A stretch of DNA of 57,755 bases from Elusimicrobia bacterium CG_4_9_14_3_um_filter_62_55 (GCA_002790095.1 PFUL01000072.1:1-57755); one strand, 5' to 3'; shown: positions 1 through 57,755, numbered from the stretch's first letter. Program-made: numbers and translations. Notes: generated by a model from the sequence alone, not told the origin.

Positions 1-1002
1 CGCGGCCTCCGCCTCCCGGTCTCCGTAGCCTAAAGCGACGGCGATCGCGAAGGCAGTCTCCCGCGCCGCGGCGGGCAACCGTCCGAGGGCCGTTTCCTCG
101 AACCCTCCGTCCGCGACGGCGCTGTAGAGCAGACACGCCTCCATCAACCTCCACCGGCTCTTCGCGAATTCAGGAGTCAACTGCCGCTCGACGGTCAACC
201 GCGTGAACCACTTGAGCAGCGCTTCCGGGGCCCGCTCCATCGGCCGGCGAGGGTCACCGCGCCGGGGCGCGCGGCGGCAGAGACGCCCCACGAACTCCCG
301 GAGCGCGTAGAACAGCCGCGAAGTGGTCTCGACGCCTCCGCCGAGGACCATGATCATCTCCTTTCCGCCGGCGAGATGACCGCGCACTCGGCCCGCCATC
401 GTCGGCCAATGCGCGTGCCGCAGGAGAAAACTTCCCGCGGCGGCCCGAAGCAGCGGCATGCGGTCGAAGCCCAGATGGAAGGTACTCATAAACCCCGCGT
501 ACGCGCCCTCCTCGTGAATCGAGAGCATGTCCAAGGCGAAGGCGTCCATCGCATTGACCAACCTCGGTCGGCAGGGCGCTCCGCGCACCTCTCGGATCCC
601 CCACAACGAATGCCGGAACAACTCTACATTAAGGTAAAGAAGTTCCTTCTCAATCGGAGCGTGCGCGAGCAGCGCGAGCACCGCGGGGGCGCGCCCGGTT
701 TCCTCGGCGAGCGCATCGCGTATCCGTTTCGCGGATGCGAGCGCCCCGCCGGTGTCGGCGAACGGATAGGCGGTATTAACTCCCACCAGCGCGCGGTAGA
801 GCTTCTGCTGAACCGCCAGCGACGCGTCGGGAGGAAGCGCCCGAAAGAACGCCGCGATCCCCAATCCCAGACACTGGAAGGCGGGTTCGATCAACGCCCG
901 CGCCGGTCCGGACTTCTTCGGGAGATGAGGCGACCGCGCCGGAAGCTCCGCGCGGGCGATCAACGCCATCAAATCCTCATAGCGGCCGACCGGCTTGTAC
1001 AT
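1..1002 (-). CDS. Hypothetical protein, C-terminus cut by window edge
   Basis: An open frame of 334 codons runs from the ATG at 1002 to the window edge with no stop, so the C-terminus is missing. The protein begins MYKPVGRYEDLMAL. It is rich in Ala, Leu and Arg, looks mostly helical and soluble, and has no signal peptide. I recognise no family motif. It is transcribed divergently from the gene at 1060. A TACAAT box lies 7 nt before the start and there is no Shine-Dalgarno, which favours this start and a leaderless mRNA. Function unknown. Confidence 0.6.
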   Translation of the reverse strand, partial: MYKPVGRYEDLMALIARAELPARSPHLPKKSGPARALIEPAFQCLGLGIAAFFRALPPDASLAVQQKLYRALVGVNTAYPFADTGGALASAKRIRDALAEETGRAPAVLALLAHAPIEKELLYLNVELFRHSLWGIREVRGAPCRPRLVNAMDAFALDMLSIHEEGAYAGFMSTFHLGFDRMPLLRAAAGSFLLRHAHWPTMAGRVRGHLAGGKEMIMVLGGGVETTSRLFYALREFVGRLCRRAPRRGDPRRPMERAPEALLKWFTRLTVERQLTPEFAKSRWRLMEACLLYSAVADGGFEETALGRLPAAARETAFAIAVALGYGDREAEAA

Positions 1003-1009
1003 AGCGGGT

Positions 1010-1015
1010 ATTGTA
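1010..1015 (-). promoter_or_regulatory. -10 box, leaderless type
   Basis: TACAAT on the minus strand, 7 nt upstream of the ATG at 1002. No -35 of note. It fits the TANNNT-to-start spacing seen at other first genes in this window. Confidence 0.45.
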
Positions 1016-1047
1016 GTTAAGAAAGTTCTCCGTCGGCGGGAAAATGG

Positions 1048-1053
1048 TAAACT
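1048..1053 (+). promoter_or_regulatory. Extended -10 box, leaderless type
   Basis: TGGTAAACT (extended -10 TGn plus TAAACT) ends 6 nt before the ATG at 1060. There is no Shine-Dalgarno between box and start, so transcription would begin at or next to the start codon. Confidence 0.5.
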
Positions 1054-1059
1054 CGCGTC

Positions 1060-2439
1060 ATGCGAACGACCACCCTTTTCGCCGCGCTTCTTTTCGCCGT
1101 TTCCCCCGTCCGAGCCGCCGGACTGGACCGGTCCCCTCTTAACCCCGGAGAGGACCGGCACAGCGGGGCTTCCGCCCCGCTAGACGGTTTCGTCGTCAAG
1201 ACCGACGGCCGCACCGTGTACTTCGACCTGGGATCGGAATCGGGCCTCCTTCCCCATTCGATCTACGACCTCTCGTCGCTCGGAGACGCGTTGAAGCATC
1301 CGGTCACCGGAGAATCCCTCGGAGCCGACGTCAAACCCCTCGGCCGGGTCGAGATTCTTTCGGTGGAAGAAAAATATTCCACCGCCTCCCCCGCGCAAAG
1401 GGAGCTCGCGCTTCCCGCCGCCGGAACGAAGATACGTCTGGCCCTTTCCGAGCGGCGCGCAGTCCCCGCCGCCGCGGAAAGCTCGCCCGCCGCGGGTGAT
1501 AAAGAGGGTGCCGTCCGCGAAACGCTCGCGCGCAGCCCGATGCTGCCGATCGAAGCGGTCGACATTTCGATCGGAGACGTGGACGGAGACGGCTCGGAGG
1601 ATACGGTGCTCGCCGGGCCCCGGGAAGTCGCGGCCTTTGGGTCGGACTGGAAGCTCAAGTGCCGCTACGAAGACTCTTCAACCGCCGGTCGGTTCATGTC
1701 CGTCGAAAGCGCCGACGTCGACGGTGACGGAAAAGCGGAAATATTCGCTGTCGCCAACAATAAGTTCTTCAAGCGTCTTGAGACCTTCGTCCTCGACTGC
1801 GCTGACGGAAAGATGACCCGACGCGTTTCCCTTCCCTACACGGTCCGCTCGTTCCACGACGGCTCCGGCCTTTCGGTGCTGGGCACCCAAAGCGTCGACG
1901 TCGACGGGGAATACCTGGGAAGCGACATTTTCCGCCTCGGCTACGCCGACGGAAAATACGCGAAAATCGGGGAGCGTATCCGCCACAAGCGCCTCGAATG
2001 GATATACGGCTTCGGCTTTACCCTACGCGGCGACGCTCCGGTTCTCATCAGCTACAGCAAAACCGACCGCATCCGAATCTTCTTCAAGAAGGGTTCGTGG
2101 TCCACTCCGGAGAAGTACGGACAAACCGCGGAGCGGCTGACGGTTCGGGAACGGGAACTCCGGTTCAGCCCGCGCTTGATCATCGAGCAAGGCGGCTCCG
2201 GATTGGCGGGGGTTTACACGCTCAGGAACATCCCGCGCTTCTTCCAAATGGCGGCGGCCTTCGGACAGTACAGCCGGGCGGAACTGCACTACCTCCGCTG
2301 GAACGGATTGGCGCTGGAACCGATCTGGCGCGGCGATCTCGGCGGTTACGCCGCGGGCATCGCGGAAAGGCCGGAGTCCCTGCTCGTCGCGGTGGTCGGC
2401 GCCGACGGCAACAGTTCCGTCTGGTCGTTCTCTAAATAG
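1060..2439 (+). CDS. Exported FG-GAP/VCBS-repeat-like protein
   Basis: 459 aa with an N-terminal signal peptide (hydrophobic run FAALLFAVSP, likely cut after VRA). Residues ~45-140 form a beta-rich segment. Two Asp-rich calcium-loop motifs, DVDGDGSED and DVDGDGKAE, follow and are typical of FG-GAP/VCBS beta-propeller repeats, which often bind calcium and ligands outside the cytoplasm. It is followed after only 5 nt by the PBP gene, so the two are probably co-transcribed, hinting at an envelope role. The exact function is unknown. The start is supported by the -10 box 6 nt upstream. Confidence 0.7.
   Translation: MRTTTLFAALLFAVSPVRAAGLDRSPLNPGEDRHSGASAPLDGFVVKTDGRTVYFDLGSESGLLPHSIYDLSSLGDALKHPVTGESLGADVKPLGRVEILSVEEKYSTASPAQRELALPAAGTKIRLALSERRAVPAAAESSPAAGDKEGAVRETLARSPMLPIEAVDISIGDVDGDGSEDTVLAGPREVAAFGSDWKLKCRYEDSSTAGRFMSVESADVDGDGKAEIFAVANNKFFKRLETFVLDCADGKMTRRVSLPYTVRSFHDGSGLSVLGTQSVDVDGEYLGSDIFRLGYADGKYAKIGERIRHKRLEWIYGFGFTLRGDAPVLISYSKTDRIRIFFKKGSWSTPEKYGQTAERLTVRERELRFSPRLIIEQGGSGLAGVYTLRNIPRFFQMAAAFGQYSRAELHYLRWNGLALEPIWRGDLGGYAAGIAERPESLLVAVVGADGNSSVWSFSK
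1162..1181. repeat. Perfect GC-rich hairpin inside coding sequence
   Basis: AGCGGGGC, a TTCC loop and GCCCCGCT give an 8-bp perfect stem inside the reading frame of the FG-GAP protein. Related GC-rich palindromes occur at about 27975 and at 54312-54338, also inside genes. At this GC content an 8-bp stem can arise by chance. Confidence 0.4.
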
Positions 2440-2444
2440 CCGAT

Positions 2445-4787
2445 ATGCCTCCCGGGCGCAAACCGCGCCGTTCGTCCGCTCCGAAACGCGCGACGAAGAA
2501 AGGTCGGCCCCCGGCCTGGCTTCTCGTTTCGTTATTCATTCTCGGGGCGGGCGCGGCCGCGCTCGGATCCCTCGCGTGGTACGCCGAGCGAACCCTCGCC
2601 CCTCTCGCCCAAGGCCGCCCGCGCGCGCAATACACGACGCGCGTTTACGGCGCCCCGCATCGGCTGCGTCCCGGATTCCCTCTCACCGCCCCGGAGCTCG
2701 AAAGCCGCCTGACGCGGCTCGGTTATACGAAAACCACCGCCGCGCCGGGACCTGGGGAATACTCCAAGCCCGCGGACGGCTTCGTGGTGGGGTTAAGAGA
2801 TTTTAGGCATCCGTTCGTCCGAGCCACCCCCGTTTCCGCGTCGATCCTGACGGCGAACGGCGTCGTGGAGTCGCTGACCCTCGCCGACGGGGGCGCGCCG
2901 CTCGTCGAAGCCGTACTCGATGGGGAGCTTCTATACGAACTCTCCGGGGACCGCCGGGTGCGCCGGACGCCGCTGGCGCCCGATGAAATCCCGCTTGTGA
3001 TGAAGCAGGCGCTTGTGGCGATCGAGGATCGCCGCTTCTATTCCCACACGGGCGTCGACCCGCGCGGCATCCTCCGGGCCGCGTGGAGAAACCTGCGCGC
3101 GCAGAGGATCACCGAGGGCGGCAGCACGCTGACGCAGCAGCTCGCGAAGAATCTCTTTCTCTCCCCGCGGCGAACCTTCAGCCGCAAACTCAAAGAGGCG
3201 ATGATCGCGCTGTACCTGGAAGCCCGTTATTCCAAAGACGACATCCTTCGGATTTACCTCGACAGCGTCTACTTCGGGCAGAAGGGCTCGATCGGGATCG
3301 TCGGCCTGACGGAAGCCTCGCGTCATTTTTTCGCCTTGCCTCCGCAGGAACTCGGCACCGCGCAATGCGCGCTCCTCGCCGGACTACTGCGCTCTCCCGC
3401 CGGCTACGACCCGTTCCGGCGGCCGGAACGCTCTTTGGGCCGGCGCAACGAAGTTCTCGCCGCGATGCGCCGTGAAGGATTTCTCTCGCCGCGGCAGGAA
3501 ATGCGCGCCCGGTCGGAACCTCTCGGAGTCACGCGTTCGGCGCAGGAGACGGATCGCGACGCCGATCACTTCCTGTCGTTTATCGAGCGCGTCATCGCCG
3601 CCCGCTATTCCGACGAGGCTTGGATGACGCGCGGGATGACCGTACACACGACGCTCGACTCGTGGCTTCAGGAGCAGGCCGCGGCCGCCGTCGCGAAGGC
3701 CCCCTTCGAAACGGCGCTCGTCGCGCTCGACCCGCGGACCGGTGCGATCCGCGCGCTGGTCGGAGGACGGAATTTCGCGAAAAGCCAATTCGACCGGGCC
3801 ACGCAAGCCCGCCGGCAGCCCGGCTCCGCTTTCAAGCCTTTCGTCTACGGGGCGGCGCTGCGCGGCGGACCCGGGCGCGCGCCCAAGACGCCCGCCGCGC
3901 TGCTCGACGACACGTCTCAGGTTTACCGCATCGAGGGCGGCACCTGGACCCCGCGCAACTACGATCGGATCTTTCACGGCCGAGTCACCCTGCGCGACGC
4001 GTTGGCCCGGTCTTTGAACGCCGCGAGCGTCAACCTCGCTTCCGAAATCGGTCCGCGCGCGATCATCGACTACGCGCGCGAAATGGGGATTCGAAGCCCG
4101 CTGCGCCCGACGCTCGGACTCGCTTTGGGCGCCTCCGAAGTCTCGCTTCTCGAATTGACCGCCGCCTATGCCCCGTTTGCGAACGGGGGCTTTCGCGTAG
4201 AGCCGTTCGCGGTCGAGGCCGCGATCGACGCCGAGGGGGGCGTGCTCGACTTCCACAACCCGGAACCCCTTTCGGTCATGGATCACGCGGACGCGTACTT
4301 GATGACCGACCTCCTTCGAGAATCCGTTCGATCCGGAACCGCCCGCGGTCTGTCCCGCTGGGGGTTGGAGACCCTCGCCGCCGGCAAGACGGGAACGACC
4401 GACGATGGAAAGGACGCCTGGTTCATCGGGTATACGCCTTCGATTCTGGCCGGCGTCTGGAGCGGTTCCGACATCCCGAAGGCCCTGGGAATTACGGGCG
4501 CTTCGGCGGCCATGCCGGTCTGGGCGGCGTTCGTCAAAGCGACGCGGGCGCGGACCCCGCCGCCTAAAACCGACCCCTGGCCTCGTCCGGAAAGCGTCGT
4601 CACGGCCGTCGTGGATCCGCATTCCGGTCTGCTGGCCCGCGCCGGCTGCCGGGACCGCCGCACGGAGCTTTTCTTGGCGGGAACCGCTCCCACGCAAGAG
4701 TGTCCCCTCCATTCGGGGGGACCCTGGGGCTGGCTGAAGCGTTTTTTCTCGGATTCCGAAGCGCCCTCTCCCGGTCGGTTTCGCTGA
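2445..4787 (+). CDS. Bifunctional class A penicillin-binding protein (PBP1b-like)
   Basis: 780 aa peptidoglycan polymerase/crosslinker anchored in the inner membrane. A short basic cytoplasmic tail precedes one TM helix (~25-45). A UB2H-like segment (~60-165) suggests the PBP1b type. The GT51 glycosyltransferase domain carries EDRRFYSHTGVD (catalytic Glu ~194) and EGGSTLTQQLAKNL. The transpeptidase domain has the SxxK nucleophile in GSAFKPF (Ser ~461), SLN (~523) and KTG (~648). All catalytic motifs are intact and length is normal for the family. It follows the FG-GAP protein by 5 nt and is probably in the same operon. I leave the symbol blank because mrcA/mrcB assignment is uncertain. Confidence 0.93.
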   Translation: MPPGRKPRRSSAPKRATKKGRPPAWLLVSLFILGAGAAALGSLAWYAERTLAPLAQGRPRAQYTTRVYGAPHRLRPGFPLTAPELESRLTRLGYTKTTAAPGPGEYSKPADGFVVGLRDFRHPFVRATPVSASILTANGVVESLTLADGGAPLVEAVLDGELLYELSGDRRVRRTPLAPDEIPLVMKQALVAIEDRRFYSHTGVDPRGILRAAWRNLRAQRITEGGSTLTQQLAKNLFLSPRRTFSRKLKEAMIALYLEARYSKDDILRIYLDSVYFGQKGSIGIVGLTEASRHFFALPPQELGTAQCALLAGLLRSPAGYDPFRRPERSLGRRNEVLAAMRREGFLSPRQEMRARSEPLGVTRSAQETDRDADHFLSFIERVIAARYSDEAWMTRGMTVHTTLDSWLQEQAAAAVAKAPFETALVALDPRTGAIRALVGGRNFAKSQFDRATQARRQPGSAFKPFVYGAALRGGPGRAPKTPAALLDDTSQVYRIEGGTWTPRNYDRIFHGRVTLRDALARSLNAASVNLASEIGPRAIIDYAREMGIRSPLRPTLGLALGASEVSLLELTAAYAPFANGGFRVEPFAVEAAIDAEGGVLDFHNPEPLSVMDHADAYLMTDLLRESVRSGTARGLSRWGLETLAAGKTGTTDDGKDAWFIGYTPSILAGVWSGSDIPKALGITGASAAMPVWAAFVKATRARTPPPKTDPWPRPESVVTAVVDPHSGLLARAGCRDRRTELFLAGTAPTQECPLHSGGPWGWLKRFFSDSEAPSPGRFR

Positions 4788-4840
4788 GAGGCTTTACCCG
4801 GCCGTTACCCTTTCGGAACAAACCGGAAAAGAATCCCGTC

Positions 4841-4846
4841 TAATCT
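4841..4846 (+). promoter_or_regulatory. -10 box, leaderless type
   Basis: TAATCT lies exactly 6 nt before the ATG at 4853, after a 65-nt gap from the PBP stop. The intervening gaggcc is too close to the start to act as a Shine-Dalgarno. Confidence 0.45.
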
Positions 4847-4852
4847 GAGGCC

Positions 4853-5638
4853 ATGTCCTCGCTGCGCCTGTGTCCGCCGTGGTTCACGCTCGCCGTACGC
4901 GCAACGGCCGTGATCGTTTCCATCAAGTTGGCGGCGGTGCTCCTGCTTCCGGAAGCCGCGCTGGAACTACCTTCCAACTACGAGGCCTGGGGGCTTCCGG
5001 CCGGGGCTTCGTGGGAAACGGCGGCCGCCTTCCTGCTGCGCGGAGGCCTACTCGCTCCGGTTTCGGAGGAAGCGATCTTCCGAGGAGCCCTTCTAGGTTC
5101 GCTGTGGACGGGACTGATGCGCCTTAGGCTCGGCGAGCGCGCGGCGTTTTGGTGCTCGGCGATTCCCGTTTCCCTGCTGTTCGTCTGTCTTCATGAAACG
5201 GCGAATCCCTCGTTCATCTGGATTCGCATGGTGGGCGCCCTCGCGCTGGCCGTCGCCTACCGCGAGGAGGGTCTTCCCGCTGCGATCGCGATGCACGCGA
5301 TAGGAAATTCGTTTTGGTCTTCGCTGATTATCGCCGACCGTTTTTTCGGCCCGGACGGGATGATCGTCGTACTCGCGGCGGCGGCCGGTTTGGCGTACAC
5401 GATTTCCCGGGGACATGCGCACCTTGGCATCGCGAGCGCCGGAACCTGCACGCCTCTGCGCGCGAAATCGGCTCTGGGCTTGTCGCTTCTTCTCACGGGA
5501 GGGTCCCTGCTCGTTGGGGGCTCCCCGTTGTACACCCTCGCGGCCTTGGGACTGCTGAGCTGTGCGGTCGCCCGATTCTGCGCCTCGGCCTCCCTCGACC
5601 TCACGGTCCCGGCCGCCCATGCCGGGGCGCGGCCATGA
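4853..5638 (+). CDS. CPBP family intramembrane protease
   Basis: 261 aa, polytopic membrane protein. The three signature motifs of CPBP (Rce1/ABI-type) proteases are intact: EExxxR in EEAIFRG (E72, E73, R77), FxxxH in FVCLH (F110, H114) and HxxxN in HAIGN (H148, N152). Family members cleave within or near membrane segments, or process CAAX-type or bacteriocin-related substrates. Its stop codon overlaps the ATG of the following sigma factor gene (ATGA), so the two are translationally coupled. Because that sigma factor has a membrane helix, it is the obvious candidate substrate. That last point is inference. Confidence 0.88.
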   Translation: MSSLRLCPPWFTLAVRATAVIVSIKLAAVLLLPEAALELPSNYEAWGLPAGASWETAAAFLLRGGLLAPVSEEAIFRGALLGSLWTGLMRLRLGERAAFWCSAIPVSLLFVCLHETANPSFIWIRMVGALALAVAYREEGLPAAIAMHAIGNSFWSSLIIADRFFGPDGMIVVLAAAAGLAYTISRGHAHLGIASAGTCTPLRAKSALGLSLLLTGGSLLVGGSPLYTLAALGLLSCAVARFCASASLDLTVPAAHAGARP

Positions 5639-6255
5639 ACCCTCCCCCGCCGAAGGAACTCCTGGCGAATGCACTAAACCCCGCCTATCATCTCGCCCTG
5701 CGGCTTACCGGCAACGAATCGGACGCGTGGGATTTAACGCATGACGCCATGCAAAAGGCCCTTGCGGCGCTGCCTCGGTTTCGGGGGGAAAGCGCGCCGC
5801 GAACATGGGTCTATCGCATCGTCGTCAATCTATGGAAAGACCGGAGCGCGTCGGCCGGCGTTCGCTTCCGGTCCCGGATGCTTGCCATCGACGAAGAGTC
5901 CGTCGGGGGCTGCGAACCGCGTCCCGAGGATCTGCTGGAAAGAGCCGAAAACAGCCGAATGATCGAAACCGCGATGGATTCTCTCGAACCGGCCGACCGG
6001 CGAATTCTGATCATGCGCGAATTCGCCGGACTTTCCTATCGCGTCATCGGCAAGGCCGCCGGCGTCCCCATCGGAACCGTCAAATCCAGACTCTCGCGCG
6101 CGCGCCGCGCGCTGAGACGCGCGATCGAAGCCGCTCTGATCGTCTGCCTCCTGCTGGCCGCCGCCGCCCTCTTCTTGAACCGGCCCCGTCTCTCCGAAAC
6201 GCTCCGGCGCGTGGTCTCTCAATTGAACTTCCACGAACTTCTCGGACCCCGTTAG
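5635..6255 (+). CDS. ECF-type sigma factor with C-terminal membrane helix
   Basis: 206 aa. Region 2 (~20-75) shows the ECF pattern, including RTWVYRIVVNLWKDR. Region 4 (~108-160) has LEPADRRILIMREF and a helix-turn-helix ending GTVKSRLSRARRALRR, the usual sigma-4 DNA-binding element. Directly after sigma-4 comes a hydrophobic stretch (residues ~166-182, LIVCLLLAAAALFL) and a 24-residue basic tail. That would anchor the protein in the inner membrane with its DNA-binding domains inside. The start at 5635 overlaps the stop of the CPBP protease. Most ECF factors are soluble and held by a separate anti-sigma; none is visible here. Confidence 0.85.
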   Translation: MNPPPPKELLANALNPAYHLALRLTGNESDAWDLTHDAMQKALAALPRFRGESAPRTWVYRIVVNLWKDRSASAGVRFRSRMLAIDEESVGGCEPRPEDLLERAENSRMIETAMDSLEPADRRILIMREFAGLSYRVIGKAAGVPIGTVKSRLSRARRALRRAIEAALIVCLLLAAAALFLNRPRLSETLRRVVSQLNFHELLGPR

Positions 6256-6330
6256 GGGCTCGAACAGAAATCCTCCGTTCCCGTCTAACTGGCGAGGGAT
6301 TCGAAACGCTTCGACTCTCCGGAGGAAGCC

Positions 6331-6528
6331 ATGAAGGAAGCTCTCACGCATCTCGCGATTCGCGGTCTCGGCCGCCGCGGCCAAGGAATGGTCGAGTATC
6401 TGTTGATGATCTCGGTCGTCGTCGGAGTCATCTTGGTGATCGGAGCGCTGTTTAAACCCAAATTAGCGGGGGTTTTTCAGCAGATAATGAAAATGATCGA
6501 AGGCGCGATCCGGCAAGTGGGAGGATAG
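6331..6528 (+). CDS. Small pilin-like protein with class III (Flp-type) signal peptide
   Basis: 65 aa. After a basic leader (RGLGRRGQ) comes GMVEYLLMI and a single hydrophobic helix of about 22 residues. This matches the prepilin N-terminus of Flp/class III type, where cleavage falls before the hydrophobic segment and Glu at mature position ~5 (here the E of GMVEY) guides assembly. A strong Shine-Dalgarno (GGAGGAAG) lies 4 nt upstream of the ATG, so it is a leadered gene. It lies 75 nt downstream of the sigma factor gene and far from the pilB/T/C operon, so its secretion partner is not obvious. Confidence 0.8.
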   Translation: MKEALTHLAIRGLGRRGQGMVEYLLMISVVVGVILVIGALFKPKLAGVFQQIMKMIEGAIRQVGG

Positions 6529-6597
6529 GCCGCGGATCGATAAAATCAGTCGTTTTTAAAACGGAATTTCCGCAATACGCCGGAAAAATCCATTTGT

Positions 6598-6603
6598 TAG
6601 AAT
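6598..6603 (+). promoter_or_regulatory. Extended -10 box, leaderless type
   Basis: TGTTAGAAT (TGn plus TAGAAT) ends 6 nt before the ATG at 6610. The intervening sequence is GGGGGC. Confidence 0.5.
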
Positions 6604-6609
6604 GGGGGC

Positions 6610-7578
6610 ATGAAGCGGAAGGCGATTTGGATCGCCACTTTATTCGTTATGGTCGCCCTGTTCGCGCGCGCGCGCGCGAATGAGACCTCCCCATGGGGCG
6701 CCAAATCCGTCGGCGTGCTTGTGGTCGCGGAATACGGGGGTGGAGAATGGAACCGCTTCGTCTCCGACGCCCGCAAAGCGCTCGGGAAGGGGGTTCCGCT
6801 CGAAGCCTACGCGGGCGCGCTCGGCTCCAAGCCCCTCCAGAAGGCGGTCGACCGCCTCCAGGCGGAACGCATCGAACGCATCATCGTCGTTCCCGTCGTG
6901 CTGGACTCCGCCGTTCCCGAAGTCGAACAACTCCGCTACCTTTTCGGCGCCCGGGAGTTTCCTTCCGAAGCCTTTCTCGAGAAATGGCGGATGGGCAAGC
7001 GCCTCGTCGCGCGCGTGAAGACGAAGCTCCCCGTCGTCATCACTGCGGGGATCGACGGGCACGACTCGGTAGCGAACATTCTGCTCTCCCACGCGAAGAC
7101 GATGAGCCGGGACCCTGCGAAGGAAACGGTCCTGCTTTTGGGTGTCGGCGGCGACGGGGACGACGAACACGCGCGCCTGAGCGCCCGGATCGATTCTCTC
7201 GCACGGGGAGTGGCAGCCCAGGGCCGTTTCGCCGGCGCCGCCGGTTTTCTCGTGCGTTCCGCGACGGCGAAGCGCCCCCTCCGGCGGGAGCAGAGCATTC
7301 GCGCCCTGCGCCGCATGATCCGCGAAGCCAGCCAACGCAGCCGCGTCCTCATCGTCCCCTGCGTTCTCATCGACGACGGAAGCCTTCGCGGCTGGAAGAA
7401 GGAACTCGATAATCTCTTTTACCGCTGGAAGGGAACGACCCTTCTGCCCGACCCGGCCCTGATCGCATGGCTTAAAGAGCGCGTCGAGCAGGCGCGAACC
7501 GCCGACACGATGGTCGTCTTTAAGGACGGAGGCCACCTCTTGCCCTCCAAAAAACTCAAGTCCAAACTAAACCCATGA
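6610..7578 (+). CDS. Exported CbiX-like (chelatase-fold) protein, tandem domains
   Basis: 322 aa with a signal peptide (~1-24). Two similar halves follow. The first (~30-140) has VGVLVVAEYGG and ERIIVVPVVLDS; the second (~165-310) has TVLLLGVGGDGDDEHA, RVLIVPCVLIDDGS and a C-terminal LPDPALIAWLKERV. The pattern fits sirohydrochlorin chelatase (CbiX/SirB) folds, which insert Co or Fe into tetrapyrroles. The HGS motif that carries the metal-binding His is not conserved in either half (AEYGG and GVGGD instead), so normal chelatase activity is doubtful. A role in metal or porphyrin binding outside the cytoplasm is possible. It overlaps the next gene by 4 nt. Confidence 0.6.
   Translation: MKRKAIWIATLFVMVALFARARANETSPWGAKSVGVLVVAEYGGGEWNRFVSDARKALGKGVPLEAYAGALGSKPLQKAVDRLQAERIERIIVVPVVLDSAVPEVEQLRYLFGAREFPSEAFLEKWRMGKRLVARVKTKLPVVITAGIDGHDSVANILLSHAKTMSRDPAKETVLLLGVGGDGDDEHARLSARIDSLARGVAAQGRFAGAAGFLVRSATAKRPLRREQSIRALRRMIREASQRSRVLIVPCVLIDDGSLRGWKKELDNLFYRWKGTTLLPDPALIAWLKERVEQARTADTMVVFKDGGHLLPSKKLKSKLNP
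6663..6676 (+). repeat. (CG)7 dinucleotide repeat in signal peptide coding region
   Basis: Seven consecutive CG units lie 53 nt after the start codon of the CbiX-like gene and encode the ARAR part of the signal peptide. A change of one unit would shift the frame. Confidence 0.7.
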
Positions 7579-8699
7579 GCGCTCGAATTTCCATAAGCTT
7601 CCGCCTTCTGCTCTGCGCGACGATCGCCGGCGGGACCGCGCCGTTTGCCTTCGCCCAGGAATCGGACGAAGTCACGCGCGGCCCTCTCCGGGTACACATC
7701 GAAACCGAAGGAACCGTCCGGGCCGAGGAAATTTTCCGCATTCATTCGACGATCGAGGGACGCATCGAAACCCTTACCGCGAAGGAGCTCCGTTGGGCCG
7801 CCGCACAGGACGAACTCGGAACCATGCTGACGGCGGAACTTGCCGCGATTATGGACGCGCGCGCATCGACTCCTTCACAAACCCTCGAGGATCGTTGGAA
7901 GCGCATCTACAAACCCACGCCGCTGCGCTGTCCCCAGGAATGCTTCATCCTCAAGATTTACGCGCGCGAGGGGAAAGTCGTAGCGCCGAACACGCTTCTC
8001 ATCGAAGCCGCTCACAAACTGCGCCTTGTCGGCCGCGTGCGGCCCGGGGACGCGAAATGGATTCGGGAAGGACAGCTTGTGGACTACTGGCCCAAGAACG
8101 ACCCGAAGAACCGCAATCAGGGGCGGGTTGAAAAATTCATCCTCGACGTTCAAGGGGAAACGGTCGAGCCGGGCGGAACCTTCACGATTCTCCTCGATTC
8201 CAAACACTACCTCGATCCGGAAACGGAATGGGTCGGAGAAATCACGATCCTCGCGAAGAAGGACGTTCTGCGGGTGCCGACCGAAGCGCTGCTTCACTTC
8301 GACGGGGAAGTGTTTCTCCCCATTCGAGTTTCGACCGGCGTCACCTCATACGGCACGACGGAAATTACGGCCGGCGTGTCGGAGCGTCAGCATTTCCTGC
8401 ACCTCGCGCCCGGAGAGGCTCAAGCGGTCCCCCGCCACACCCCGGATCGGCAGCCGCCCTCCGAATTGGGTCCGGCTCCGGAACCCGAACCGGCGCCGCC
8501 GGCGCGTCGGCGCCAACGGACGAAGACGGAATCTCGGACCAATCGCCCGCCGCCGCCGCGACGCGCGCGTCCGCGCCGGCGCGAAGAAGCCGAGCCGGTT
8601 AAGATTCAACGCATCAAGCGCATCCCGGGAGAAATCGACGTTTTTCCGGAAGACCAGGAGGCCGAGGACGATGAGCGATTCCCCAGCGACAAAGAGTGA
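7575..8699 (+). CDS. HlyD/MFP-like periplasmic adaptor-type protein
   Basis: 374 aa with a signal peptide (hydrophobic core FRLLLCATIAGG, cut near AFA). The RGPLRVHIETEGTVRAEE start, the REGKVVAPNTLLIEAA lipoyl-like hairpin, the LVGRVRPGDAKWIREGQ barrel and RVPTEALLHFDGEVFLPI resemble membrane-fusion proteins of RND or ABC export systems. The long coiled coil of pump adaptors is replaced by ~60 residues containing a lone CPQEC pair. Residues ~285-335 are Pro/Arg-rich and probably disordered. No pump gene is adjacent. Its ATG overlaps the stop of the CbiX-like gene, and its end overlaps the next gene by 29 nt, so the three form one unit. Confidence 0.6.
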   Translation: MSARISISFRLLLCATIAGGTAPFAFAQESDEVTRGPLRVHIETEGTVRAEEIFRIHSTIEGRIETLTAKELRWAAAQDELGTMLTAELAAIMDARASTPSQTLEDRWKRIYKPTPLRCPQECFILKIYAREGKVVAPNTLLIEAAHKLRLVGRVRPGDAKWIREGQLVDYWPKNDPKNRNQGRVEKFILDVQGETVEPGGTFTILLDSKHYLDPETEWVGEITILAKKDVLRVPTEALLHFDGEVFLPIRVSTGVTSYGTTEITAGVSERQHFLHLAPGEAQAVPRHTPDRQPPSELGPAPEPEPAPPARRRQRTKTESRTNRPPPPRRARPRRREEAEPVKIQRIKRIPGEIDVFPEDQEAEDDERFPSDKE

Positions 8700-9342
8700 A
8701 ACACCCGGCCGATCCGGAGGACCGGGTGGCGCTCCGCGAGTCTTCATGGACTTCTGGTTCCTGAAGCTCGACCCTCGGTTTTCTCTCCTGATGAGCAACG
8801 AAAAGGTCGTCGCCCGACAGGAGTTTCTGGCGACCCTGGACCAATTCCCGCACCGGCTTCCCGTCGTCGTCTACGCGCTCGACGGTCTCAGCGCCGACGC
8901 CGACATTTTGATCTGGCGGCTCAGTCCCGATCTGGAGGATTTTCACACGATGTCGACGCGCCTGCGGCGCTCAGGATTCGGACGCTACCTGCTTCCGACG
9001 CGATCGTTCACAGGAACCGTACCCGCCTCGGAATATCCGTTCGAACCGCAGCGTAAAGGGGCGAAGGAATCCGGCCCCATCGGGAACAAGCGGTTTCTCC
9101 TCGTCGCCCCCGTCACGGCGGCCGATGCGGAAGCCCTTCGCGCCGGCGCGCCCGCGGAGGAAGGCCGACTGCATGTCCTCGACGGACGGGGGCTCGATGA
9201 AACCCCGTGGCTCGCGGCCTACGAGACCGACGACCCGACCGCGTTCGCTCGCCTGCTCACGCGCTTCGCCCCGGATGCGAAGGCCCCCACGACGGTTTGC
9301 GTCCGCAAAGACGCTCCCGACTTGATCGAGAGCGCGGGATAG
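8671..9342 (+). CDS. Chlorite dismutase/HemQ-superfamily-like protein
   Basis: 223 aa. After a short Ser/Gly-rich tail the body has MDFWFLKLDPRF, LSADADILIWRLSPDLEDFH, a YPFEP motif and the C-terminal ETPWLAAYETDDPTAFARLL, which follow the order of conserved blocks in chlorite dismutase-family (Cld/HemQ) proteins. The segment that normally holds the proximal haem His is shortened (about residues 150-165) and I see no clear equivalent. Haem binding is therefore uncertain. The start is the ATG at 8671, which overlaps the adaptor gene. Linkage to a CbiX-like protein hints at tetrapyrrole or metal handling. Confidence 0.55.
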   Translation: MSDSPATKSETPGRSGGPGGAPRVFMDFWFLKLDPRFSLLMSNEKVVARQEFLATLDQFPHRLPVVVYALDGLSADADILIWRLSPDLEDFHTMSTRLRRSGFGRYLLPTRSFTGTVPASEYPFEPQRKGAKESGPIGNKRFLLVAPVTAADAEALRAGAPAEEGRLHVLDGRGLDETPWLAAYETDDPTAFARLLTRFAPDAKAPTTVCVRKDAPDLIESAG

Positions 9343-9362
9343 CGCGAAGCGGCGTCCGAACG

Positions 9363-11744
9363 TTGAAAAACAAGTTTTACAACCTCCACCTTCACTGCGC
9401 ACTCGGCCCCCGCGTCGATCCGTGGCTCGGCGCCCCTGAAGCCGATCTCTCGATCGCCGGATACCGGGACGCGTACGAACGGGCGTATCATTCCTGCTAC
9501 GGTCCCAACACCAGCGCCGCGCTTCGCGATCCCTACGATGAGGGGCGCGTGATCGATCTCGTCAATAATTTCGAGAGCGTAGGCTTCGACGCCTCCTTGG
9601 AACTGCTCTCCTGGCTCGAAACGCGGCACCCGCGCGTCTACCGGAGACTACAAGCCGCCGACGCCGCTCAATGCCGAGAGTTCGGACACGGCGGCGCGCT
9701 CGCCGTCCCGTACCCCCCGCTGCTTCTGCCGCTGGCGCCGAGACGCGACAAGCGCACGGTCGTCCGGTGGGGGCTGGAGGATTTCCGCCGCCGTTTCGGC
9801 CGGGACGCCGAAGGGATGTGGCTCCCGGAAAACGCGATCGACGACGAAACGTGCGAAATCCTGATCGAAGCGGGAATCCGCTTCACCGTCGCGGCGCGGA
9901 CCCAGGCCGCCAGCGTGCGTCCCGTCGGAGCGGACGACGACGCGTGGATCGAGACGACGCCCGAAACTTTGGATCCCCGGAGGCCCTACCGCTGGTCCTC
10001 GAAGGAGCAGCCCGGCCGGAGGCTCGCCGTCTTCGCCTACCGGACCGACCTTTCCCCGCGGGCGATGCTGACCCGGACAGCCCTCGCAAGCGACGACGCG
10101 CTCGCCGTCGACGCCTGTCAGAGTTTCGCGAACCGCCTGATCGACTCGCTGACCGCCAACGACGCCGCGGAACTCGCGCATCTCGCGATCGACGGGGAGT
10201 GGTTCGGGCTGATCCACCCGTACGGTGAGCGCGCCCTCGCGTTTACCCTCGATCTTTTGGAGCGGGAAGCGCCCGCGCTGCGCGCGAACTACGCCGCGTT
10301 CCTCGAACTCTTTCCTCCTCCCCAGGAAATCGAACTCAAGCCGGCGAGCGCGCGCAGTTGTCCGCACGGACTGGAACGCTGGCGGGGGGATTGCTCGTGC
10401 GCCGGCGAAGGCGCCGGGAACTGGCGCGCGCCCCTTCGCTTTGCGCTCGAACGCCTCGGACGCGACGCGTCCGAAGCGGCCTTCGCGCTCGTACGGCCGC
10501 TTTGCGCCGATCCTGAGGACGCCCTGAACGCAGCCGGACCCGTCCTCTTTTCCTCCCCCGCAAACCGCGTTGAGGATTTTCTGGCCGACGCGGCGACGCG
10601 CCACCCGACTCCGGAACAGGCTCGTCGACTGCTTCGCGCTGCGGAAGTCCGGCGAGCCGCCCTCGCGCCGCTCGCGCATTGGACCTGGCAGGGAGACGGC
10701 CCGTTGTCCGCGGACGCGGTCGAAGCCCTCGCCGCCTGCTCCCGCGCGGTCTTCGTCCTTTCGCTGGAAAGCCCCGAACGCGCCGTCGCGGTGGAAAGCG
10801 CGCTTCTTGACGAACTTGCGCGCGTGCCGGATCCGTCCGCCGCCGCCTCCGGAATCGCCGACGCCTACCGCCGCATCGCCGGCTTGCGGTCCGTGGGGGT
10901 TCGCCGGGCCGCCGCGCACGAAGCGCTGTTTCTCGCCCTGCGCGAACGCGTCGCCTGCCTTCCGGTCCTGGAAGCTCCGTTTCTGGAATTCTCTTTTTCG
11001 CTGCTGTCCCGGCGGGATCGTCCGGAGCGCGGAGGCCAGGCCCGCCTATTCGTTTTTTCCGCGGCCGTCCGGGACCGGCGCACCTTCGATCGCTTTCAGG
11101 GAGTCGCCGTCGTTTTGGACGCCGGGGCTGCGGCCGTCGATTGCTGGACGGAACCCTCGGACGATCCCGAACGGGATTCCTCGGAGTTGGAGCGGCTCTT
11201 CGTCGACTCGGGCGCGGAAGCCCTGCGCTCGGCTTGCGCCCAACGCTTCGATTCGCGTGCCTGGGGAATCGACGGGATGCTGGGGGAAACGCGCCGCGCG
11301 GTCGCACGGGAGCTTTCCGCGAGGCGCAGCGGGGATGCCGACGCGGATCAGCTGCGCGCGCGCTGGCAAGCGCTGATCGCGACTCTCGAAACATCCGCCG
11401 GAGATCCCGAAGCGGTCGCGTCTTTGCTCGCCGATTCGGTCCCCATCGCCAACGACCCCGACGCCGCGCGGGGGATGGAACGTATCCGCCGCCAACTGTC
11501 CGGGAGCGCCGCCCGATTCGCCGAAGCGCCTTCTCCGGAAACGGCCGCTCCGGTGCGCCGTCTTTTAACGGCCGCGCGCGACAGCGCGCTTCCCCTCAAC
11601 GTTTGGGAACTGAGAGATCTCGCGCGCGCCGGCCTGGCCCGCGCAGGAAATGCTCTTGGGGAAGACGATCGGCGGGAACTGCTTTCCATGCTGGGACTCG
11701 CCGAGACCGCCCTTAAGGAGGAACGATGGTCACCCGCAAGTTAA
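9363..11744 (+). CDS. Glycoside hydrolase family 57/DUF3536-like protein
   Basis: 793 aa from a TTG start. The N-terminus has NLHLHCALGPRVDPWLG, resembling the GH57 N-terminal FH(L/Q) segment. Residues ~140-180 carry RRFGRDAEGMWLPENAIDDE and the ILIEAGIRFTVAARTQA block typical of GH57/DUF3536 proteins. The C-terminal half is helical and Ala/Arg-rich. Family members act on alpha-glucans or are uncharacterised. The start is uncertain: TTG at 9363 is the first start codon just before the conserved region, and no Shine-Dalgarno is visible. The 3' end overlaps phoH by 19 nt. Confidence 0.72.
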   Translation: MKNKFYNLHLHCALGPRVDPWLGAPEADLSIAGYRDAYERAYHSCYGPNTSAALRDPYDEGRVIDLVNNFESVGFDASLELLSWLETRHPRVYRRLQAADAAQCREFGHGGALAVPYPPLLLPLAPRRDKRTVVRWGLEDFRRRFGRDAEGMWLPENAIDDETCEILIEAGIRFTVAARTQAASVRPVGADDDAWIETTPETLDPRRPYRWSSKEQPGRRLAVFAYRTDLSPRAMLTRTALASDDALAVDACQSFANRLIDSLTANDAAELAHLAIDGEWFGLIHPYGERALAFTLDLLEREAPALRANYAAFLELFPPPQEIELKPASARSCPHGLERWRGDCSCAGEGAGNWRAPLRFALERLGRDASEAAFALVRPLCADPEDALNAAGPVLFSSPANRVEDFLADAATRHPTPEQARRLLRAAEVRRAALAPLAHWTWQGDGPLSADAVEALAACSRAVFVLSLESPERAVAVESALLDELARVPDPSAAASGIADAYRRIAGLRSVGVRRAAAHEALFLALRERVACLPVLEAPFLEFSFSLLSRRDRPERGGQARLFVFSAAVRDRRTFDRFQGVAVVLDAGAAAVDCWTEPSDDPERDSSELERLFVDSGAEALRSACAQRFDSRAWGIDGMLGETRRAVARELSARRSGDADADQLRARWQALIATLETSAGDPEAVASLLADSVPIANDPDAARGMERIRRQLSGSAARFAEAPSPETAAPVRRLLTAARDSALPLNVWELRDLARAGLARAGNALGEDDRRELLSMLGLAETALKEERWSPAS

Positions 11745-12685
11745 AGCTCCGCGACGATCAGGAGGCGCTGCTGCTGCTCGGCGAGCGCGACTTTTTTCTT
11801 CGGCAGATCGAACGGGAGCACGCCGTCGAGGTTTTCGTCCGGCACGACCCGCAGGGCGACGCGCTGCACTTGAGCGTGCGAGGCGTCGCCTCGCGCGTTC
11901 AGCGGGCGCTCAAGCGCTTTCGGGAACGACTCGAGCGGGTCCGCTCCGGCGAGGCCCCCGACGATCCTCCCGCCGCGTTCGCCTTCCCCTCCGACGAAAG
12001 CGCTCCCCCGGCCGACGCCGTCTACCTGAGCGCGTACGGCAAGGCGGTTCGTGCCCGGAGCGAGCGTCAAAAGCGCTACGTGGATTCGATCCGGGAGGGC
12101 GACCTCACGTTCGGGATCGGCCCGGCCGGAACCGGGAAAACCTTCCTCGCGGTGATGTGCGCGCTGCGCGCGCTGAAGGCCCGCGAGGTGAGCCGGATCG
12201 TGCTGACGCGTCCCGTCGTGGAGGCCGGGGAGCATCTCGGCTTCCTTCCCGGGGATTTTCACGAAAAGGTGAATCCCTATCTCAAGCCTCTCTACGACGC
12301 CTTTTACGCGGCGCTCGGACCCGACAAGTTCCGGATCTGGCGCGACGACGAAATCATCGAAATCGTCCCGCTCGCCTACATGCGCGGGAGAACGCTCGAA
12401 AACGCCTTCATCATCCTCGACGAAGCGCAGAACACGACCCTCGAACAGATGAAAATGTTCCTAACAAGGATGGGCAACGGATCCCGCGTCGTCGTGACCG
12501 GAGACGTAACGCAGATCGACCTGGACAGCCCGCGACGCTCGGGGCTTGTCGCGATCGAGCGAATCCTCAAACGGGTCGCGACGGTCCGTTTCGTCCACTT
12601 CAACACCGAGGACGTCGTCCGCCACCCGCTCGTCAAAGACATCATCGAAGCCTTCGAGCGGCACGAAAAGGAGAAAGCCTCATGA
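11726..12685 (+). CDS. phoH: PhoH family ATPase
   Basis: 319 aa cytosolic P-loop protein. The Walker A is GPAGTGKTFLA (~130-140) and the Walker B lies in AFIILDEAQNTT, followed by MKMFLTRMGNGSRVVVTGDVTQ, all diagnostic of PhoH/YbeZ. Members are helicase-like NTPases linked to RNA metabolism. The next gene is ybeY, the classic ybeZ-ybeY pair. The ATG overlaps the previous gene and sits 4 nt after an AAGGAGG Shine-Dalgarno inside it, indicating efficient reinitiation. Confidence 0.95.
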   Translation: MVTRKLKLRDDQEALLLLGERDFFLRQIEREHAVEVFVRHDPQGDALHLSVRGVASRVQRALKRFRERLERVRSGEAPDDPPAAFAFPSDESAPPADAVYLSAYGKAVRARSERQKRYVDSIREGDLTFGIGPAGTGKTFLAVMCALRALKAREVSRIVLTRPVVEAGEHLGFLPGDFHEKVNPYLKPLYDAFYAALGPDKFRIWRDDEIIEIVPLAYMRGRTLENAFIILDEAQNTTLEQMKMFLTRMGNGSRVVVTGDVTQIDLDSPRRSGLVAIERILKRVATVRFVHFNTEDVVRHPLVKDIIEAFERHEKEKAS

Positions 12686-13164
12686 ACGTCACCCTCTTCG
12701 GGACCGACGCGCTCGCGGCCCGCGAGCGCGGGCTTCTCCGCGAAGCCGTATTGGCCGCGCTCGGGCCCAAACGCCGCCGCGGCGGGGAGGTCTGCCTGAT
12801 CCTGATCCCGGATAAGAAGATTCACGCGATCAACAAGCAGTATCTCGGGCACGACTACCCGACCGACGTCATCGCCTTCCCCTACGAAGACGCCGTCCCC
12901 GGCGTCCGCCGGGCCCCCGACGCGCCGTTCGGGGACGTCTATATCGGGCTCGGGGTCGCGAAACGCCAAGCGAAGGAGATGGGTCATCCGCTTTTCAAGG
13001 AACTCGTAACGCTCGCCGTTCACGGCTCTCTGCACCTGGCCGGGTACGACGATCGCGCTCCGGCGAAAAAGGAAAAGATGTTCGCGCGCCAGAATCGACT
13101 CGTCGCGCGCCTGCTTCCTGATGGGAAAAAGAAAACAAAAACTCCCCCCCGCCCCCGCCGCTGA
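12682..13164 (+). CDS. ybeY: Endoribonuclease/rRNA maturation factor YbeY, altered zinc motif
   Basis: 160 aa. It matches YbeY, which matures 16S rRNA 3' ends and acts in ribosome quality control. Hallmarks are TDVIAFPYED, FGDVYIG and the metal-site region HGSLHLAGYDD (H114 to D124). The usual motif is HGxLHLxGYDH, with three His holding zinc. Here H114 and H118 are present but the third ligand is Asp (D124). Asp can bind zinc, so the enzyme may still work. The basic C-terminal tail is Lys/Pro-rich. The ATG overlaps the phoH stop, and the 3' end overlaps the next gene by 44 nt. Confidence 0.92.
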   Translation: MNVTLFGTDALAARERGLLREAVLAALGPKRRRGGEVCLILIPDKKIHAINKQYLGHDYPTDVIAFPYEDAVPGVRRAPDAPFGDVYIGLGVAKRQAKEMGHPLFKELVTLAVHGSLHLAGYDDRAPAKKEKMFARQNRLVARLLPDGKKKTKTPPRPRR

Positions 13165-14869
13165 AGCGCCGAAGGCCGACGCGCTCTCCCGCGCCGACTC
13201 CGCGCTCTGGGCGCTGACCGCGCTGGCGCTCGCCGTCGTCCCGGATCAAAAAATTCTGCGCTGCAAACTGCTCGCGTTGGAAGCGGGCGTCGGACTCTTG
13301 CTGCTGCTTTTGGCCGCGTCATGGCTTCACGCGCGGGAGGCCCGTTGGCGCCGGACGCCGCTCGACCTCCCGGTCGGCCTCTACGCGCTCGGCGGCTTGT
13401 TTTTCTACGCGCTCAGCCCCGAACGCGGGGCCTCGTCTCCCGAACTGATCCGAATGCTCTTTTGCGCCGCCGTTTTTTTCGCGGCGAGCCGGACGCTGAA
13501 GGGACCCGCGCTTCCCCGCGTCTGGACCGCCGCGGCGGCCCTCGCCGGAATCTACGCCCTCCTCCAGACGCAAGGCGGGGTCGGCCCCCTGAGCGTGCCT
13601 CAGCTGGAGAGGCCCATCGCCACCTTCGGAAACCCGATTTTCTTCGCCGCCTATTTGGCCGCCTCCGCGGTACTCGCCGCCGGACACGCGCTCGCGGCCG
13701 AAAGCCGGGAACGCGGCTTCTACGCCTCGGCCGCCGTGCTGATCCTCGCCGGGCTTTGGACGACGCAGACCCGGGCGGCTCTTGCCGGCCTGGGCGCGGC
13801 GGGCGCCCTGTGGGCCGTCGTGTCGCTGCGCCCGCGCGAGCGCCTCTTTGCGCTGGGAGGGCTCGGCCTCGGCGCCGCCTTGTTCGTGTGGTGGTTCAGC
13901 GACCGAGCGTGGACTCACGGACTGATCTGGCGCGACACGCTCGCGCTATGGCGCGCGCATCCCCTGCTCGGCTGCGGTCTCGGACGCTTTCATATCGAGT
14001 TCGTCGACTACGCCTCGCCGGCGCTTCGCGCGCTCTGGCCCGAGCAAAAAGTCATCGTAAACTTCGCCCACAACGAATACCTTCAGGTGCTCGCCGAGAC
14101 CGGAATCGTCGGGACGGGACTCTTTCTCGCGATTCCCGCAGCGGCGGCCGCATGGCTGCTGCGCAGTTGGAAAGCGGCCCCGGACGCCCGTCGAGGCGCG
14201 TACGCCTTCGGCGCGTTCGCGGTGCTCGCGCAGAACTTCTTTTCACCGGACATCCGTTTCGGCGTTTCGTCCTTCATCGTCTTCGCGTTTCTGGGAGCCG
14301 CGACCGCCGACGCCGAGGATTCCCCGCTGCCCGAATTTCCCGGAAGACTCGGCGCGGCCCTGGCGACGCTGCTGTTCGTCGTCGTTTGGGGACGCGCCGC
14401 GGTGCAGCCCCTCTTGGCGGAACGAAAACTCCAAGCCGCCCCCGATTTCTTCGTCGGCAGGAACGCGGAGGCGGACCGCATGCTGGCGGATCTCGAGGCG
14501 CAACTCGCGGCCGACCCGGACAACGCCGACCTCGCGGAAAATATCGCCTACTATCACGCGAAGCGGCAGGATTGGAAACGGGCCATCGAGCGTTTCGAAC
14601 GCGTCACGCGGCTTCGTCCCGAACTTCCAGGACCGTTCAATAATCTCGGGAACATCTACTACTCGATCGGCGACCGCGAAAAGGCGATCGAGTGGTGGAC
14701 CCGCTCGCTCACGGTCGACCCGGAGCAAATCGACGCCCGCCTCAACCTGGGCAAGACGCTTTACGAACTCGGGCGGCTTAAGGAAAGCGGCCGCTACCTC
14801 AGCGAAGTCCTTGAACGCCGGCCCGGCAACGAAAAAGCGCAGATTTTGCTTAAGAAAATGATCGAGTAG
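13121..14869 (+). CDS. O-antigen ligase-like membrane protein with C-terminal TPR
   Basis: 582 aa. About ten hydrophobic helices span residues ~25-430. The Wzy/WaaL-type periplasmic-loop signature lies near 265-320 (HPLLGCGLGRFHIEF, then NFAHNEYLQVLAETGIVGTG). After the last helix come tetratricopeptide repeats (~455-580), with blocks such as AERVTRL-like RFERVTRLRPELPGPFNNLG and ARLNLGKTLYELGRL. O-antigen ligases or polymerases of this family transfer or polymerise polysaccharide, or glycosylate proteins such as pilins. The TPR tail suggests a partner-binding role. The start overlaps ybeY by 44 nt. The acceptor is unknown. Confidence 0.85.
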   Translation: MGKRKQKLPPAPAAEAPKADALSRADSALWALTALALAVVPDQKILRCKLLALEAGVGLLLLLLAASWLHAREARWRRTPLDLPVGLYALGGLFFYALSPERGASSPELIRMLFCAAVFFAASRTLKGPALPRVWTAAAALAGIYALLQTQGGVGPLSVPQLERPIATFGNPIFFAAYLAASAVLAAGHALAAESRERGFYASAAVLILAGLWTTQTRAALAGLGAAGALWAVVSLRPRERLFALGGLGLGAALFVWWFSDRAWTHGLIWRDTLALWRAHPLLGCGLGRFHIEFVDYASPALRALWPEQKVIVNFAHNEYLQVLAETGIVGTGLFLAIPAAAAAWLLRSWKAAPDARRGAYAFGAFAVLAQNFFSPDIRFGVSSFIVFAFLGAATADAEDSPLPEFPGRLGAALATLLFVVVWGRAAVQPLLAERKLQAAPDFFVGRNAEADRMLADLEAQLAADPDNADLAENIAYYHAKRQDWKRAIERFERVTRLRPELPGPFNNLGNIYYSIGDREKAIEWWTRSLTVDPEQIDARLNLGKTLYELGRLKESGRYLSEVLERRPGNEKAQILLKKMIE

Positions 14870-14916
14870 ATTTCCTCTTCGGGGCGAAACCGCCGTAGAG
14901 CCCCGCCGAGCGCAAA

Positions 14917-14925
14917 TGTTATAAT
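14917..14925 (+). promoter_or_regulatory. Extended -10 promoter of leuS operon
   Basis: TGTTATAAT, a perfect TATAAT with extended TGn, ends 12 nt before the leuS ATG. The expected transcript leader is only about 5 nt and contains no Shine-Dalgarno. Confidence 0.6.
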
Positions 14926-14937
14926 TCGACCACTCTG

Positions 14938-17466
14938 ATGAGCCTCGACGACCGTATTCCTTATACCGTACTGGAAAAGAAGTGGCAGGCGCGCTGGGAA
15001 GAGAAAAAACTCTTCAAGACGCCGGACGCCCCGCGCGAGGACCGCAAGTTCTATTGCCTCGACATGTTCCCCTACCCTTCCGCGGACGGCCTGCATGTCG
15101 GGCACCCGGAAGGCTACACCGCGACCGACATCCTCTGCCGCTATAAGCGGAGGAACGATTTCGACGTCCTGCACCCGATGGGATGGGACGCCTTCGGCTT
15201 GCCGGCCGAAAATTTCGCGATCTCGACCGGCGTGCACCCCCGACAGGTCACCGAAAAAAACGTCTCGAACTTCACCCGACAGATCAAATCGCTCGGCTTC
15301 TCCTACGATTGGGACCGCGAGGTCAACACCACCGATCCGGCCTACTACCGTTGGACTCAGTGGATTTTTCTCCAGTTGTTCAAGAAGGGACTCGCCTACG
15401 AAAGCAAGATGCCCATCAACTGGTGCCCGTCCTGCTCGACGGGCCTGGCCAACGAGGAAGTTTTCGGCGGGGCCTGCGAACGGTGCGGCTCCCAGATCGA
15501 GCGGCGCGACGTTCGTCAGTGGATGCTGAAGATCACGGCGTACGCGGACCGACTTCTCGCCGATCTTGACGGACTCGACTGGCCCGAGTCCACGCTGGCG
15601 ATGCAGCGCAACTGGATCGGCCGCTCCGTAGGCGCCGAGGTCGATTTCAAGATCGGCTCGCACTCGGTGCGCGTCTTCACCACGCGCCCGGACACGCTGT
15701 ACGGCGCCACCTACATGGTTCTTGCGCCGGAGCACCCGCTCGTCGACAAGATCGTCGAGCCGGAGTTCAAAAACAAAGTCTACGCCTACATCGACGCGGC
15801 GTCCAAGAAATCCGATCTGGAGCGCACCGAGATCGCGAAAGAAAAGAGCGGAGTGCCGACGGGCGCGCTCGCGATCAACCCGGTCAACGGCGCCAAGATC
15901 CCGGTCTGGATCGCGGATTACGTTCTCGCCGGCTACGGCACCGGCGCGATCATGGCGGTCCCCGCGCATGACCAGCGCGATTTCGAGTTCGCGCAAAAAT
16001 TCGAACTGCCGATCCGCAAAGTCGTCGAGCCGCCGAAGGACTCCGAAGACTACGACGAATTTTTCGACACCAAGGCCTATCCCGGAACCGGGATCTCGGT
16101 CAACTCCCAAATACTGGACGGGCTGGAAACCGGGGAGGCGAAAAAGAAGATTATCGCCTTCCTCGAAGAGAAGGGGATCGGAAAGGCCGCGGTCAATTAC
16201 CGGCTGCGCGACTGGGTCTTCTCGCGGCAGCGCTACTGGGGAGAGCCGATCCCCATCGTGCATTGCTCCGGCTGCGGGCACGTTCCGGTACCGGAATCCG
16301 AACTGCCTTTGCTTCTTCCCGATGTAAGAAACTACAAGCCGACCGGCACCGGGGAATCCCCGCTGGCGTCGGTGCACAGCTGGGTCAGGACTTCCTGCCC
16401 CAAATGCGGCGGCCCGGGCAAGCGGGAAACCAACACGATGCCCCAATGGGCCGGTTCGTGCTGGTACTACCTGCGCTTTATCGATCCGAAGAACGAGGCG
16501 GAGATCGTCGATGACGCCGCGGAAAAGGCCTGGATGCCGGTCGACTGCTACGTCGGAGGAGCCGAACACGCGGTGCTGCACCTGCTCTACGCGCGCTTCT
16601 GGCACAAGGTTCTCTTCGATCTCGGCTACGTTTCCACGAAGGAGCCGTTCCAGAAGCTCCGCCACCAGGGGATGATCCTGTCGTTTTCCTATCGGGATGC
16701 GCGCGGCGTCTACCATCCGTACGACGCGATCGAACTCAAGGACGGCGGCGCGACGCTCAAGGACGGCGGAGAGAATCTCCTCCGCCAGATCGAAAAGATG
16801 TCCAAATCCAAAAAGAACGTCGTCAATCCCGACGAGGTCCTCAAGGAATACGGCGCCGACGTCTTCCGGCTCTACGAAATGTTCATGGGCCCGTTCGCCG
16901 ACTCCAAGCCGTGGGATATGAAGGACATCCTCGGGCGCGTTCGCTTCGTGCGCCGGGTTTGGAACTCCCTGCGCGATCCCGGCCGCCTGAGCGACGGACC
17001 CGGCCTGGAGTCGATTCGGCACAAGACGATCAAGAAGGTCGGCGAGGACATCGAGGCCCTGCACTTCAACACGGCGATCAGCGCTCTGGACATCTACTTG
17101 AACGCGATCGCCGCAGAGGAACGCCCCGCGCGCGCCGATGCGGAGACCTTCCTCGATCTGCTCAACCCCTTCGCGCCGCACCTCACCGAGGAAATCTGGG
17201 AACGCCTCGGCAACGAGCCGTTCCTGTCCGCCGAGCCCTGGCCTGCGTTTGATCCGGCGAAACTCGTCGAGGCGGAGATCGAGATCGCCGTTCAGGTCAA
17301 CGGCAAGGTTCGCGGCCGCCTCATGGTGCCGACCGACGCCACGAAGGAAAAAACCGAAGAGCTGGCGCTGGCCGAGCCGCACGTCAAGGAAGCCACTTCG
17401 GGAAAACGCATCGCGAAGATCATCGTCGTTCCGAAACGCCTCGTGAACGTGGTGCTGGCCGGATGA
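14938..17466 (+). CDS. leuS: Leucine-tRNA ligase
   Basis: 842 aa class I synthetase charging tRNA-Leu. The HIGH-type motif is [10 protein letters not shown] (~53-62), preceded by FPYPSADG. The CP1 editing domain (~220-420) contains [19 protein letters not shown]. The KMSKS motif is [16 protein letters not shown] (~618-632). Zinc-type Cys pairs are seen in WCPSCS and CERCG, and again near 445 and 485. The C-terminal part ends with the VNGKVRGR domain common to bacterial LeuRS. Length is normal. It heads an operon with an LptE-like gene and holA, a common bacterial order. Confidence 0.97.
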
Positions 17467-18089
17467 AGCGCCGCCTGCTGGGCTGCCTCGCGCTGGCCGC
17501 GGCCCTGATGGGTTGCGGGGGCTCCGACGAGAGCGTGATTTACCGCCCTTCGCATCAGATTCTTCCCGCGCACATAAAAGCGATCGCGGTCCGCAACGCG
17601 ATCAATAAGACCCAGCAGTTCGGTCTCGAGGACAAGCTGACGCTGACGATCCGCGACGAATTCCTGCGCAACGGGCGATACCGCATCCTTCCCGAGGACC
17701 GCTCCGACGGAATCGTTCAAGTCACCATCCGCCGCTATATCCTCGTCCCGACTCAGTACGACACCGTTCTCACCCCAACGGCCTACAAACTGCGCGTGAT
17801 CGTCGACCTCGACTTCATCGACCGCGCCAAGAACCGCATCCTCTGGTCCGAACCGAACCTCACCGGGCTTCAAAGCTATACGGCGTCCACGCTCGCCGGC
17901 GGGATCACCGAGGAGGAGGCGCGCGAACTGATCTGGGACCAGCTCGCCCGCGACATCGTCAAGCGGACCGTCGAGGGCTTCGGCTCGGTCACCGGAACCT
18001 CCCAGCGGGACGTTTCCGGGGATCAAGCCCCCTCCGAACAGAAGGCCCCGGCGCTCCCGCCGAGGCCCGTGAACCCCGACGTTTACTGA
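17463..18089 (+). CDS. lptE: LptE-like LPS-assembly lipoprotein
   Basis: 208 aa. A type II signal peptide with lipobox LMGC predicts lipidation at Cys ~18. The pattern that follows ([39 protein letters not shown], read as consecutive blocks) resembles LptE, the outer-membrane plug of the LptD translocon for lipopolysaccharide. The last ~35 residues are Pro/Gln-rich and probably disordered. The ATG overlaps the leuS stop by 4 nt and holA follows after 6 nt, the same leuS-lptE-holA order as in many Gram-negatives, which supports the call and a didermic envelope. Confidence 0.8.
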
Positions 18090-18095
18090 GCCGCT

Positions 18096-19100
18096 GTGGC
18101 CGACGAGCTGACCCCCAAACAGCTTGGCGCCGAATGGAAGAAGGGATTCCTTCGCCCGGTCTACCTCCTCTTCGGCGAAGACGCGCCGGCCAAGCAGCTC
18201 GCGCTCGAGACGCTGCGAAAACTCGTCGGCGCCGATGACTTCAATCTGAACGAATTTTCGGGCGGCGACGACTTTCAAGCCGGGGAAATCGTCTCAACCT
18301 GCCAGACCCCTCCGATGTTCTCGGACCGCCGCCTGGTCATCGTCCGCAGCGCGAAATTCGGGGCCCCGGCGCGCAAACGGTTCGCAGAGTACCTGAGAGA
18401 CCCGCTTCCGTCGACGATCCTTTTCATGATCTCGCCCGAACCCCGGCCCGACAGCAAGGACGCGTTGGCCTCCGCGGTCCGGGCGCTCGGCGGACTCGTG
18501 CTGTTTAAACCGTTGAAGGAAGGCGAGGCGGTGAAACGGCTGATGGACGAAGCGAAGCGCATGGGATTTTCGCTGGCCGCCGCCGCCGCCGACGCACTCG
18601 TTGAGGAAGCGGGGACCGAATGGGGAATCCTGCGAGCGGAACTCCAGAAGGTGAAGCTCTTTATCGGGGGAAAGACCGAAGCGGGCGTCGGGGAAATCGC
18701 GGCGTGTCTCGGCTACAGCCAGAAGTCGAATCCGTTCGATCTTCCCCGCCTGCTCCAGCGCCGGGACGCGAAGGGATCGGTCACCTTGCTCCGCCGGCAA
18801 CTGCGCGAAACCGGGGAGACCTTCCGGCTGCTCTATCAGATCACTTCGACGGTGAACAGGCAGCTGAGAGCGAAACGGATGCTCAAAAGCGGAAAACCCT
18901 CCGACCGCATCTTCAAAACGCTGCGTCTCAATCAGTATTACGACCGGGAGTATCTTTCCATCGTGGAGCGATTGCCGGAGAACGGGCTGATCCGTTCGCT
19001 CGGACAATGCTTGGAAACCGAAAAATCCCTCAAGTCGAGGTCCTGGCTCGATGCTTCGATCGAACTCGAGAACCTCGTCTTGAAGGTTTGCGGAAAGTAA
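18096..19100 (+). CDS. holA: DNA polymerase III subunit delta
   Basis: 334 aa from a GTG start. The protein matches HolA: an N-terminal RPVYLLFGEDAPAKQLALE block, FNLNEFSGGD, TPPMFSDRRLVIVR and a C-terminal collar domain with GYSQKSNPFDLPRLLQRRD and LRQLRETGE-like helices. Delta opens the beta sliding clamp within the clamp-loader complex. The gene is last in the leuS operon and converges on rpsT, sharing a hairpin that contains both stop codons. The tau/gamma subunit gene is also in this window (53916-55550). Confidence 0.92.
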   Translation: MADELTPKQLGAEWKKGFLRPVYLLFGEDAPAKQLALETLRKLVGADDFNLNEFSGGDDFQAGEIVSTCQTPPMFSDRRLVIVRSAKFGAPARKRFAEYLRDPLPSTILFMISPEPRPDSKDALASAVRALGGLVLFKPLKEGEAVKRLMDEAKRMGFSLAAAAADALVEEAGTEWGILRAELQKVKLFIGGKTEAGVGEIAACLGYSQKSNPFDLPRLLQRRDAKGSVTLLRRQLRETGETFRLLYQITSTVNRQLRAKRMLKSGKPSDRIFKTLRLNQYYDREYLSIVERLPENGLIRSLGQCLETEKSLKSRSWLDASIELENLVLKVCGK

Positions 19101-19121
19101 GGGGTAGGTTCCGGCTTACTT
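19095..19121. terminator. Bidirectional hairpin between holA and rpsT
   Basis: AAGTAAG, a 13-nt loop and CTTACTT form a 7-bp stem that includes the stop codons of both convergent genes. No long T-run follows, so this is a weak terminator prediction. Confidence 0.4.
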
Positions 19122-19400
19122 CGCGGCGAGCTGAGCCACGCGGGACGCGAGGCGGCTCTTTCGGCGGGCGGCGGTTTTCCAATGAACCGAACCCTTTTTT
19201 TGCGCCTTATCGATAGCGGAGACGGCCGACTTCAGAGTCTTCTGAGCCTCGGTCGCGTCCTTCTTCTCGATCGCCTGCAAAACAGCCTTTGTCGTTTCCC
19301 GGGTCGCCTTCTTCGTCGCCCGGTTGCGAATCTGCCGCTTCTCGGCCTGGCGCGCTGCCTTAATCGCGCTGGTATGCCGGCCAGTCTTTAACTTAGCCAT
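19116..19400 (-). CDS. rpsT: 30S ribosomal protein S20
   Basis: 94 aa, very basic, helical. It begins MAKLKTGRHTSAIKAARQ and ends in KKGSVHWKTAARRKSRLASR, the conserved S20 pattern (KGVIHKNTAARKKSRL in others). It binds 16S rRNA in the small subunit body. The start is taken at 19400, not at the upstream ATG at 19409, because that ATG is part of the TATAAT box itself. TATAAT ends 7 nt before the chosen ATG, so the transcript probably starts at the start codon. Confidence 0.95.
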   Translation of the reverse strand: MAKLKTGRHTSAIKAARQAEKRQIRNRATKKATRETTKAVLQAIEKKDATEAQKTLKSAVSAIDKAQKKGSVHWKTAARRKSRLASRVAQLAAK

Positions 19401-19407
19401 AGACGCC

Positions 19408-19437
19408 ATTATAGCCTTTCCGAACGGACGCGGTCAA
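19408..19437 (-). promoter_or_regulatory. rpsT promoter, near-consensus sigma-70
   Basis: TTGACC (19432-19437, minus), an 18-bp spacer and TATAAT (19408-19413). The -10 ends 7 nt upstream of the rpsT ATG. It is one of the best promoters in the window and gives a leaderless message. Confidence 0.75.
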
Positions 19438-19452
19438 TTCACTGAATTCAAT

Positions 19453-19461
19453 TGATAAAAT
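19453..19461 (+). promoter_or_regulatory. Extended -10 promoter of uvrC
   Basis: TGATAAAAT (TGn plus TAAAAT) lies 11 nt before the uvrC ATG at 19473 and diverges from the rpsT promoter. No Shine-Dalgarno follows. Confidence 0.45.
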
Positions 19462-19472
19462 AAGCCTATTCC

Positions 19473-20777
19473 ATGGACTCCCCCTCCCCCGACCGAACGC
19501 ATCTGCCGCATGCCCCCGGCGTGTACCTCATGCGGGATGCGTCGCTTGAAGTGCTGTACGTCGGAAAGGCGAAGGATTTGCACAAGCGGGTCTCGCAGTA
19601 TTTCAATCCGAATCGACCGGATCCGAAGACGCAGCAGCTCGTCCCGCTGATCCGCAAGATCGACTACATCGCCTGCGAGTCCGAGCGCGAGGCGTTGATT
19701 TGGGAACGCCGCCTCATCCACCGGCATCAACCGTTTTTCAACGTCCTGTGGAAAGACGACAAGTCGTATCCGTTCGTAAAGCTGTCGCTCGACGAAGAAT
19801 TCCCGCGGCTGCGAGTCGTCCGCGTTAAAAAGCGCGACGGGGCGAAGTACTTCGGTCCGTACCCAAAGATCACCCCCGTGCGGTCTCTCCTCCGCGGCCT
19901 CTGGAAGCGGCAGTTGTTCCCGCTGCGCCCCTGCGACTTTTCGTTCTCCTCGCAAAAGCCGTTGGCCCCGGCGAAGATAAAATCCTGTTTGTACTATCAC
20001 ACCGGAGAATGCCCCGCCCCCTGCGCCGGAAAGATCTCCACGCCGGCCTACCGCCGCATCGCCGAAAACGCCGCGCTGTTCTTCGAGGGCCGCTACGCGA
20101 GACTCAAGCGCGCCTTCCAAACCCAAATGCGCGCGGCCTCCAAGAAACTGGACTACGAACGCTCCGCGCAATTGCGCGACAATGTCGAAGCGCTCGAACA
20201 CATGGGCGAACGCGTTCGCTACCGCGAGGTGCGGCCCGGCCGCGTCGCGCAGCGCCTCGATGAATCCAGCGCCGTGACCGAACTGCAGAAAGCCCTTTCC
20301 TTGCCCCACCCGCCGCACCGCATCGAATGCTTCGACATCTCCCATCTGTTCGGAAAGGAACCGGTCGCCTCCATGGTCGCCTTCGCCGGCGGCCGCCCCG
20401 ATAAATCCTCCTACCGGCGCTTCCGCGTGCGGACCGTCACGGGCATCGACGACTTCGCGTCGATGGCCGAGGTCGTCGGCCGCCGCTACAAACGCCTGCT
20501 CGACGAGCAAACCCCGCTGCCGGATCTCGTGCTCGTCGACGGCGGCAAAGGCCAACTCGAAGCCGCGCGCAAGGCGCTCGACGCCGTCCGCGCTAAAATC
20601 CCGCTGGCCTCCTTGGCCAAGCGCGAAGAGGAAGTCTTCCTTGTAGGCCGAAAGGACTCGATCCGCCTCCCCGCCGATTCCCCCGCCCTACACCTGCTGC
20701 AGCGCCTAAGAGACGAAGCCCACCGCTTCGCCGTCACCTTCACCCGCAAAAACCGCACCAAGCGTCTATTAAGATAG
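19473..20777 (+). CDS. uvrC: UvrC-type excinuclease subunit lacking the C-terminal HhH region
   Basis: 434 aa. The GIY-YIG domain (~10-95) has PGVYLMRDASLEVLYVGKAK. A Cys-containing linker (CLYYHTGECPAPC) follows, then a UVR motif (~215-250, LDYERSAQLRDNVEAL) and the RNase H-like UvrC domain with IECFDISHLFG and DLVLVDGGKGQL. The protein stops right after FAVTFTRKNRTKRLLR. Typical UvrC (~600 aa) continues there with a tandem helix-hairpin-helix domain, absent here. The stop is immediately followed by a REP-like element (20777-20814), so element insertion or deletion could have removed the tail. Confidence 0.93.
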   Translation: MDSPSPDRTHLPHAPGVYLMRDASLEVLYVGKAKDLHKRVSQYFNPNRPDPKTQQLVPLIRKIDYIACESEREALIWERRLIHRHQPFFNVLWKDDKSYPFVKLSLDEEFPRLRVVRVKKRDGAKYFGPYPKITPVRSLLRGLWKRQLFPLRPCDFSFSSQKPLAPAKIKSCLYYHTGECPAPCAGKISTPAYRRIAENAALFFEGRYARLKRAFQTQMRAASKKLDYERSAQLRDNVEALEHMGERVRYREVRPGRVAQRLDESSAVTELQKALSLPHPPHRIECFDISHLFGKEPVASMVAFAGGRPDKSSYRRFRVRTVTGIDDFASMAEVVGRRYKRLLDEQTPLPDLVLVDGGKGQLEAARKALDAVRAKIPLASLAKREEEVFLVGRKDSIRLPADSPALHLLQRLRDEAHRFAVTFTRKNRTKRLLR

Positions 20778-20814
20778 GGTCGGTCCTCAAGTTGTTTAAG
20801 TTGTTCAAGTTATT
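20777..20814 (+). repeat. REP-like element, solo copy
   Basis: GGGTCGGTCCTCAAGTTG followed by TTTAAGTTG and TTCAAGTTATT. Same family as the copies flanking the RAYT gene near 51 kb. It starts in the last base of the uvrC stop codon and ends just before the Shine-Dalgarno of the next gene. Confidence 0.85.
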
Positions 20815-20825
20815 TGGGAGGGATC

Positions 20826-21131
20826 ATGGCTAAACTGCCGAAAGCGATCGTTAAAAAGATGGAAGTCTACCCGCCGTTCTACCGCAAGGTGTGGCTGGCC
20901 TGCGCCGAGATCCCTCGCGGGCAGGTCCGGACCTACGGCTGGATCGCCAAGCACATCGGCTCGCCGAAATCGGCGCGCGCGGTCGGACAGGCGCTGGGCA
21001 AGAATCCGTTCGCGCCGGTGGTGCCGTGCCACCGCGTGGTGGGCGCGAACGGAAAGATGACGGGGTATTCCGGGAAGGGCGGGGTTGCCACAAAACGAAA
21101 ACTGCTCCTAAAGGAAGGCGCCATCATCTAG
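20826..21131 (+). CDS. Short O6-alkylguanine-DNA alkyltransferase-domain protein
   Basis: 101 aa, only the C-terminal alkyltransferase domain of MGMT/Ogt. It has FYRKVWLACAEIPRGQVRTYGWIA, the HTH with the arginine-finger region, and the active-site PCHRVV (Cys ~65) followed by GKMTGYSGKGG. The reactive Cys is present, unlike ATL proteins, where it is Trp or another residue, so direct methyl transfer from O6-methylguanine is plausible. A Shine-Dalgarno GGGAGGG lies 4 nt before the ATG at 20826, which decides against the ATG at 20814. Placement next to uvrC fits a small DNA-repair pair. Confidence 0.88.
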   Translation: MAKLPKAIVKKMEVYPPFYRKVWLACAEIPRGQVRTYGWIAKHIGSPKSARAVGQALGKNPFAPVVPCHRVVGANGKMTGYSGKGGVATKRKLLLKEGAII

Positions 21132-21160
21132 ATTTTACTGGGGTCTGACCCCAGTAAAAT
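21132..21160. repeat. 29-bp perfect palindrome (GGGGTCTGACCCC core)
   Basis: A 14-bp arm ATTTTACTGGGGTC, a central T and the exact reverse complement. It begins directly after the MGMT-domain gene's stop codon and ends in AAAATTTTG, so it could also act as a terminator. From general knowledge, the ACTGGGGTCTGACCCCAGT type recurs in many bacterial genomes as a REP palindrome tied to RAYT transposases. Confidence 0.85.
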
Positions 21161-21177
21161 TTTGCTTGAATCCCCCC

Positions 21178-21810
21178 ATGCCTTTCGACTCGAAAATCCT
21201 CTCAAGCCTTATCGACAAGACGATTCGCGCCTGGCACGCGAAGGAACGGCACATCCGTACCTGGGAAGACGCGCAGAAAGCCCTCCCCCTGCCCAAAGAT
21301 CCCCTGTTGAACATCGCCGCCTCGGTCACGCGGATCAATACCTACCAGTGGCACGAGGAAGACAAAGCCCGCGACACCGCCGCGACCGATAAAATAATCG
21401 CCGACATCAAACGCATCATCGACAAGTCCAATCAGCGGCGTGTCGACGAGATCGAGCGCTTCGACCAGACCTTCGAGGCCTTGCTCGCGTCAAAGAAGAT
21501 CCGTCAGAACCCCAAAGCCCCTCTAAACTCAGAGACGCCCGGAAGCCTCGTAGACCGGCTCTCGATCCTGGGGCTCAAGCTCTTTCACATGAAGGAGCAA
21601 AGCGCGCGCAAGGACATCACAAAGGAGCAGAAGGCCAAGTTCGCCGGGAAGGTCGAGACGCTCAAACGGCAGCGCAAAGATCTCGGCGCTTGTCTCGACG
21701 CGTTGCTGAGGGAAGTACGGCAGGGGAAACGGCGCTTTACGACTTACTTCCAGTTCAAGATGTACAACGACCCCGAAACCAATCCGTTCATGCGCAAGAA
21801 AGCGCTTTAG
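21178..21810 (+). CDS. DUF4254 family protein
   Basis: 210 aa, soluble and helical. The pattern NTYQWHEEDKARD, ADIKRIIDKSNQRRVDEIERFD and SLVDRLSILGLKLFHM matches DUF4254, a family usually encoded beside glycosyltransferases in envelope polysaccharide loci. It converges on and overlaps by 23 nt a GT9 glycosyltransferase gene here, consistent with that association. The molecular function is unknown. The start at ATG 21178 is preferred over the TTG at 21166. The upstream region is the 29-bp palindrome and no clear Shine-Dalgarno is seen. Confidence 0.75.
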   Translation: MPFDSKILSSLIDKTIRAWHAKERHIRTWEDAQKALPLPKDPLLNIAASVTRINTYQWHEEDKARDTAATDKIIADIKRIIDKSNQRRVDEIERFDQTFEALLASKKIRQNPKAPLNSETPGSLVDRLSILGLKLFHMKEQSARKDITKEQKAKFAGKVETLKRQRKDLGACLDALLREVRQGKRRFTTYFQFKMYNDPETNPFMRKKAL

Positions 21811-22762
21811 CCGCGGCCTCGCGCACGCGCTCGACCGACAAACCCGTCAAAGGATTCTCTCTTAGGATCACCGGACTCTTCGAACCGATCGGCGCGTAGC
21901 GCGCCGGGTCCGTCGGACCGAAGAGAGAAATCACCGGCAGCCCCAAGGCCGCCGCCATATGCCCCGGGCCCGAATCGCCGCCGAGGAAGAGATCCCCCGC
22001 CGTGAGCATCGGCTTAAGACCCGCGATCGACGCGTTGACCAAGGAGTAGGAGTCGATCGGACAGCCGGAGAATGCCTCTCGCAGCGAGTCCTCTTCGCGG
22101 GGGGCGCAAAAGACCCCGAAGCGCCAATCGGCCGGCGCGCGGCGTACGAGTTCCCCCCAACGCTCGAGCGGCCAGTTCTTGAGACGATCTCCGGTGACCG
22201 CGTGCAGGAGCACGACCTTCTTGTCCTTCCATCCGAGCGCCTCGCGCCAGGAGCGGCCTTCGCTCCGCTGCGTCTCGGAGACCGGGATCTCCGGAACGAA
22301 CGCCTCCACGCCCTGCGCCTCTCCCGCGAAAGCGGCGAACACCGTCGCGTGATCGGCAATCACATGACCGCCGCCGCCCGACGCGCTATCCGTCGTAAAA
22401 AATCCGGCTTTGCGGGCGCGGAGTCCGACGCGCCGCGGGATGCCCGCCCACCAGCAAGCCGCGGCGCGCCGCCATTCGTTGTTAAGCAAAAGGGCGCAAT
22501 CGTATTTTTCGGAGGAGACTTCGGCGAGGGACCCCATGAAGGCGCTGAACGCGCCCTTGCCGCGGCCCGGCGCGGCGTCCCAAAAAGGGTCGGCCGCGTG
22601 CACCGTGACGCCGTCGCCTCCCTCAAAGAGACCGGCCGCGTAGGACTTTATCCACACGCCGAACCGGGCGTCGGGGAAGCGTCGCCGCAAAGGCCGCAGC
22701 ACCGCCGTAGCGAGCACCACGTCCCCGAGATTATCGAGGACCACGATCAGGATTTTTCGCAA
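21788..22762 (-). CDS. Glycosyltransferase family 9 (heptosyltransferase-like)
   Basis: 324 aa GT-B fold enzyme. The N-terminus has ILIVVLDNLGDVVLATAVLRPLRRRFPDA in consecutive blocks, the GT9/ADP-heptose:LPS heptosyltransferase start. The C-terminal domain has GGDSGPGHMAAALGLPVISLFGPTDPARYAP, the conserved sugar-nucleotide binding region. It probably adds heptose or a related sugar to lipooligosaccharide core at the inner face of the cytoplasmic membrane. It lies 6 nt downstream of pilC in the same direction, and its 3' end overlaps the convergent DUF4254 gene by 23 nt. Confidence 0.9.
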   Translation of the reverse strand: MRKILIVVLDNLGDVVLATAVLRPLRRRFPDARFGVWIKSYAAGLFEGGDGVTVHAADPFWDAAPGRGKGAFSAFMGSLAEVSSEKYDCALLLNNEWRRAAACWWAGIPRRVGLRARKAGFFTTDSASGGGGHVIADHATVFAAFAGEAQGVEAFVPEIPVSETQRSEGRSWREALGWKDKKVVLLHAVTGDRLKNWPLERWGELVRRAPADWRFGVFCAPREEDSLREAFSGCPIDSYSLVNASIAGLKPMLTAGDLFLGGDSGPGHMAAALGLPVISLFGPTDPARYAPIGSKSPVILRENPLTGLSVERVREAAAKALSCA

Positions 22763-22768
22763 GGGCCG

Positions 22769-23980
22769 CTACTCGACCATCGAGCCCATTTCGAACATCG
22801 GCATGAACATCGCGATGACGATCGAACCGATGACCACGCCCATGACCACGATGACGATCGGTTCGATCATCGACGTGAGTCCCTTGACAGCCGCGTCGAC
22901 TTCCTGGTCGTAGAAGTCCGCGATCTTGGACAACATCTGGTCAAGAGCGCCGGTTTCCTCGCCGACGCCGATCATCTGCGTGACCATCGCCGGGAACAGT
23001 CCGCATTTTTTGAGCGGGTCGGCGAGGCGTCCCCCCTCGCGAATGGACTCGCGCGCGCTGAGGACGGCCTCCTCGATCACCACATTGCCGGCGGTCGCGC
23101 CGACCGTCTCAAGCGCCTGCATGATCGGAACGCCCGACTTGATCAGCGTCCCCAGCGTCCGCGTAAATTTCGCGACGGCCACCTTCTTGAGCAGGATCCC
23201 GAAGACAGGCAGCTGAAGCGTCTTTCCGTCCACCCACTTCCGGCCGGCCGGAGTCGCGTAATACTTTTTAAACGCGTAGTAGCCGCCGCCTGGAATCGCC
23301 GGGATCATGTACCACTTCGATCGCAGGAAGTCGGAAATGTTGATGAGCACCTGGGTCGGCATCGGCAGTTCCTTGCCGAAGCTCTCGAAGATCGCCTTGA
23401 AGGTCGGAATGACGAAGGTCAGCAGGAAGATCGTCACGACGCCGCAAATCGTCAAGACGATGCCCGGATACATCATCGCGGACTTCACCTTCGCGCGCAG
23501 CGCCTCGGCGGACTCGAGAAATCCGGAAAGGCGTTCGAGAATCGTGTCGAGAATACCGCCGAGTTCACCGGCGCGGATCATCGCGGTATAAATTTCGGGA
23601 AAGGCTTCGGGGCGCTTCTTGAGCGCGTCGGAGATGGAAAGTCCCGCCTCGATGTCGCCGCGAACGTCGCCGAGCACGCTTTTAAAAGTGGGGTTTTCCT
23701 GCTGGTCCTCCAGGATGCTGAGACTCTGGACGATCGGAACGCCCGCCGAGACCAAGGTCGACAACTGGCGCGAGAACAACACGAGATCCTTGGAGGTGAC
23801 GGCGGGTTTCCCCATGATCTTTTCCATCAGACCGCCGCCGCCGCCGCTCTCCTTGATCTCCAGGACGGTGAGCCGCTGTTGGCGAAGCTTGCTGACGGCT
23901 TCCGACTCTTTGCCGGCGTCGATGGAGCCTTCCTTGACGCTGCCGTTTGCCTCTTTTGCTTTATACGCGAATGTCGGCAT
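22769..23980 (-). CDS. pilC: Type IV pilus inner-membrane platform protein PilC/GspF
   Basis: 403 aa. The N-terminus PTFAYKAKEANGSVKEGSIDA is the usual GspF/PilC start. It contains two T2SSF domains (~70-190 and ~270-390), each with FSRQLSTLVSAGVPIVQSL-like or FTRTLGTLIKSGVPIMQAL-like segments, and three TM helices. The platform couples PilB and PilT ATPases to pilin insertion and removal. Gene order pilB-pilT-pilC with 11-nt and shorter gaps shows a single operon. Confidence 0.95.
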   Translation of the reverse strand: MPTFAYKAKEANGSVKEGSIDAGKESEAVSKLRQQRLTVLEIKESGGGGGLMEKIMGKPAVTSKDLVLFSRQLSTLVSAGVPIVQSLSILEDQQENPTFKSVLGDVRGDIEAGLSISDALKKRPEAFPEIYTAMIRAGELGGILDTILERLSGFLESAEALRAKVKSAMMYPGIVLTICGVVTIFLLTFVIPTFKAIFESFGKELPMPTQVLINISDFLRSKWYMIPAIPGGGYYAFKKYYATPAGRKWVDGKTLQLPVFGILLKKVAVAKFTRTLGTLIKSGVPIMQALETVGATAGNVVIEEAVLSARESIREGGRLADPLKKCGLFPAMVTQMIGVGEETGALDQMLSKIADFYDQEVDAAVKGLTSMIEPIVIVVMGVVIGSIVIAMFMPMFEMGSMVE

Positions 23981-23991
23981 AAAACCCCCCG

Positions 23992-25086
23992 TCAGTGCGA
24001 CTGCGGCGCCCCCGGCTGCGGCATCGCCGTTCGCTGGATGAGACGCTTGAGATCTTCCGGATCCGTGGAGCGAAGCATCGCCTCTTGATAGCTAACCTTG
24101 CCCTTTTTGTAAAGAACCGCAAACGACTGGTTCATGGTCTGCATTCCGAATTTTCCGCCGGTTTGAATCGTCATCGTGATCTGTTCGACTTTCTGCTCGC
24201 GCACAAGGTTGCGGATGGCGGAGGTCACCATCAGGACCTCGCAAGCCATCGCGCGTCCGGTTCCTTTCGCGTGCGGGACCAGCACCTGGGAGAGGATCGC
24301 CTGCAGCACGAACGAGAGCTGCACCCGAATTTGCTCCTGCTGATGGGGAGGAAACACGTCGATGATGCGGTTGATCGATTGAGCGGTGTCGTTGGTATGC
24401 AAGGTCGCGAAGACCAGATGACCCGTTTCCGCGATCGTCAACGCGGCCTGAATCGTCTCGAGATCGCGCAGCTCGCCGATCAGAATCACATCGGGGTCTT
24501 GGCGAAGCACGTGGCGCAGCGCGGCGCCGAAGACCTCGGTGTCCTGGCCGACCTCGCGCTGGTTGACGATGCTCTTCTTGTGCCGGTGAACGTATTCGAT
24601 CGGATCCTCGATGGTCACGATGTGAAGGTTCCGCCGTTCGTTCACGTAATCGATCATGCTGGCCAGCGTCGTTGATTTTCCCGATCCCGTCGGCCCGGTC
24701 ACCAGCACCAGCCCCTTTGGAATTTTCATGATGTCGTAAATCACTTGAGGGAGGCCGAGTTCCTGAAACGTCATGAAGGCCTGAGGAATCGAACGAATCA
24801 CGCAGCCCACGGCCCCTCGCTGGCGGAACACGTTCATGCGCAGGCGGCCGATGCCCTTAAGCCCGAAGGCCATGTCGAGTTCGTTGGTCGCCTCGAAACG
24901 CTGACGCTGATCGTCGGTCATCATCGAAAACACGAGCGCCTGCGTCGCTTCCCCGTTGAGTTTTTCAAACTGGGTCGGCTGCAGAACGCCGTCGATGCGC
25001 AGCGTCGGAGGCGCTCCCGCGGTGATGTGCAGATCGGAAGCCCCTTTTTCGTGCATCAAGAGGAAAAGCTCGCTCATCGAAACCAT
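23992..25086 (-). CDS. pilT: Type IV pilus retraction ATPase PilT
   Basis: 364 aa hexameric secretion ATPase. Walker A is GPTGSGKSTT, the Asp box is IEDPIEYVH, and the His box region has ETGHLVFATLHTND. The AIRNLVRE motif, specific for PilT and required for retraction, is present near residue 290. It powers pilus disassembly for twitching motility and DNA uptake, which fits the comEC gene in the same strand run. The start may be the ATG at 25086 or the second ATG at 25077. Confidence 0.96.
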   Translation of the reverse strand: MVSMSELFLLMHEKGASDLHITAGAPPTLRIDGVLQPTQFEKLNGEATQALVFSMMTDDQRQRFEATNELDMAFGLKGIGRLRMNVFRQRGAVGCVIRSIPQAFMTFQELGLPQVIYDIMKIPKGLVLVTGPTGSGKSTTLASMIDYVNERRNLHIVTIEDPIEYVHRHKKSIVNQREVGQDTEVFGAALRHVLRQDPDVILIGELRDLETIQAALTIAETGHLVFATLHTNDTAQSINRIIDVFPPHQQEQIRVQLSFVLQAILSQVLVPHAKGTGRAMACEVLMVTSAIRNLVREQKVEQITMTIQTGGKFGMQTMNQSFAVLYKKGKVSYQEAMLRSTDPEDLKRLIQRTAMPQPGAPQSH

Positions 25087-25095
25087 ACTGTCTCC

Positions 25096-26907
25096 CTATT
25101 CCGAGGCCGTGACGCGGATCATTTCTTCCACCGTCGTCACGCCTCCCAAAAGTTTTCGGATCGCGCATTGCCGGAGCGTCAGCATCCCCTGTTTGCGCGC
25201 CTGTTCGCGGATCTTATCGATCGGGGCGACCTCCATGATCTGCGCCCTTATCGGGTCCGTGACCTCCAAGACTTCGTACAACCCCGCTCTGCCCTTATAG
25301 CCCGTTCCGGCGCAAGTATCGCATCCCTTGCCCCGGGCGAGCACGACCCTGCCGTTTTCAATATTCAATTGATGCTTTTTAATGCCGAGCTTGATCAGCC
25401 AATCCTCGTCGACCTCGTAGGATTCCCGGCAATCCTTGCAAACCGAGCGCACCAGGCGCTGCGCCACGACCATCAGAAGCGCGTTGCTCATCAAAAACGG
25501 TTCGATCCCCATCATCCCCATGCGGGTGATGGCCCCGGGGGCGTCGTTGGTGTGCAGCGTCGAGAAAACCAAGTGCCCCGTCAGCGCGGCCTCAATCGCG
25601 ATCTTGATCGTTTCCAGGTCGCGGATTTCACCGACCATGATGATGTCCGGGTCCTGGCGAAGAAACGACCGGAGTCCCGCCGCAAAGGTCAGGCCCACCT
25701 CGGCATTGACCTGGACCTGATTGATGCCGGTCACCGGAAACTCGACGGGGTCCTCGACGGTGGAGATATTCACTCCGGGCTCATTGAGTACGCCCAGAGC
25801 CGAGTAGAGGGTCGTTGATTTTCCGGATCCGGTCGGCCCGGTGATCAGATTGATGCCGTAGGGCGCCCGGATGTACTTGTTCACGATCGCCAGGGATTCG
25901 GGCTCAAATCCCAAATTCTGAAGATTTACGTCCAAATTGGAGGAGTCGAGCACGCGCATCACGACTTTCTCCCCGTTGACGCAGGGCAGACAGGACACGC
26001 GCAGGGCGTACTCCTTCTTCTTGATCTTCAGCTTGATGCGCCCGTCCTGCGGCTGACGCTTCTCGGCGATATCGAGGTTGGCCATGATCTTGATGCGGGA
26101 AACCAAAGCGTTCTGAAAACGCTTCGGCGGGGCTTTCTGCAGACTCAATACGCCGTCGATGCGAAATCGCACCTGCAGTTCCTTCGGGAACGACTCGATG
26201 TGAATGTCCGAAGCCTTCGCCTTAATGGCCGACGAGATGATCAGGTTGACCAACTGGATGACGGGAGTATCGCTGCCGTCCCGTTCCAGGTTGATGATGT
26301 CGTCGCCGGCGGCCGCGTCTTCGGTCTCTTTGTCGACGACGTCGAGGTTCGTGTCGCTTTCGCTCGCCCCGCTGTGCTCCAGGATGTCCTTAAGCACGTC
26401 TTCCGCGGATTCGGAGTCGTAGTATTTCTCGAGGCATCCGATGATGTCGCTTTCCGACGCCAAAACCGACACGATCTCGAGTCCCGTCATCATTTTAATA
26501 TCGTCGAAAACGAGCACGTTGAGCGGATCGGAAACCGCGATCGTCAGCGTCGATTCGGTCTTGGACTTGGTCTCCAAGGCGATCGGGATCAGATTATGCT
26601 GCCGGCAAATGGATTCCGGAACCCGTTCGACGACCTCCCGGTCGATCTCCCCGAAAGCGGCGAGCTTGACGTATTGGATGCCGCATTGCTCCGCGAGAAA
26701 TCCCAGGAGGGTATCTTCATCCAGATAGCCTTGATGGAGGAGGATCGAACCGAGCTTGCCGCCGTTCTTCCTTTGATAGTCCAACGCCTGTTCCAGCTGG
26801 GTTTTTTGCAGTACCCCGCTGTCGACCATCATATCGCCGAGCCGCTTGGGCAGGCTCAGCGATATCGAATGAGGTTCCGGGTTCGACATCGTCGTTTGTT
26901 GAGACAT
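25096..26907 (-). CDS. pilB: Type IV pilus assembly ATPase PilB/GspE
   Basis: 603 aa. An N-terminal GspE domain (~15-150, KRLGDMMVDSGVL, then GYLDEDTLLGFLAEQ) is followed by the ATPase core with Walker A GPTGSGKSTTLYSALG, Asp box STVEDPVEF and Walker B DIIMVGEIRD. A zinc-binding tetracysteine region is present as CKDC and, ~40 residues later, CDTC. It drives pilus extension. The start is set at ATG 26907; a GTG lies just before it, and MSNPEPHS further in is an alternative. A good promoter lies 25 nt upstream, so pilB probably heads the pil operon. Confidence 0.96.
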   Translation of the reverse strand: MSQQTTMSNPEPHSISLSLPKRLGDMMVDSGVLQKTQLEQALDYQRKNGGKLGSILLHQGYLDEDTLLGFLAEQCGIQYVKLAAFGEIDREVVERVPESICRQHNLIPIALETKSKTESTLTIAVSDPLNVLVFDDIKMMTGLEIVSVLASESDIIGCLEKYYDSESAEDVLKDILEHSGASESDTNLDVVDKETEDAAAGDDIINLERDGSDTPVIQLVNLIISSAIKAKASDIHIESFPKELQVRFRIDGVLSLQKAPPKRFQNALVSRIKIMANLDIAEKRQPQDGRIKLKIKKKEYALRVSCLPCVNGEKVVMRVLDSSNLDVNLQNLGFEPESLAIVNKYIRAPYGINLITGPTGSGKSTTLYSALGVLNEPGVNISTVEDPVEFPVTGINQVQVNAEVGLTFAAGLRSFLRQDPDIIMVGEIRDLETIKIAIEAALTGHLVFSTLHTNDAPGAITRMGMMGIEPFLMSNALLMVVAQRLVRSVCKDCRESYEVDEDWLIKLGIKKHQLNIENGRVVLARGKGCDTCAGTGYKGRAGLYEVLEVTDPIRAQIMEVAPIDKIREQARKQGMLTLRQCAIRKLLGGVTTVEEMIRVTASE

Positions 26908-26931
26908 CACAGGGGCTTCGGGTTCAAGTAT

Positions 26932-26960
26932 TTGATAACAGGGGAAGGGTTTTTTGTCAA
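26932..26960 (-). promoter_or_regulatory. pilB promoter, sigma-70 type
   Basis: TTGACA (26955-26960, minus), a 17-bp spacer and TATCAA (26932-26937), about 25 nt before the pilB ATG. The -35 is perfect. It lies in the 100-nt gap after the upstream GYF-type gene. Confidence 0.65.
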
Positions 26961-27007
26961 CCGGACTCCCGCCGAGGGATCCAAGTCACATATCGGCCGA
27001 ACGCGAG

Positions 27008-29749
27008 CTACTCCCCAGGGTTGTTGAAGCCGCCGGAGCCGGAGGAGCCCGCCGAGGAGAGCTCGTCGTCGCTTGGAAGCGGCGTTTGCCCGGAACGACG
27101 GGTATTGCGCCGGGAAACTCGCTTCGGAGCGCGAGAATTGCTTCCTATCAGGTCCCGGGCCCGGCTGTTGAGCCCCTTCACCGACTTTCCGGCCAGATCC
27201 ACCTCGAATTGATAGGTCACCGTGGGCTTGTTTCGGCGTCCGCCGCCGCGGCCCTTAAAAACGTTGTATTCCACAATCCATTTGTTCTTTTCAACCGCAC
27301 CGGCCTGCCATTCGGGAACGTTGTCTCCGCCGAGGAAGTAATACTGAAGCTTCTGGGCGACGACTTCCTTGCCCCCCGAAATCCGGTAGCCTTTCACAAA
27401 CTCGATCGCCTCGATTCGCTGATCCTGGATAAATTCGCGGCGAGGAGGCGAGGCGGGTTGAACCGGAGGCAAGGCGGGAGCCTCTTCCCGGGGCTGTGCC
27501 TGCGGCTCCGGTTCGGGCGCGCGTTGGGTAAAGGCAGGCGCCTGCTGGGGCGCCTGCTGCGCGAACGGTTGGGCGGCCTGCTGCGCCTGGCCCGGAGCCT
27601 TGTCAAACGGCGAGGACCCGCCCGTGCTCGCCTGATTCTGCGTCCCTCCGGGAGCGACGGAGATCGCGTCGGGATCCACGTCGAAAGATCCCCGGGTTTT
27701 CTGCTCGGGGCCCATCTCCGCCATCTTCACGACTTCTTTCGGATTCTTGAGGAACATGACCAGCAGCCCGGCAAGCACCAAGACCGCGATCACCAGACCG
27801 ATCAAAAATTTCTTTCCGCCGACCTTCCCCACCTTCGCTTTGAGTTTCTGAACCACCGACGGCTTTGCCGCCTGAGCGCCGGAGGGCGGGACCGTCGCCG
27901 GTTCAGCCTCCGGCATTCCCGTCGGGGAAGGCGTATAGGCGGGATTCGGCGTCATCGTCATGGGTCCGCCGTACGGGGGCTCCGCCCCCGGGATCAAAGG
28001 CAGCGGCGTCGGCGCGCCCTGACCGCCCATCATGTCCTGAAAGCCGCCCGCAGTCGGCTGCGGCGTCTGAAATTGGCCCGGCATCGGGGTTGGCATCCCG
28101 CTGACGCCGAGTCCGGCCATCACCGTTTGGGGCAAATCCGGTTGGCCCATCGACGGCATCGGCGTGGGGGGCGGGGTCCCCATCATCCCGCCCTCGCCCA
28201 GAGGGATCGGCTCCGGAGTCGCGCCCATCGGGTAATCGGGCATCGGTCCCAAACCGGAACCTCCGTCGGACCCTGCCGCGGGCATCGGCGGAGGGGTTAA
28301 ATTCAAACCGCCCCCGGACATCTCCTGAGGGGCGGATCCGGGAATCCCGCCCATCATCATCGTCTTCGGAGCCGCAAAGGGATCGTCGCCGAACGGCGCC
28401 TGGGCCTGCTCGATCGGAACCGATTCCGAGGCAGCGCTTAGATCGATGGTCTCGGGGGTCGCAATCGGCCCGGAGAATTTCTCCCCGGGCGGCGGCTCCA
28501 AAGGAATATCGTCCGCGCCCGAGACGGCAAACTGCGGCATCGGCGGACCGTCCGCCGCGTCGAACAGGGGCGCGTCGAGCTCAGGAGCTTCCAGCGGAGG
28601 GGCCTCCAACGCCGGGGGCTCTTCCTCGGCGAACGCCGCGATGCCGGCGGTCCCCAAGGCGAGTCCCCCCGCCGCGACTTCGGGCGAAGACGAATCCTTC
28701 TCTCCCGGCAGAGGCGCCTCAAACTCCAACGGCGGGGGCATTTCGGAAACGGACTTCAAGGGCGTCGCCTCGGGAATTCCCAATGCATCAACCGCTTCCG
28801 AAACGCCGACGGAATCCTCCATCATCGGAACCGGATCGGATGACGGCGGGGGGAACGCTTCCAACGCGGGAGCGGCGGCGAGCGGCTCCGAGACGGGTTC
28901 TTCCAGCACCGGAGCGGAAAATGCGGCGCCCTCGGATTCGACGGGAGTTTCGACGATATTCGGAATTCCGGGGACTTCAACCGGTTCGTCAAGAATCAGA
29001 GGTCCGTCCGTCTCGATCGGCGGCGCTTCCAACGGTCCCTCGGAGACGGCGTCCCCCGACTCGACGGGCTCGCGGCGCGAGACCGGTTCGGGAGCATCCA
29101 TGTCGTCGGCGAACGGAACGATCTCGGGCGCGGCGGGTGAGCGCATTTCGCGTTCCACTCGCGCGGGGGGCTCCACACGCGATTTAAACGCCATAGGCGC
29201 CGGATCGGCATCGCCCGCACGAAGGCGGCTCTCCAACTGAGCGATCCTCCGATCCTTATCCGCGATCAGACGATCCTTCTCGTTAAGTCGATCGAGGATC
29301 TCGTTCTGCCGGCTCTCTTGCACCTCGAGTTTCGCCTGCAGTTCGGCCAGACGGTTTTCCAACCCGGCGCTCTGGCGCAATTCCCAGTGCTTTTCGGGAC
29401 CCAAATCCTCGGGAAGCGTTCCCCACAGGTCGGACAGGCGCGGATCCTTTTGGATCGTATCCATCCAATTCTCGGAAGTCCCGATCCGCTCGAGAGAAGC
29501 ATGCGCTTCGGTGGCAAACCGGTCGAAGCTGCCGACCGCCGCCGCGGCCTCCGCAACGGTCTCTCGGGCAGTCCCGAAAACGGCACTCAGCTCCTGGTAG
29601 CTTTCGAGCGGGGCCCAGTCCATTTCCTGGGTTCCCGAATGGTTATCGGGACAAACGAGGCTGCCCGCGTGGAGTCCTTCCACGGTGGGGAGATCCTCTT
29701 TGCCGTAGGGGCCGAGGATGCGGGAGTCCTGGTAGACCCAGTAGCGCAT
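27008..29749 (-). CDS. GYF_2-like/coiled-coil/Pro-rich membrane protein next to pil operon
   Basis: 913 aa. The N-terminus (1-55, MRYWVYQDSRILGPYGKEDL) resembles GYF_2/DUF4339 domains that bind Pro-rich peptides. Residues ~120-175 are a coiled coil. Some 450 residues of acidic and then Gly/Pro/Met-rich low-complexity sequence follow. One TM helix (~648-668) leads into another Pro/Gln-rich linker and a C-terminal globular part (~775-855) with EAIEFVKGYRISGGKE and KWIVEYNVFKG. The N-terminus should be cytoplasmic and the C-terminal domain outside. A GGGAGGG Shine-Dalgarno precedes the ATG. Function unknown; its position just upstream of pilB suggests a pilus or envelope role. Confidence 0.75.
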   Translation of the reverse strand: MRYWVYQDSRILGPYGKEDLPTVEGLHAGSLVCPDNHSGTQEMDWAPLESYQELSAVFGTARETVAEAAAAVGSFDRFATEAHASLERIGTSENWMDTIQKDPRLSDLWGTLPEDLGPEKHWELRQSAGLENRLAELQAKLEVQESRQNEILDRLNEKDRLIADKDRRIAQLESRLRAGDADPAPMAFKSRVEPPARVEREMRSPAAPEIVPFADDMDAPEPVSRREPVESGDAVSEGPLEAPPIETDGPLILDEPVEVPGIPNIVETPVESEGAAFSAPVLEEPVSEPLAAAPALEAFPPPSSDPVPMMEDSVGVSEAVDALGIPEATPLKSVSEMPPPLEFEAPLPGEKDSSSPEVAAGGLALGTAGIAAFAEEEPPALEAPPLEAPELDAPLFDAADGPPMPQFAVSGADDIPLEPPPGEKFSGPIATPETIDLSAASESVPIEQAQAPFGDDPFAAPKTMMMGGIPGSAPQEMSGGGLNLTPPPMPAAGSDGGSGLGPMPDYPMGATPEPIPLGEGGMMGTPPPTPMPSMGQPDLPQTVMAGLGVSGMPTPMPGQFQTPQPTAGGFQDMMGGQGAPTPLPLIPGAEPPYGGPMTMTPNPAYTPSPTGMPEAEPATVPPSGAQAAKPSVVQKLKAKVGKVGGKKFLIGLVIAVLVLAGLLVMFLKNPKEVVKMAEMGPEQKTRGSFDVDPDAISVAPGGTQNQASTGGSSPFDKAPGQAQQAAQPFAQQAPQQAPAFTQRAPEPEPQAQPREEAPALPPVQPASPPRREFIQDQRIEAIEFVKGYRISGGKEVVAQKLQYYFLGGDNVPEWQAGAVEKNKWIVEYNVFKGRGGGRRNKPTVTYQFEVDLAGKSVKGLNSRARDLIGSNSRAPKRVSRRNTRRSGQTPLPSDDELSSAGSSGSGGFNNPGE

Positions 29750-29781
29750 CCCTCCCAGTGTGCCCGCAGGGTGTTACAGTT

Positions 29782-31479
29782 TCAAGGCGAATTCTGCTGC
29801 TTTTTTCCCCAACTGTCGCGCAGGGCGACCGTCCGGTTGAACACCGGAGCCCCCGGTTTGGAATCGGGATCCGCGCAGAAATAGCCAGTACGCTCGAATT
29901 GGAAGGTAACGCCGGGCGCAAAATCCTCGAGAGCGGGTTCGACCCGCGCCTCGCGGTTGACGATCAGGGAATCGGGGTTGAGCAGTTCATCCAAGTCCTT
30001 ATCGAGCTCCTTGGCCGGGTCGTCCGAGACAAACAGCCTGTCGTAGAGGCGGATTTCCGCTTTGACCGCGTGCTCGGCGGAAACCCAATGAATCGTTCCC
30101 CGGACTTTCCTGCCGTCGGGAGAGTTCCCTCCCCGGGAATCGGGATCATAGGTGCAGCGCAGCTCGATCACTTTGCCCCGGTCGTTTTTCACCGCCTCGC
30201 GGCACGTGACCAGGTACGCGTAGCGAAGCCGAACCTCGTTGCCGACGGCCAAGCGGTGGAACTTCTTCGGAGGATTCTCCATGAAGTCGCTCGCTTCGAC
30301 GAAAATCTCCCGCCCGAACGCGACCTTGCGCTTTCCCGCGCGATCGTCCTCCGGATTATTCACCGCGTCGAATTCCTCGACCTTTCCTTCCGGATAGTTC
30401 ATGATCGTCACTTTCAGCGGCTTCATCACGCCCAAGAAGCGAGGGGCGCGTTTATTCAAATCCTCGCGGATGCAGTGCTCAAGCAGCGCATTCTCGGTGA
30501 GACTGTTGAACTTCGAGACCCCGACCTTTTCGCACAGCATCCGGATCGCCTCGGGCGTGACCCCGCGGCGGCGGAAAGCGCGCAGCGTCGGCATCCGCGG
30601 ATCGTCCCAGCCCGAAACCTTCTTCTCCTTGACCAAGCGCAGCATGTAGCGCTTGCTCATCAAAACCCCCTCGAGGTTGAGCCGGGCGAATTCGATCTGC
30701 CGAGGCCGGGCGGGAACGCTGACGTTCGCGATCAGCCAATCGTACAAGGGACGATGCGTCTCGAACTCGAGGGTGCAGATGGAATGCGTAATCCCCTCGA
30801 GCGCGTCGGAAAGCGGATGCGCGAAGTCGTACATCGGGTAGATCACCCAGGCGTCGCCGGTCCGATGATGCGGAACCTTCTTGATGCGGTAGAGCACGGG
30901 ATCGCGCATGTGGAAGTTCGGATGCGCCATATCGATCTTCGCGCGCAGGGTCTTCGTCCCGTCGGGAAACTCGCCGGCGCGCATGCGAGCGAAGAGGTCA
31001 AGATTTTCCGTGACGGACCGGTCTCGACACGGGCTGTTTTGTCCGGGGACCTCGGTGTCGCCGCGCCGGGCTGCGATTTCGTCGAGCGAGAGATCGCAAA
31101 CAAACGCCCGCTCCTTTTCAATCAATTCGACGGCAAAGCCGTACAGACGCTCGTAGTAGTCGGATGCGTAGAAAAGCCTGTTTCCCCAATCGAAACCCAG
31201 CCAGCGGATGTCCTCTTGGATCGCGTCGACGTATTCGACTTCCTCGGCCGCGGGGTTCGTATCGTCAAAACGGAGATTGTAGGTTCCGCCGAATTCCGCG
31301 GCGATGCCGAAATTCAAACAGATCGATTTCGCGTGCCCGATGTGAAGATAGCCGTTGGGTTCCGGAGGAAAGCGCGTGACGACCTTCCCTTCATTTTTTC
31401 CGGCCGCCAAATCGTCGGAAACGATCCGGCGCACAAAATCGAGCGACTCCGCTTTGGCTTCCTTCGCTTCCGGGCTCAT
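29782..31479 (-). CDS. glnS: Glutamine-tRNA ligase
   Basis: 565 aa class I synthetase. The first motifs are [21 protein letters not shown] ([11 protein letters not shown] signature) and [10 protein letters not shown]. The KMSKS-like loop is VLMSKRYM. The C-terminal beta-barrel anticodon-binding domain is present ([18 protein letters not shown] and the final FQFERTGYF). It attaches Gln to tRNA-Gln directly. Start set at ATG 31479, which overlaps the gltX stop by 4 nt. Having glnS next to gltX implies a discriminating GltX rather than sole reliance on the amidotransferase route, although gat genes elsewhere cannot be excluded. Confidence 0.96.
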
Positions 31480-32957
31480 GCGCTTTGTCCTTCGCGGCAA
31501 AACCGCCTTCTCGCCTCGGCGATCCGCGCGAGCACCCTGTCCTTGCCCAGATGCTCGAGCATCCCGAACAACGTCGGCCCGTCGGTTCGCCCCGACGTCG
31601 CGACGCGAATCGGATGAAATACCTGTCCCATCTTCCACCCCTTTTCCGTCGCGAAGCCCCGGATCGCCTCTTCGAGCTTGGCTTCGGTCCATTCGGCAAG
31701 CGCCTCCAGCATGGGCGCGGCGGCTTCGAGGATCGCGTCGACGCCCTCTTTCTTGAGGACCTTATTCACGGACTTTTCGTCGTATTCGACGTCTTTGAAG
31801 AAGAAATCCAAACGCTTGGGGACATCGGTCAGCAAATGAAACTTCTCCCGTTCCATCGCAAGCAGCGGAAGCAGGGCTTCGTCGGAGGCCTCTATTTGGG
31901 CGGCGTCCAAAAAGGGCCGCGAGAGGCGCAGCATTTCCTCGGGAGTCTTCGCGCGCAGATACTCTCCGTTCATCCACTCGAGTTTTTCCCGGTCAAAGCG
32001 GGAAGGGCTCTTGGAACAACCCTCGATCGAAAACTTCGATTCGAGCTCCCCTTCGGCGAAGACCTGCTGGGAGTCGGAGGTCGACCACCCGAGCAGCGCC
32101 AGATAGTTGCGCACGGTCTCCGGCAGGAAACCGAGTTCCCTGTACTCTCCCGCGGAAGCCGCCCCGTGCCGCTTCGAGAGCTTTTTTCCGTCGGGTCCGT
32201 GGATCATCGACAAGTGGCCGAATTTCGGCGGTTCCCAGCCGAGGGCCGAATACAGCCGGATCTGAGACGGCGTGTTCGAAAGATGGTCGTCCCCGCGGAT
32301 CACATGCGTGATGTCCATCAAATGATCGTCCACGACGCAGGCGAAATTATAGGTCGGTCCTCCGGAGGTTTTTTGGATGACCAAGTCCTGAAGAAGATTA
32401 TTCTCGAAGGCGACGTTTCCGCGGATCAGATCCTCCACGACGGTGGTCCCCTCGAAGGGCATCGCGAAGCGGATCGAAAACGGCCGGCCTTCGTTCTTCT
32501 TCCTTTCCTCGTCCGACAGGCGGCGGCAGCGGCCGTCGTAGCCGCGCAGTTCGGGATTCGTGACGCGGCGCACTTCGATGTCTTCCTTCGTGCACCAACA
32601 CTTGTACGCCTTGCCGCCGTCGAGCAATTGCGCGGCGTATTTCGCGTAATGCGCGCGGCGCTCTTCGGCCATTTGATGGTACGGGGCGAAGGGCCCTTCT
32701 CCCGCGAGGTTCACGGTCCCGTCGGATCCCAGAACGGGACCTTCGTCCCACGCCAATCCCAGCCACGACAACGAATGCAGAATTTGGTCGACGGTCTCGG
32801 GCGTAGACCGAACCTCATCGGTATCCTCGATGCGAAGGACGCAGGTTCCTCCATAGCGCTTCGCGAACAGCCAGTTGAATAAAGCCGTTCGGGCTCCCCC
32901 GATGTGAAGGCTTCCCGTCGGGGACGGGGCGAAACGGACTCGAATCTTCTCGCTCAT
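31476..32957 (-). CDS. gltX: Glutamate-tRNA ligase
   Basis: 493 aa. The HIGH motif is in [21 protein letters not shown], followed by [11 protein letters not shown]. The KMSKS-type loop is KKLSKRHGA (~258). A CWCTKED segment stands near residue 120. The C-terminal helical anticodon-binding region is complete. It charges tRNA-Glu, which feeds protein and, in many bacteria, tetrapyrrole synthesis. The ATG at 32957 overlaps the recN stop by 4 nt, and the stop overlaps the glnS start, showing tight coupling along the operon. Confidence 0.96.
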
Positions 32958-34567
32958 GCGCTCTCCAAAAGCTCCTGGGCGTGCTTCAAGCTCGCCTTCG
33001 TGACGGTGCGCCCGCCGATCATGCGGGCGACGGCCTCGACGCGGGCCTTGTCGGCCAGCCGCTCGACGCGGGTCACCGTCCGCCCGCCGGCGACGCCTTT
33101 CGCCACGTGAAAATGATGCTTGGCGCAGCAAGCGACCTGCGGAAGATGGGTCACGCAGAAAACCTGTCCGCGGGCGCCCAGTTCGGCGAGCTTCGCCCCG
33201 ACCGCGCGCCCTATGGCGCCGCCGACGCCGGTATCCACCTCGTCGAAAACCATCAAACCGACGCGATCCGCGCGCGCAAGCACGGTTTTAAGCGCCAGCA
33301 TCACGCGGGACAGTTCGCCTCCCGACGCGATGGAGCGAAGCGCTTTCATCGGTTCGCCGGGATTGGGCGCGATCAAAAACTCGACGCGGTCGGAACCATC
33401 GGGACCGTACTCGCCTTCTTCCATCTCAACCGAGACCGATAGCCGGGCTTTCTCCATGCCGAGGTCCTTGAGTTCGCGCTGAACCCCGGCCCCGAGTTTC
33501 TTGGCCGCGGCCATGCGCGCGTCATGAAGCGCCGCGCAGCGCTTCGCGAGGTTCTTTTCCGCTTGAGCGATCGCGGCGTCGAGCGCTTCGGTCTGCTCGA
33601 CGTGATTTTCCAGCGCTTCGAGCTCCCGGCGGATGAGCGCGCGGTGCTCGAGAACGGCGTCGAGCGTCGCGCCGTACTTTCGCTTCAGCCGGGCGAGCTT
33701 GTCCTGCCGGCCGATCAACTCGTCGACCCGCTCGGGATCCTCTCCGATTCCATCCCGGTAGGCGGCGAGGGCCGAGGAGGCCTCCCCCGCGGATTCCCGG
33801 GCCCGCGCGAGCGCGTCGACCGCGCCGCGCAGACCCCCGTCGAGCAGCGCCATTTCCTCAAGTGCGTGCTCCGCTTCCCGCAACCGCTCCTCGGCGGAGC
33901 CTTCCTCTTCATAGAGCGCGGCGTAGGCTTTCGCGGCGAGGGTGAGCAGCTTTTCGGCGTTCTTAAGGCGGGGGAGCTCGGCGGACAGAGCCTCCTCCTC
34001 CCCGGGTCTCGGATCGACGGCGTCGATTTCCTCCGCCTGAAACCGATACAAATCCACGCGGCGCAGCCGCTCGTCCTCGGAAATCCGCATCGACTCCAGG
34101 CGCGCCCGCAAGCCCTTCCATTCCTTCCAACTTTCTCGGACCGCCGCGAGCGGATTCGCCAATTCGCCGAAATCGTCTAGAAGTTCGCGTTGGATCGCGT
34201 TGCGCAGGAGGGTTTGGTGTTCGTGCTGGCCGTGAAAATCGACGAGCCGTTCGCCCAATGCCTGAAGCTCGGCGACCTTCACCGCGACGCCGTCGCGCTC
34301 GGCCTTGGAACGTCCCTTCGCGTCCAAAGAACGCTCGATCGTAAAAGATCCTTCCGGTCCCGCGAAGACTCCGCGAACGGACAACGCCGGGGCGCCGTCC
34401 CGGACCCAATCGACGGAGCCGCGCTCCCCGAGCAGAAATCCGAGAGCCTCGATCAAAATCGATTTTCCGGCTCCGGTTTCCCCGGTAAAGGCCGTCAATC
34501 CGGATTCGAATTCCAAATCGAGTAATTCGATTACGGCGAAGTTTCGAATCGACAGCGCTCTCAGCAT
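32954..34567 (-). CDS. recN: DNA repair protein RecN
   Basis: 537 aa SMC-like ATPase of recombinational repair. The N-terminus MLRALSIRNFAVIELLDLEF and Walker A GETGAGKSILIEAL fit RecN exactly. The DFHGQHEHQTLL motif (HGQHEHQ) is RecN-specific. A central coiled coil spans ~150-340. The C-terminal ABC signature is ASGGELSRVMLALK, with Walker B LMVFDEVDTGVGG. The start ATG overlaps the nadK stop by 1 nt. The nadK-recN pair is common across bacteria. Confidence 0.96.
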   Translation of the reverse strand: MLRALSIRNFAVIELLDLEFESGLTAFTGETGAGKSILIEALGFLLGERGSVDWVRDGAPALSVRGVFAGPEGSFTIERSLDAKGRSKAERDGVAVKVAELQALGERLVDFHGQHEHQTLLRNAIQRELLDDFGELANPLAAVRESWKEWKGLRARLESMRISEDERLRRVDLYRFQAEEIDAVDPRPGEEEALSAELPRLKNAEKLLTLAAKAYAALYEEEGSAEERLREAEHALEEMALLDGGLRGAVDALARARESAGEASSALAAYRDGIGEDPERVDELIGRQDKLARLKRKYGATLDAVLEHRALIRRELEALENHVEQTEALDAAIAQAEKNLAKRCAALHDARMAAAKKLGAGVQRELKDLGMEKARLSVSVEMEEGEYGPDGSDRVEFLIAPNPGEPMKALRSIASGGELSRVMLALKTVLARADRVGLMVFDEVDTGVGGAIGRAVGAKLAELGARGQVFCVTHLPQVACCAKHHFHVAKGVAGGRTVTRVERLADKARVEAVARMIGGRTVTKASLKHAQELLESA

Positions 34568-35445
34568 CAACGCACCCCCCACTTCAGCTTTTCGTGCAGC
34601 AAGTCGAAATGCGTGCGCTCGGGAGGGACGAGCAAAGTGAACGGCTTCTCGGACCGGCGCAGATACACCGCCTCCCCGAGCTTGAGCGAATGATCGATCT
34701 GCCCGTCCACCGATACGAAGGCCTGAGGCCGGTCGTAGGGATTGCGCCGCCGCAATTCGGCGGTCAACGGCTGCTCGGTCGACACAAGCAGCGGTCGGGC
34801 CGTCAACTGATGCGGACTGATCGGCGCCAGTAAAAACGCGTTGACATCCGGCATGACCACCGGGCCGCCGACGGCCAGCGCGTACGCGGTCGAACCGGTC
34901 GGCGTCGCGAAGACGATGCCGTCGCCGAAATACGAAGAAACCGAATGGCCGCCGCAGTCGACGTCCAAGGTCACCGCACGGGCCTGCTCGGCGGCGCGAA
35001 TCACGCAATCGTTGAGCGCTTGATGCGGACCGAAGACGACCCGCGTGCCGCGTCTCACCTCCACGGACAGCATCCAGCGCGGCTCGGCCCTGAACTCGCC
35101 GGCCAGAATCCGCTCGATCTGTTTTTTGAAGCCCGGAAAATCGACGGCGCTCATAAACCCGAGACCGCCCATGTTCACCCCGAGCAGGGGAACCGAATGC
35201 GGCAGCACGCGGCGCGAACAGTGCAGCATCGTCCCGTCGCCGCCCAGCGCGATCGCGAAGTCGCAGGTTTCCAGCGCCGCTTCCGCGGATTTGCTCTCGG
35301 CCAACGTCACCTTCACGCCGCGGGATTCCAGCAGTCCCCGCACGGTTTTCAGGGCCTTCACGGCATGCCCCTTATTCGCGTTATGGAACAAAACCACCGA
35401 GCGGGTCGCCCGTTCTCGCGTTTTGGATTTGGATTTCGCGCCCAT
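34567..35445 (-). CDS. nadK: NAD kinase
   Basis: 292 aa. It contains the GGDGT motif (ALGGDGTMLHCSRR, ~70), NMGGLGFM and the second conserved motif TPTGSTAYALAVGGPVV. It phosphorylates NAD to NADP in the cytosol. The 5' end overlaps comEC by 65 nt. The first ~15 residues are Lys/Arg-rich and dispensable-looking, so a later start such as the GTG near 35397 is possible and would shorten the overlap. Confidence 0.93.
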   Translation of the reverse strand: MGAKSKSKTRERATRSVVLFHNANKGHAVKALKTVRGLLESRGVKVTLAESKSAEAALETCDFAIALGGDGTMLHCSRRVLPHSVPLLGVNMGGLGFMSAVDFPGFKKQIERILAGEFRAEPRWMLSVEVRRGTRVVFGPHQALNDCVIRAAEQARAVTLDVDCGGHSVSSYFGDGIVFATPTGSTAYALAVGGPVVMPDVNAFLLAPISPHQLTARPLLVSTEQPLTAELRRRNPYDRPQAFVSVDGQIDHSLKLGEAVYLRRSEKPFTLLVPPERTHFDLLHEKLKWGVR

Positions 35446-37054
35446 CGAAGTTCAACCGGATCGCCCCTTCCCGGAGGGCGGAAAAAGTCCTGCGCATCGG
35501 ACAGCGGAGCAGGTCCTTTTCCGACGGAGCGGTGCGGACACAGTATACATCTTTCCCTCCAAGCCCTACGACGGCGCCCCAGGGCGTGAACGCCACGCTC
35601 AGCGCCCCCGCCCGGAGCACGCTCCGACGGGCGGGCTCCTCCTCGAAACGACGCCTGAATTCGGCGGCGAACCCCGTTTCCGGAGCCCTGCCCGCCCAAT
35701 AGAAAACGATCGCCGCCAAAACCGGCAGGACGGCGAGTCCGCGCCGATGAGGAATCAGAAACAGCCCCGCCAACCCCGCGTAATACGCCCCCCATTGCAA
35801 CGGCGAAAACGGGGAGACCGGAACGACCGCCCACGAGCGGGAAGCCGCCCACGCGCAGAGACCCGCGAAGCACCCCGCCGCCCGCTCCAACACCCGCACG
35901 GCCGGAGTCTCCAAGCCTCCGGGAAGATGAGAAACCCCCCAGGCCCCGAATCCGAGAGCGGTAAGCGGGACCGACGCCGGGACGCAGATGAGATTCGTCA
36001 GCAATCCCGCCACCGAGATGACGCCGAAAAACTCCGCGAACGGCGGAATCAGCGCCGACTGAACGACGAGCACAAAGGACAGCGGATTCGCGCCCCAACG
36101 CGGGATCGCGATGAGGATCGCCAAAATCGCCAAATAGGTGAGTTGAAACCCCGGCATGAACAACGCGCGGGGGTTCGCCGCCAACAACAGCAGCGCCGAC
36201 AGCGCCGCGGCGTGCACCGGCCCCGGCCGCCGATCGAGCAGCCGCGCGGCCGTTAAGGCCAGGCCCATCAGATACGCCCGGGCGTGCGGCGGCTCCAAGG
36301 TCGCCGCGCAAACGAAAACCGTGGCGGTCGACGCCGCCAGCGCCCACCGCACGTTGGGGCCCAACGCGAACAACGCGCCTAGAGCCAACGCCGCCGCCCA
36401 GACCGCCGTCACCTTCGCCCCCGACGGGGTGAGCAGATGCATCACGCCGGCGTTTTGAATCGCGCGCGACTCGGCGGGCTTCATGCGTCCTCGGAAACCG
36501 AGCAGCAGTCCCTCGTAAACCGCCGCCGCATACGGCGAAAAATGCGCGGCGAGAAACGCTTGAAGGTCCCGGTGCGCCGTCTCCCCCCACGCCCGGGGAC
36601 GCCACCTCGCCGGAATCGACGCCGTGGAAATTTCGACGTGTTTTGCGTGCATCACGAATACCGCGCCCCGCCGCGCAAGAAAGCCCTGCTCGTCGAATCC
36701 GCCGTCGCCGCGCGGACGCATCGGGAGCCGGAGCCGTCCGGTCAGTCTTACCTTCATGCCCGGACGCAGCGTCCGCGTCGTCGGGTCCCGACGCGGCAGA
36801 TACGCGAGCACCCGCAACGGGGCGTGCTCCCGGGAACCCGTCCGGTCGGAATCGACCCAGAACCGTTCTCCCCCGTGCTTAGGAGAGGAGTGGGATACGA
36901 TCCGGGCCTCGATCGTCGTCGTGGGGATGCGGGCGAAGGCTGTCAGGCGCGGGGGCGGCTCAACGCTCAGGATCGGGCGGCGCAGGGCGGCGACCGCGAG
37001 CGCCGCGGCGAACGCGATCAGGACCAGAGGCCGGTGGAAGTGAGAAAGGGGCAC
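35381..37054 (-). CDS. comEC: ComEC/Rec2-family DNA uptake channel without metallo-beta-lactamase domain
   Basis: 557 aa from a GTG start. An OB-like DUF4131 segment (~35-140, with IEARIVSHSSPKHGGERF) is followed by the Competence domain: EGLLLGFRGRMKPAE, NAGVMHLLTPSGAKV (the usual GxxHLLAVSGLHV block) and about ten TM helices. ComEC forms the inner-membrane channel for incoming single-stranded DNA. Many homologues end in a metallo-beta-lactamase nuclease domain. Here only ~70 residues follow the last helix and no HxHxDH motif is seen. With pilB/T/C nearby, natural transformation is plausible. Confidence 0.85.
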   Translation of the reverse strand: MPLSHFHRPLVLIAFAAALAVAALRRPILSVEPPPRLTAFARIPTTTIEARIVSHSSPKHGGERFWVDSDRTGSREHAPLRVLAYLPRRDPTTRTLRPGMKVRLTGRLRLPMRPRGDGGFDEQGFLARRGAVFVMHAKHVEISTASIPARWRPRAWGETAHRDLQAFLAAHFSPYAAAVYEGLLLGFRGRMKPAESRAIQNAGVMHLLTPSGAKVTAVWAAALALGALFALGPNVRWALAASTATVFVCAATLEPPHARAYLMGLALTAARLLDRRPGPVHAAALSALLLLAANPRALFMPGFQLTYLAILAILIAIPRWGANPLSFVLVVQSALIPPFAEFFGVISVAGLLTNLICVPASVPLTALGFGAWGVSHLPGGLETPAVRVLERAAGCFAGLCAWAASRSWAVVPVSPFSPLQWGAYYAGLAGLFLIPHRRGLAVLPVLAAIVFYWAGRAPETGFAAEFRRRFEEEPARRSVLRAGALSVAFTPWGAVVGLGGKDVYCVRTAPSEKDLLRCPMRRTFSALREGAIRLNFDGREIQIQNARTGDPLGGFVP

Positions 37055-37055
37055 C

Positions 37056-37075
37056 CCCTTCGTACGAACGAAGGG
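37056..37075. other. Stem-loop at comEC start
   Basis: CCCTTCGT, a 4-nt loop and ACGAAGGG form an 8-bp perfect stem whose edge is 1 nt from the GTG start of comEC on the minus strand. It could affect translation initiation or be part of the larger intergenic structure. Confidence 0.5.
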
Positions 37076-37079
37076 TCGA

Positions 37080-37137
37080 TTCGGTTCCCTGGGCGGGACG
37101 GGAGGTGGCTTCCTCCCGTCCCGACGCCGGAACCGAA
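37080..37137. terminator. Large two-part hairpin between RiPP-like operon and comEC
   Basis: An inner perfect 12-bp stem (37094-37105 with 37112-37123, 6-nt loop) is enclosed by an outer 9-bp stem TTCGGTTCC/GGAACCGAA (37080-37088 with 37129-37137), separated by a 5x5 internal loop. It lies 7 nt after the stop of the secreted beta-repeat gene, so it may end that transcript. No U-tract follows. Confidence 0.55.
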
Positions 37138-37143
37138 CCCCGG

Positions 37144-37737
37144 TCAGAGAATCGTGATGGTTCCCGTCTCAACGCGCAACGAGGCCTTCGGGCTCTCGCA
37201 GCGCTTTCCGGAAGCGCCCTCAATGACCCCGATCTTCACCCATGCGTCGACGCACGAATCCCCGGCCGAACCACCGTCGTCGTAGGTGACGATACCGGTC
37301 TCGATGTAGGCGTCCGTGCGCCCGCTGCGGGGGCGGATCGTCAGAACGCCGGTTTCGACGTTCAGCGTGAGCGCGGACCCCGTCGGAACGGTCACCGTCC
37401 CCCGGGCGGTCAAACGCTCACCCGCGAACACGGCGAGAACGCCGTCGCCCGAATTGAAGGAGACGCTGCTCTTCTTGATCTCCTCCTCGCTCGGTTTGCG
37501 GGCAAACCATCCGTCTTGATTCGCCTTGAATCCCACGGCGAACGAAACCGCAGACTCCGATCCGGCCTCGATCGTCAGTTCTCCGCGGTTAACCGCGATC
37601 TTGATCTCCCGCCCCGCATCAACCGCGATCGAATTCGACTGCGATTTGAGTGCGGCCGCGCGGCCCGTTTGAACCGATCCCATCATCATTGCAACCGCGA
37701 AAACCCCCGCGATCCATTGTTTGTTCTGCATCTTCAT
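37144..37737 (-). CDS. Secreted DUF4097-like beta-strand repeat protein
   Basis: 197 aa with a signal peptide (AGVFAVAMMMGS, cut near GRA). The mature part is a run of short alternating strands (KIAVNRGELTIEAG, TVTVPTGSALTLNVETGVLTI, AYIETGIVTYDDGG, SLRVETGTITIL), the repeated V-E-T-G-x-(L/I)-T-I pattern of DUF4097/toastrack-type beta-helices. Two Cys (CVDAW, CESPK) may form a disulphide. A strong Shine-Dalgarno (GGAGGAAG) fixes the ATG at 37737. It is the last gene of the candidate RiPP operon; a role in immunity or binding is possible but unproven. Confidence 0.75.
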   Translation of the reverse strand: MKMQNKQWIAGVFAVAMMMGSVQTGRAAALKSQSNSIAVDAGREIKIAVNRGELTIEAGSESAVSFAVGFKANQDGWFARKPSEEEIKKSSVSFNSGDGVLAVFAGERLTARGTVTVPTGSALTLNVETGVLTIRPRSGRTDAYIETGIVTYDDGGSAGDSCVDAWVKIGVIEGASGKRCESPKASLRVETGTITIL

Positions 37738-37751
37738 TCTTCCTCCGAATA

Positions 37752-38504
37752 TTATTCCTGGCGCCACGCGAGGTGGCTCCGAATCAAAATCAACGACAAC
37801 GCCGCAAACGCGGCGAGTACGCAAAGATCGAAGGCAAGCGCGGGCCTGTCCAACGCCGGCGCCAACAGCGCCCGAAGGGCACGGGCCGCGTAAGTCGTCG
37901 GGAGCAAGGTCCCGAACCAGCGCAGCCCCTGGGGCAGCGCGTCGGCCGGAATCATCACCGGCGTAAAGAAAACCACGACAGTGTACCCGATCTGGGTCAG
38001 GAAATTGGCGGCGCGTGAACTCGGCGCGAGAAATCCGACGGCCGCACCGGCGGACGCAAGCGAGAAGGCCGCCAGCAGCAGAACGGGAACCGCGAGGAGC
38101 GTCACGCTCCCGAGTCGAAGTCCGAGCGTGAGTGAACCCACGATAAAAACGGTCACGACCGATGGAAGCGCGAAGGTGATCGCGCGGGCCAGAATCGCGA
38201 AGACCAGCGCGCTCCGCGGCACCGGCAAGGTGGCGTAGAAGTCCAGGCTGCCGCTCGCCTTCATGGCGGAAAGCTCCTGGCCGAGACTCAGAGTCGTGTT
38301 CAGAACCACCGCGAAGATCACGCTGCCGGTCACCGCGTGTGCGACCCGTTCCGGAGACCCCGCCGCACCGGTAAAGCTCAGGAACCAAAGCAGGGAGAGC
38401 GGCGAGAGCGCGGAGAGCCCGACCGCCCACATCCACCCCTCCCTCCAGGAGCGCAGTTCCATCCCGTAGAGCAGAAGCCAGCTCGACAGCGATCGACGCA
38501 TCAC
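37752..38504 (-). CDS. ABC-2 type transporter permease
   Basis: 250 aa, six predicted TM helices. The hydrophobic layout and the TLSLGQELSAMKASGSLDFYATLPVPRSAL region (in parts) resemble ABC-2 permeases of drug, lantibiotic or NatB type. It overlaps the preceding ATPase gene by 4 nt, so the two make one exporter. The start is GTG 38504 or ATG 38501. In the context of a peptide-maturase operon it most likely exports the modified peptide or protects the cell from it, since no peptidase domain is present in either subunit. Confidence 0.85.
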   Translation of the reverse strand: MMRRSLSSWLLLYGMELRSWREGWMWAVGLSALSPLSLLWFLSFTGAAGSPERVAHAVTGSVIFAVVLNTTLSLGQELSAMKASGSLDFYATLPVPRSALVFAILARAITFALPSVVTVFIVGSLTLGLRLGSVTLLAVPVLLLAAFSLASAGAAVGFLAPSSRAANFLTQIGYTVVVFFTPVMIPADALPQGLRWFGTLLPTTYAARALRALLAPALDRPALAFDLCVLAAFAALSLILIRSHLAWRQE

Positions 38505-39436
38505 GGAGCCTCCAGGGCCGCGCGCTCAAAGTAAACGTCCTCGAGCGTGGGAGTGCGCACCGACCAATGGATCCGTCCCTCCGTGCGGGCGGCGCGCATC
38601 ACGCCGACCAGACGGGCGATCGAGTCCGGGTCGACGGCGATGCGCATGCGCTTCCGATCAGCGCTGGTTCCGACCGACCGACCCGCCTCCCGTTCGATTT
38701 CCTCGGGGATCGGGTGGTCGCTCCAGAGGTCCACCGTCACGCGCTCCAGGCGGGAGCGCAGCGCGGCGGCGGGTTCGCACGCAACGAGACGTCCGGCGGA
38801 AAGCCAAACAACCCGGTCAAGCAGCGACTCCGCTTCGAGCAGATTGTGCGTGTTCACTATTACCGTCGTTCCGGCCTCCCGCAGCCTCCGCAGTTGTTCC
38901 CAAACGCAGCGGCGGCTCTCCGGGTCGAGGTCGTTGGTCGGTTCATCCAATACTAGAACCGAACGCCCCCCGATCAGCACGCACGCCAACGCCGCCAGGC
39001 GGCGCTGGCCGCCTGAAAGCGCCTTCAGCGGTGCGTCGGCCTTCCCACTGAGCCGCAGCCGCTCGATCCAATCGACCGCCTCGAGCTCGGCCGCCCTGCG
39101 GTCCAATCCGCGCAGGCGGCCGAGCGAGACGACGGCCTCCCGAACCGTCAGCCCCGTAAGCGCCCTGCCGAACCCCTGTTGGGGCAGGTAGGCGACAAAG
39201 CGGGAGACGGCTTCAGGGTGTTCCGTCACGTCTATCCCGAACAGACTCATCCGCCCGCCGTCGGGCCTCAGGAGTCCCAGCATCGAACGCACCAGCGTCG
39301 TCTTCCCGGCGCCATTGGGACCGATGATCCCGACAGCCTCCCCGGACGGAACCTCGAACGAAATGCCGTCGTTCGCCGGGCGATCGGCGCCCTTGTAGGT
39401 TTTCCTGACTTCGCTCAGTGCGTATGCGGTTTTCAT
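38501..39436 (-). CDS. ABC transporter ATP-binding protein
   Basis: 311 aa. Walker A is IGPNGAGKTTLVRSMLG (~40), Q-loop YLPQQGFG, signature LKALSGGQRRLAALACVL (canonical LSGGQ) and Walker B VLVLDEPTNDLD, with a switch His in VNTHNLLEAE. The last ~90 residues form the extra domain common in NatA/CcmA-type exporters. It starts 19 nt after the precursor peptide gene and overlaps the permease gene. It is the energiser of the exporter in the candidate RiPP operon. Confidence 0.95.
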   Translation of the reverse strand: MKTAYALSEVRKTYKGADRPANDGISFEVPSGEAVGIIGPNGAGKTTLVRSMLGLLRPDGGRMSLFGIDVTEHPEAVSRFVAYLPQQGFGRALTGLTVREAVVSLGRLRGLDRRAAELEAVDWIERLRLSGKADAPLKALSGGQRRLAALACVLIGGRSVLVLDEPTNDLDPESRRCVWEQLRRLREAGTTVIVNTHNLLEAESLLDRVVWLSAGRLVACEPAAALRSRLERVTVDLWSDHPIPEEIEREAGRSVGTSADRKRMRIAVDPDSIARLVGVMRAARTEGRIHWSVRTPTLEDVYFERAALEAP

Positions 39437-39455
39437 CGTCGTTATCGCGTCCCGC

Positions 39456-39536
39456 TTAGATGCACACGTAGTTCGTGTCGCACTTCACATTCGTGTCCGT
39501 CGCCTGCTCTTCGTTCTCGGCTTCAGCCCATTCCAT
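39456..39536 (-). CDS. Candidate RiPP precursor peptide (26 aa)
   Basis: A 26-residue open frame between the SPASM maturase and the ABC ATPase. The N-terminal half is strongly acidic (MEWAEAENEEQ, leader-like) and the C-terminus is KCDTNYVCI, with two Cys five residues apart (C19, C25). It has a good Shine-Dalgarno (AGGAGAAGG) 3-4 nt upstream, starts 14 nt after the maturase stop and ends 19 nt before the ATPase gene. The codon-level evidence plus position make it a likely substrate for thioether, C-C or similar crosslinking. I know no named family with this core. Confidence 0.72.
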   Translation of the reverse strand: MEWAEAENEEQATDTNVKCDTNYVCI

Positions 39537-39550
39537 GTTCCTTCTCCTTT

Positions 39551-40969
39551 TTAGTCGGCGATCCCGAGTCCGGATGCGTTCGCGGGCTCGAGCCTTCCGA
39601 ATTTTTCAAAGTGTTCCCAGACGGTGATCAGCGACCGGCGCAGCTGCTTTTTCGGCGTCGGACAAGGACGCCGTCCGCTCTCGATGCGAACGAGGGGACA
39701 GGAGGCCCCTTGGCAGGCCGGCCGGAAAACGCAGGACTGGCAGACGGCGTCTTTTGAATCGTCTGAAGTTACCCACAGCGCGAACTTGTCGTCATCGATC
39801 ACCATCGTCCCGTCCGCGTGCAGCCGCCCGATCTTGTTGAAATCCTTGTCCAGCGCGACCGTGCACTTGTACAGCGTCCCATCCGCGCCGACCACGAAGG
39901 AATTCGGATTCGCCGCGTAGCAAATCGACCCGCCGGGACGCAGGAAGGGATAGGTCCCGGCGCTCTGCAGGCCCATCGCCTGCGCCTTGCGTGTGGACTC
40001 GTACTCGGCCGAATTTGCCGCGACCCCCGTGCAGATCTCGACGTTCTCGTCGTTGTCCCCGCCCCAATGGCCGACCGGACGGAAGAATACGCTGAACCGG
40101 TCGTCTCCGGCGAACTCATCGACCAATCTCCGCAGGAACGGCTCCAGGTCTGCGAGCGTTTTGGGATCGAAATTTACGCGTATCGCCATGTGAAACCGGT
40201 ACGGCGCCTTTTTCGCGGCCCGCAGGTTCTCCCAAATGCGGGCGAACGTCGCGCCACCGTCCTTGCGCACGCGCTTTGCGTCGTGCTGGTCCGGCAGCCC
40301 ATCGACGGTCACCTGAATGCGAGAGACGCCGCAGTCGACGAGCGTGCGCAGATTGCGCCGGTCCAAATGGTAACCGTTGGTCACGATGTTCGCCGAATAT
40401 GGAATGCCCTTCGCCCGGGTCGCGGCGATCATGTACTGGGAGAGTTCTTCGATGATGCCGATCTCCTCCAGCGGCTCCCCGCCGAACCAGTTCACGTCCA
40501 AGCGGTCCAGGGAAGCGAGACTCTTCGCGACGAGGTTCTTCACGCCCTTTCGGGTATTGCGGTCCATCGCGCCCCGGGCGAAATCCTCGTAGCAGTAGTT
40601 GCAGCGGAAATTGCATTCCTCGGTCGGCATCAATATAAGGTGCAGGCCCCGCGCCGACTGTCGGCGCTGCTTGAGCAACTGCGCCCGCAGGTCTTCATCG
40701 GCGTACTCGGGCACGAGAAAACCACGGTCGGCGAGTTGTTTCGCCTGACCCATGAGCGTTCCCTTAAATCCATCGCGCAGCAGCGGCAGGATCTCGCCTT
40801 CACGGTCCTTCGGCACTGCGCCGATCGCCCCGGTCATGCTGTTGTAGACGAGCCAGCGTTTGCTCTCATCCTGAACCCGAACGGTGTAGCGGGAGGGCTT
40901 CCAGGCCAGCACCGTGCCGGTGGAGGGCATCGGACTCGGGCGTGGTTTCGTTTCGATTCCTGTGGGCAT
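39551..40969 (-). CDS. Radical SAM/SPASM peptide maturase
   Basis: 472 aa from ATG 40969. An N-terminal RiPP-recognition-like region (~15-100: SRYTVRVQDESKRWLVYNS, then GFLVPEYADE) precedes the radical SAM core with CNFRCNYCYE (CxxxCxxC cluster), WFGGEPLE and NIVTNGYHLD. The C-terminal SPASM domain has CYAANPNSFVVGADGTLYKC and CQSCVFRPACQGASCP, enough Cys for auxiliary Fe-S clusters. This is the architecture of enzymes that crosslink ribosomal peptides (sactipeptide, ranthipeptide, PqqE-like). It is followed directly by a 26-aa Cys peptide gene. A later start at 40930 is possible. Confidence 0.93.
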   Translation of the reverse strand: MPTGIETKPRPSPMPSTGTVLAWKPSRYTVRVQDESKRWLVYNSMTGAIGAVPKDREGEILPLLRDGFKGTLMGQAKQLADRGFLVPEYADEDLRAQLLKQRRQSARGLHLILMPTEECNFRCNYCYEDFARGAMDRNTRKGVKNLVAKSLASLDRLDVNWFGGEPLEEIGIIEELSQYMIAATRAKGIPYSANIVTNGYHLDRRNLRTLVDCGVSRIQVTVDGLPDQHDAKRVRKDGGATFARIWENLRAAKKAPYRFHMAIRVNFDPKTLADLEPFLRRLVDEFAGDDRFSVFFRPVGHWGGDNDENVEICTGVAANSAEYESTRKAQAMGLQSAGTYPFLRPGGSICYAANPNSFVVGADGTLYKCTVALDKDFNKIGRLHADGTMVIDDDKFALWVTSDDSKDAVCQSCVFRPACQGASCPLVRIESGRRPCPTPKKQLRRSLITVWEHFEKFGRLEPANASGLGIAD

Positions 40970-40984
40970 ACAACACAACAGGAT

Positions 40985-41100
40985 CAATTCTTATGCCAGT
41001 TATTAATCAGCTTCAATTGATTTTAAGCTATTATTATTTTCATATGAAATTTATTATAGCCTCTTATGAGAATAGTTTTTCAAAATGCATGATTTTGCGA
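40985..41100. promoter_or_regulatory. AT-rich divergent promoter region
   Basis: About 115 nt of roughly 30% GC in a high-GC genome, between the maturase and the gene at 41144. On the minus strand it holds TATAAT (41053-41058) with a TTGAAA 19 nt upstream, and nearer the maturase TTGAAG-17-TAAGAA. TATTAT is available for the plus strand. It probably drives both operons. Confidence 0.55.
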
Positions 41101-41143
41101 GAGACCCCAGGGAAACCGCGGTCGAACGTTTCTAAGAGGCAAT

Positions 41144-41851
41144 ATGACCCAATCCTCCACGAATAAATTGCTTGCCGCCTACTCCGGCCTGCTCACACTA
41201 TCGGTAGCGGTGCTTCTCTTCTCCGGTGCGAAGTCGGAAAAATCGGGGAGATTTGACGAACTAACCGTCGAACGCCTGAACATCGTTGAGTCGGACGGAA
41301 CCTACCGCATCATCATGTCGAACGCCGAACGCTTTCGTCTGGCTCCCGTCAAGAACAAGTTTTATCCCCATCCCAATCGCGACTCCGGAGGCATTTTCTT
41401 CCTCGACGCGGAGGGAACCGAAATCGGCGGACTGATTTACGACGGACGCAAACTGGAGGATGGGACGATCACCGCCGGAGGCCAACTCTCCTTCGACCGT
41501 TTTTTTGACGACCAGATCACAACAATCGGCGCGAGAGAATCAAAGCATGGAACCTCTTCCTTCATGCGCTTCCAGCAGCGAAAAGGCGCCCGCGACGAGC
41601 ACCTTGTACACATCGCAAATCGGATTGAATCCCTCCCGAAATCCGAACGCGAAGCAGCCTGGGAAGAGTTTAAACGGAACCACCCGATTGCCAATCGCGT
41701 AGACATCGTCGCCGGTCAAGATGATGCGGCCTATGTCAGCCTTCGCGATCCGCTCGGGCGAGAGCGCATCAAGATGCAGGTCGAGAAGACGGGAAAACCG
41801 TCGATTGTCGTCCTGGACGAAACCGGAAAGGAAACGGCAAGATTTCCCTAA
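41144..41851 (+). CDS. Membrane-anchored hypothetical protein
   Basis: 235 aa. One N-terminal TM anchor (~9-28, LLAAYSGLLTLSVAVLLF) is followed by a beta-rich extracytoplasmic region with FDELTVERLNIVESDGTYRIIMSN and GGIFFLDAEGTEIGGLIYDG, a layout I associate with uncharacterised bacterial proteins of similar size. The C-terminus repeats strand-turn units (AAYVSLRDPLGRERIKM, PSIVVLDETGKE). An AGAGG Shine-Dalgarno lies upstream. It is 2 nt from the NtrC-type regulator gene, so they share an operon, and it could be a sensor input. Function unknown. Confidence 0.65.
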   Translation: MTQSSTNKLLAAYSGLLTLSVAVLLFSGAKSEKSGRFDELTVERLNIVESDGTYRIIMSNAERFRLAPVKNKFYPHPNRDSGGIFFLDAEGTEIGGLIYDGRKLEDGTITAGGQLSFDRFFDDQITTIGARESKHGTSSFMRFQQRKGARDEHLVHIANRIESLPKSEREAAWEEFKRNHPIANRVDIVAGQDDAAYVSLRDPLGRERIKMQVEKTGKPSIVVLDETGKETARFP

Positions 41852-41853
41852 CG

Positions 41854-43206
41854 ATGAAGAAACTCTCAATCCTCCTCGTGGAAGACGACCCTCTCGCCCG
41901 AAAGGTGTTGGAGACCGAACTCAAAGGCCACGCGCTCCAAAGCGCCGCGGACGCCGCCGCCGGACTCGCGAAAATCAATACCGGCAAGTTCGATCTCGTC
42001 TTCCTCGATTTGGATCTGGGAGCAAAGGACCCTCTTGCGGGCCTGCGCCTGATAGCCCCGGCCGCCTCGGCCGGTGCCTACACCGTGATCATGTCCGGTC
42101 ACGACGAAGAAGAGATCGTCTCCCGGGCCTACGAACTCGGCTGCCACGACTTCTACTCTAAGGGAAGCGAGACCGAAAGCGTCGCACAAGTCCTCACCCG
42201 CTTCGACCGCCACCGCGCCTTGCCCGAGGACGAACAGGTCTTCACGAATCGCTTCGTCACGCAAGACCCCGCGACCCAAACCGCGATCGCCGAGGCGTTG
42301 AAATTCGCCGCTTCCGATCTCCCGATCCTGATCCTCGGCCCCTCCGGGACCGGAAAGACGATGCTCGCGCGGGTTCTGCACGAACGCTCCGGTCGAAAAG
42401 GCCCGTTCGTCGCGGTCAACTGCGCCGCCTACCAAGAGGACTTGCTCGAAGCGGAGCTGTTCGGCTACCGCAAGGGCGCCTTCACCGGCGCCGACGACAG
42501 CCGCCGCGGCCGCCTGCTCGAAGCCGACGGCGGAACCCTGTTTCTAGACGAGATCGGCTCGATGAGCCTGGCGATGCAGACCAAGCTCTTGAAGGCCATC
42601 GAGGAAAAGATCTTCTACCCGCTGGGCTCGGACAAACCTGAAGGTTCTTCCTTTAGGGTCGTCAGCGCGACGCTCGAGGATTTGCCGGAACTCGTGCGCG
42701 CGGGCAAGCTGCGCTTTGATTTCTTTCAGCGCATCCACGGGCTGACGGTGACGCTTCGGGCGCTGCGCGAGCGCCCGGACGATGCGCTGCCGCTGATCGC
42801 GCATTTCATGCGCGCCGGCGGGCGGCGCGTGATCTTCGCCGACGACGCGAAGGCGCGCCTTCGCGCGCACGGCTGGCCGGGCAATGTCCGGGAACTCAAG
42901 CGCCTGGTCGAACTGCTCGCGGCCGGGGCGGAAGGGATGGTCACCGCCGCGACGCTCGGCCGCTACCTTGGCGAGGCGCGGGCGAAGGCGCCGGCCGCCG
43001 AAGAGGACCCGGCGCTGACGGAGTCCCAGTACCGCAAAGCGGTCTCGCAGGGGCTCTCCGCGGCGGTGGACGGGCTGGTCGACGCGGCGATTGCGCGCTG
43101 CCTGGCCGAAAACGGCGGCAAGAAGACAAAGGCGCTGAAAACACTTAAGATCTCGACGCGGATGCTCTATGCGTCGCTGGAACGAACCGGGAAGAAATCA
43201 CCATGA
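41854..43206 (+). CDS. NtrC-type sigma-54 response regulator
   Basis: 450 aa. The receiver domain (1-125) has the acidic pair EDD, the phosphoacceptor in LVFLDLDL (Asp ~52-54) and the conserved Lys in DFYSKGSE. The AAA+ domain (~140-360) has Walker A GPSGTGKTMLA, the sigma-54 contact loop as GAFTGA (ELFGYRKGAFTGA) and LFLDEIGSM. The C-terminal region ends in a Fis-like helix-turn-helix (KTKALKTLKISTRMLYASLE). It should activate sigma-54 promoters when phosphorylated. No full histidine kinase is adjacent; a 57-aa dimerisation-like protein overlaps its end by 4 nt. Confidence 0.93.
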   Translation: MKKLSILLVEDDPLARKVLETELKGHALQSAADAAAGLAKINTGKFDLVFLDLDLGAKDPLAGLRLIAPAASAGAYTVIMSGHDEEEIVSRAYELGCHDFYSKGSETESVAQVLTRFDRHRALPEDEQVFTNRFVTQDPATQTAIAEALKFAASDLPILILGPSGTGKTMLARVLHERSGRKGPFVAVNCAAYQEDLLEAELFGYRKGAFTGADDSRRGRLLEADGGTLFLDEIGSMSLAMQTKLLKAIEEKIFYPLGSDKPEGSSFRVVSATLEDLPELVRAGKLRFDFFQRIHGLTVTLRALRERPDDALPLIAHFMRAGGRRVIFADDAKARLRAHGWPGNVRELKRLVELLAAGAEGMVTAATLGRYLGEARAKAPAAEEDPALTESQYRKAVSQGLSAAVDGLVDAAIARCLAENGGKKTKALKTLKISTRMLYASLERTGKKSP

Positions 43207-43376
43207 ACGACGCGGCGCTCTCGAAGCTCATCCACGACGTGAATTCCAAATGCGCGAGCCTCAAAAGCGCGGCGGCGCTGCTGCGCGGGGCGGACGAAAA
43301 GGAACGCGCGGAGTTTTTGAAGCTGATGAAGGAACAGGCGCGGTCGCTGCTCGAGGCGCTTGACGGATGCGCGTAA
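43203..43376 (+). CDS. 57-aa histidine-kinase dimerisation (DHp)-like mini-protein
   Basis: ATG overlaps the regulator's stop (ATGA). The protein is two amphipathic helices. The first contains KLIHDVNSKCASLKSAAALL, which resembles the H-box of HisKA domains (HDxxN around a phosphorylatable His); the second is EFLKLMKEQARSLLEAL. There is no ATP-binding domain. It may be a free phosphotransfer or dimerisation partner for the regulator, or the surviving front of a broken kinase. A detached kinase ATPase tail lies at 46178-46336 on the other strand. Confidence 0.6.
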   Translation: MNDAALSKLIHDVNSKCASLKSAAALLRGADEKERAEFLKLMKEQARSLLEALDGCA

Positions 43377-43516
43377 AATCCGGCGACGTCCGTCTGCGGA
43401 ACTTCCGCCCCGAGGACCTGGATCCGCTCTGCGACTACTTCTACCGGTCGCCGCGGGTCTATCGCGCTGACGCGAGCGCGATCGAACGCGCGGCGCGGCG
43501 GGTGGGGGTCCGGTGA
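43367..43516 (+). pseudogene. Fragment resembling GNAT acetyltransferase N-terminus
   Basis: A 49-codon frame with VRLRNFRPEDLDPLCDYFY, the typical first strand-helix of GNAT enzymes. The catalytic and acetyl-CoA binding parts are missing. It overlaps the preceding mini-gene by 10 nt and its stop overlaps the next start (GTGA). It is probably a remnant, although the perfect coupling means expression as a small protein cannot be excluded. Confidence 0.45.
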
Positions 43517-43629
43517 AGCGGCGAGCGCCTTTTTTCGACCACTGCTACACCGAGGATCGAAATCACCGCTTCATCCTGGACTTGCAGAAGCGCGGCTTCA
43601 ACGCCCAGACTGTCATTGGAACCGGATGA
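43513..43629 (+). pseudogene. Fragment of a paralogue of the VOC-like gene at 46333
   Basis: A 38-codon frame from GTG with FFDHCYTEDRNHRF. The gene at 46333-47106 starts with LRFDHAYTSDREHRF; 10 of 13 residues from FDH to HRF are identical. Only the first ~35 residues survive. Start and stop are both 4-nt overlapped with neighbours. Confidence 0.5.
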
Positions 43630-45032
43630 AAGATTGGGGGAAGGTCAACAGCACCATTCGCATCCACGTACCGTTTACTTTTTCCGGGAATCTTGATCCT
43701 CTCCGTGTTCTAACTGTCGGAGATCAGGTGGCGAGCGAACACGCGTTCGCGGCGCACTCGCGCGCATCTATTCGCGACGGATTCACGCGCGTTTTTTCGG
43801 ACGTTACGATCGACCGAGAAACCGGGGAAATCAAAATCATCCCCCGGTTTCCCCTACGGAACTCGGACGGCAGCGACATCTCAGCAGATGAGATCTGTTC
43901 GGCAGCGAAGGAAGTCCTCAGTGGAACGCGGCACGCCCCGTATACGAGCATCCTAGAAGGCGTCGATTGCATCGACGGCAAGGGCATAAGGATTCGGATG
44001 ACGTCGATCCCTTCCAACATCCAAAATCTCCTAACAATCCCCGATCTTTTTATTTTCGATCGCAGCAAACTGCCGATTTCCGAAGCCGCTCTTCAACCGA
44101 CGACGGGGCCGTACGAACCTGTTCTAATGAGTCGAGATCGAATTGACTTCAAGCTCAATCCGAACTACCCCGCATCCTTACGAGCAAACACAGTTCCTCG
44201 TGTAAGCCTCGAACGTTACGATGCGCACCGGACGTCAGAACTCATAGAAAAGACCGATGCAAAAACCCACGATGCGATCTATCTTTACGGCCACGCTGTA
44301 ACCCTCGACGATCTCGACCGACTAGGACAAAAAAACTACTCCTGTGAGCAGTACCCGGGAGAGTGGCTCGTTTACGTCGGCTTCGGACCTCAGGTGAAAT
44401 TGGGAGATCGACGACGCATCGGTGAAGTTCTGGACGCGCAGCGATCGAACTACATTAACGCTGCCCCCCTCGCCAAGGCCGCCTATTCGATTCCGCCTTC
44501 GGATGGTCCGTTCGGTCTCTCCCAAGAGGAATACGCGGCACTCAAACTTAACGCCAAAAACCCCTCCCGCGAATTGACTCGCGGGCTCAAACTCCGGACT
44601 TTAGACTCATGGGCGAATCTCCCGATTTTTCGAGAAGTGATCGAAGGCCTAAGAAGCGAACTCTCCATCGAGATCGAACTTGTTTCGTCGACGGAGATCG
44701 AACGTCTCTTTTCCGAAGAAACCGGGATTCTACTCAGTCCCCTGGGGATTTCCCAAGCCGATCCGCTTAGCCATCTTTCCTTCCTTTCAACAACAAATCC
44801 CGAGTTCGCAAAAACAGTTCCTCAGGACCGCATCGCTAAGGTTGCCATCCTGGATGACGAAAGCCGATTTACGGCGGAAATTAAGAAAATCGAGACCGAC
44901 ATCCTCGAGGCCGGCCACATCATACCTCTCGCCCATTTCCCCGGAATCGTCGCGATCGCCCCCGGCATCGTTCGAGACGAATCGATCTCATACAACTGGG
45001 GGATACAAGCTTGGGCGCTTCGGCTAGACTAA
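43626..45032 (+). CDS. Solute-binding protein family 5-like, no signal peptide
   Basis: 468 aa. The blocks FPLRNSDGSDISADEICSAAKE (the DGxxhTAxDV-type region) and TTGPYEPVLMSRDRIDFKLNPNY (GTGPY...NPxY) are typical of oligopeptide/dipeptide-binding proteins (SBP_bac_5). There is neither a signal peptide nor a lipobox; the N-terminus begins directly with beta strands (STIRIHVPFTFSG). It may be cytoplasmic, like the SgrR-type sensor domains, or wrongly truncated. GC content is visibly lower than the neighbours, suggesting transfer. The start overlaps the preceding fragment (ATGA). Confidence 0.65.
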   Translation: MKDWGKVNSTIRIHVPFTFSGNLDPLRVLTVGDQVASEHAFAAHSRASIRDGFTRVFSDVTIDRETGEIKIIPRFPLRNSDGSDISADEICSAAKEVLSGTRHAPYTSILEGVDCIDGKGIRIRMTSIPSNIQNLLTIPDLFIFDRSKLPISEAALQPTTGPYEPVLMSRDRIDFKLNPNYPASLRANTVPRVSLERYDAHRTSELIEKTDAKTHDAIYLYGHAVTLDDLDRLGQKNYSCEQYPGEWLVYVGFGPQVKLGDRRRIGEVLDAQRSNYINAAPLAKAAYSIPPSDGPFGLSQEEYAALKLNAKNPSRELTRGLKLRTLDSWANLPIFREVIEGLRSELSIEIELVSSTEIERLFSEETGILLSPLGISQADPLSHLSFLSTTNPEFAKTVPQDRIAKVAILDDESRFTAEIKKIETDILEAGHIIPLAHFPGIVAIAPGIVRDESISYNWGIQAWALRLD

Positions 45033-45309
45033 CGAACCTGACTCGCTTCCTTCTCCGGAATCCTCCCGGAGAAATCCTTACCTACAGCCACCCTCCACGA
45101 ACGAGCGCAGGAAGCACCACTACCGTCACATCGACCCGGTCGAGAAAGGATTTCAAGCATTCCGGAACGGGATTCGCCGGGTCCCAATCGGAAGCCTATT
45201 TGCGCTCCCTATCGGAACTCGGTGAAAGCATCATATGCGCGCGACGGCTTATCGGACCGAAGCGGGATCGCCGGCGGAACTTGATAGGCGCCTAAACGAG
45301 CCCCGCGCT
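45033..45309. other. Intergenic region, convergent, no supported gene
   Basis: 277 nt between the solute-binding-like gene (+) and the zinc-ribbon gene (-). A 94-codon frame covering most of it has no family features or Shine-Dalgarno and is not called. Only the hairpin at 45051-45073 stands out. Confidence 0.5.
45051..45073. terminator. Hairpin after solute-binding-like gene
   Basis: TTCTCCGG, a 7-nt loop and CCGGAGAA give a perfect 8-bp stem 19 nt after the stop at 45032. No T-run follows, so it is only a candidate terminator. Confidence 0.45.
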
Positions 45310-45936
45310 CTATTTGTAGTAGTAGTACTCGGGCCGCAATACGCTGATGAACGCCAACAGCGGCACCCCGACGCCCAAAACGGACTTCATGTCGGTCGCT
45401 GTCGTCAACAGCGCGAGACAATCCGCGAAGGCGAAAAACAGGAATCCGTACAGGGCCCAGCGCTTCCATCGGATGATCCCAATCGTACAGACGATCACGG
45501 CGGCGCTCAGCCCGACGAACATAAGGGTCGTCGTCGCGTCCCGACTCGACGCCAAGGTCGCAATTCCAAGAAAAATCACGGCCGTGTGAGCCAGAAGATT
45601 GAGCATGATCGTCCCCATCACCTTGCCGCTGTGGGCAAGATTCGCGGTTCGAAGCTCCTCGTCGCTGAAAACAGGAGATGAGACCGGCGCGGATTTCGCC
45701 TCCGCTTTGCGCTTCTGAGCTTCCTTGAATTTCGCGAAGTTGACTCCGCACTGCGCGCACTCCACCGCATCCGCGGCCCTCGGCGCTGCGCAGGACGGAC
45801 AACCCGCGGCGGCTTCCGCGGCCAACGCGGCCTTTTGAGCGGCGGCCTTGTCGACGGCCGCATAATCGAAACCGCATTTCGCGCATTGCTGATCCCACTG
45901 CCCGCGCGGACCCTGACATTGAGGACAAGCCGCCAT
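45310..45936 (-). CDS. Double zinc-ribbon membrane protein
   Basis: 208 aa. Two zinc-ribbon units occupy the N-terminus: CPQCQ...CAKCG (~4-27) and CPSC...CAQCG (~43-64), each a CxxC pair duplex. A charged helix follows, then four TM helices (~100-200) with short loops, ending in a Tyr-rich RPEYYYYK. Such proteins are common but uncharacterised. The start is set at ATG 45936 because GGAGGG lies 6 nt upstream; the ATG at 45942 would be too close to it. Confidence 0.75.
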   Translation of the reverse strand: MAACPQCQGPRGQWDQQCAKCGFDYAAVDKAAAQKAALAAEAAAGCPSCAAPRAADAVECAQCGVNFAKFKEAQKRKAEAKSAPVSSPVFSDEELRTANLAHSGKVMGTIMLNLLAHTAVIFLGIATLASSRDATTTLMFVGLSAAVIVCTIGIIRWKRWALYGFLFFAFADCLALLTTATDMKSVLGVGVPLLAFISVLRPEYYYYK

Positions 45937-46177
45937 ATTCATCCCTCCATAAACGAAATGGTTTCGGGATGGTAGCCCGCAACTCAAAATCTCGCAATAG
46001 CGAACGGCGGAAAATAGGACATCGGGGGTTGCTATGGGGCCGAGGGATCGCCGCTGACTCAAGATTCCCACCCCGATCCTCACGGGGTTTCCTGCGGCGC
46101 TCGCCGTCGATCCTCCGCGGCGATTACGACTTCACGGCGCGGTGCCCTTCGAAGGCGCCGAGGAGATCGCATGGTAG
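45937..46177. other. Intergenic region, possible decayed coding sequence
   Basis: 241 nt between the detached kinase tail and the zinc-ribbon gene. Short frames end here (for example one reading LHGAVPFEGAEEIAW before a stop near 46172), but none is recognisable. Probably part of the degraded region that runs from 43.2 kb. Confidence 0.35.
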
Positions 46178-46336
46178 CTATTCACCGCCGGACAGACGCA
46201 GCTCAACCGTCGTCCCCTTTCCCAACTCTGATTTGATACGCATCAGGCCGCCCCATAATTCGACCGATTCCTTGGCGTGTGTCAATCCGAGCCCCGAACC
46301 CCCGGCTTTTCCGACCGTGAAGCCGCGATCACTCAC
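46178..46336 (-). pseudogene. Detached C-terminal tail of a histidine kinase ATPase domain
   Basis: A 52-codon frame from GTG whose start overlaps the stop of the VOC-like gene (GTGA). It contains GFTVGKAGGSGLGLTHAKES, the G-box of HATPase_c domains, followed by VELWGGLMRIKSELGKGTTV, the usual end of such kinases. The DHp, N-box and F-box parts are missing, so it cannot act alone as a kinase. The front-like piece at 43203 is on the opposite strand. Confidence 0.7.
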
Positions 46337-47106
46337 CGCCCGGACTCCCTTCCGATCACGAGAATATCCCAAAACCGCGAGGGATTCCGGACCACCGCCG
46401 CCTTCCTCCCGAAAAACCGAGTCCACCCGTCCGGATGCGCCCATCGCTCAAACTCCTTCAAATCCGCTGCCTCGAGAATCGCGTTCCGGAACCGCGTCCT
46501 CGCGGCCGGATTGAGATAAAGACGCGTCCCGCATTCGAGCCGCGTCGACCTCCCGATCCTGCGCCCGAGCACCTCTTCGAAGAATCGCCGGCCGGCGGGA
46601 GCGACGTCGAACTCGAAGCCGTGAATCCCAGTGACGGTGTTGGCATGCTTAAGAAACTTTGCCGCGATCGGCGTCCTCCTGCCTTTGACCCCTGGACCGC
46701 GTTCAAACTCGGTCAACCACACGTTTGCGGCAGGGAACGCAGTGCCGTACTCAACGAAATTCCAGCCCGGCAGCCCCTTCTTGTTACCCTTTGTCTTCCA
46801 CTCATAGTTCCGATGCCAATAACGCGCTTTCAAGAAACGGTTCTCGCGGACGCTCTCAAAATATCGCCGTAATGGCCCGGAGGCCGCCAATGAAAATCCC
46901 GGGATTACCTTCTCGCGAAGACCATGATGGATGAATTCAAGACAAAACGGGTTCGCCTTAGACGCGCCCGGTAAGAAAATGAATCGGTTCTCATGCGGCC
47001 CCGGATGGTGAGTTACATGAGGATGTAGCATGAATCCAGCAGAGATCAATCGCCGAAAGAAGCGATGCTCCCGGTCCGACGTATACGCGTGATCGAATCG
47101 CAGCAT
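46333..47106 (-). CDS. VOC/glyoxalase-like protein
   Basis: 257 aa, soluble. It starts LRFDHAYTSDREHRFFRRLISAGF, a strand-helix with a possible metal His typical of VOC (glyoxalase-like) folds, with a second related half from ~150 (TGIHGFEFDVAPAGRRFFEEVLG). The middle has many aromatic and His residues. Function and substrate are unknown. It begins 7 nt after the cystathionine-family gene in the same direction, and a fragment of a paralogue lies at 43513. Codon use is a little less GC-rich than its neighbours. Confidence 0.6.
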   Translation of the reverse strand: MLRFDHAYTSDREHRFFRRLISAGFMLHPHVTHHPGPHENRFIFLPGASKANPFCLEFIHHGLREKVIPGFSLAASGPLRRYFESVRENRFLKARYWHRNYEWKTKGNKKGLPGWNFVEYGTAFPAANVWLTEFERGPGVKGRRTPIAAKFLKHANTVTGIHGFEFDVAPAGRRFFEEVLGRRIGRSTRLECGTRLYLNPAARTRFRNAILEAADLKEFERWAHPDGWTRFFGRKAAVVRNPSRFWDILVIGRESGR

Positions 47107-47113
47107 GCGACCC

Positions 47114-48337
47114 CTACGCCGCCGCGCCGGCCTTCGGGTCCAGACTCTTCGCGATCGCCCGCTCGAGGTCGGCCATCAAGTCCTTCTCGTCCTCGATGCC
47201 GACCGACAGGCGGATCAACCCGTCGGTAAGCCCGGCCTTCAGGCGTTCCTCGCGCGGGATCGACGCGTGCGTCATCGTCGCCGGATGCCCGAGCAAAGAT
47301 TCGACGCCTCCGAGGCTTTCGGCCAAGGAGAACACCTTGCAGGATTTCAGAAAACGCACCGCGCGGTCCAGATCGCCTTTCAACTCGAACGAGATCATCC
47401 CGCCGGCCAAACGCATCTGAGCCTTCGCGAGATCGTACTGCGGATGCGTCGGCAGGCCGGGGTAGTTCACGCAAGCGACCTCCGGATGCTCGAGCAGCTT
47501 GCGCGCGATCTGCAGCGCGTTCGCCGAATGCCGCTCCATGCGCAACGGCAAAGTCTTCGTGCCGCGCAGCACCAGAAAGCAATCCATCGGACCGGGCACG
47601 GCGCCGGTCGCGTTTTGCAAAAACTTCAGCTTCTCGTAAATCTCCTCATCGTTGGTGACGACCGCTCCCCCGACGACGTCGGAGTGCCCTCCGATGTACT
47701 TCGTCGTCGAATGCGCGACGATGTCGGCGCCCATTTCCAGCGGCTGCTGGAGAACCGGCGTCGCGAAGGTATTGTCGACGCAGAGCTTGACGCCGCGTTC
47801 CTTCGCGAGCTTCGCGACCGCCCGGATGTCGCAGAGCTTGAGCAGCGGATTGGACGGGGTTTCGATCCAAAGCAGCTTCGTCTTGGGCGTGATCGCTTTG
47901 TCGATCGCGCCGATGTCGGAGGCGTCGACGAAGGAGAACGAGACGCCGAAGCGCTCGTAGACCTTCGTGAACATGCGATAGGTCCCGCCGTAGAGGTCGT
48001 TGCAGCTGACGACGTGATCGCCCTGATTGAGCGACTGGACGACCGCCGAGGCGGCCGCGGAACCCGAGCCGAAGCACAGTCCGTACTTTCCGTTTTCCAA
48101 CGCGGCGATGTTCCGTTCAAGCGCCAAGCGCGTCGGATGGTTCGTGCGGGCGTAGTCGAACCCCTTATGAACGTCCGGAGCTTCCTGGACGTAGGTCGAA
48201 GTCTGGTAAATCGGCGTCATGATCGCGCCGGTCGCGGGATCCGGCTCCTGCCCGGAATGGATCGCCCGCGTCGCGAGGCCGCAGTGCTTGTAGGGATCTT
48301 CGTACGCCCTTTTCTTGCCGTTGGATTCAGCGCCCAT
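47114..48337 (-). CDS. Cystathionine gamma-synthase/lyase family PLP enzyme
   Basis: 407 aa. It matches the Cys/Met metabolism PLP family: ATRAIHSGQEPDPATGAIMTPIYQTSTY (start block in parts), DYARTNHPTR, a PLP Lys in HSTTKYIGGHSDVVGG and ESLGGVESLLGHPATMTHAS near the end. With the cystathionine beta-synthase gene 3.6 kb away on the same strand, gamma-lyase (cystathionine to cysteine) in reverse transsulfuration is the likeliest job, but gamma-synthase or methionine gamma-lyase cannot be told apart by eye. GAGAGG lies before the ATG at 48337. Confidence 0.9.
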   Translation of the reverse strand: MGAESNGKKRAYEDPYKHCGLATRAIHSGQEPDPATGAIMTPIYQTSTYVQEAPDVHKGFDYARTNHPTRLALERNIAALENGKYGLCFGSGSAAASAVVQSLNQGDHVVSCNDLYGGTYRMFTKVYERFGVSFSFVDASDIGAIDKAITPKTKLLWIETPSNPLLKLCDIRAVAKLAKERGVKLCVDNTFATPVLQQPLEMGADIVAHSTTKYIGGHSDVVGGAVVTNDEEIYEKLKFLQNATGAVPGPMDCFLVLRGTKTLPLRMERHSANALQIARKLLEHPEVACVNYPGLPTHPQYDLAKAQMRLAGGMISFELKGDLDRAVRFLKSCKVFSLAESLGGVESLLGHPATMTHASIPREERLKAGLTDGLIRLSVGIEDEKDLMADLERAIAKSLDPKAGAAA

Positions 48338-48377
48338 AACACCTCTCTCCCGTCGGGAAGGATGGGTCAGGATACGA

Positions 48378-50141
48378 TTAAGCGCGCAGGGCCCGCAAGG
48401 CCGAGAGGAACTCGGCGGCGGGTTCGGTCCGGGCCGAGACCACGGCGGCGAACTCCTCCCCATCGAGACGGATGTCGAATTTCTTAGCCGCGAGAACGGC
48501 CTCGAGCGCCGCCGTATCCGATGGGTCGCACAGGCGCTCGCGCACGAGCTCGAGCAATTCCCCGTTTCGCATGCCGGTGGGCAGCGCGGCGGCGGCGCGC
48601 AGGGCGGCGGCGCGAACGGTTCCCTCGTAGTCGCACATCGCTCGTGCCAGGACCCGGACGGCCTCCGGGGTGCCGAGCGGACCGAGCGCGCCGACGATCT
48701 CGGCGTATTCCACACTGCGCTCGTGCTGGGGGCCCCAGGGTGCGGGTCCTCCGATGCTGTGGCGGGAACGCCACTCCATATCGGACACGCGCCCGATCGA
48801 ATCCATCAGCGCCTGAAGATCCTTTTTCCTCGCGAAGTGCGCCAGCACCGAAATCGCGCCGAGTTCGGGGTCCTTCCGGAAACGCGTCCGGACCTCGTCG
48901 AGCAGGTCGGTCAACTCATAACGCTTCACGAGGTCATAGGCGAACCAGCTCCGATCCTCGTCGTCGAACCCCGCCCGGACACGCTCGGAGGAAAACGCCC
49001 GCTCCCAACGAGCGTTCAGGTCCGCGAGCCGCTCGTCGCGCGACTCCCATCCGCCGGCCTGCTCCTGAAGAAAATCGCGAAGCGCGTCCATCGCGTAGAG
49101 CGCGTTGATCTCCGGCTCGCGTTCGCTCAGCGTCGCCAAAAAACCGGCGTACACCTTTTCTCCGTCCGGAAGATCCGCCAGCCCCCCGAGCGGCTGGGGC
49201 TCCGTCGCCAAGGTCGCCATCAAGTCGACCACGCGGCGGAACACCCTCTCGTCGCGCCGAGCCTCGCTGAAGAATCTTTTCAAATTGAGTTTTTTTGCGA
49301 GCGTGAAGGCCAGTTCCATCTCGAGCCCCTCGCAGTTTTCCATCCCGTGCACGAGCATCTTGCGCTGCACGTCGGGATCGCGAACGAGTTCGTCGTCTTC
49401 GATCAATTGGTCGATCAGCGTCACCACGCCCCACTGCGTCGACTCCGAAAGCAGATTCACCAAAGACCGCTTGAACTGGGGAGCGTCCTCGCAGGCGGTT
49501 TGAATCAGCCACACGCAGTAGGGCGTAAACTCGGGATGGCGGGCCAACAGCAGCAAGTCCTCCAATTGCGAGCGCGTCGCCCGCAATCCTCCGACGACGA
49601 TCCCCCACTTCACCGCTTCATAATCCGTACTGCGTTTCGCGACTTCGAGGAAGACCTTTCGAACGGCGGCGGTGGCCTCCTCCCAAGTCGTATGCTCCAG
49701 CAGCGCGTCGGCCGAAGCCGCGGCAGGAAGCCCTCGCAGCTCCGCCTCGACGCTCTCCCACTGCGAGATTTCCCCGAGACACACCTGACGGACCACGCGG
49801 CGAACCCGCTTCCAATCCTTTTCCTGAGGAACGCGCCGGGAGAGCACGTCCCTCAAACCCGGAGCGTAGGTCATCCCGTCCCCCCCGGGGGCCTTGATCA
49901 TCGGAAACCGGTCCAACTCAAGCGGGGCCAGCGGACGCCGCTGGTGCTGACGACGGATCATGTCGTAGAGAGAAGGCTTCCCGCGTTCTTCGAGGCTCGC
50001 CGACGGCGGCATCCCCCCCTCGAAGGCCCGGCGGTACATCCGGAATTTCACCCAAACGAGGATCAGACCGCCGAGCGCGCCGACCGCGATCGCGGCGACG
50101 CTGACGAACAACAAACGTTCGGCCTCGGCGGGAGAGAGCAT
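48378..50141 (-). CDS. Membrane-anchored HEAT-repeat-like protein
   Basis: 587 aa. One N-terminal TM helix (~10-33, FVSVAAIAVGALGGLILVWV) is followed by a long all-helical region with repeated Leu/Ala-rich helix pairs and, near 470-560, HEAT-like units (GTPEAVRVLARAMCDYEGTVRAAALRAAAAL). This makes an elongated scaffold on one side of the membrane. The function is unknown. It heads the operon with the cystathionine enzyme and VOC-like genes. TATGGT lies 6 nt before the ATG with no usable Shine-Dalgarno, a leaderless-type start. Confidence 0.75.
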   Translation of the reverse strand: MLSPAEAERLLFVSVAAIAVGALGGLILVWVKFRMYRRAFEGGMPPSASLEERGKPSLYDMIRRQHQRRPLAPLELDRFPMIKAPGGDGMTYAPGLRDVLSRRVPQEKDWKRVRRVVRQVCLGEISQWESVEAELRGLPAAASADALLEHTTWEEATAAVRKVFLEVAKRSTDYEAVKWGIVVGGLRATRSQLEDLLLLARHPEFTPYCVWLIQTACEDAPQFKRSLVNLLSESTQWGVVTLIDQLIEDDELVRDPDVQRKMLVHGMENCEGLEMELAFTLAKKLNLKRFFSEARRDERVFRRVVDLMATLATEPQPLGGLADLPDGEKVYAGFLATLSEREPEINALYAMDALRDFLQEQAGGWESRDERLADLNARWERAFSSERVRAGFDDEDRSWFAYDLVKRYELTDLLDEVRTRFRKDPELGAISVLAHFARKKDLQALMDSIGRVSDMEWRSRHSIGGPAPWGPQHERSVEYAEIVGALGPLGTPEAVRVLARAMCDYEGTVRAAALRAAAALPTGMRNGELLELVRERLCDPSDTAALEAVLAAKKFDIRLDGEEFAAVVSARTEPAAEFLSALRALRA

Positions 50142-50147
50142 CCCCTA

Positions 50148-50153
50148 ACCATA
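50148..50153 (-). promoter_or_regulatory. -10 box, leaderless type
   Basis: TATGGT on the minus strand ends 6 nt before the ATG at 50141. It is next to the solo REP-like element at 50163. Confidence 0.4.
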
Positions 50154-50162
50154 CCCCCCAGG

Positions 50163-50206
50163 GGGTCGTTCGTCAAGTTGTTCAAGTTGTTCAAGTTATT
50201 TGAGTT
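50163..50206 (+). repeat. REP-like element, solo copy between divergent genes
   Basis: GGGTCGTTCGTCAAGTTG, then TTCAAGTTG and TTCAAGTTATT, with a degenerate fourth unit TTGAGTTAT. It sits between the HEAT-repeat and M23 genes. Its last unit supplies the TTGAGT -35 of the M23 promoter. Confidence 0.85.
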
Positions 50207-50228
50207 ATCCGAACTCGAAAGTTAAACT
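50200..50228 (+). promoter_or_regulatory. Promoter of M23 gene, -35 inside REP-like repeat
   Basis: TTGAGT (50200-50205), an exact 17-bp spacer and TAAACT (50223-50228). The -10 ends 6 nt before the ATG at 50235 with no Shine-Dalgarno. Confidence 0.6.
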
Positions 50229-50234
50229 AGAGCC

Positions 50235-50930
50235 ATGCGATTGGGGGCGCTAATCCTGGCCGTGCCGCTGTCGGCCGCAGCTTTCTCTGCCTGCCGCACG
50301 GCCGAGGCGGTCGGCCGCGAGTTGGCCCGCGCAACTCCGGGAGGACGCAAGTACCTGAAGGAGTGGGATCGATACTCGAAACTCGCGAAAATCTTCAAAA
50401 CCTACCACGACAAGGGAAATCTCGATGAGCGGGAGGTGGTGGGAGTCCTCTACGACTTCGGACTGATCAAAACGCGTCCGGCGCATCTGCCGGCGTCGCA
50501 AAAACCCAAGCGCAGCGCAAAAACCTTTCCCGTACCCGTGTATAAGGGCGACTGGATGTGGCCGCTCAAGGCGGGAGTCGTCAGCTCCGAATTCGGCCCC
50601 CGCTGGGGAAAAAACCACCACGGGCTCGACCTGGCGGCCGAAATGGGCAGCCCGGTCTACGCCTCAGCGGACGGCGAAGTCGTCTACGCCGGCGATCAAC
50701 TGACCGGTTACGGAAACGTCGTGATCCTCCAGCACGACCAGAAGACGACGACGCTCTACGCGCACAACAAGAAACTGAAAACCAAGGTCGGTCAGAAAGT
50801 GACCCGCGGGACGGTCATCGCGCTTCTCGGCTCGACCGGGCGCTCCACAGGCCCGCATGTTCACTACGAAATCCGCGGCTCGAAAGGTCCCGTCGATCCC
50901 CGGAAGGTCCTGCCCAAGAGCCGCTTCTGA
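50235..50930 (+). CDS. M23 family peptidoglycan endopeptidase, probable lipoprotein
   Basis: 231 aa. The signal peptide ends in a lipobox-like AFSAC (Cys ~20). A helical linker (~25-100) precedes the LytM/M23 domain with the zinc motifs HHGLDLAAEMG (HxxxD) and HVHYEIRG (HxH), so the active site is complete. SEFGPRWGKNHHG and GNVVILQH are typical of the fold. Such enzymes cut peptide crosslinks in the cell wall, or activate amidases when degenerate; this one looks active. It is transcribed alone between two REP-like elements. Confidence 0.9.
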   Translation: MRLGALILAVPLSAAAFSACRTAEAVGRELARATPGGRKYLKEWDRYSKLAKIFKTYHDKGNLDEREVVGVLYDFGLIKTRPAHLPASQKPKRSAKTFPVPVYKGDWMWPLKAGVVSSEFGPRWGKNHHGLDLAAEMGSPVYASADGEVVYAGDQLTGYGNVVILQHDQKTTTLYAHNKKLKTKVGQKVTRGTVIALLGSTGRSTGPHVHYEIRGSKGPVDPRKVLPKSRF

Positions 50931-50946
50931 TCTGTGCCGGAATCCA

Positions 50947-50983
50947 GGGGTCGATCCTCAAGTTGTTCAAGTTATTCTAGTTG
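50947..50983 (+). repeat. REP-like element, left end of RAYT unit
   Basis: GGGGTCGATCCTCAAGTTG, then TTCAAGTTATT and TCTAGTTG. Same orientation as the solo copies at 20777 and 50163, and inverted relative to the copy at 51864. Confidence 0.85.
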
Positions 50984-51025
50984 TTTGTACGGGGAACTTT
51001 TCGGCGACTCATTCGTACACGGGTT

Positions 51026-51868
51026 ATGGCCCGCCGACCCCGAATCCACTTCCCCGGAGCGATCTATCACGTCGTTACTCGCGGAATCGATAAAAAGCCC
51101 GTTTTTCTCGACCGCGCCGACTATGAAAAAATGTTCCAAATCATCGCCACCGTCCGAGACGAAGAAGGCGCGAAACTCCTCGCAGCCGCTTTGATGCCGA
51201 ATCATCCCCATCTCTCATGGCGGGTATCCCAATCCCCGCTGTCGCGCATCATGCACCGCATTTTAACGTCGTACTCAACGTACTTTAACAAGCGGTACGA
51301 CCACTCCGGCTACGTTTTTCAAGGCCGGTATAAGTCCTATCTCTGCGTCGACCAATCCTATCTCGTGACCCACATTCGCTATATCCATCAAAATCCACAG
51401 CGTGCCGGGCTCGAAAAATCGCTTGGGGAATGGCCCTGGACCACGCACGCGGATTATCTCGGAACCTCCAAACGACCGCTCGCCGACGCGGAAGTCGGGC
51501 TTTCCTTCTTCGGCCCTGATCTAAAAAGCGCCCGAAGGCGTTACCGGAATCTCGTGGAGCAGCCCGTCACGGAGGACCCGCTCCAATCCTATGCGATGGT
51601 GGAATTGGAAGAGGACACAACGCCGCTCATTCGACAAGAAATTTCCGACCCGGTTTCCCTTGTGAAAATCGCCGCCGCAGTCGCGGCGAAGCGCGGAATC
51701 GCCGCGAATCTTATCGGCTCGGGTTCACGGCGCAGAGAAATCGTCGCCGCCAAACGAATCTTTGTCGGAGAAGCGATCCTCTCGGGCCACTCGACACGAA
51801 GAATCGCAGAGTTCCTCGACTGCACCCTCGCGAACGTCAGTTTACTGCTGCACTCGCGGGTTCAATAA
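51026..51868 (+). CDS. REP-associated tyrosine transposase (Y1/HUH, IS200-like)
   Basis: 280 aa from ATG 51026. The N-terminus RIHFPGAIYHVVTRGIDKKPVF and the HUH pair in MPNHPHLSW identify a Y1 transposase, with the catalytic Tyr expected in HIRYIHQNPQRAGL. The C-terminal ~100 residues contain a helix-turn-helix region as in RAYTs. The protein looks intact. RAYTs mobilise REP palindromes via single-stranded DNA. The start is chosen at the conserved MARRPR; 15 upstream codons are in frame but unlike the family. Confidence 0.9.
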   Translation: MARRPRIHFPGAIYHVVTRGIDKKPVFLDRADYEKMFQIIATVRDEEGAKLLAAALMPNHPHLSWRVSQSPLSRIMHRILTSYSTYFNKRYDHSGYVFQGRYKSYLCVDQSYLVTHIRYIHQNPQRAGLEKSLGEWPWTTHADYLGTSKRPLADAEVGLSFFGPDLKSARRRYRNLVEQPVTEDPLQSYAMVELEEDTTPLIRQEISDPVSLVKIAAAVAAKRGIAANLIGSGSRRREIVAAKRIFVGEAILSGHSTRRIAEFLDCTLANVSLLLHSRVQ

Positions 51869-51902
51869 CTTGAACAACTTGAACAACTTGAGGACCGACC
51901 CC
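51864..51902 (-). repeat. REP-like element, right end of RAYT unit
   Basis: On the minus strand it reads GGGGTCGGTCCTCAAGTTG, TTCAAGTTG, TTCAAGTTATT, the cleanest copy of the family. Confidence 0.88.
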
Positions 51903-51910
51903 GAATTTCG

Positions 51911-53293
51911 CTAGTTGAAGTTTTCGGCGAGGCGGCTTACGGCGTTGAGGATGTCGTACTTGGTGATGATGTCGTACTTGCCTTTGCCGAACTGAACCAT
52001 CACCGCGGGCTTGCCGCCGGAGATCATCTGCATCACCTGGTCGGCGCGGGACTCGGGACCGACCACGGGCAGCGGCTCGCGCATCGCCTCGCGCACGATC
52101 CGCTTCTTCAAATCCTTGCCGCGGAGCAAAAAGCCCATCACGTCGTCCTCGAATATCGCGCCGGAAATCTTGTTCTTCTCGAAGACGGGCAGTTGGGAAA
52201 TGTCCATATCCCGCATCGTCTGCAACGCGGCCATCAGCGTATCCTTCGGCGCCGCGTGGACGAGCTCTCCCTTCCCCTTCTTCTTCATCTTCACGATTTG
52301 GCCGACCTTCAGCCGGATGCTCTCCTCGACGTACTGATGCTCCTTCATCCACTCCTCGTTGTAGATCTTGGAGAGATAACGCATCCCTGTATCGGGAAGA
52401 AGGATCACCATCAGGTCGGTCTTCTTGAGCTTCTTGGCGACCTCGAGACCGGCCCACACGGCGGAACCGCAGGACCCGCCGCAGAACAGGCCCTCGATGC
52501 GCGCCATCTTGCGCGTCATCAAGAACGAGTCCTTGTCGGTCACCTGCAGGCATTCGTCGACGATGTCGAGATTCATCGTCGACGGGAAAATATCCTCTCC
52601 GATCCCTTCGACGACATAGGGCTCGGCCTTTCCGACGCGATTGAATTGAATCTTCTCGTAATACAGCGAGCCGATCGGATCGGCGCCGATGATCTTGATC
52701 TTAGGGTTCTTTTCCTTGAGGAACTTCGCCGTGCCGCTGATCGTTCCTCCCGTTCCCATTCCCGCGACGAAGTGCGTGATCTTTCCCTCGGTGTCCTTCC
52801 ATATCTCGGGACCGGTCGTCTCGTAATGCGTCTTCGGATTGGCCGGATTATCGTATTGATTCGGGTAGTAGGCGTTGGGAATTTCCTGGGACAGCTTTTT
52901 GGCGATCGAGTAGTAGCTGCGCGGATCCTCGGGCTCCACCGCGGTCGGACACACGATGACCTCGGCGCCGAGCGCCTTCAGGAAATTGATCTTCTCGCGC
53001 GACTGCTTGTCGGTGATCGTAAAAATCAGCTTGTAGCCTCGCTGGGCGGCGACGAGCGCGAGACCGATCCCCGTATTTCCGGAAGTCCCCTCGATGATCG
53101 TGCCGCCCGGCTTGAGCTTGCCGCGTTTTTCCGCGTCGTCGATCATCGACACCGCGATCCGGTCCTTGACCGAGCCCCCGGGATTGAAATACTCCACCTT
53201 CGCGTAAATCTTCGGCGCGAGCCCCTCGGCAAGACGATTCAGCCGCACCAAGGGCGTGTTGCCGACGGTTTCCAGGATGTTTTCGTATCTCAT
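51911..53293 (-). CDS. cbs: Cystathionine beta-synthase
   Basis: 460 aa. The catalytic half (1-325) has GNTPLVRLNRLAEG, the PLP Lys in NPGGSVKDRIAVSM, the phosphate loop GTSGNTGIGLA and GMGTGGTISGTAKFL. The C-terminal half has two CBS domains (~340-455, with PKDTLMAALQTMRD and KYDIITKYDIL), which bind adenosyl ligands in relatives. It condenses homocysteine and serine to cystathionine. The ATG overlaps the recR stop, which is an unusual linkage. With the PLP enzyme at 47114 it would complete reverse transsulfuration. Confidence 0.92.
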   Translation of the reverse strand: MRYENILETVGNTPLVRLNRLAEGLAPKIYAKVEYFNPGGSVKDRIAVSMIDDAEKRGKLKPGGTIIEGTSGNTGIGLALVAAQRGYKLIFTITDKQSREKINFLKALGAEVIVCPTAVEPEDPRSYYSIAKKLSQEIPNAYYPNQYDNPANPKTHYETTGPEIWKDTEGKITHFVAGMGTGGTISGTAKFLKEKNPKIKIIGADPIGSLYYEKIQFNRVGKAEPYVVEGIGEDIFPSTMNLDIVDECLQVTDKDSFLMTRKMARIEGLFCGGSCGSAVWAGLEVAKKLKKTDLMVILLPDTGMRYLSKIYNEEWMKEHQYVEESIRLKVGQIVKMKKKGKGELVHAAPKDTLMAALQTMRDMDISQLPVFEKNKISGAIFEDDVMGFLLRGKDLKKRIVREAMREPLPVVGPESRADQVMQMISGGKPAVMVQFGKGKYDIITKYDILNAVSRLAENFN

Positions 53294-53919
53294 AATTCCT
53301 CCGCGGAGACGGGCTCACCGGTTTCCGAAAACTCCCGGCGGCTTCGAAGCGCGCATGAAAGCGTCTGTTCGTCCATATAGTCGAGGTGTCCGCCGAGCGG
53401 AACCCCCTGGGCGATGCGCGTCACGCGCACGCCCGAATCCCGCAAACGACCGGCGAGGTAAAGCGCGGTCGCCTCTCCTTCCGTGTCCGGATCAGTCGCC
53501 AAAACGACCTCACGCAGCGCGCTTCCAGCGCTTTCGACGCGGCGCATCAGTTCATCGATGCGAATTCCTTCCGGTCCGATCCCGTGCAGCGGGGAAAGCC
53601 TGCCGTGCAGAACGTGGTACAGCCCTCGATACGCGCGGGAACGCTCCAGCGCCGCCACGTCCGCCGGCTGCTCGACCACGCAGATGCGGTTTCGATCGCG
53701 TCCCGGGTCGGAGCACAGACGACAGCGTTCGCTCTCGGTGAAATCAAGACACTCGGCGCACGGCTTCACGCGAGCCCGCGCCTCCCGGAGCGCCTGAGCG
53801 AACGCGTCGGCGTCGGCGGAAGGCATCCGGAGCACATGCGTCGTGAGGCGCTCGGCCTGCTTCGGCCCGATCCCGGGAAGCCGACGAAAAGACTGCATCA
53901 GGCGCTCGAAACTCTTCAC
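53290..53919 (-). CDS. recR: Recombination protein RecR
   Basis: 209 aa from a GTG start that overlaps the dnaX stop (GTGA). The helix-hairpin-helix has LPGIGPKQAERLTTHVL, the zinc finger is CAECLDFTESERCRLC, and the TOPRIM part has ICVVEQPADVAALE and ATDPDTEGEATALYLA. The end has ARGVPLGGHLDYMDEQTL-like IAQGVPLGGHLDYMDE. It works with RecF/RecO in gap repair. The usual ybaB gene between dnaX and recR is absent. Confidence 0.95.
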   Translation of the reverse strand: MKSFERLMQSFRRLPGIGPKQAERLTTHVLRMPSADADAFAQALREARARVKPCAECLDFTESERCRLCSDPGRDRNRICVVEQPADVAALERSRAYRGLYHVLHGRLSPLHGIGPEGIRIDELMRRVESAGSALREVVLATDPDTEGEATALYLAGRLRDSGVRVTRIAQGVPLGGHLDYMDEQTLSCALRSRREFSETGEPVSAEEL

Positions 53920-55550
53920 GATCCCGGCTTCTTCTTGACCGGGCGGGCGCGCCCGCCGAAAACGCCGAGGACCTTCTTGACGCCGCTGTCGCCGTCCGGC
54001 CCGTCTCCCTCGGAGTCGCCGGACCAGTCCGCGTCGCCCGCGCGTCCCGAGGGAGCTCCCTTTGCGGGGGCCGCGCTCTCGTCGACTTCGAAGCTGAGAA
54101 CGATCTTCTTTCCGGAAACCTCGGTCAGCACTTTTTCGATCAGGGCCTGATGCGCCTTCGCCCGGTCCCTGTTGAAGGCCTGGCCGAAGACCAAATGCCA
54201 GGGCCCGTCGCCGGAAGGGAAAAGTCGAACGGAGCCGAGCCCCGCGACGAGCGCCGGCTTTTCGCCCTCGAGGCGCTCGAGTGCGGCAGGCCACACGCCC
54301 TCGGCAACGGGGAGCCCCGCTCCCGAAGAGCGGGGCTCGGGGCCCGGGGCGGGCCGACGAACCGCGTCGGGATCGGCGGCGTGCGGGGCGACCGAAGCCG
54401 GAGGCGGCAATTCGGCGCCGCCGGCAAGCCGCCGCTCCAGCGCCTCCAAACGCGTCACGAGCGCGCGCAAATCGTACGCCGCCTCAATCATGCCGTAAAC
54501 CCCCAACTCGAAGGCGATCTGCGGGGAATCGGTGCCGCGCATCTGCTCAAGCGTCTTGTTCACGCGACCAAGCAAAAACGAAAACGTCTCCGCCGTGTGC
54601 GGCTGGGCGAGCTCCTTCCAGGCATCCTCCAGCTCGATTTCGATCCCGAGCTTGAACAGGTGGAGTTCCTGAAACCGCTCCCGCAGGTCCCGCAATAATT
54701 GGGTGGGATCGAATCCCTCTTCGGCCGCCTTCGCGATCCAAGAGGAAAGCGTCCCGGCGTCCTTGGCCAGCACCGACTCCACAAGACCCCGCTGGAGCTC
54801 CAACGGCAAGGTGCCCATCAATTCGCCGACGCCTTCGGCCGTGACCGTCCCGTCCAGGAACGCGCAGGCCTGATCGAACAGGCTCATCGCGTCGCGAAGC
54901 GCGCCGCCGGAAGCCTTTGCGATCATCGTGAGCGCCGGCGCCTCGGCCTTCACCTTCTCGGCCTTCGCGATTTTTTGGAGATACGCCGCGGTCGCCTCCT
55001 TTGAAACCGGCCGGAAGCGGAAGCGCTGGCATCGTGAGACGATCGTCGCCGGAATTTTCTGCAGCTCCGTCGTCGCTAAAACGAAAACGACATGAGAGGG
55101 CGGTTCCTCGAGGGTTTTGAGCAGCGCGTTAAACGAACTCGTCGACAGCATATGGACTTCATCGATAATGAAGATCTTGTAGCGGTCCCGGCTCGGCGCG
55201 AGAGAAACCGTCTCGATGATCATTTCCCGGATTTTATCGACCTGAGTATTGGAAGCCGCGTCGAGTTCCAGAACGTCGATCGAACCGCCCGCGGCAATCT
55301 CTTGGCAGGGATGGCACTTCCCGCAAGGCATCGGCGTGGGCCCCGTCTTGCAGTTCAGCGACTTGGCGAGCAGGCGCGCCGAGGTCGTCTTTCCGACGCC
55401 CCTGGGGCCGAAGAAGAGATACGCGTGCCCGACCTGATCCGAAGCCACCGCGTTTTTAAGCGTAACGGCCACGGCCTCCTGACCCACGACGTCTTCGAAG
55501 CGCTGAGGCCTGTACTTCCTGGCGAGTCCGACGTAAGGCGTATTGCTCAT
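53916..55550 (-). CDS. dnaX: DNA polymerase III subunit gamma/tau
   Basis: 544 aa AAA+ clamp-loader subunit. It starts MSNTPYVGLARKYRPQRFED, with Walker A GPRGVGKTTSARLLAKSLN, a zinc module CGKCHPC (plus an upstream Cys), Walker B KIFIIDEVHMLS and sensor-1 VFVLATTELQKIPATIVSRCQRF. A Pro/Gly-rich linker near residue 400-420 coincides with an 11-bp GC hairpin in the DNA. The last ~140 residues are a shortened tau-like tail. The start is ATG 55550. It leads the dnaX-recR-cbs operon. Confidence 0.95.
   Translation of the reverse strand: MSNTPYVGLARKYRPQRFEDVVGQEAVAVTLKNAVASDQVGHAYLFFGPRGVGKTTSARLLAKSLNCKTGPTPMPCGKCHPCQEIAAGGSIDVLELDAASNTQVDKIREMIIETVSLAPSRDRYKIFIIDEVHMLSTSSFNALLKTLEEPPSHVVFVLATTELQKIPATIVSRCQRFRFRPVSKEATAAYLQKIAKAEKVKAEAPALTMIAKASGGALRDAMSLFDQACAFLDGTVTAEGVGELMGTLPLELQRGLVESVLAKDAGTLSSWIAKAAEEGFDPTQLLRDLRERFQELHLFKLGIEIELEDAWKELAQPHTAETFSFLLGRVNKTLEQMRGTDSPQIAFELGVYGMIEAAYDLRALVTRLEALERRLAGGAELPPPASVAPHAADPDAVRRPAPGPEPRSSGAGLPVAEGVWPAALERLEGEKPALVAGLGSVRLFPSGDGPWHLVFGQAFNRDRAKAHQALIEKVLTEVSGKKIVLSFEVDESAAPAKGAPSGRAGDADWSGDSEGDGPDGDSGVKKVLGVFGGRARPVKKKPGS
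54312..54338. repeat. Perfect 11-bp hairpin inside dnaX
   Basis: GAGCCCCGCTC, a 5-nt loop and GAGCGGGGCTC, inside the linker-coding part of dnaX. I see no A-rich slippery heptamer just upstream on the mRNA strand, so a gamma-making frameshift like that of E. coli is not supported. Confidence 0.6.
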
Positions 55551-55645
55551 AGTGTTTAGGGATCCTCGTTCCAACGGGGAAAATGAATTTATCAAATGCG
55601 GCGTCCGATTGAAACATTCCCGACCTTTTACGGCCGCCCGTTTCC

Positions 55646-55654
55646 TGTTACACT
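55646..55654 (+). promoter_or_regulatory. Extended -10 box, leaderless type
   Basis: TGTTACACT (TGn plus TACACT) ends 6 nt before the ATG at 55661. Confidence 0.45.
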
Positions 55655-55660
55655 CTGGCG

Positions 55661-56308
55661 ATGCGCACCCCGATCCTGCTTCTCGTGTTGAGCCTAGCCG
55701 CCCCCGTCCAGGCCTCGGACCTCTCCTCCGCCCGGCTTTGGCAGGAACGCTATATGTGGGACGCTCTCCTGCAGGCCCGGGACAGAGCCGCTCGAGTTTC
55801 CGCCGATCCCCGGTTGGTCGAGGTCGTCAAACAGATCGCCTACCAGGTCGCCCAGCAGACCGCCAACCTCGGGCAAATTCACGCGTTCACCAAGGGGCAG
55901 GTCGACAACCTCGAATATGCTTTCAGCCAAAAGGACCCGGAACCCAGCCTCGCCGTCATCCAAAATAACTTCAATACCCTCTCCAAGGGCTCCGAGCAGA
56001 TTCGGAACAATCTCTTCTTTCTCACGGTCCGGCTGAGAATCGCGGCTACCCAGGCCCTTCCGGACCCTAAATTGACCGAAAACGCGAAGCTCGTCATTGC
56101 CCAGGTCCAGCAAGTCCAACTGCGCCTGAACGCCCTCTACGCGGACACTTCCGCGGTCGAACTCAAAATCCGAAAGGAAACCTGGATGGCCGATGAATTT
56201 TTCCGCTACGCCGGAATGCATCTGCTGAAAACCGTCGTTTCAGTTCAAGACAGCGTCTTCGCCGTTTACAACGCATCCTACGAACTCTACGTGCTCTCCA
56301 AAGAATGA
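55661..56308 (+). CDS. Secreted helical hypothetical protein
   Basis: 215 aa. A clear signal peptide (TPILLLVLSLAAP, cut after VQA) is followed by all-helical sequence with Gln-rich amphipathic stretches (VVKQIAYQVAQQTANLGQIHAF, ENAKLVIAQVQQVQLRLNAL) that could form a helical bundle or coiled coil. No Cys in the mature part and no known motif. It is 4 nt from the next gene, so the two are an operon of exported proteins. Divergent from dnaX. Function unknown. Confidence 0.7.
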   Translation: MRTPILLLVLSLAAPVQASDLSSARLWQERYMWDALLQARDRAARVSADPRLVEVVKQIAYQVAQQTANLGQIHAFTKGQVDNLEYAFSQKDPEPSLAVIQNNFNTLSKGSEQIRNNLFFLTVRLRIAATQALPDPKLTENAKLVIAQVQQVQLRLNALYADTSAVELKIRKETWMADEFFRYAGMHLLKTVVSVQDSVFAVYNASYELYVLSKE

Positions 56309-56312
56309 CCTC

Positions 56313-57518
56313 ATGAGAACACTGCCCGTCTTTGTCGGCCTCGCACTCGTGTCCATATTGTCCACATTCCTCTTCGCCGCTGATTCAACATCCCCCTCCT
56401 ACCAGGTGATCAACGAGGGAGAGGAGGTCAGCGTTCAGATTGTGGATCGACCGGAGCCTCGGGAACCCTCGATCGCGCTCGCGAGCCCGCTCGATAGGGT
56501 AACTCGGGACACACCCATCACAGTTCTCATGCAGCTGTACCGGGAATCCTATAAACCGGAGGATCAGGCTCGCCTGCTGGAAGCGACTGCCGGACGGCGA
56601 CCCCGGTCCCTTGCAGACTTACAAGCGCTGATGGGCCTTTTCATGAAAGAAGACCAAAACGCTCGGGCGACCGCCGAAACCAGCTTGCGCCGAATCGACG
56701 CCGAAAGGGAGAGAGGATTTGCCCCCTTCTTTTTGAACCTTCTGGAAAATGAGGATCCGGTTGTCCGTCTTTTCGGTCTAATCGGGGTCGACCGCCTGCG
56801 TCCTGAACAGGCGCTCCCCAGCCTACTCAAAACCGCACGCACTCCATTTCAACTGGAAAAACCCGCTCTCAATACCGCTCCCAGGCCCGCCAACGAATGG
56901 CTTTTCCAGTATCAGACTCTCGATGTTCTCGCTTCCTGGCAAGGCGAAAAAGTATTTGATATTGTTAATGAAAGAGTGAAAGAATCCCCGGATGTGGCTA
57001 AAGTGGCCTCAACCTGGTACTGGAAGGCGGCTCTGCCGCGCCTGCTGCGCTGGTCCCGCTCTAAAAAACGCGAGGACCAAACCCGGGCTCTCGCGGGCTG
57101 GCACGCGAATCCCCCAATTGAGGCCATTAAGTCAACGCGCGAGGCCCTGTGGGATGTTCTCGACACGGAGCGCTACCCGGTCGATATCCGGCACCAGGCG
57201 GCTCTAAAACTCGGACTCGCGGCGGACGACTCCGATCTCGATCGCCTTCTGGAACTTAGGTCGAAGATGCCTTCCGGAGAAACCCGTGTCCTCTACGATG
57301 CCGCGCTGTTTGCTTCCCGAAGCGAGCGTGCCGTGCCCATTCTGGTCGAATATGTACAGTCCCATCCGGACGCCTCCGCGCGCGCCGGGGCGTTGACTCA
57401 ATTGAGCGCGATGGTCTCCCCCGAGCGCTACCGTGAATTGCTGCGCCTGATGGCCGACTCCGACCCCGACGCCGAGAATCGTTCGCGCGCTCAAAGAACA
57501 CTGGAACTTTCCCGTTAG
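56313..57518 (+). CDS. Exported HEAT-repeat-like protein
   Basis: 401 aa with a signal peptide (FVGLALVSILSTFLFA). After ~50 residues of extended sequence the rest is helical repeats with HEAT-like features (NEDPVVRLFGLIGVDRLRPEQALPSLL in parts, DIRHQAALKLGLAADDSDLDRLL and ASARAGALTQLSAM). Such scaffolds bind other proteins or peptides. It lies 4 nt after the secreted helical gene and probably works with it in the envelope. A second, unrelated-looking HEAT protein is at 48378. Function unknown. Confidence 0.7.
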   Translation: MRTLPVFVGLALVSILSTFLFAADSTSPSYQVINEGEEVSVQIVDRPEPREPSIALASPLDRVTRDTPITVLMQLYRESYKPEDQARLLEATAGRRPRSLADLQALMGLFMKEDQNARATAETSLRRIDAERERGFAPFFLNLLENEDPVVRLFGLIGVDRLRPEQALPSLLKTARTPFQLEKPALNTAPRPANEWLFQYQTLDVLASWQGEKVFDIVNERVKESPDVAKVASTWYWKAALPRLLRWSRSKKREDQTRALAGWHANPPIEAIKSTREALWDVLDTERYPVDIRHQAALKLGLAADDSDLDRLLELRSKMPSGETRVLYDAALFASRSERAVPILVEYVQSHPDASARAGALTQLSAMVSPERYRELLRLMADSDPDAENRSRAQRTLELSR

Positions 57519-57540
57519 CGCCCTTTCCATATGGCCTTTT

Positions 57541-57549
57541 TGCTAAAAT
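57541..57549 (+). promoter_or_regulatory. Extended -10 box, leaderless type
   Basis: TGCTAAAAT (TGn plus TAAAAT) ends 6 nt before the GTG at 57556 and supports that start. Confidence 0.45.
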
Positions 57550-57555
57550 CGCCCT

Positions 57556-57755
57556 GTGCTGGCGGTCTCCGTTCTCCTTCTCCTCATCTTCGGACTCGCG
57601 ACGGCCCTGTGGGTCGCCCTAAGCCGTCTCTACGCGCTGAAAACCGCCGCGACGCGCGGATTCGAGGGAACCGCCGATCGCCCCATCTCGCCGGAGCGCC
57701 TGGATGAGCTCTTGACCATGCTTTTGGCGCTGCACGATTACGGCGTTTCGAAAAC
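57556..57755 (+). CDS. Membrane protein, N-terminal part only
   Basis: The frame opens with GTG at 57556 and runs off the window after 66 codons. It has one N-terminal hydrophobic helix (LAVSVLLLLIFGLATALWVAL) and then a soluble stretch ending LALHDYGVSK. No family is recognisable from this much. The start rests on the extended -10 box exactly 6 nt upstream. Confidence 0.55.
   Translation, partial: MLAVSVLLLLIFGLATALWVALSRLYALKTAATRGFEGTADRPISPERLDELLTMLLALHDYGVSK

What the first reader, a model, noticed from the sequence alone, without database searches (positions are those of the whole stretch)
37144..40969. Compact candidate RiPP system: SPASM maturase, 26-aa Cys peptide, ABC exporter, secreted beta-repeat protein
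Seen: five same-strand genes with gaps of 14, 19, -4 and 14 nt. The maturase has CxxxCxxC and a Cys-rich SPASM domain; the next frame is a tiny acidic peptide ending in a Cys pair; then ABC ATPase and ABC-2 permease; then a secreted DUF4097-like protein. Known: radical SAM/SPASM enzymes next to short Cys peptides and exporters make crosslinked ribosomal peptides. Inference: this is a RiPP pathway with no dedicated protease and with an unusual secreted fifth component, in a lineage where such products are little described.
Basis: partly seen in the sequence, partly recalled or inferred. Interest (0 to 1): 0.85.

Follow-up and report, generated by a model that had tools for sequence, protein, structure and literature searches.

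The report
Asn-Cys crosslinked peptide operon with toastrack
A bacterium from an unnamed phylum carries a five-gene operon that very probably makes, crosslinks and exports a 26-residue peptide; relatives share its Asn-x-x-Cys-x-x-Asn-x-x-Cys core, which predicts the chemistry, while the secreted beta-repeat partner and the sigma-54-type control have not been described for such peptides in the papers I could search.

Summary
The RiPP reading holds and can be sharpened. Only 3 of 341 genomes of the phylum have a close maturase (55-60%), and the same three have the permease. All three have short peptides with M-x-W...E at the N-terminus and an N-x2-C-x2-N-x2-C core (four peptides). More distant maturases of one well-supported clade, on rhizobial, Acetobacter and Streptomyces plasmids and in one more genome of the phylum, also have Cys peptides with Asn at -3 of the first Cys (10 of 10; Deinococcus members do not). 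Asn-x2-Cys is the site at which streptococcal NxxcB forms a Cys-S to Asn-C-beta thioether, so two such bridges (-4 Da) are predicted. The secreted fifth gene recurs: a clear toastrack DUF4097 protein in the third cluster, and DUF4097 genes beside related maturases in Bradyrhizobium and Paraclostridium. A sigma-54-type promoter precedes the maturase, and a sigma-54 response regulator (55% identical) is divergently encoded in the two best-preserved loci. Inferred, not shown: the bridges, export, toastrack function and peptide activity. No characterised NxxC enzyme could be compared.

The parts
39551..40969 (-). radical SAM/SPASM peptide maturase, 472 aa from ATG 40969 (TTG 40987 and Met14 at 40930 are alternatives)
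   Evidence: Pfam Radical_SAM 3.4e-17; NCBIfam TIGR04463 8.9e-62, below its cut-off; 60% and 55% identical to G008 and G078 proteins
39456..39536 (-). 26-aa precursor peptide MEWAEAENEEQATDTNVKCDTNYVCI; short leader M-x-W..AEA, core N-x2-C-x2-N-x2-C
   Evidence: aligned with L011 and two L037 peptides, invariant M, W, E, N, C, N, C; rare pattern
39462..39491 (-). codons of the core NVKCDTNYVC, the predicted crosslink sites (two Asn-x2-Cys units)
   Evidence: precedent NxxcA Cys23-Asn20 (PMC8326336)
38501..39436 (-). ABC ATPase (DrrA/NodI-like), exporter subunit
   Evidence: ABC_tran 2.7e-28; 42% identical to the L011 gene
37752..38504 (-). ABC-2 permease, exporter subunit
   Evidence: ABC2_membrane 4.7e-15; profile found only in G000, G008 and G078 of 341 genomes
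37144..37737 (-). secreted beta-repeat protein, 197 aa, positional counterpart of a toastrack (DUF4097) protein
   Evidence: signal-like N-terminus; GxZxZ repeats 6 against 1.07 in shuffles; L037 counterpart DUF4097 1.5e-18; own Pfam match absent
40982..40998 (-). sigma-54-type promoter element TGGCATAAGAATTGATC upstream of the maturase
   Evidence: 16 of 17 bases shared with L011; the same kind of element upstream of most RiPP operons of the phylum
41854..43206 (+). sigma-54-dependent response regulator (REC-AAA+), divergent from the operon, probable activator
   Evidence: Sigma54_activat 9.2e-57, Response_reg 1.5e-13; 55-61% identical regulators beside RiPP loci in L011, L018 and L019
41144..41851 (+). 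hypothetical protein with an N-terminal membrane segment, between promoter and regulator; not present in L011
   Evidence: role unknown
43626..45032 (+). frame that by eye resembles a family-5 solute-binding protein; possible sensory partner
   Evidence: no Pfam match; such genes lie near RiPP operons in L014, L039 and L040

Best explanation
The operon is a RiPP pathway. The SPASM radical SAM enzyme recognises a short leader (M-x-W-x-A-E) on a 26-residue peptide and forms thioether bridges between each Cys and the Asn three residues before it (Asn16-Cys19 and Asn22-Cys25), most likely to the Asn beta-carbon as NxxcB does, removing 2 H per bridge. The DrrAB-like ABC-2 transporter exports the product. 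The secreted toastrack-like protein acts on the outer side of the membrane as a binding, sensing or self-protection partner. Transcription starts at a sigma-54 promoter activated by the divergent response regulator. Shown by sequence: gene anatomy, conservation of the peptide and its core, co-occurrence of maturase and exporter, the promoter element and the linked regulator. Inferred: the bridges and their carbon, leader recognition, export, the role of the toastrack protein, and the activation.
For: Four peptides in three clusters share M-x-W, E, N, C, N, C. Asn at -3 of the first Cys in 10 of 10 peptides of the maturase clade, 8 of them found by gene position or annotation rather than by the pattern; the clade is supported at 100/99. 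Direct precedent: NxxcB links Cys to the beta-carbon of the Asn three residues upstream (PMC8326336; PMC13361665). Best profile matches are peptide maturases. Maturase and permease occur in the same 3 of 341 genomes. DUF4097 in the third cluster and as RefSeq-named neighbours in Bradyrhizobium and Paraclostridium. Near-identical sigma-54-type element with the divergent regulator in two families.
Against: No characterised NxxC enzyme could be compared by sequence. Only some later Cys residues have Asn at -3 in the distant peptides. Deinococcus members of the same clade (37-38% identical) lack an NxxC peptide. The window's repeat protein has no significant Pfam match, a profile comparison gave only 28% probability, and both structure predictions failed. 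The promoter has GA where the sigma-54 consensus has GC at -12. No protease is encoded, so leader removal is unexplained.
Confidence: 0.66

Rival explanations
1. Same pathway, but the bridges are alpha-carbon thioethers (sactipeptide) or run Cys to the Asn three residues after it.
For: The Asn at +3 of the first Cys is also conserved (7 of 10), and SPASM maturases make both alpha and beta bridges (PMC8326336).
Against: The last Cys in the window and L011 peptides has no Asn after it, whereas every core Cys in these two has one at -3. The best-scoring profiles with known chemistry include PapB, a non-alpha thioether enzyme.
Confidence: 0.17
2. A claim about the product's role that is compatible with the best explanation: the mature peptide is an antimicrobial and the toastrack protein is its immunity factor.
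For: The L037 toastrack protein also matches LiaG and the daptomycin-sensing LiaX; toastrack proteins act in envelope-stress systems (PMC11237479); DrrAB-type exporters often export antibiotics (general knowledge).
Against: Sigma-54 response-regulator control and nearby SBP/kinase genes suit signalling equally well; nothing here measures activity.
Confidence: 0.35
3. A second claim about the product's role, also compatible with the best explanation: the mature peptide is a signal, sensed through an SBP-like protein, a kinase and the sigma-54 regulator.
For: Family-5 SBP genes near related RiPP operons and kinases in several of them; SCIFF ranthipeptides are cited as quorum-sensing molecules (reference in PMC8326336).
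Against: No kinase was recognised beside the window's regulator, and its SBP-like frame has no Pfam match.
Confidence: 0.3
4. The short frame is incidental and the maturase acts on another substrate, for example the secreted protein.
For: A 26-codon frame can occur by chance; in G023 the likely substrate is a 332-aa protein with a Cys-rich tail.
Against: Conserved frame, start context, M-x-W leader and N-x2-C core in three clusters.
Confidence: 0.04

Closest known systems
NxxC RaS-RiPP subfamily of streptococci (NxxcA/NxxcB)
   Same: Asn-x2-Cys core modified by a SPASM radical SAM enzyme; the Cys23-Asn20 bridge is the proposed model (PMC8326336, PMC13361665)
   Different: Here the motif is doubled (N-x2-C-x2-N-x2-C), the precursor is very short with an M-x-W..E start, the exporter is ABC-2 type with a toastrack-like protein, and control is sigma-54 type rather than Rgg/SHP; enzyme sequences not compared
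TIGR04463 / Clo7bot / PapB-type SPASM peptide maturases
   Same: Full-length similarity, best profile matches; Paraclostridium Clo7bot clusters also carry a DUF4097 gene
   Different: Scores far below the curated cut-offs; PapB uses Cys-x3-Asp and does not accept the reversed order (PMC9413430)
Toastrack (DUF4097/LiaG) envelope-stress proteins
   Same: L037 counterpart matches DUF4097 and LiaG; GxZxZ repeats in the window copy
   Different: Appears secreted rather than attached to PspC/LiaF membrane domains, and sits in a RiPP operon, an association not mentioned in the toastrack review
Bradyrhizobium peptide-rSAM-DUF4097 triad
   Same: 60-aa peptide ending NNGGCQCN, maturase of the same clade, DUF4097 gene directly after
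   Different: Long unrelated leader, shorter maturase (307 aa), no ABC exporter adjacent

Membership tests
RiPP pathway | conserved short precursor gene beside a peptide-modifying enzyme | tested here: met
RiPP pathway | modification of the precursor by that enzyme | not testable with these tools
   needs co-expression and mass spectrometry
NxxC beta-thioether RiPPs | Asn three residues before the crosslinked Cys in the core | tested here: met
   10 of 10 first Cys in the clade; both Cys in the window and L011 peptides
NxxC beta-thioether RiPPs | maturase homologous to NxxcB | not tested
   no NxxcB sequence was at hand in the collections used
NxxC beta-thioether RiPPs | Cys-S to Asn-beta-carbon bond | not testable with these tools
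   chemical structure needed
TIGR04463 maturases (NCBIfam) | score above the curated cut-off of 525 bits | tested here: not met
   209.2 bits
PapB ranthipeptide maturases (NCBIfam) | score above the curated cut-off of 340 bits; Cys-x3-Asp motif in substrate | tested here: not met
   103.1 bits; substrate motif is Asn-x2-Cys
anaerobic sulfatase maturases | score above the curated cut-off of 349.45 bits | tested here: not met
   63.9 bits
Toastrack DUF4097 | Pfam PF13349 match of the secreted protein | tested here: inconclusive
   none for the window copy; 1.5e-18 for the L037 counterpart; hhalign 28%
sigma-54 regulon | -24/-12 element upstream and a linked sigma-54 activator | tested here: met
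   TGGCATAAGAATTGAT, though -12 reads GA not GC; activator 41854-43206; promoter activity itself not tested

The most novel reading that the evidence does not exclude
A phylum-wide regulatory module (sigma-54 response regulator, short sigma-54 factor, kinase, family-5 binding protein) drives several unrelated RiPP classes, and in this branch the product is a doubly Asn-Cys-bridged mini-peptide that a secreted toastrack protein captures outside the cell, as a signal or surface ligand.
Probability: 0.22. Interest if true: 0.82.

Novelty: new variant of a known kind. Interest (0 to 1): 0.66.

Why it matters
It predicts a specific bond chemistry for an uncharacterised maturase clade that reaches from this phylum to rhizobial and Streptomyces plasmids, from a substrate signature that can be tested with one mass spectrum. 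It also proposes toastrack (DUF4097) proteins as recurring partners of radical SAM peptides, and sigma-54 control of RiPP operons in a little-studied phylum; either would give a search handle for more such clusters.

Tried and rejected
The single genome-contig scan gave one distant locus only. AlphaFold of the secreted protein failed with and without an alignment (pLDDT 36 and 32), so no fold search was run. Profile comparison of the secreted proteins was weak. Deinococcus plasmids have maturases at 37-38% identity but no NxxC peptide. The NxxC rule does not hold in the sister clade with Clo7bot-like peptides (by inspection), so it is not a general feature of these maturases. G023's maturase lacks part of the SPASM Cys set and its likely substrate is a large protein, so it was not counted as the same kind of cluster. 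Literature searches found no paper joining DUF4097 with RiPPs; subscription papers are mostly missing from that library.

Full report
What is there. Five minus-strand genes lie at 37144-40969 exactly as described: radical SAM/SPASM maturase, 26-aa peptide, ABC ATPase, ABC-2 permease and a secreted repeat protein. The gaps 14, 19, -4 and 14 nt are right. Pfam confirms Radical_SAM, ABC_tran and ABC2_membrane. The maturase scores best against peptide maturases (TIGR04463 209 bits, then Clo7bot, FlmE/OhkG, geopeptide, CefB and PapB), all below their curated cut-offs; sulfatase maturases score 64 bits.

Relatives in the phylum. Of 341 genomes, three have a maturase at 55% identity or more: the window's own, G008 (60%) and G078 (55%). 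A profile of the permease, built from these three, finds the same three genomes and no other at 1e-15. In G008 (L011) the order is response regulator (divergent), maturase, secreted protein, peptide, ATPase, permease; identities to the window are 60% maturase, 42% ATPase, 37% permease and 55% regulator. In G078 the maturase gene runs off the end of contig C62 (L012). Contig C167 (L037) begins with the end of a frame, followed by a secreted protein, two short peptides, ATPase and permease. That these two contigs are the two halves of one cluster is an inference from gene order and identity, not an assembled join.

The peptides. The four peptides are MEWAEAENEEQATDTNVKCDTNYVCI, MVWIAEAQTNLESMLTNGVCTGNGKCGQ, MTWLHEGSPIEPVSGLNWACPCNSSCNPK and MIWVAEGFKDPAGWDANANCPCNTNCRPCA. 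M1, W3, one Glu, and N-x2-C-x2-N-x2-C are invariant. Among 3332 distinct small frames in the loci then held, five have the core near the end: these four and an unannotated 60-aa frame directly upstream of a 34%-identical maturase on a Sinorhizobium meliloti plasmid. A 332-aa protein after the 36%-identical maturase of G023 has NRYCVPNSTC in its Cys-rich tail.

The maturase clade. A maximum-likelihood tree of 27 maturases puts the window with G008 and G078 (100/100) inside an 11-row clade (100/99) with Deinococcus, Bradyrhizobium, S. meliloti, Acetobacter, Streptomyces and G023. Long branches occur, for example Bradyrhizobium. In the ten Cys peptides of this clade the residue three before the first Cys is Asn in all ten; the next best positions are Asn at +3 (7) and Cys at +6 (6). 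For G023 only the Cys-rich tail was scored. The S. meliloti and G023 peptides were picked out by the pattern, so only eight are independent of it. The chance figure of 3.5e-12 counts all ten and is too strong for that reason; related peptides are not independent draws either. The Deinococcus members have no such peptide.

Chemistry. In NxxcA of Streptococcus orisratti the radical SAM enzyme NxxcB links Cys23 to the beta-carbon of Asn20 (PMC8326336; PMC13361665), the same Asn-x2-Cys spacing and order. PapB, which uses Cys-x3-Asp, did not crosslink the transposed order (PMC9413430), so order matters for at least one such enzyme. I therefore predict two Asn-Cys beta-thioethers in the window peptide, a loss of 4 Da. 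No NxxcB sequence was at hand, so membership by descent is untested; the claim is that it works like NxxC.

The secreted protein. The L037 counterpart is DUF4097 (toastrack) at 1.5e-18 and also matches LiaG and LiaX. The window copy has no Pfam match but has six GxZxZ repeats against 1.07 expected from shuffles, as do the others in varying number; L014 does not. The repeat pattern was chosen after looking at the sequences. Profile comparison (28%) and structure prediction (pLDDT 36 and 32) did not settle it. RefSeq names a DUF4097 protein directly after the maturase in Bradyrhizobium and within the Clo7bot clusters of Paraclostridium. By position and appearance such a gene is also present in L014, L018, L019 and L040; L018 has only a sub-threshold DUF4097 match. 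The toastrack review does not mention radical SAM or SPASM.

Regulation. TGGCATAAGAATTGATC lies at 40982-40998 upstream of the maturase; L011 has TGGCATAAAAATTGATC at the matching place and L012 has TGGAAAGACAATTGCT. The element fits sigma-54 -24/-12 spacing, with GA in place of GC in two of the three. With up to two mismatches the window's genome has six such sites against one for the reversed pattern. Similar elements precede RiPP operons in L014, L016, L018, L019, L039 and L040, and none was found for L015 and L041. The divergent gene 41854-43206 is a sigma-54-dependent response regulator; its homologues (55-65% identical to one another) lie beside RiPP loci in L011, L018 and L019. Similar regulators also flank a graspetide-like cluster (GRASP_targ above cut-off), so the regulator family is not specific to this peptide.

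Limits. Thioether formation, export, leader processing, toastrack function and biological activity are inferred. The phylum is unnamed in the tools. Antimicrobial and signalling roles are both open.

Noticed in passing
L072 (G000:C141) 297-1646 and 4366-5019: An 89%-identical paralogue of the window's response regulator, with a kinase nearby and a sigma-54-type element before a secreted 217-aa protein ending CENLPECRTVETCAQWDYCW; possibly a second Cys-peptide-like product.
   Followed up: partly
L074 (G050:C182): A graspetide-like cluster (GRASP_targ precursor above cut-off, MvdC-like ATP-grasp fragment) with a ryptide-like radical SAM enzyme beside a homologous regulator and sigma-54 factor gene.
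   Followed up: partly
L040 (G234:C86) 4429-10572: Three MFTWYQ...CCLSG.CCK peptides, ABC exporter and repeat protein, then an SBP and a YcaO-like gene (YcaO match just below its Pfam cut-off).
   Followed up: partly
L014, L016, L018 and L011 sigma-54 genes; 13 genomes: Sigma-54 proteins of this phylum have mostly short open frames (about 340-450 aa); the four scanned against Pfam match only the DNA-binding domain among sigma-54 domains. Several copies occur in many genomes.
   Followed up: partly
L047 1544-1726 (Sinorhizobium meliloti plasmid): Unannotated 60-aa frame ending NILCGCNVPCL directly upstream of a radical SAM gene; it shares a leader pattern (D..G.....) with the Bradyrhizobium and Streptomyces peptides.
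   Followed up: partly
L013 3097-5166 (G023:C14): Maturase lacking part of the SPASM Cys set, followed by a 332-aa protein with a signal-like start, a membrane segment and a Cys-rich tail containing NRYCVPNSTC.
   Followed up: partly
window 43367-43629 and 46333-47106: Short broken frames after the regulator resemble the start of the intact gene at 46333-47106, which suggests a decayed copy.
   Followed up: no
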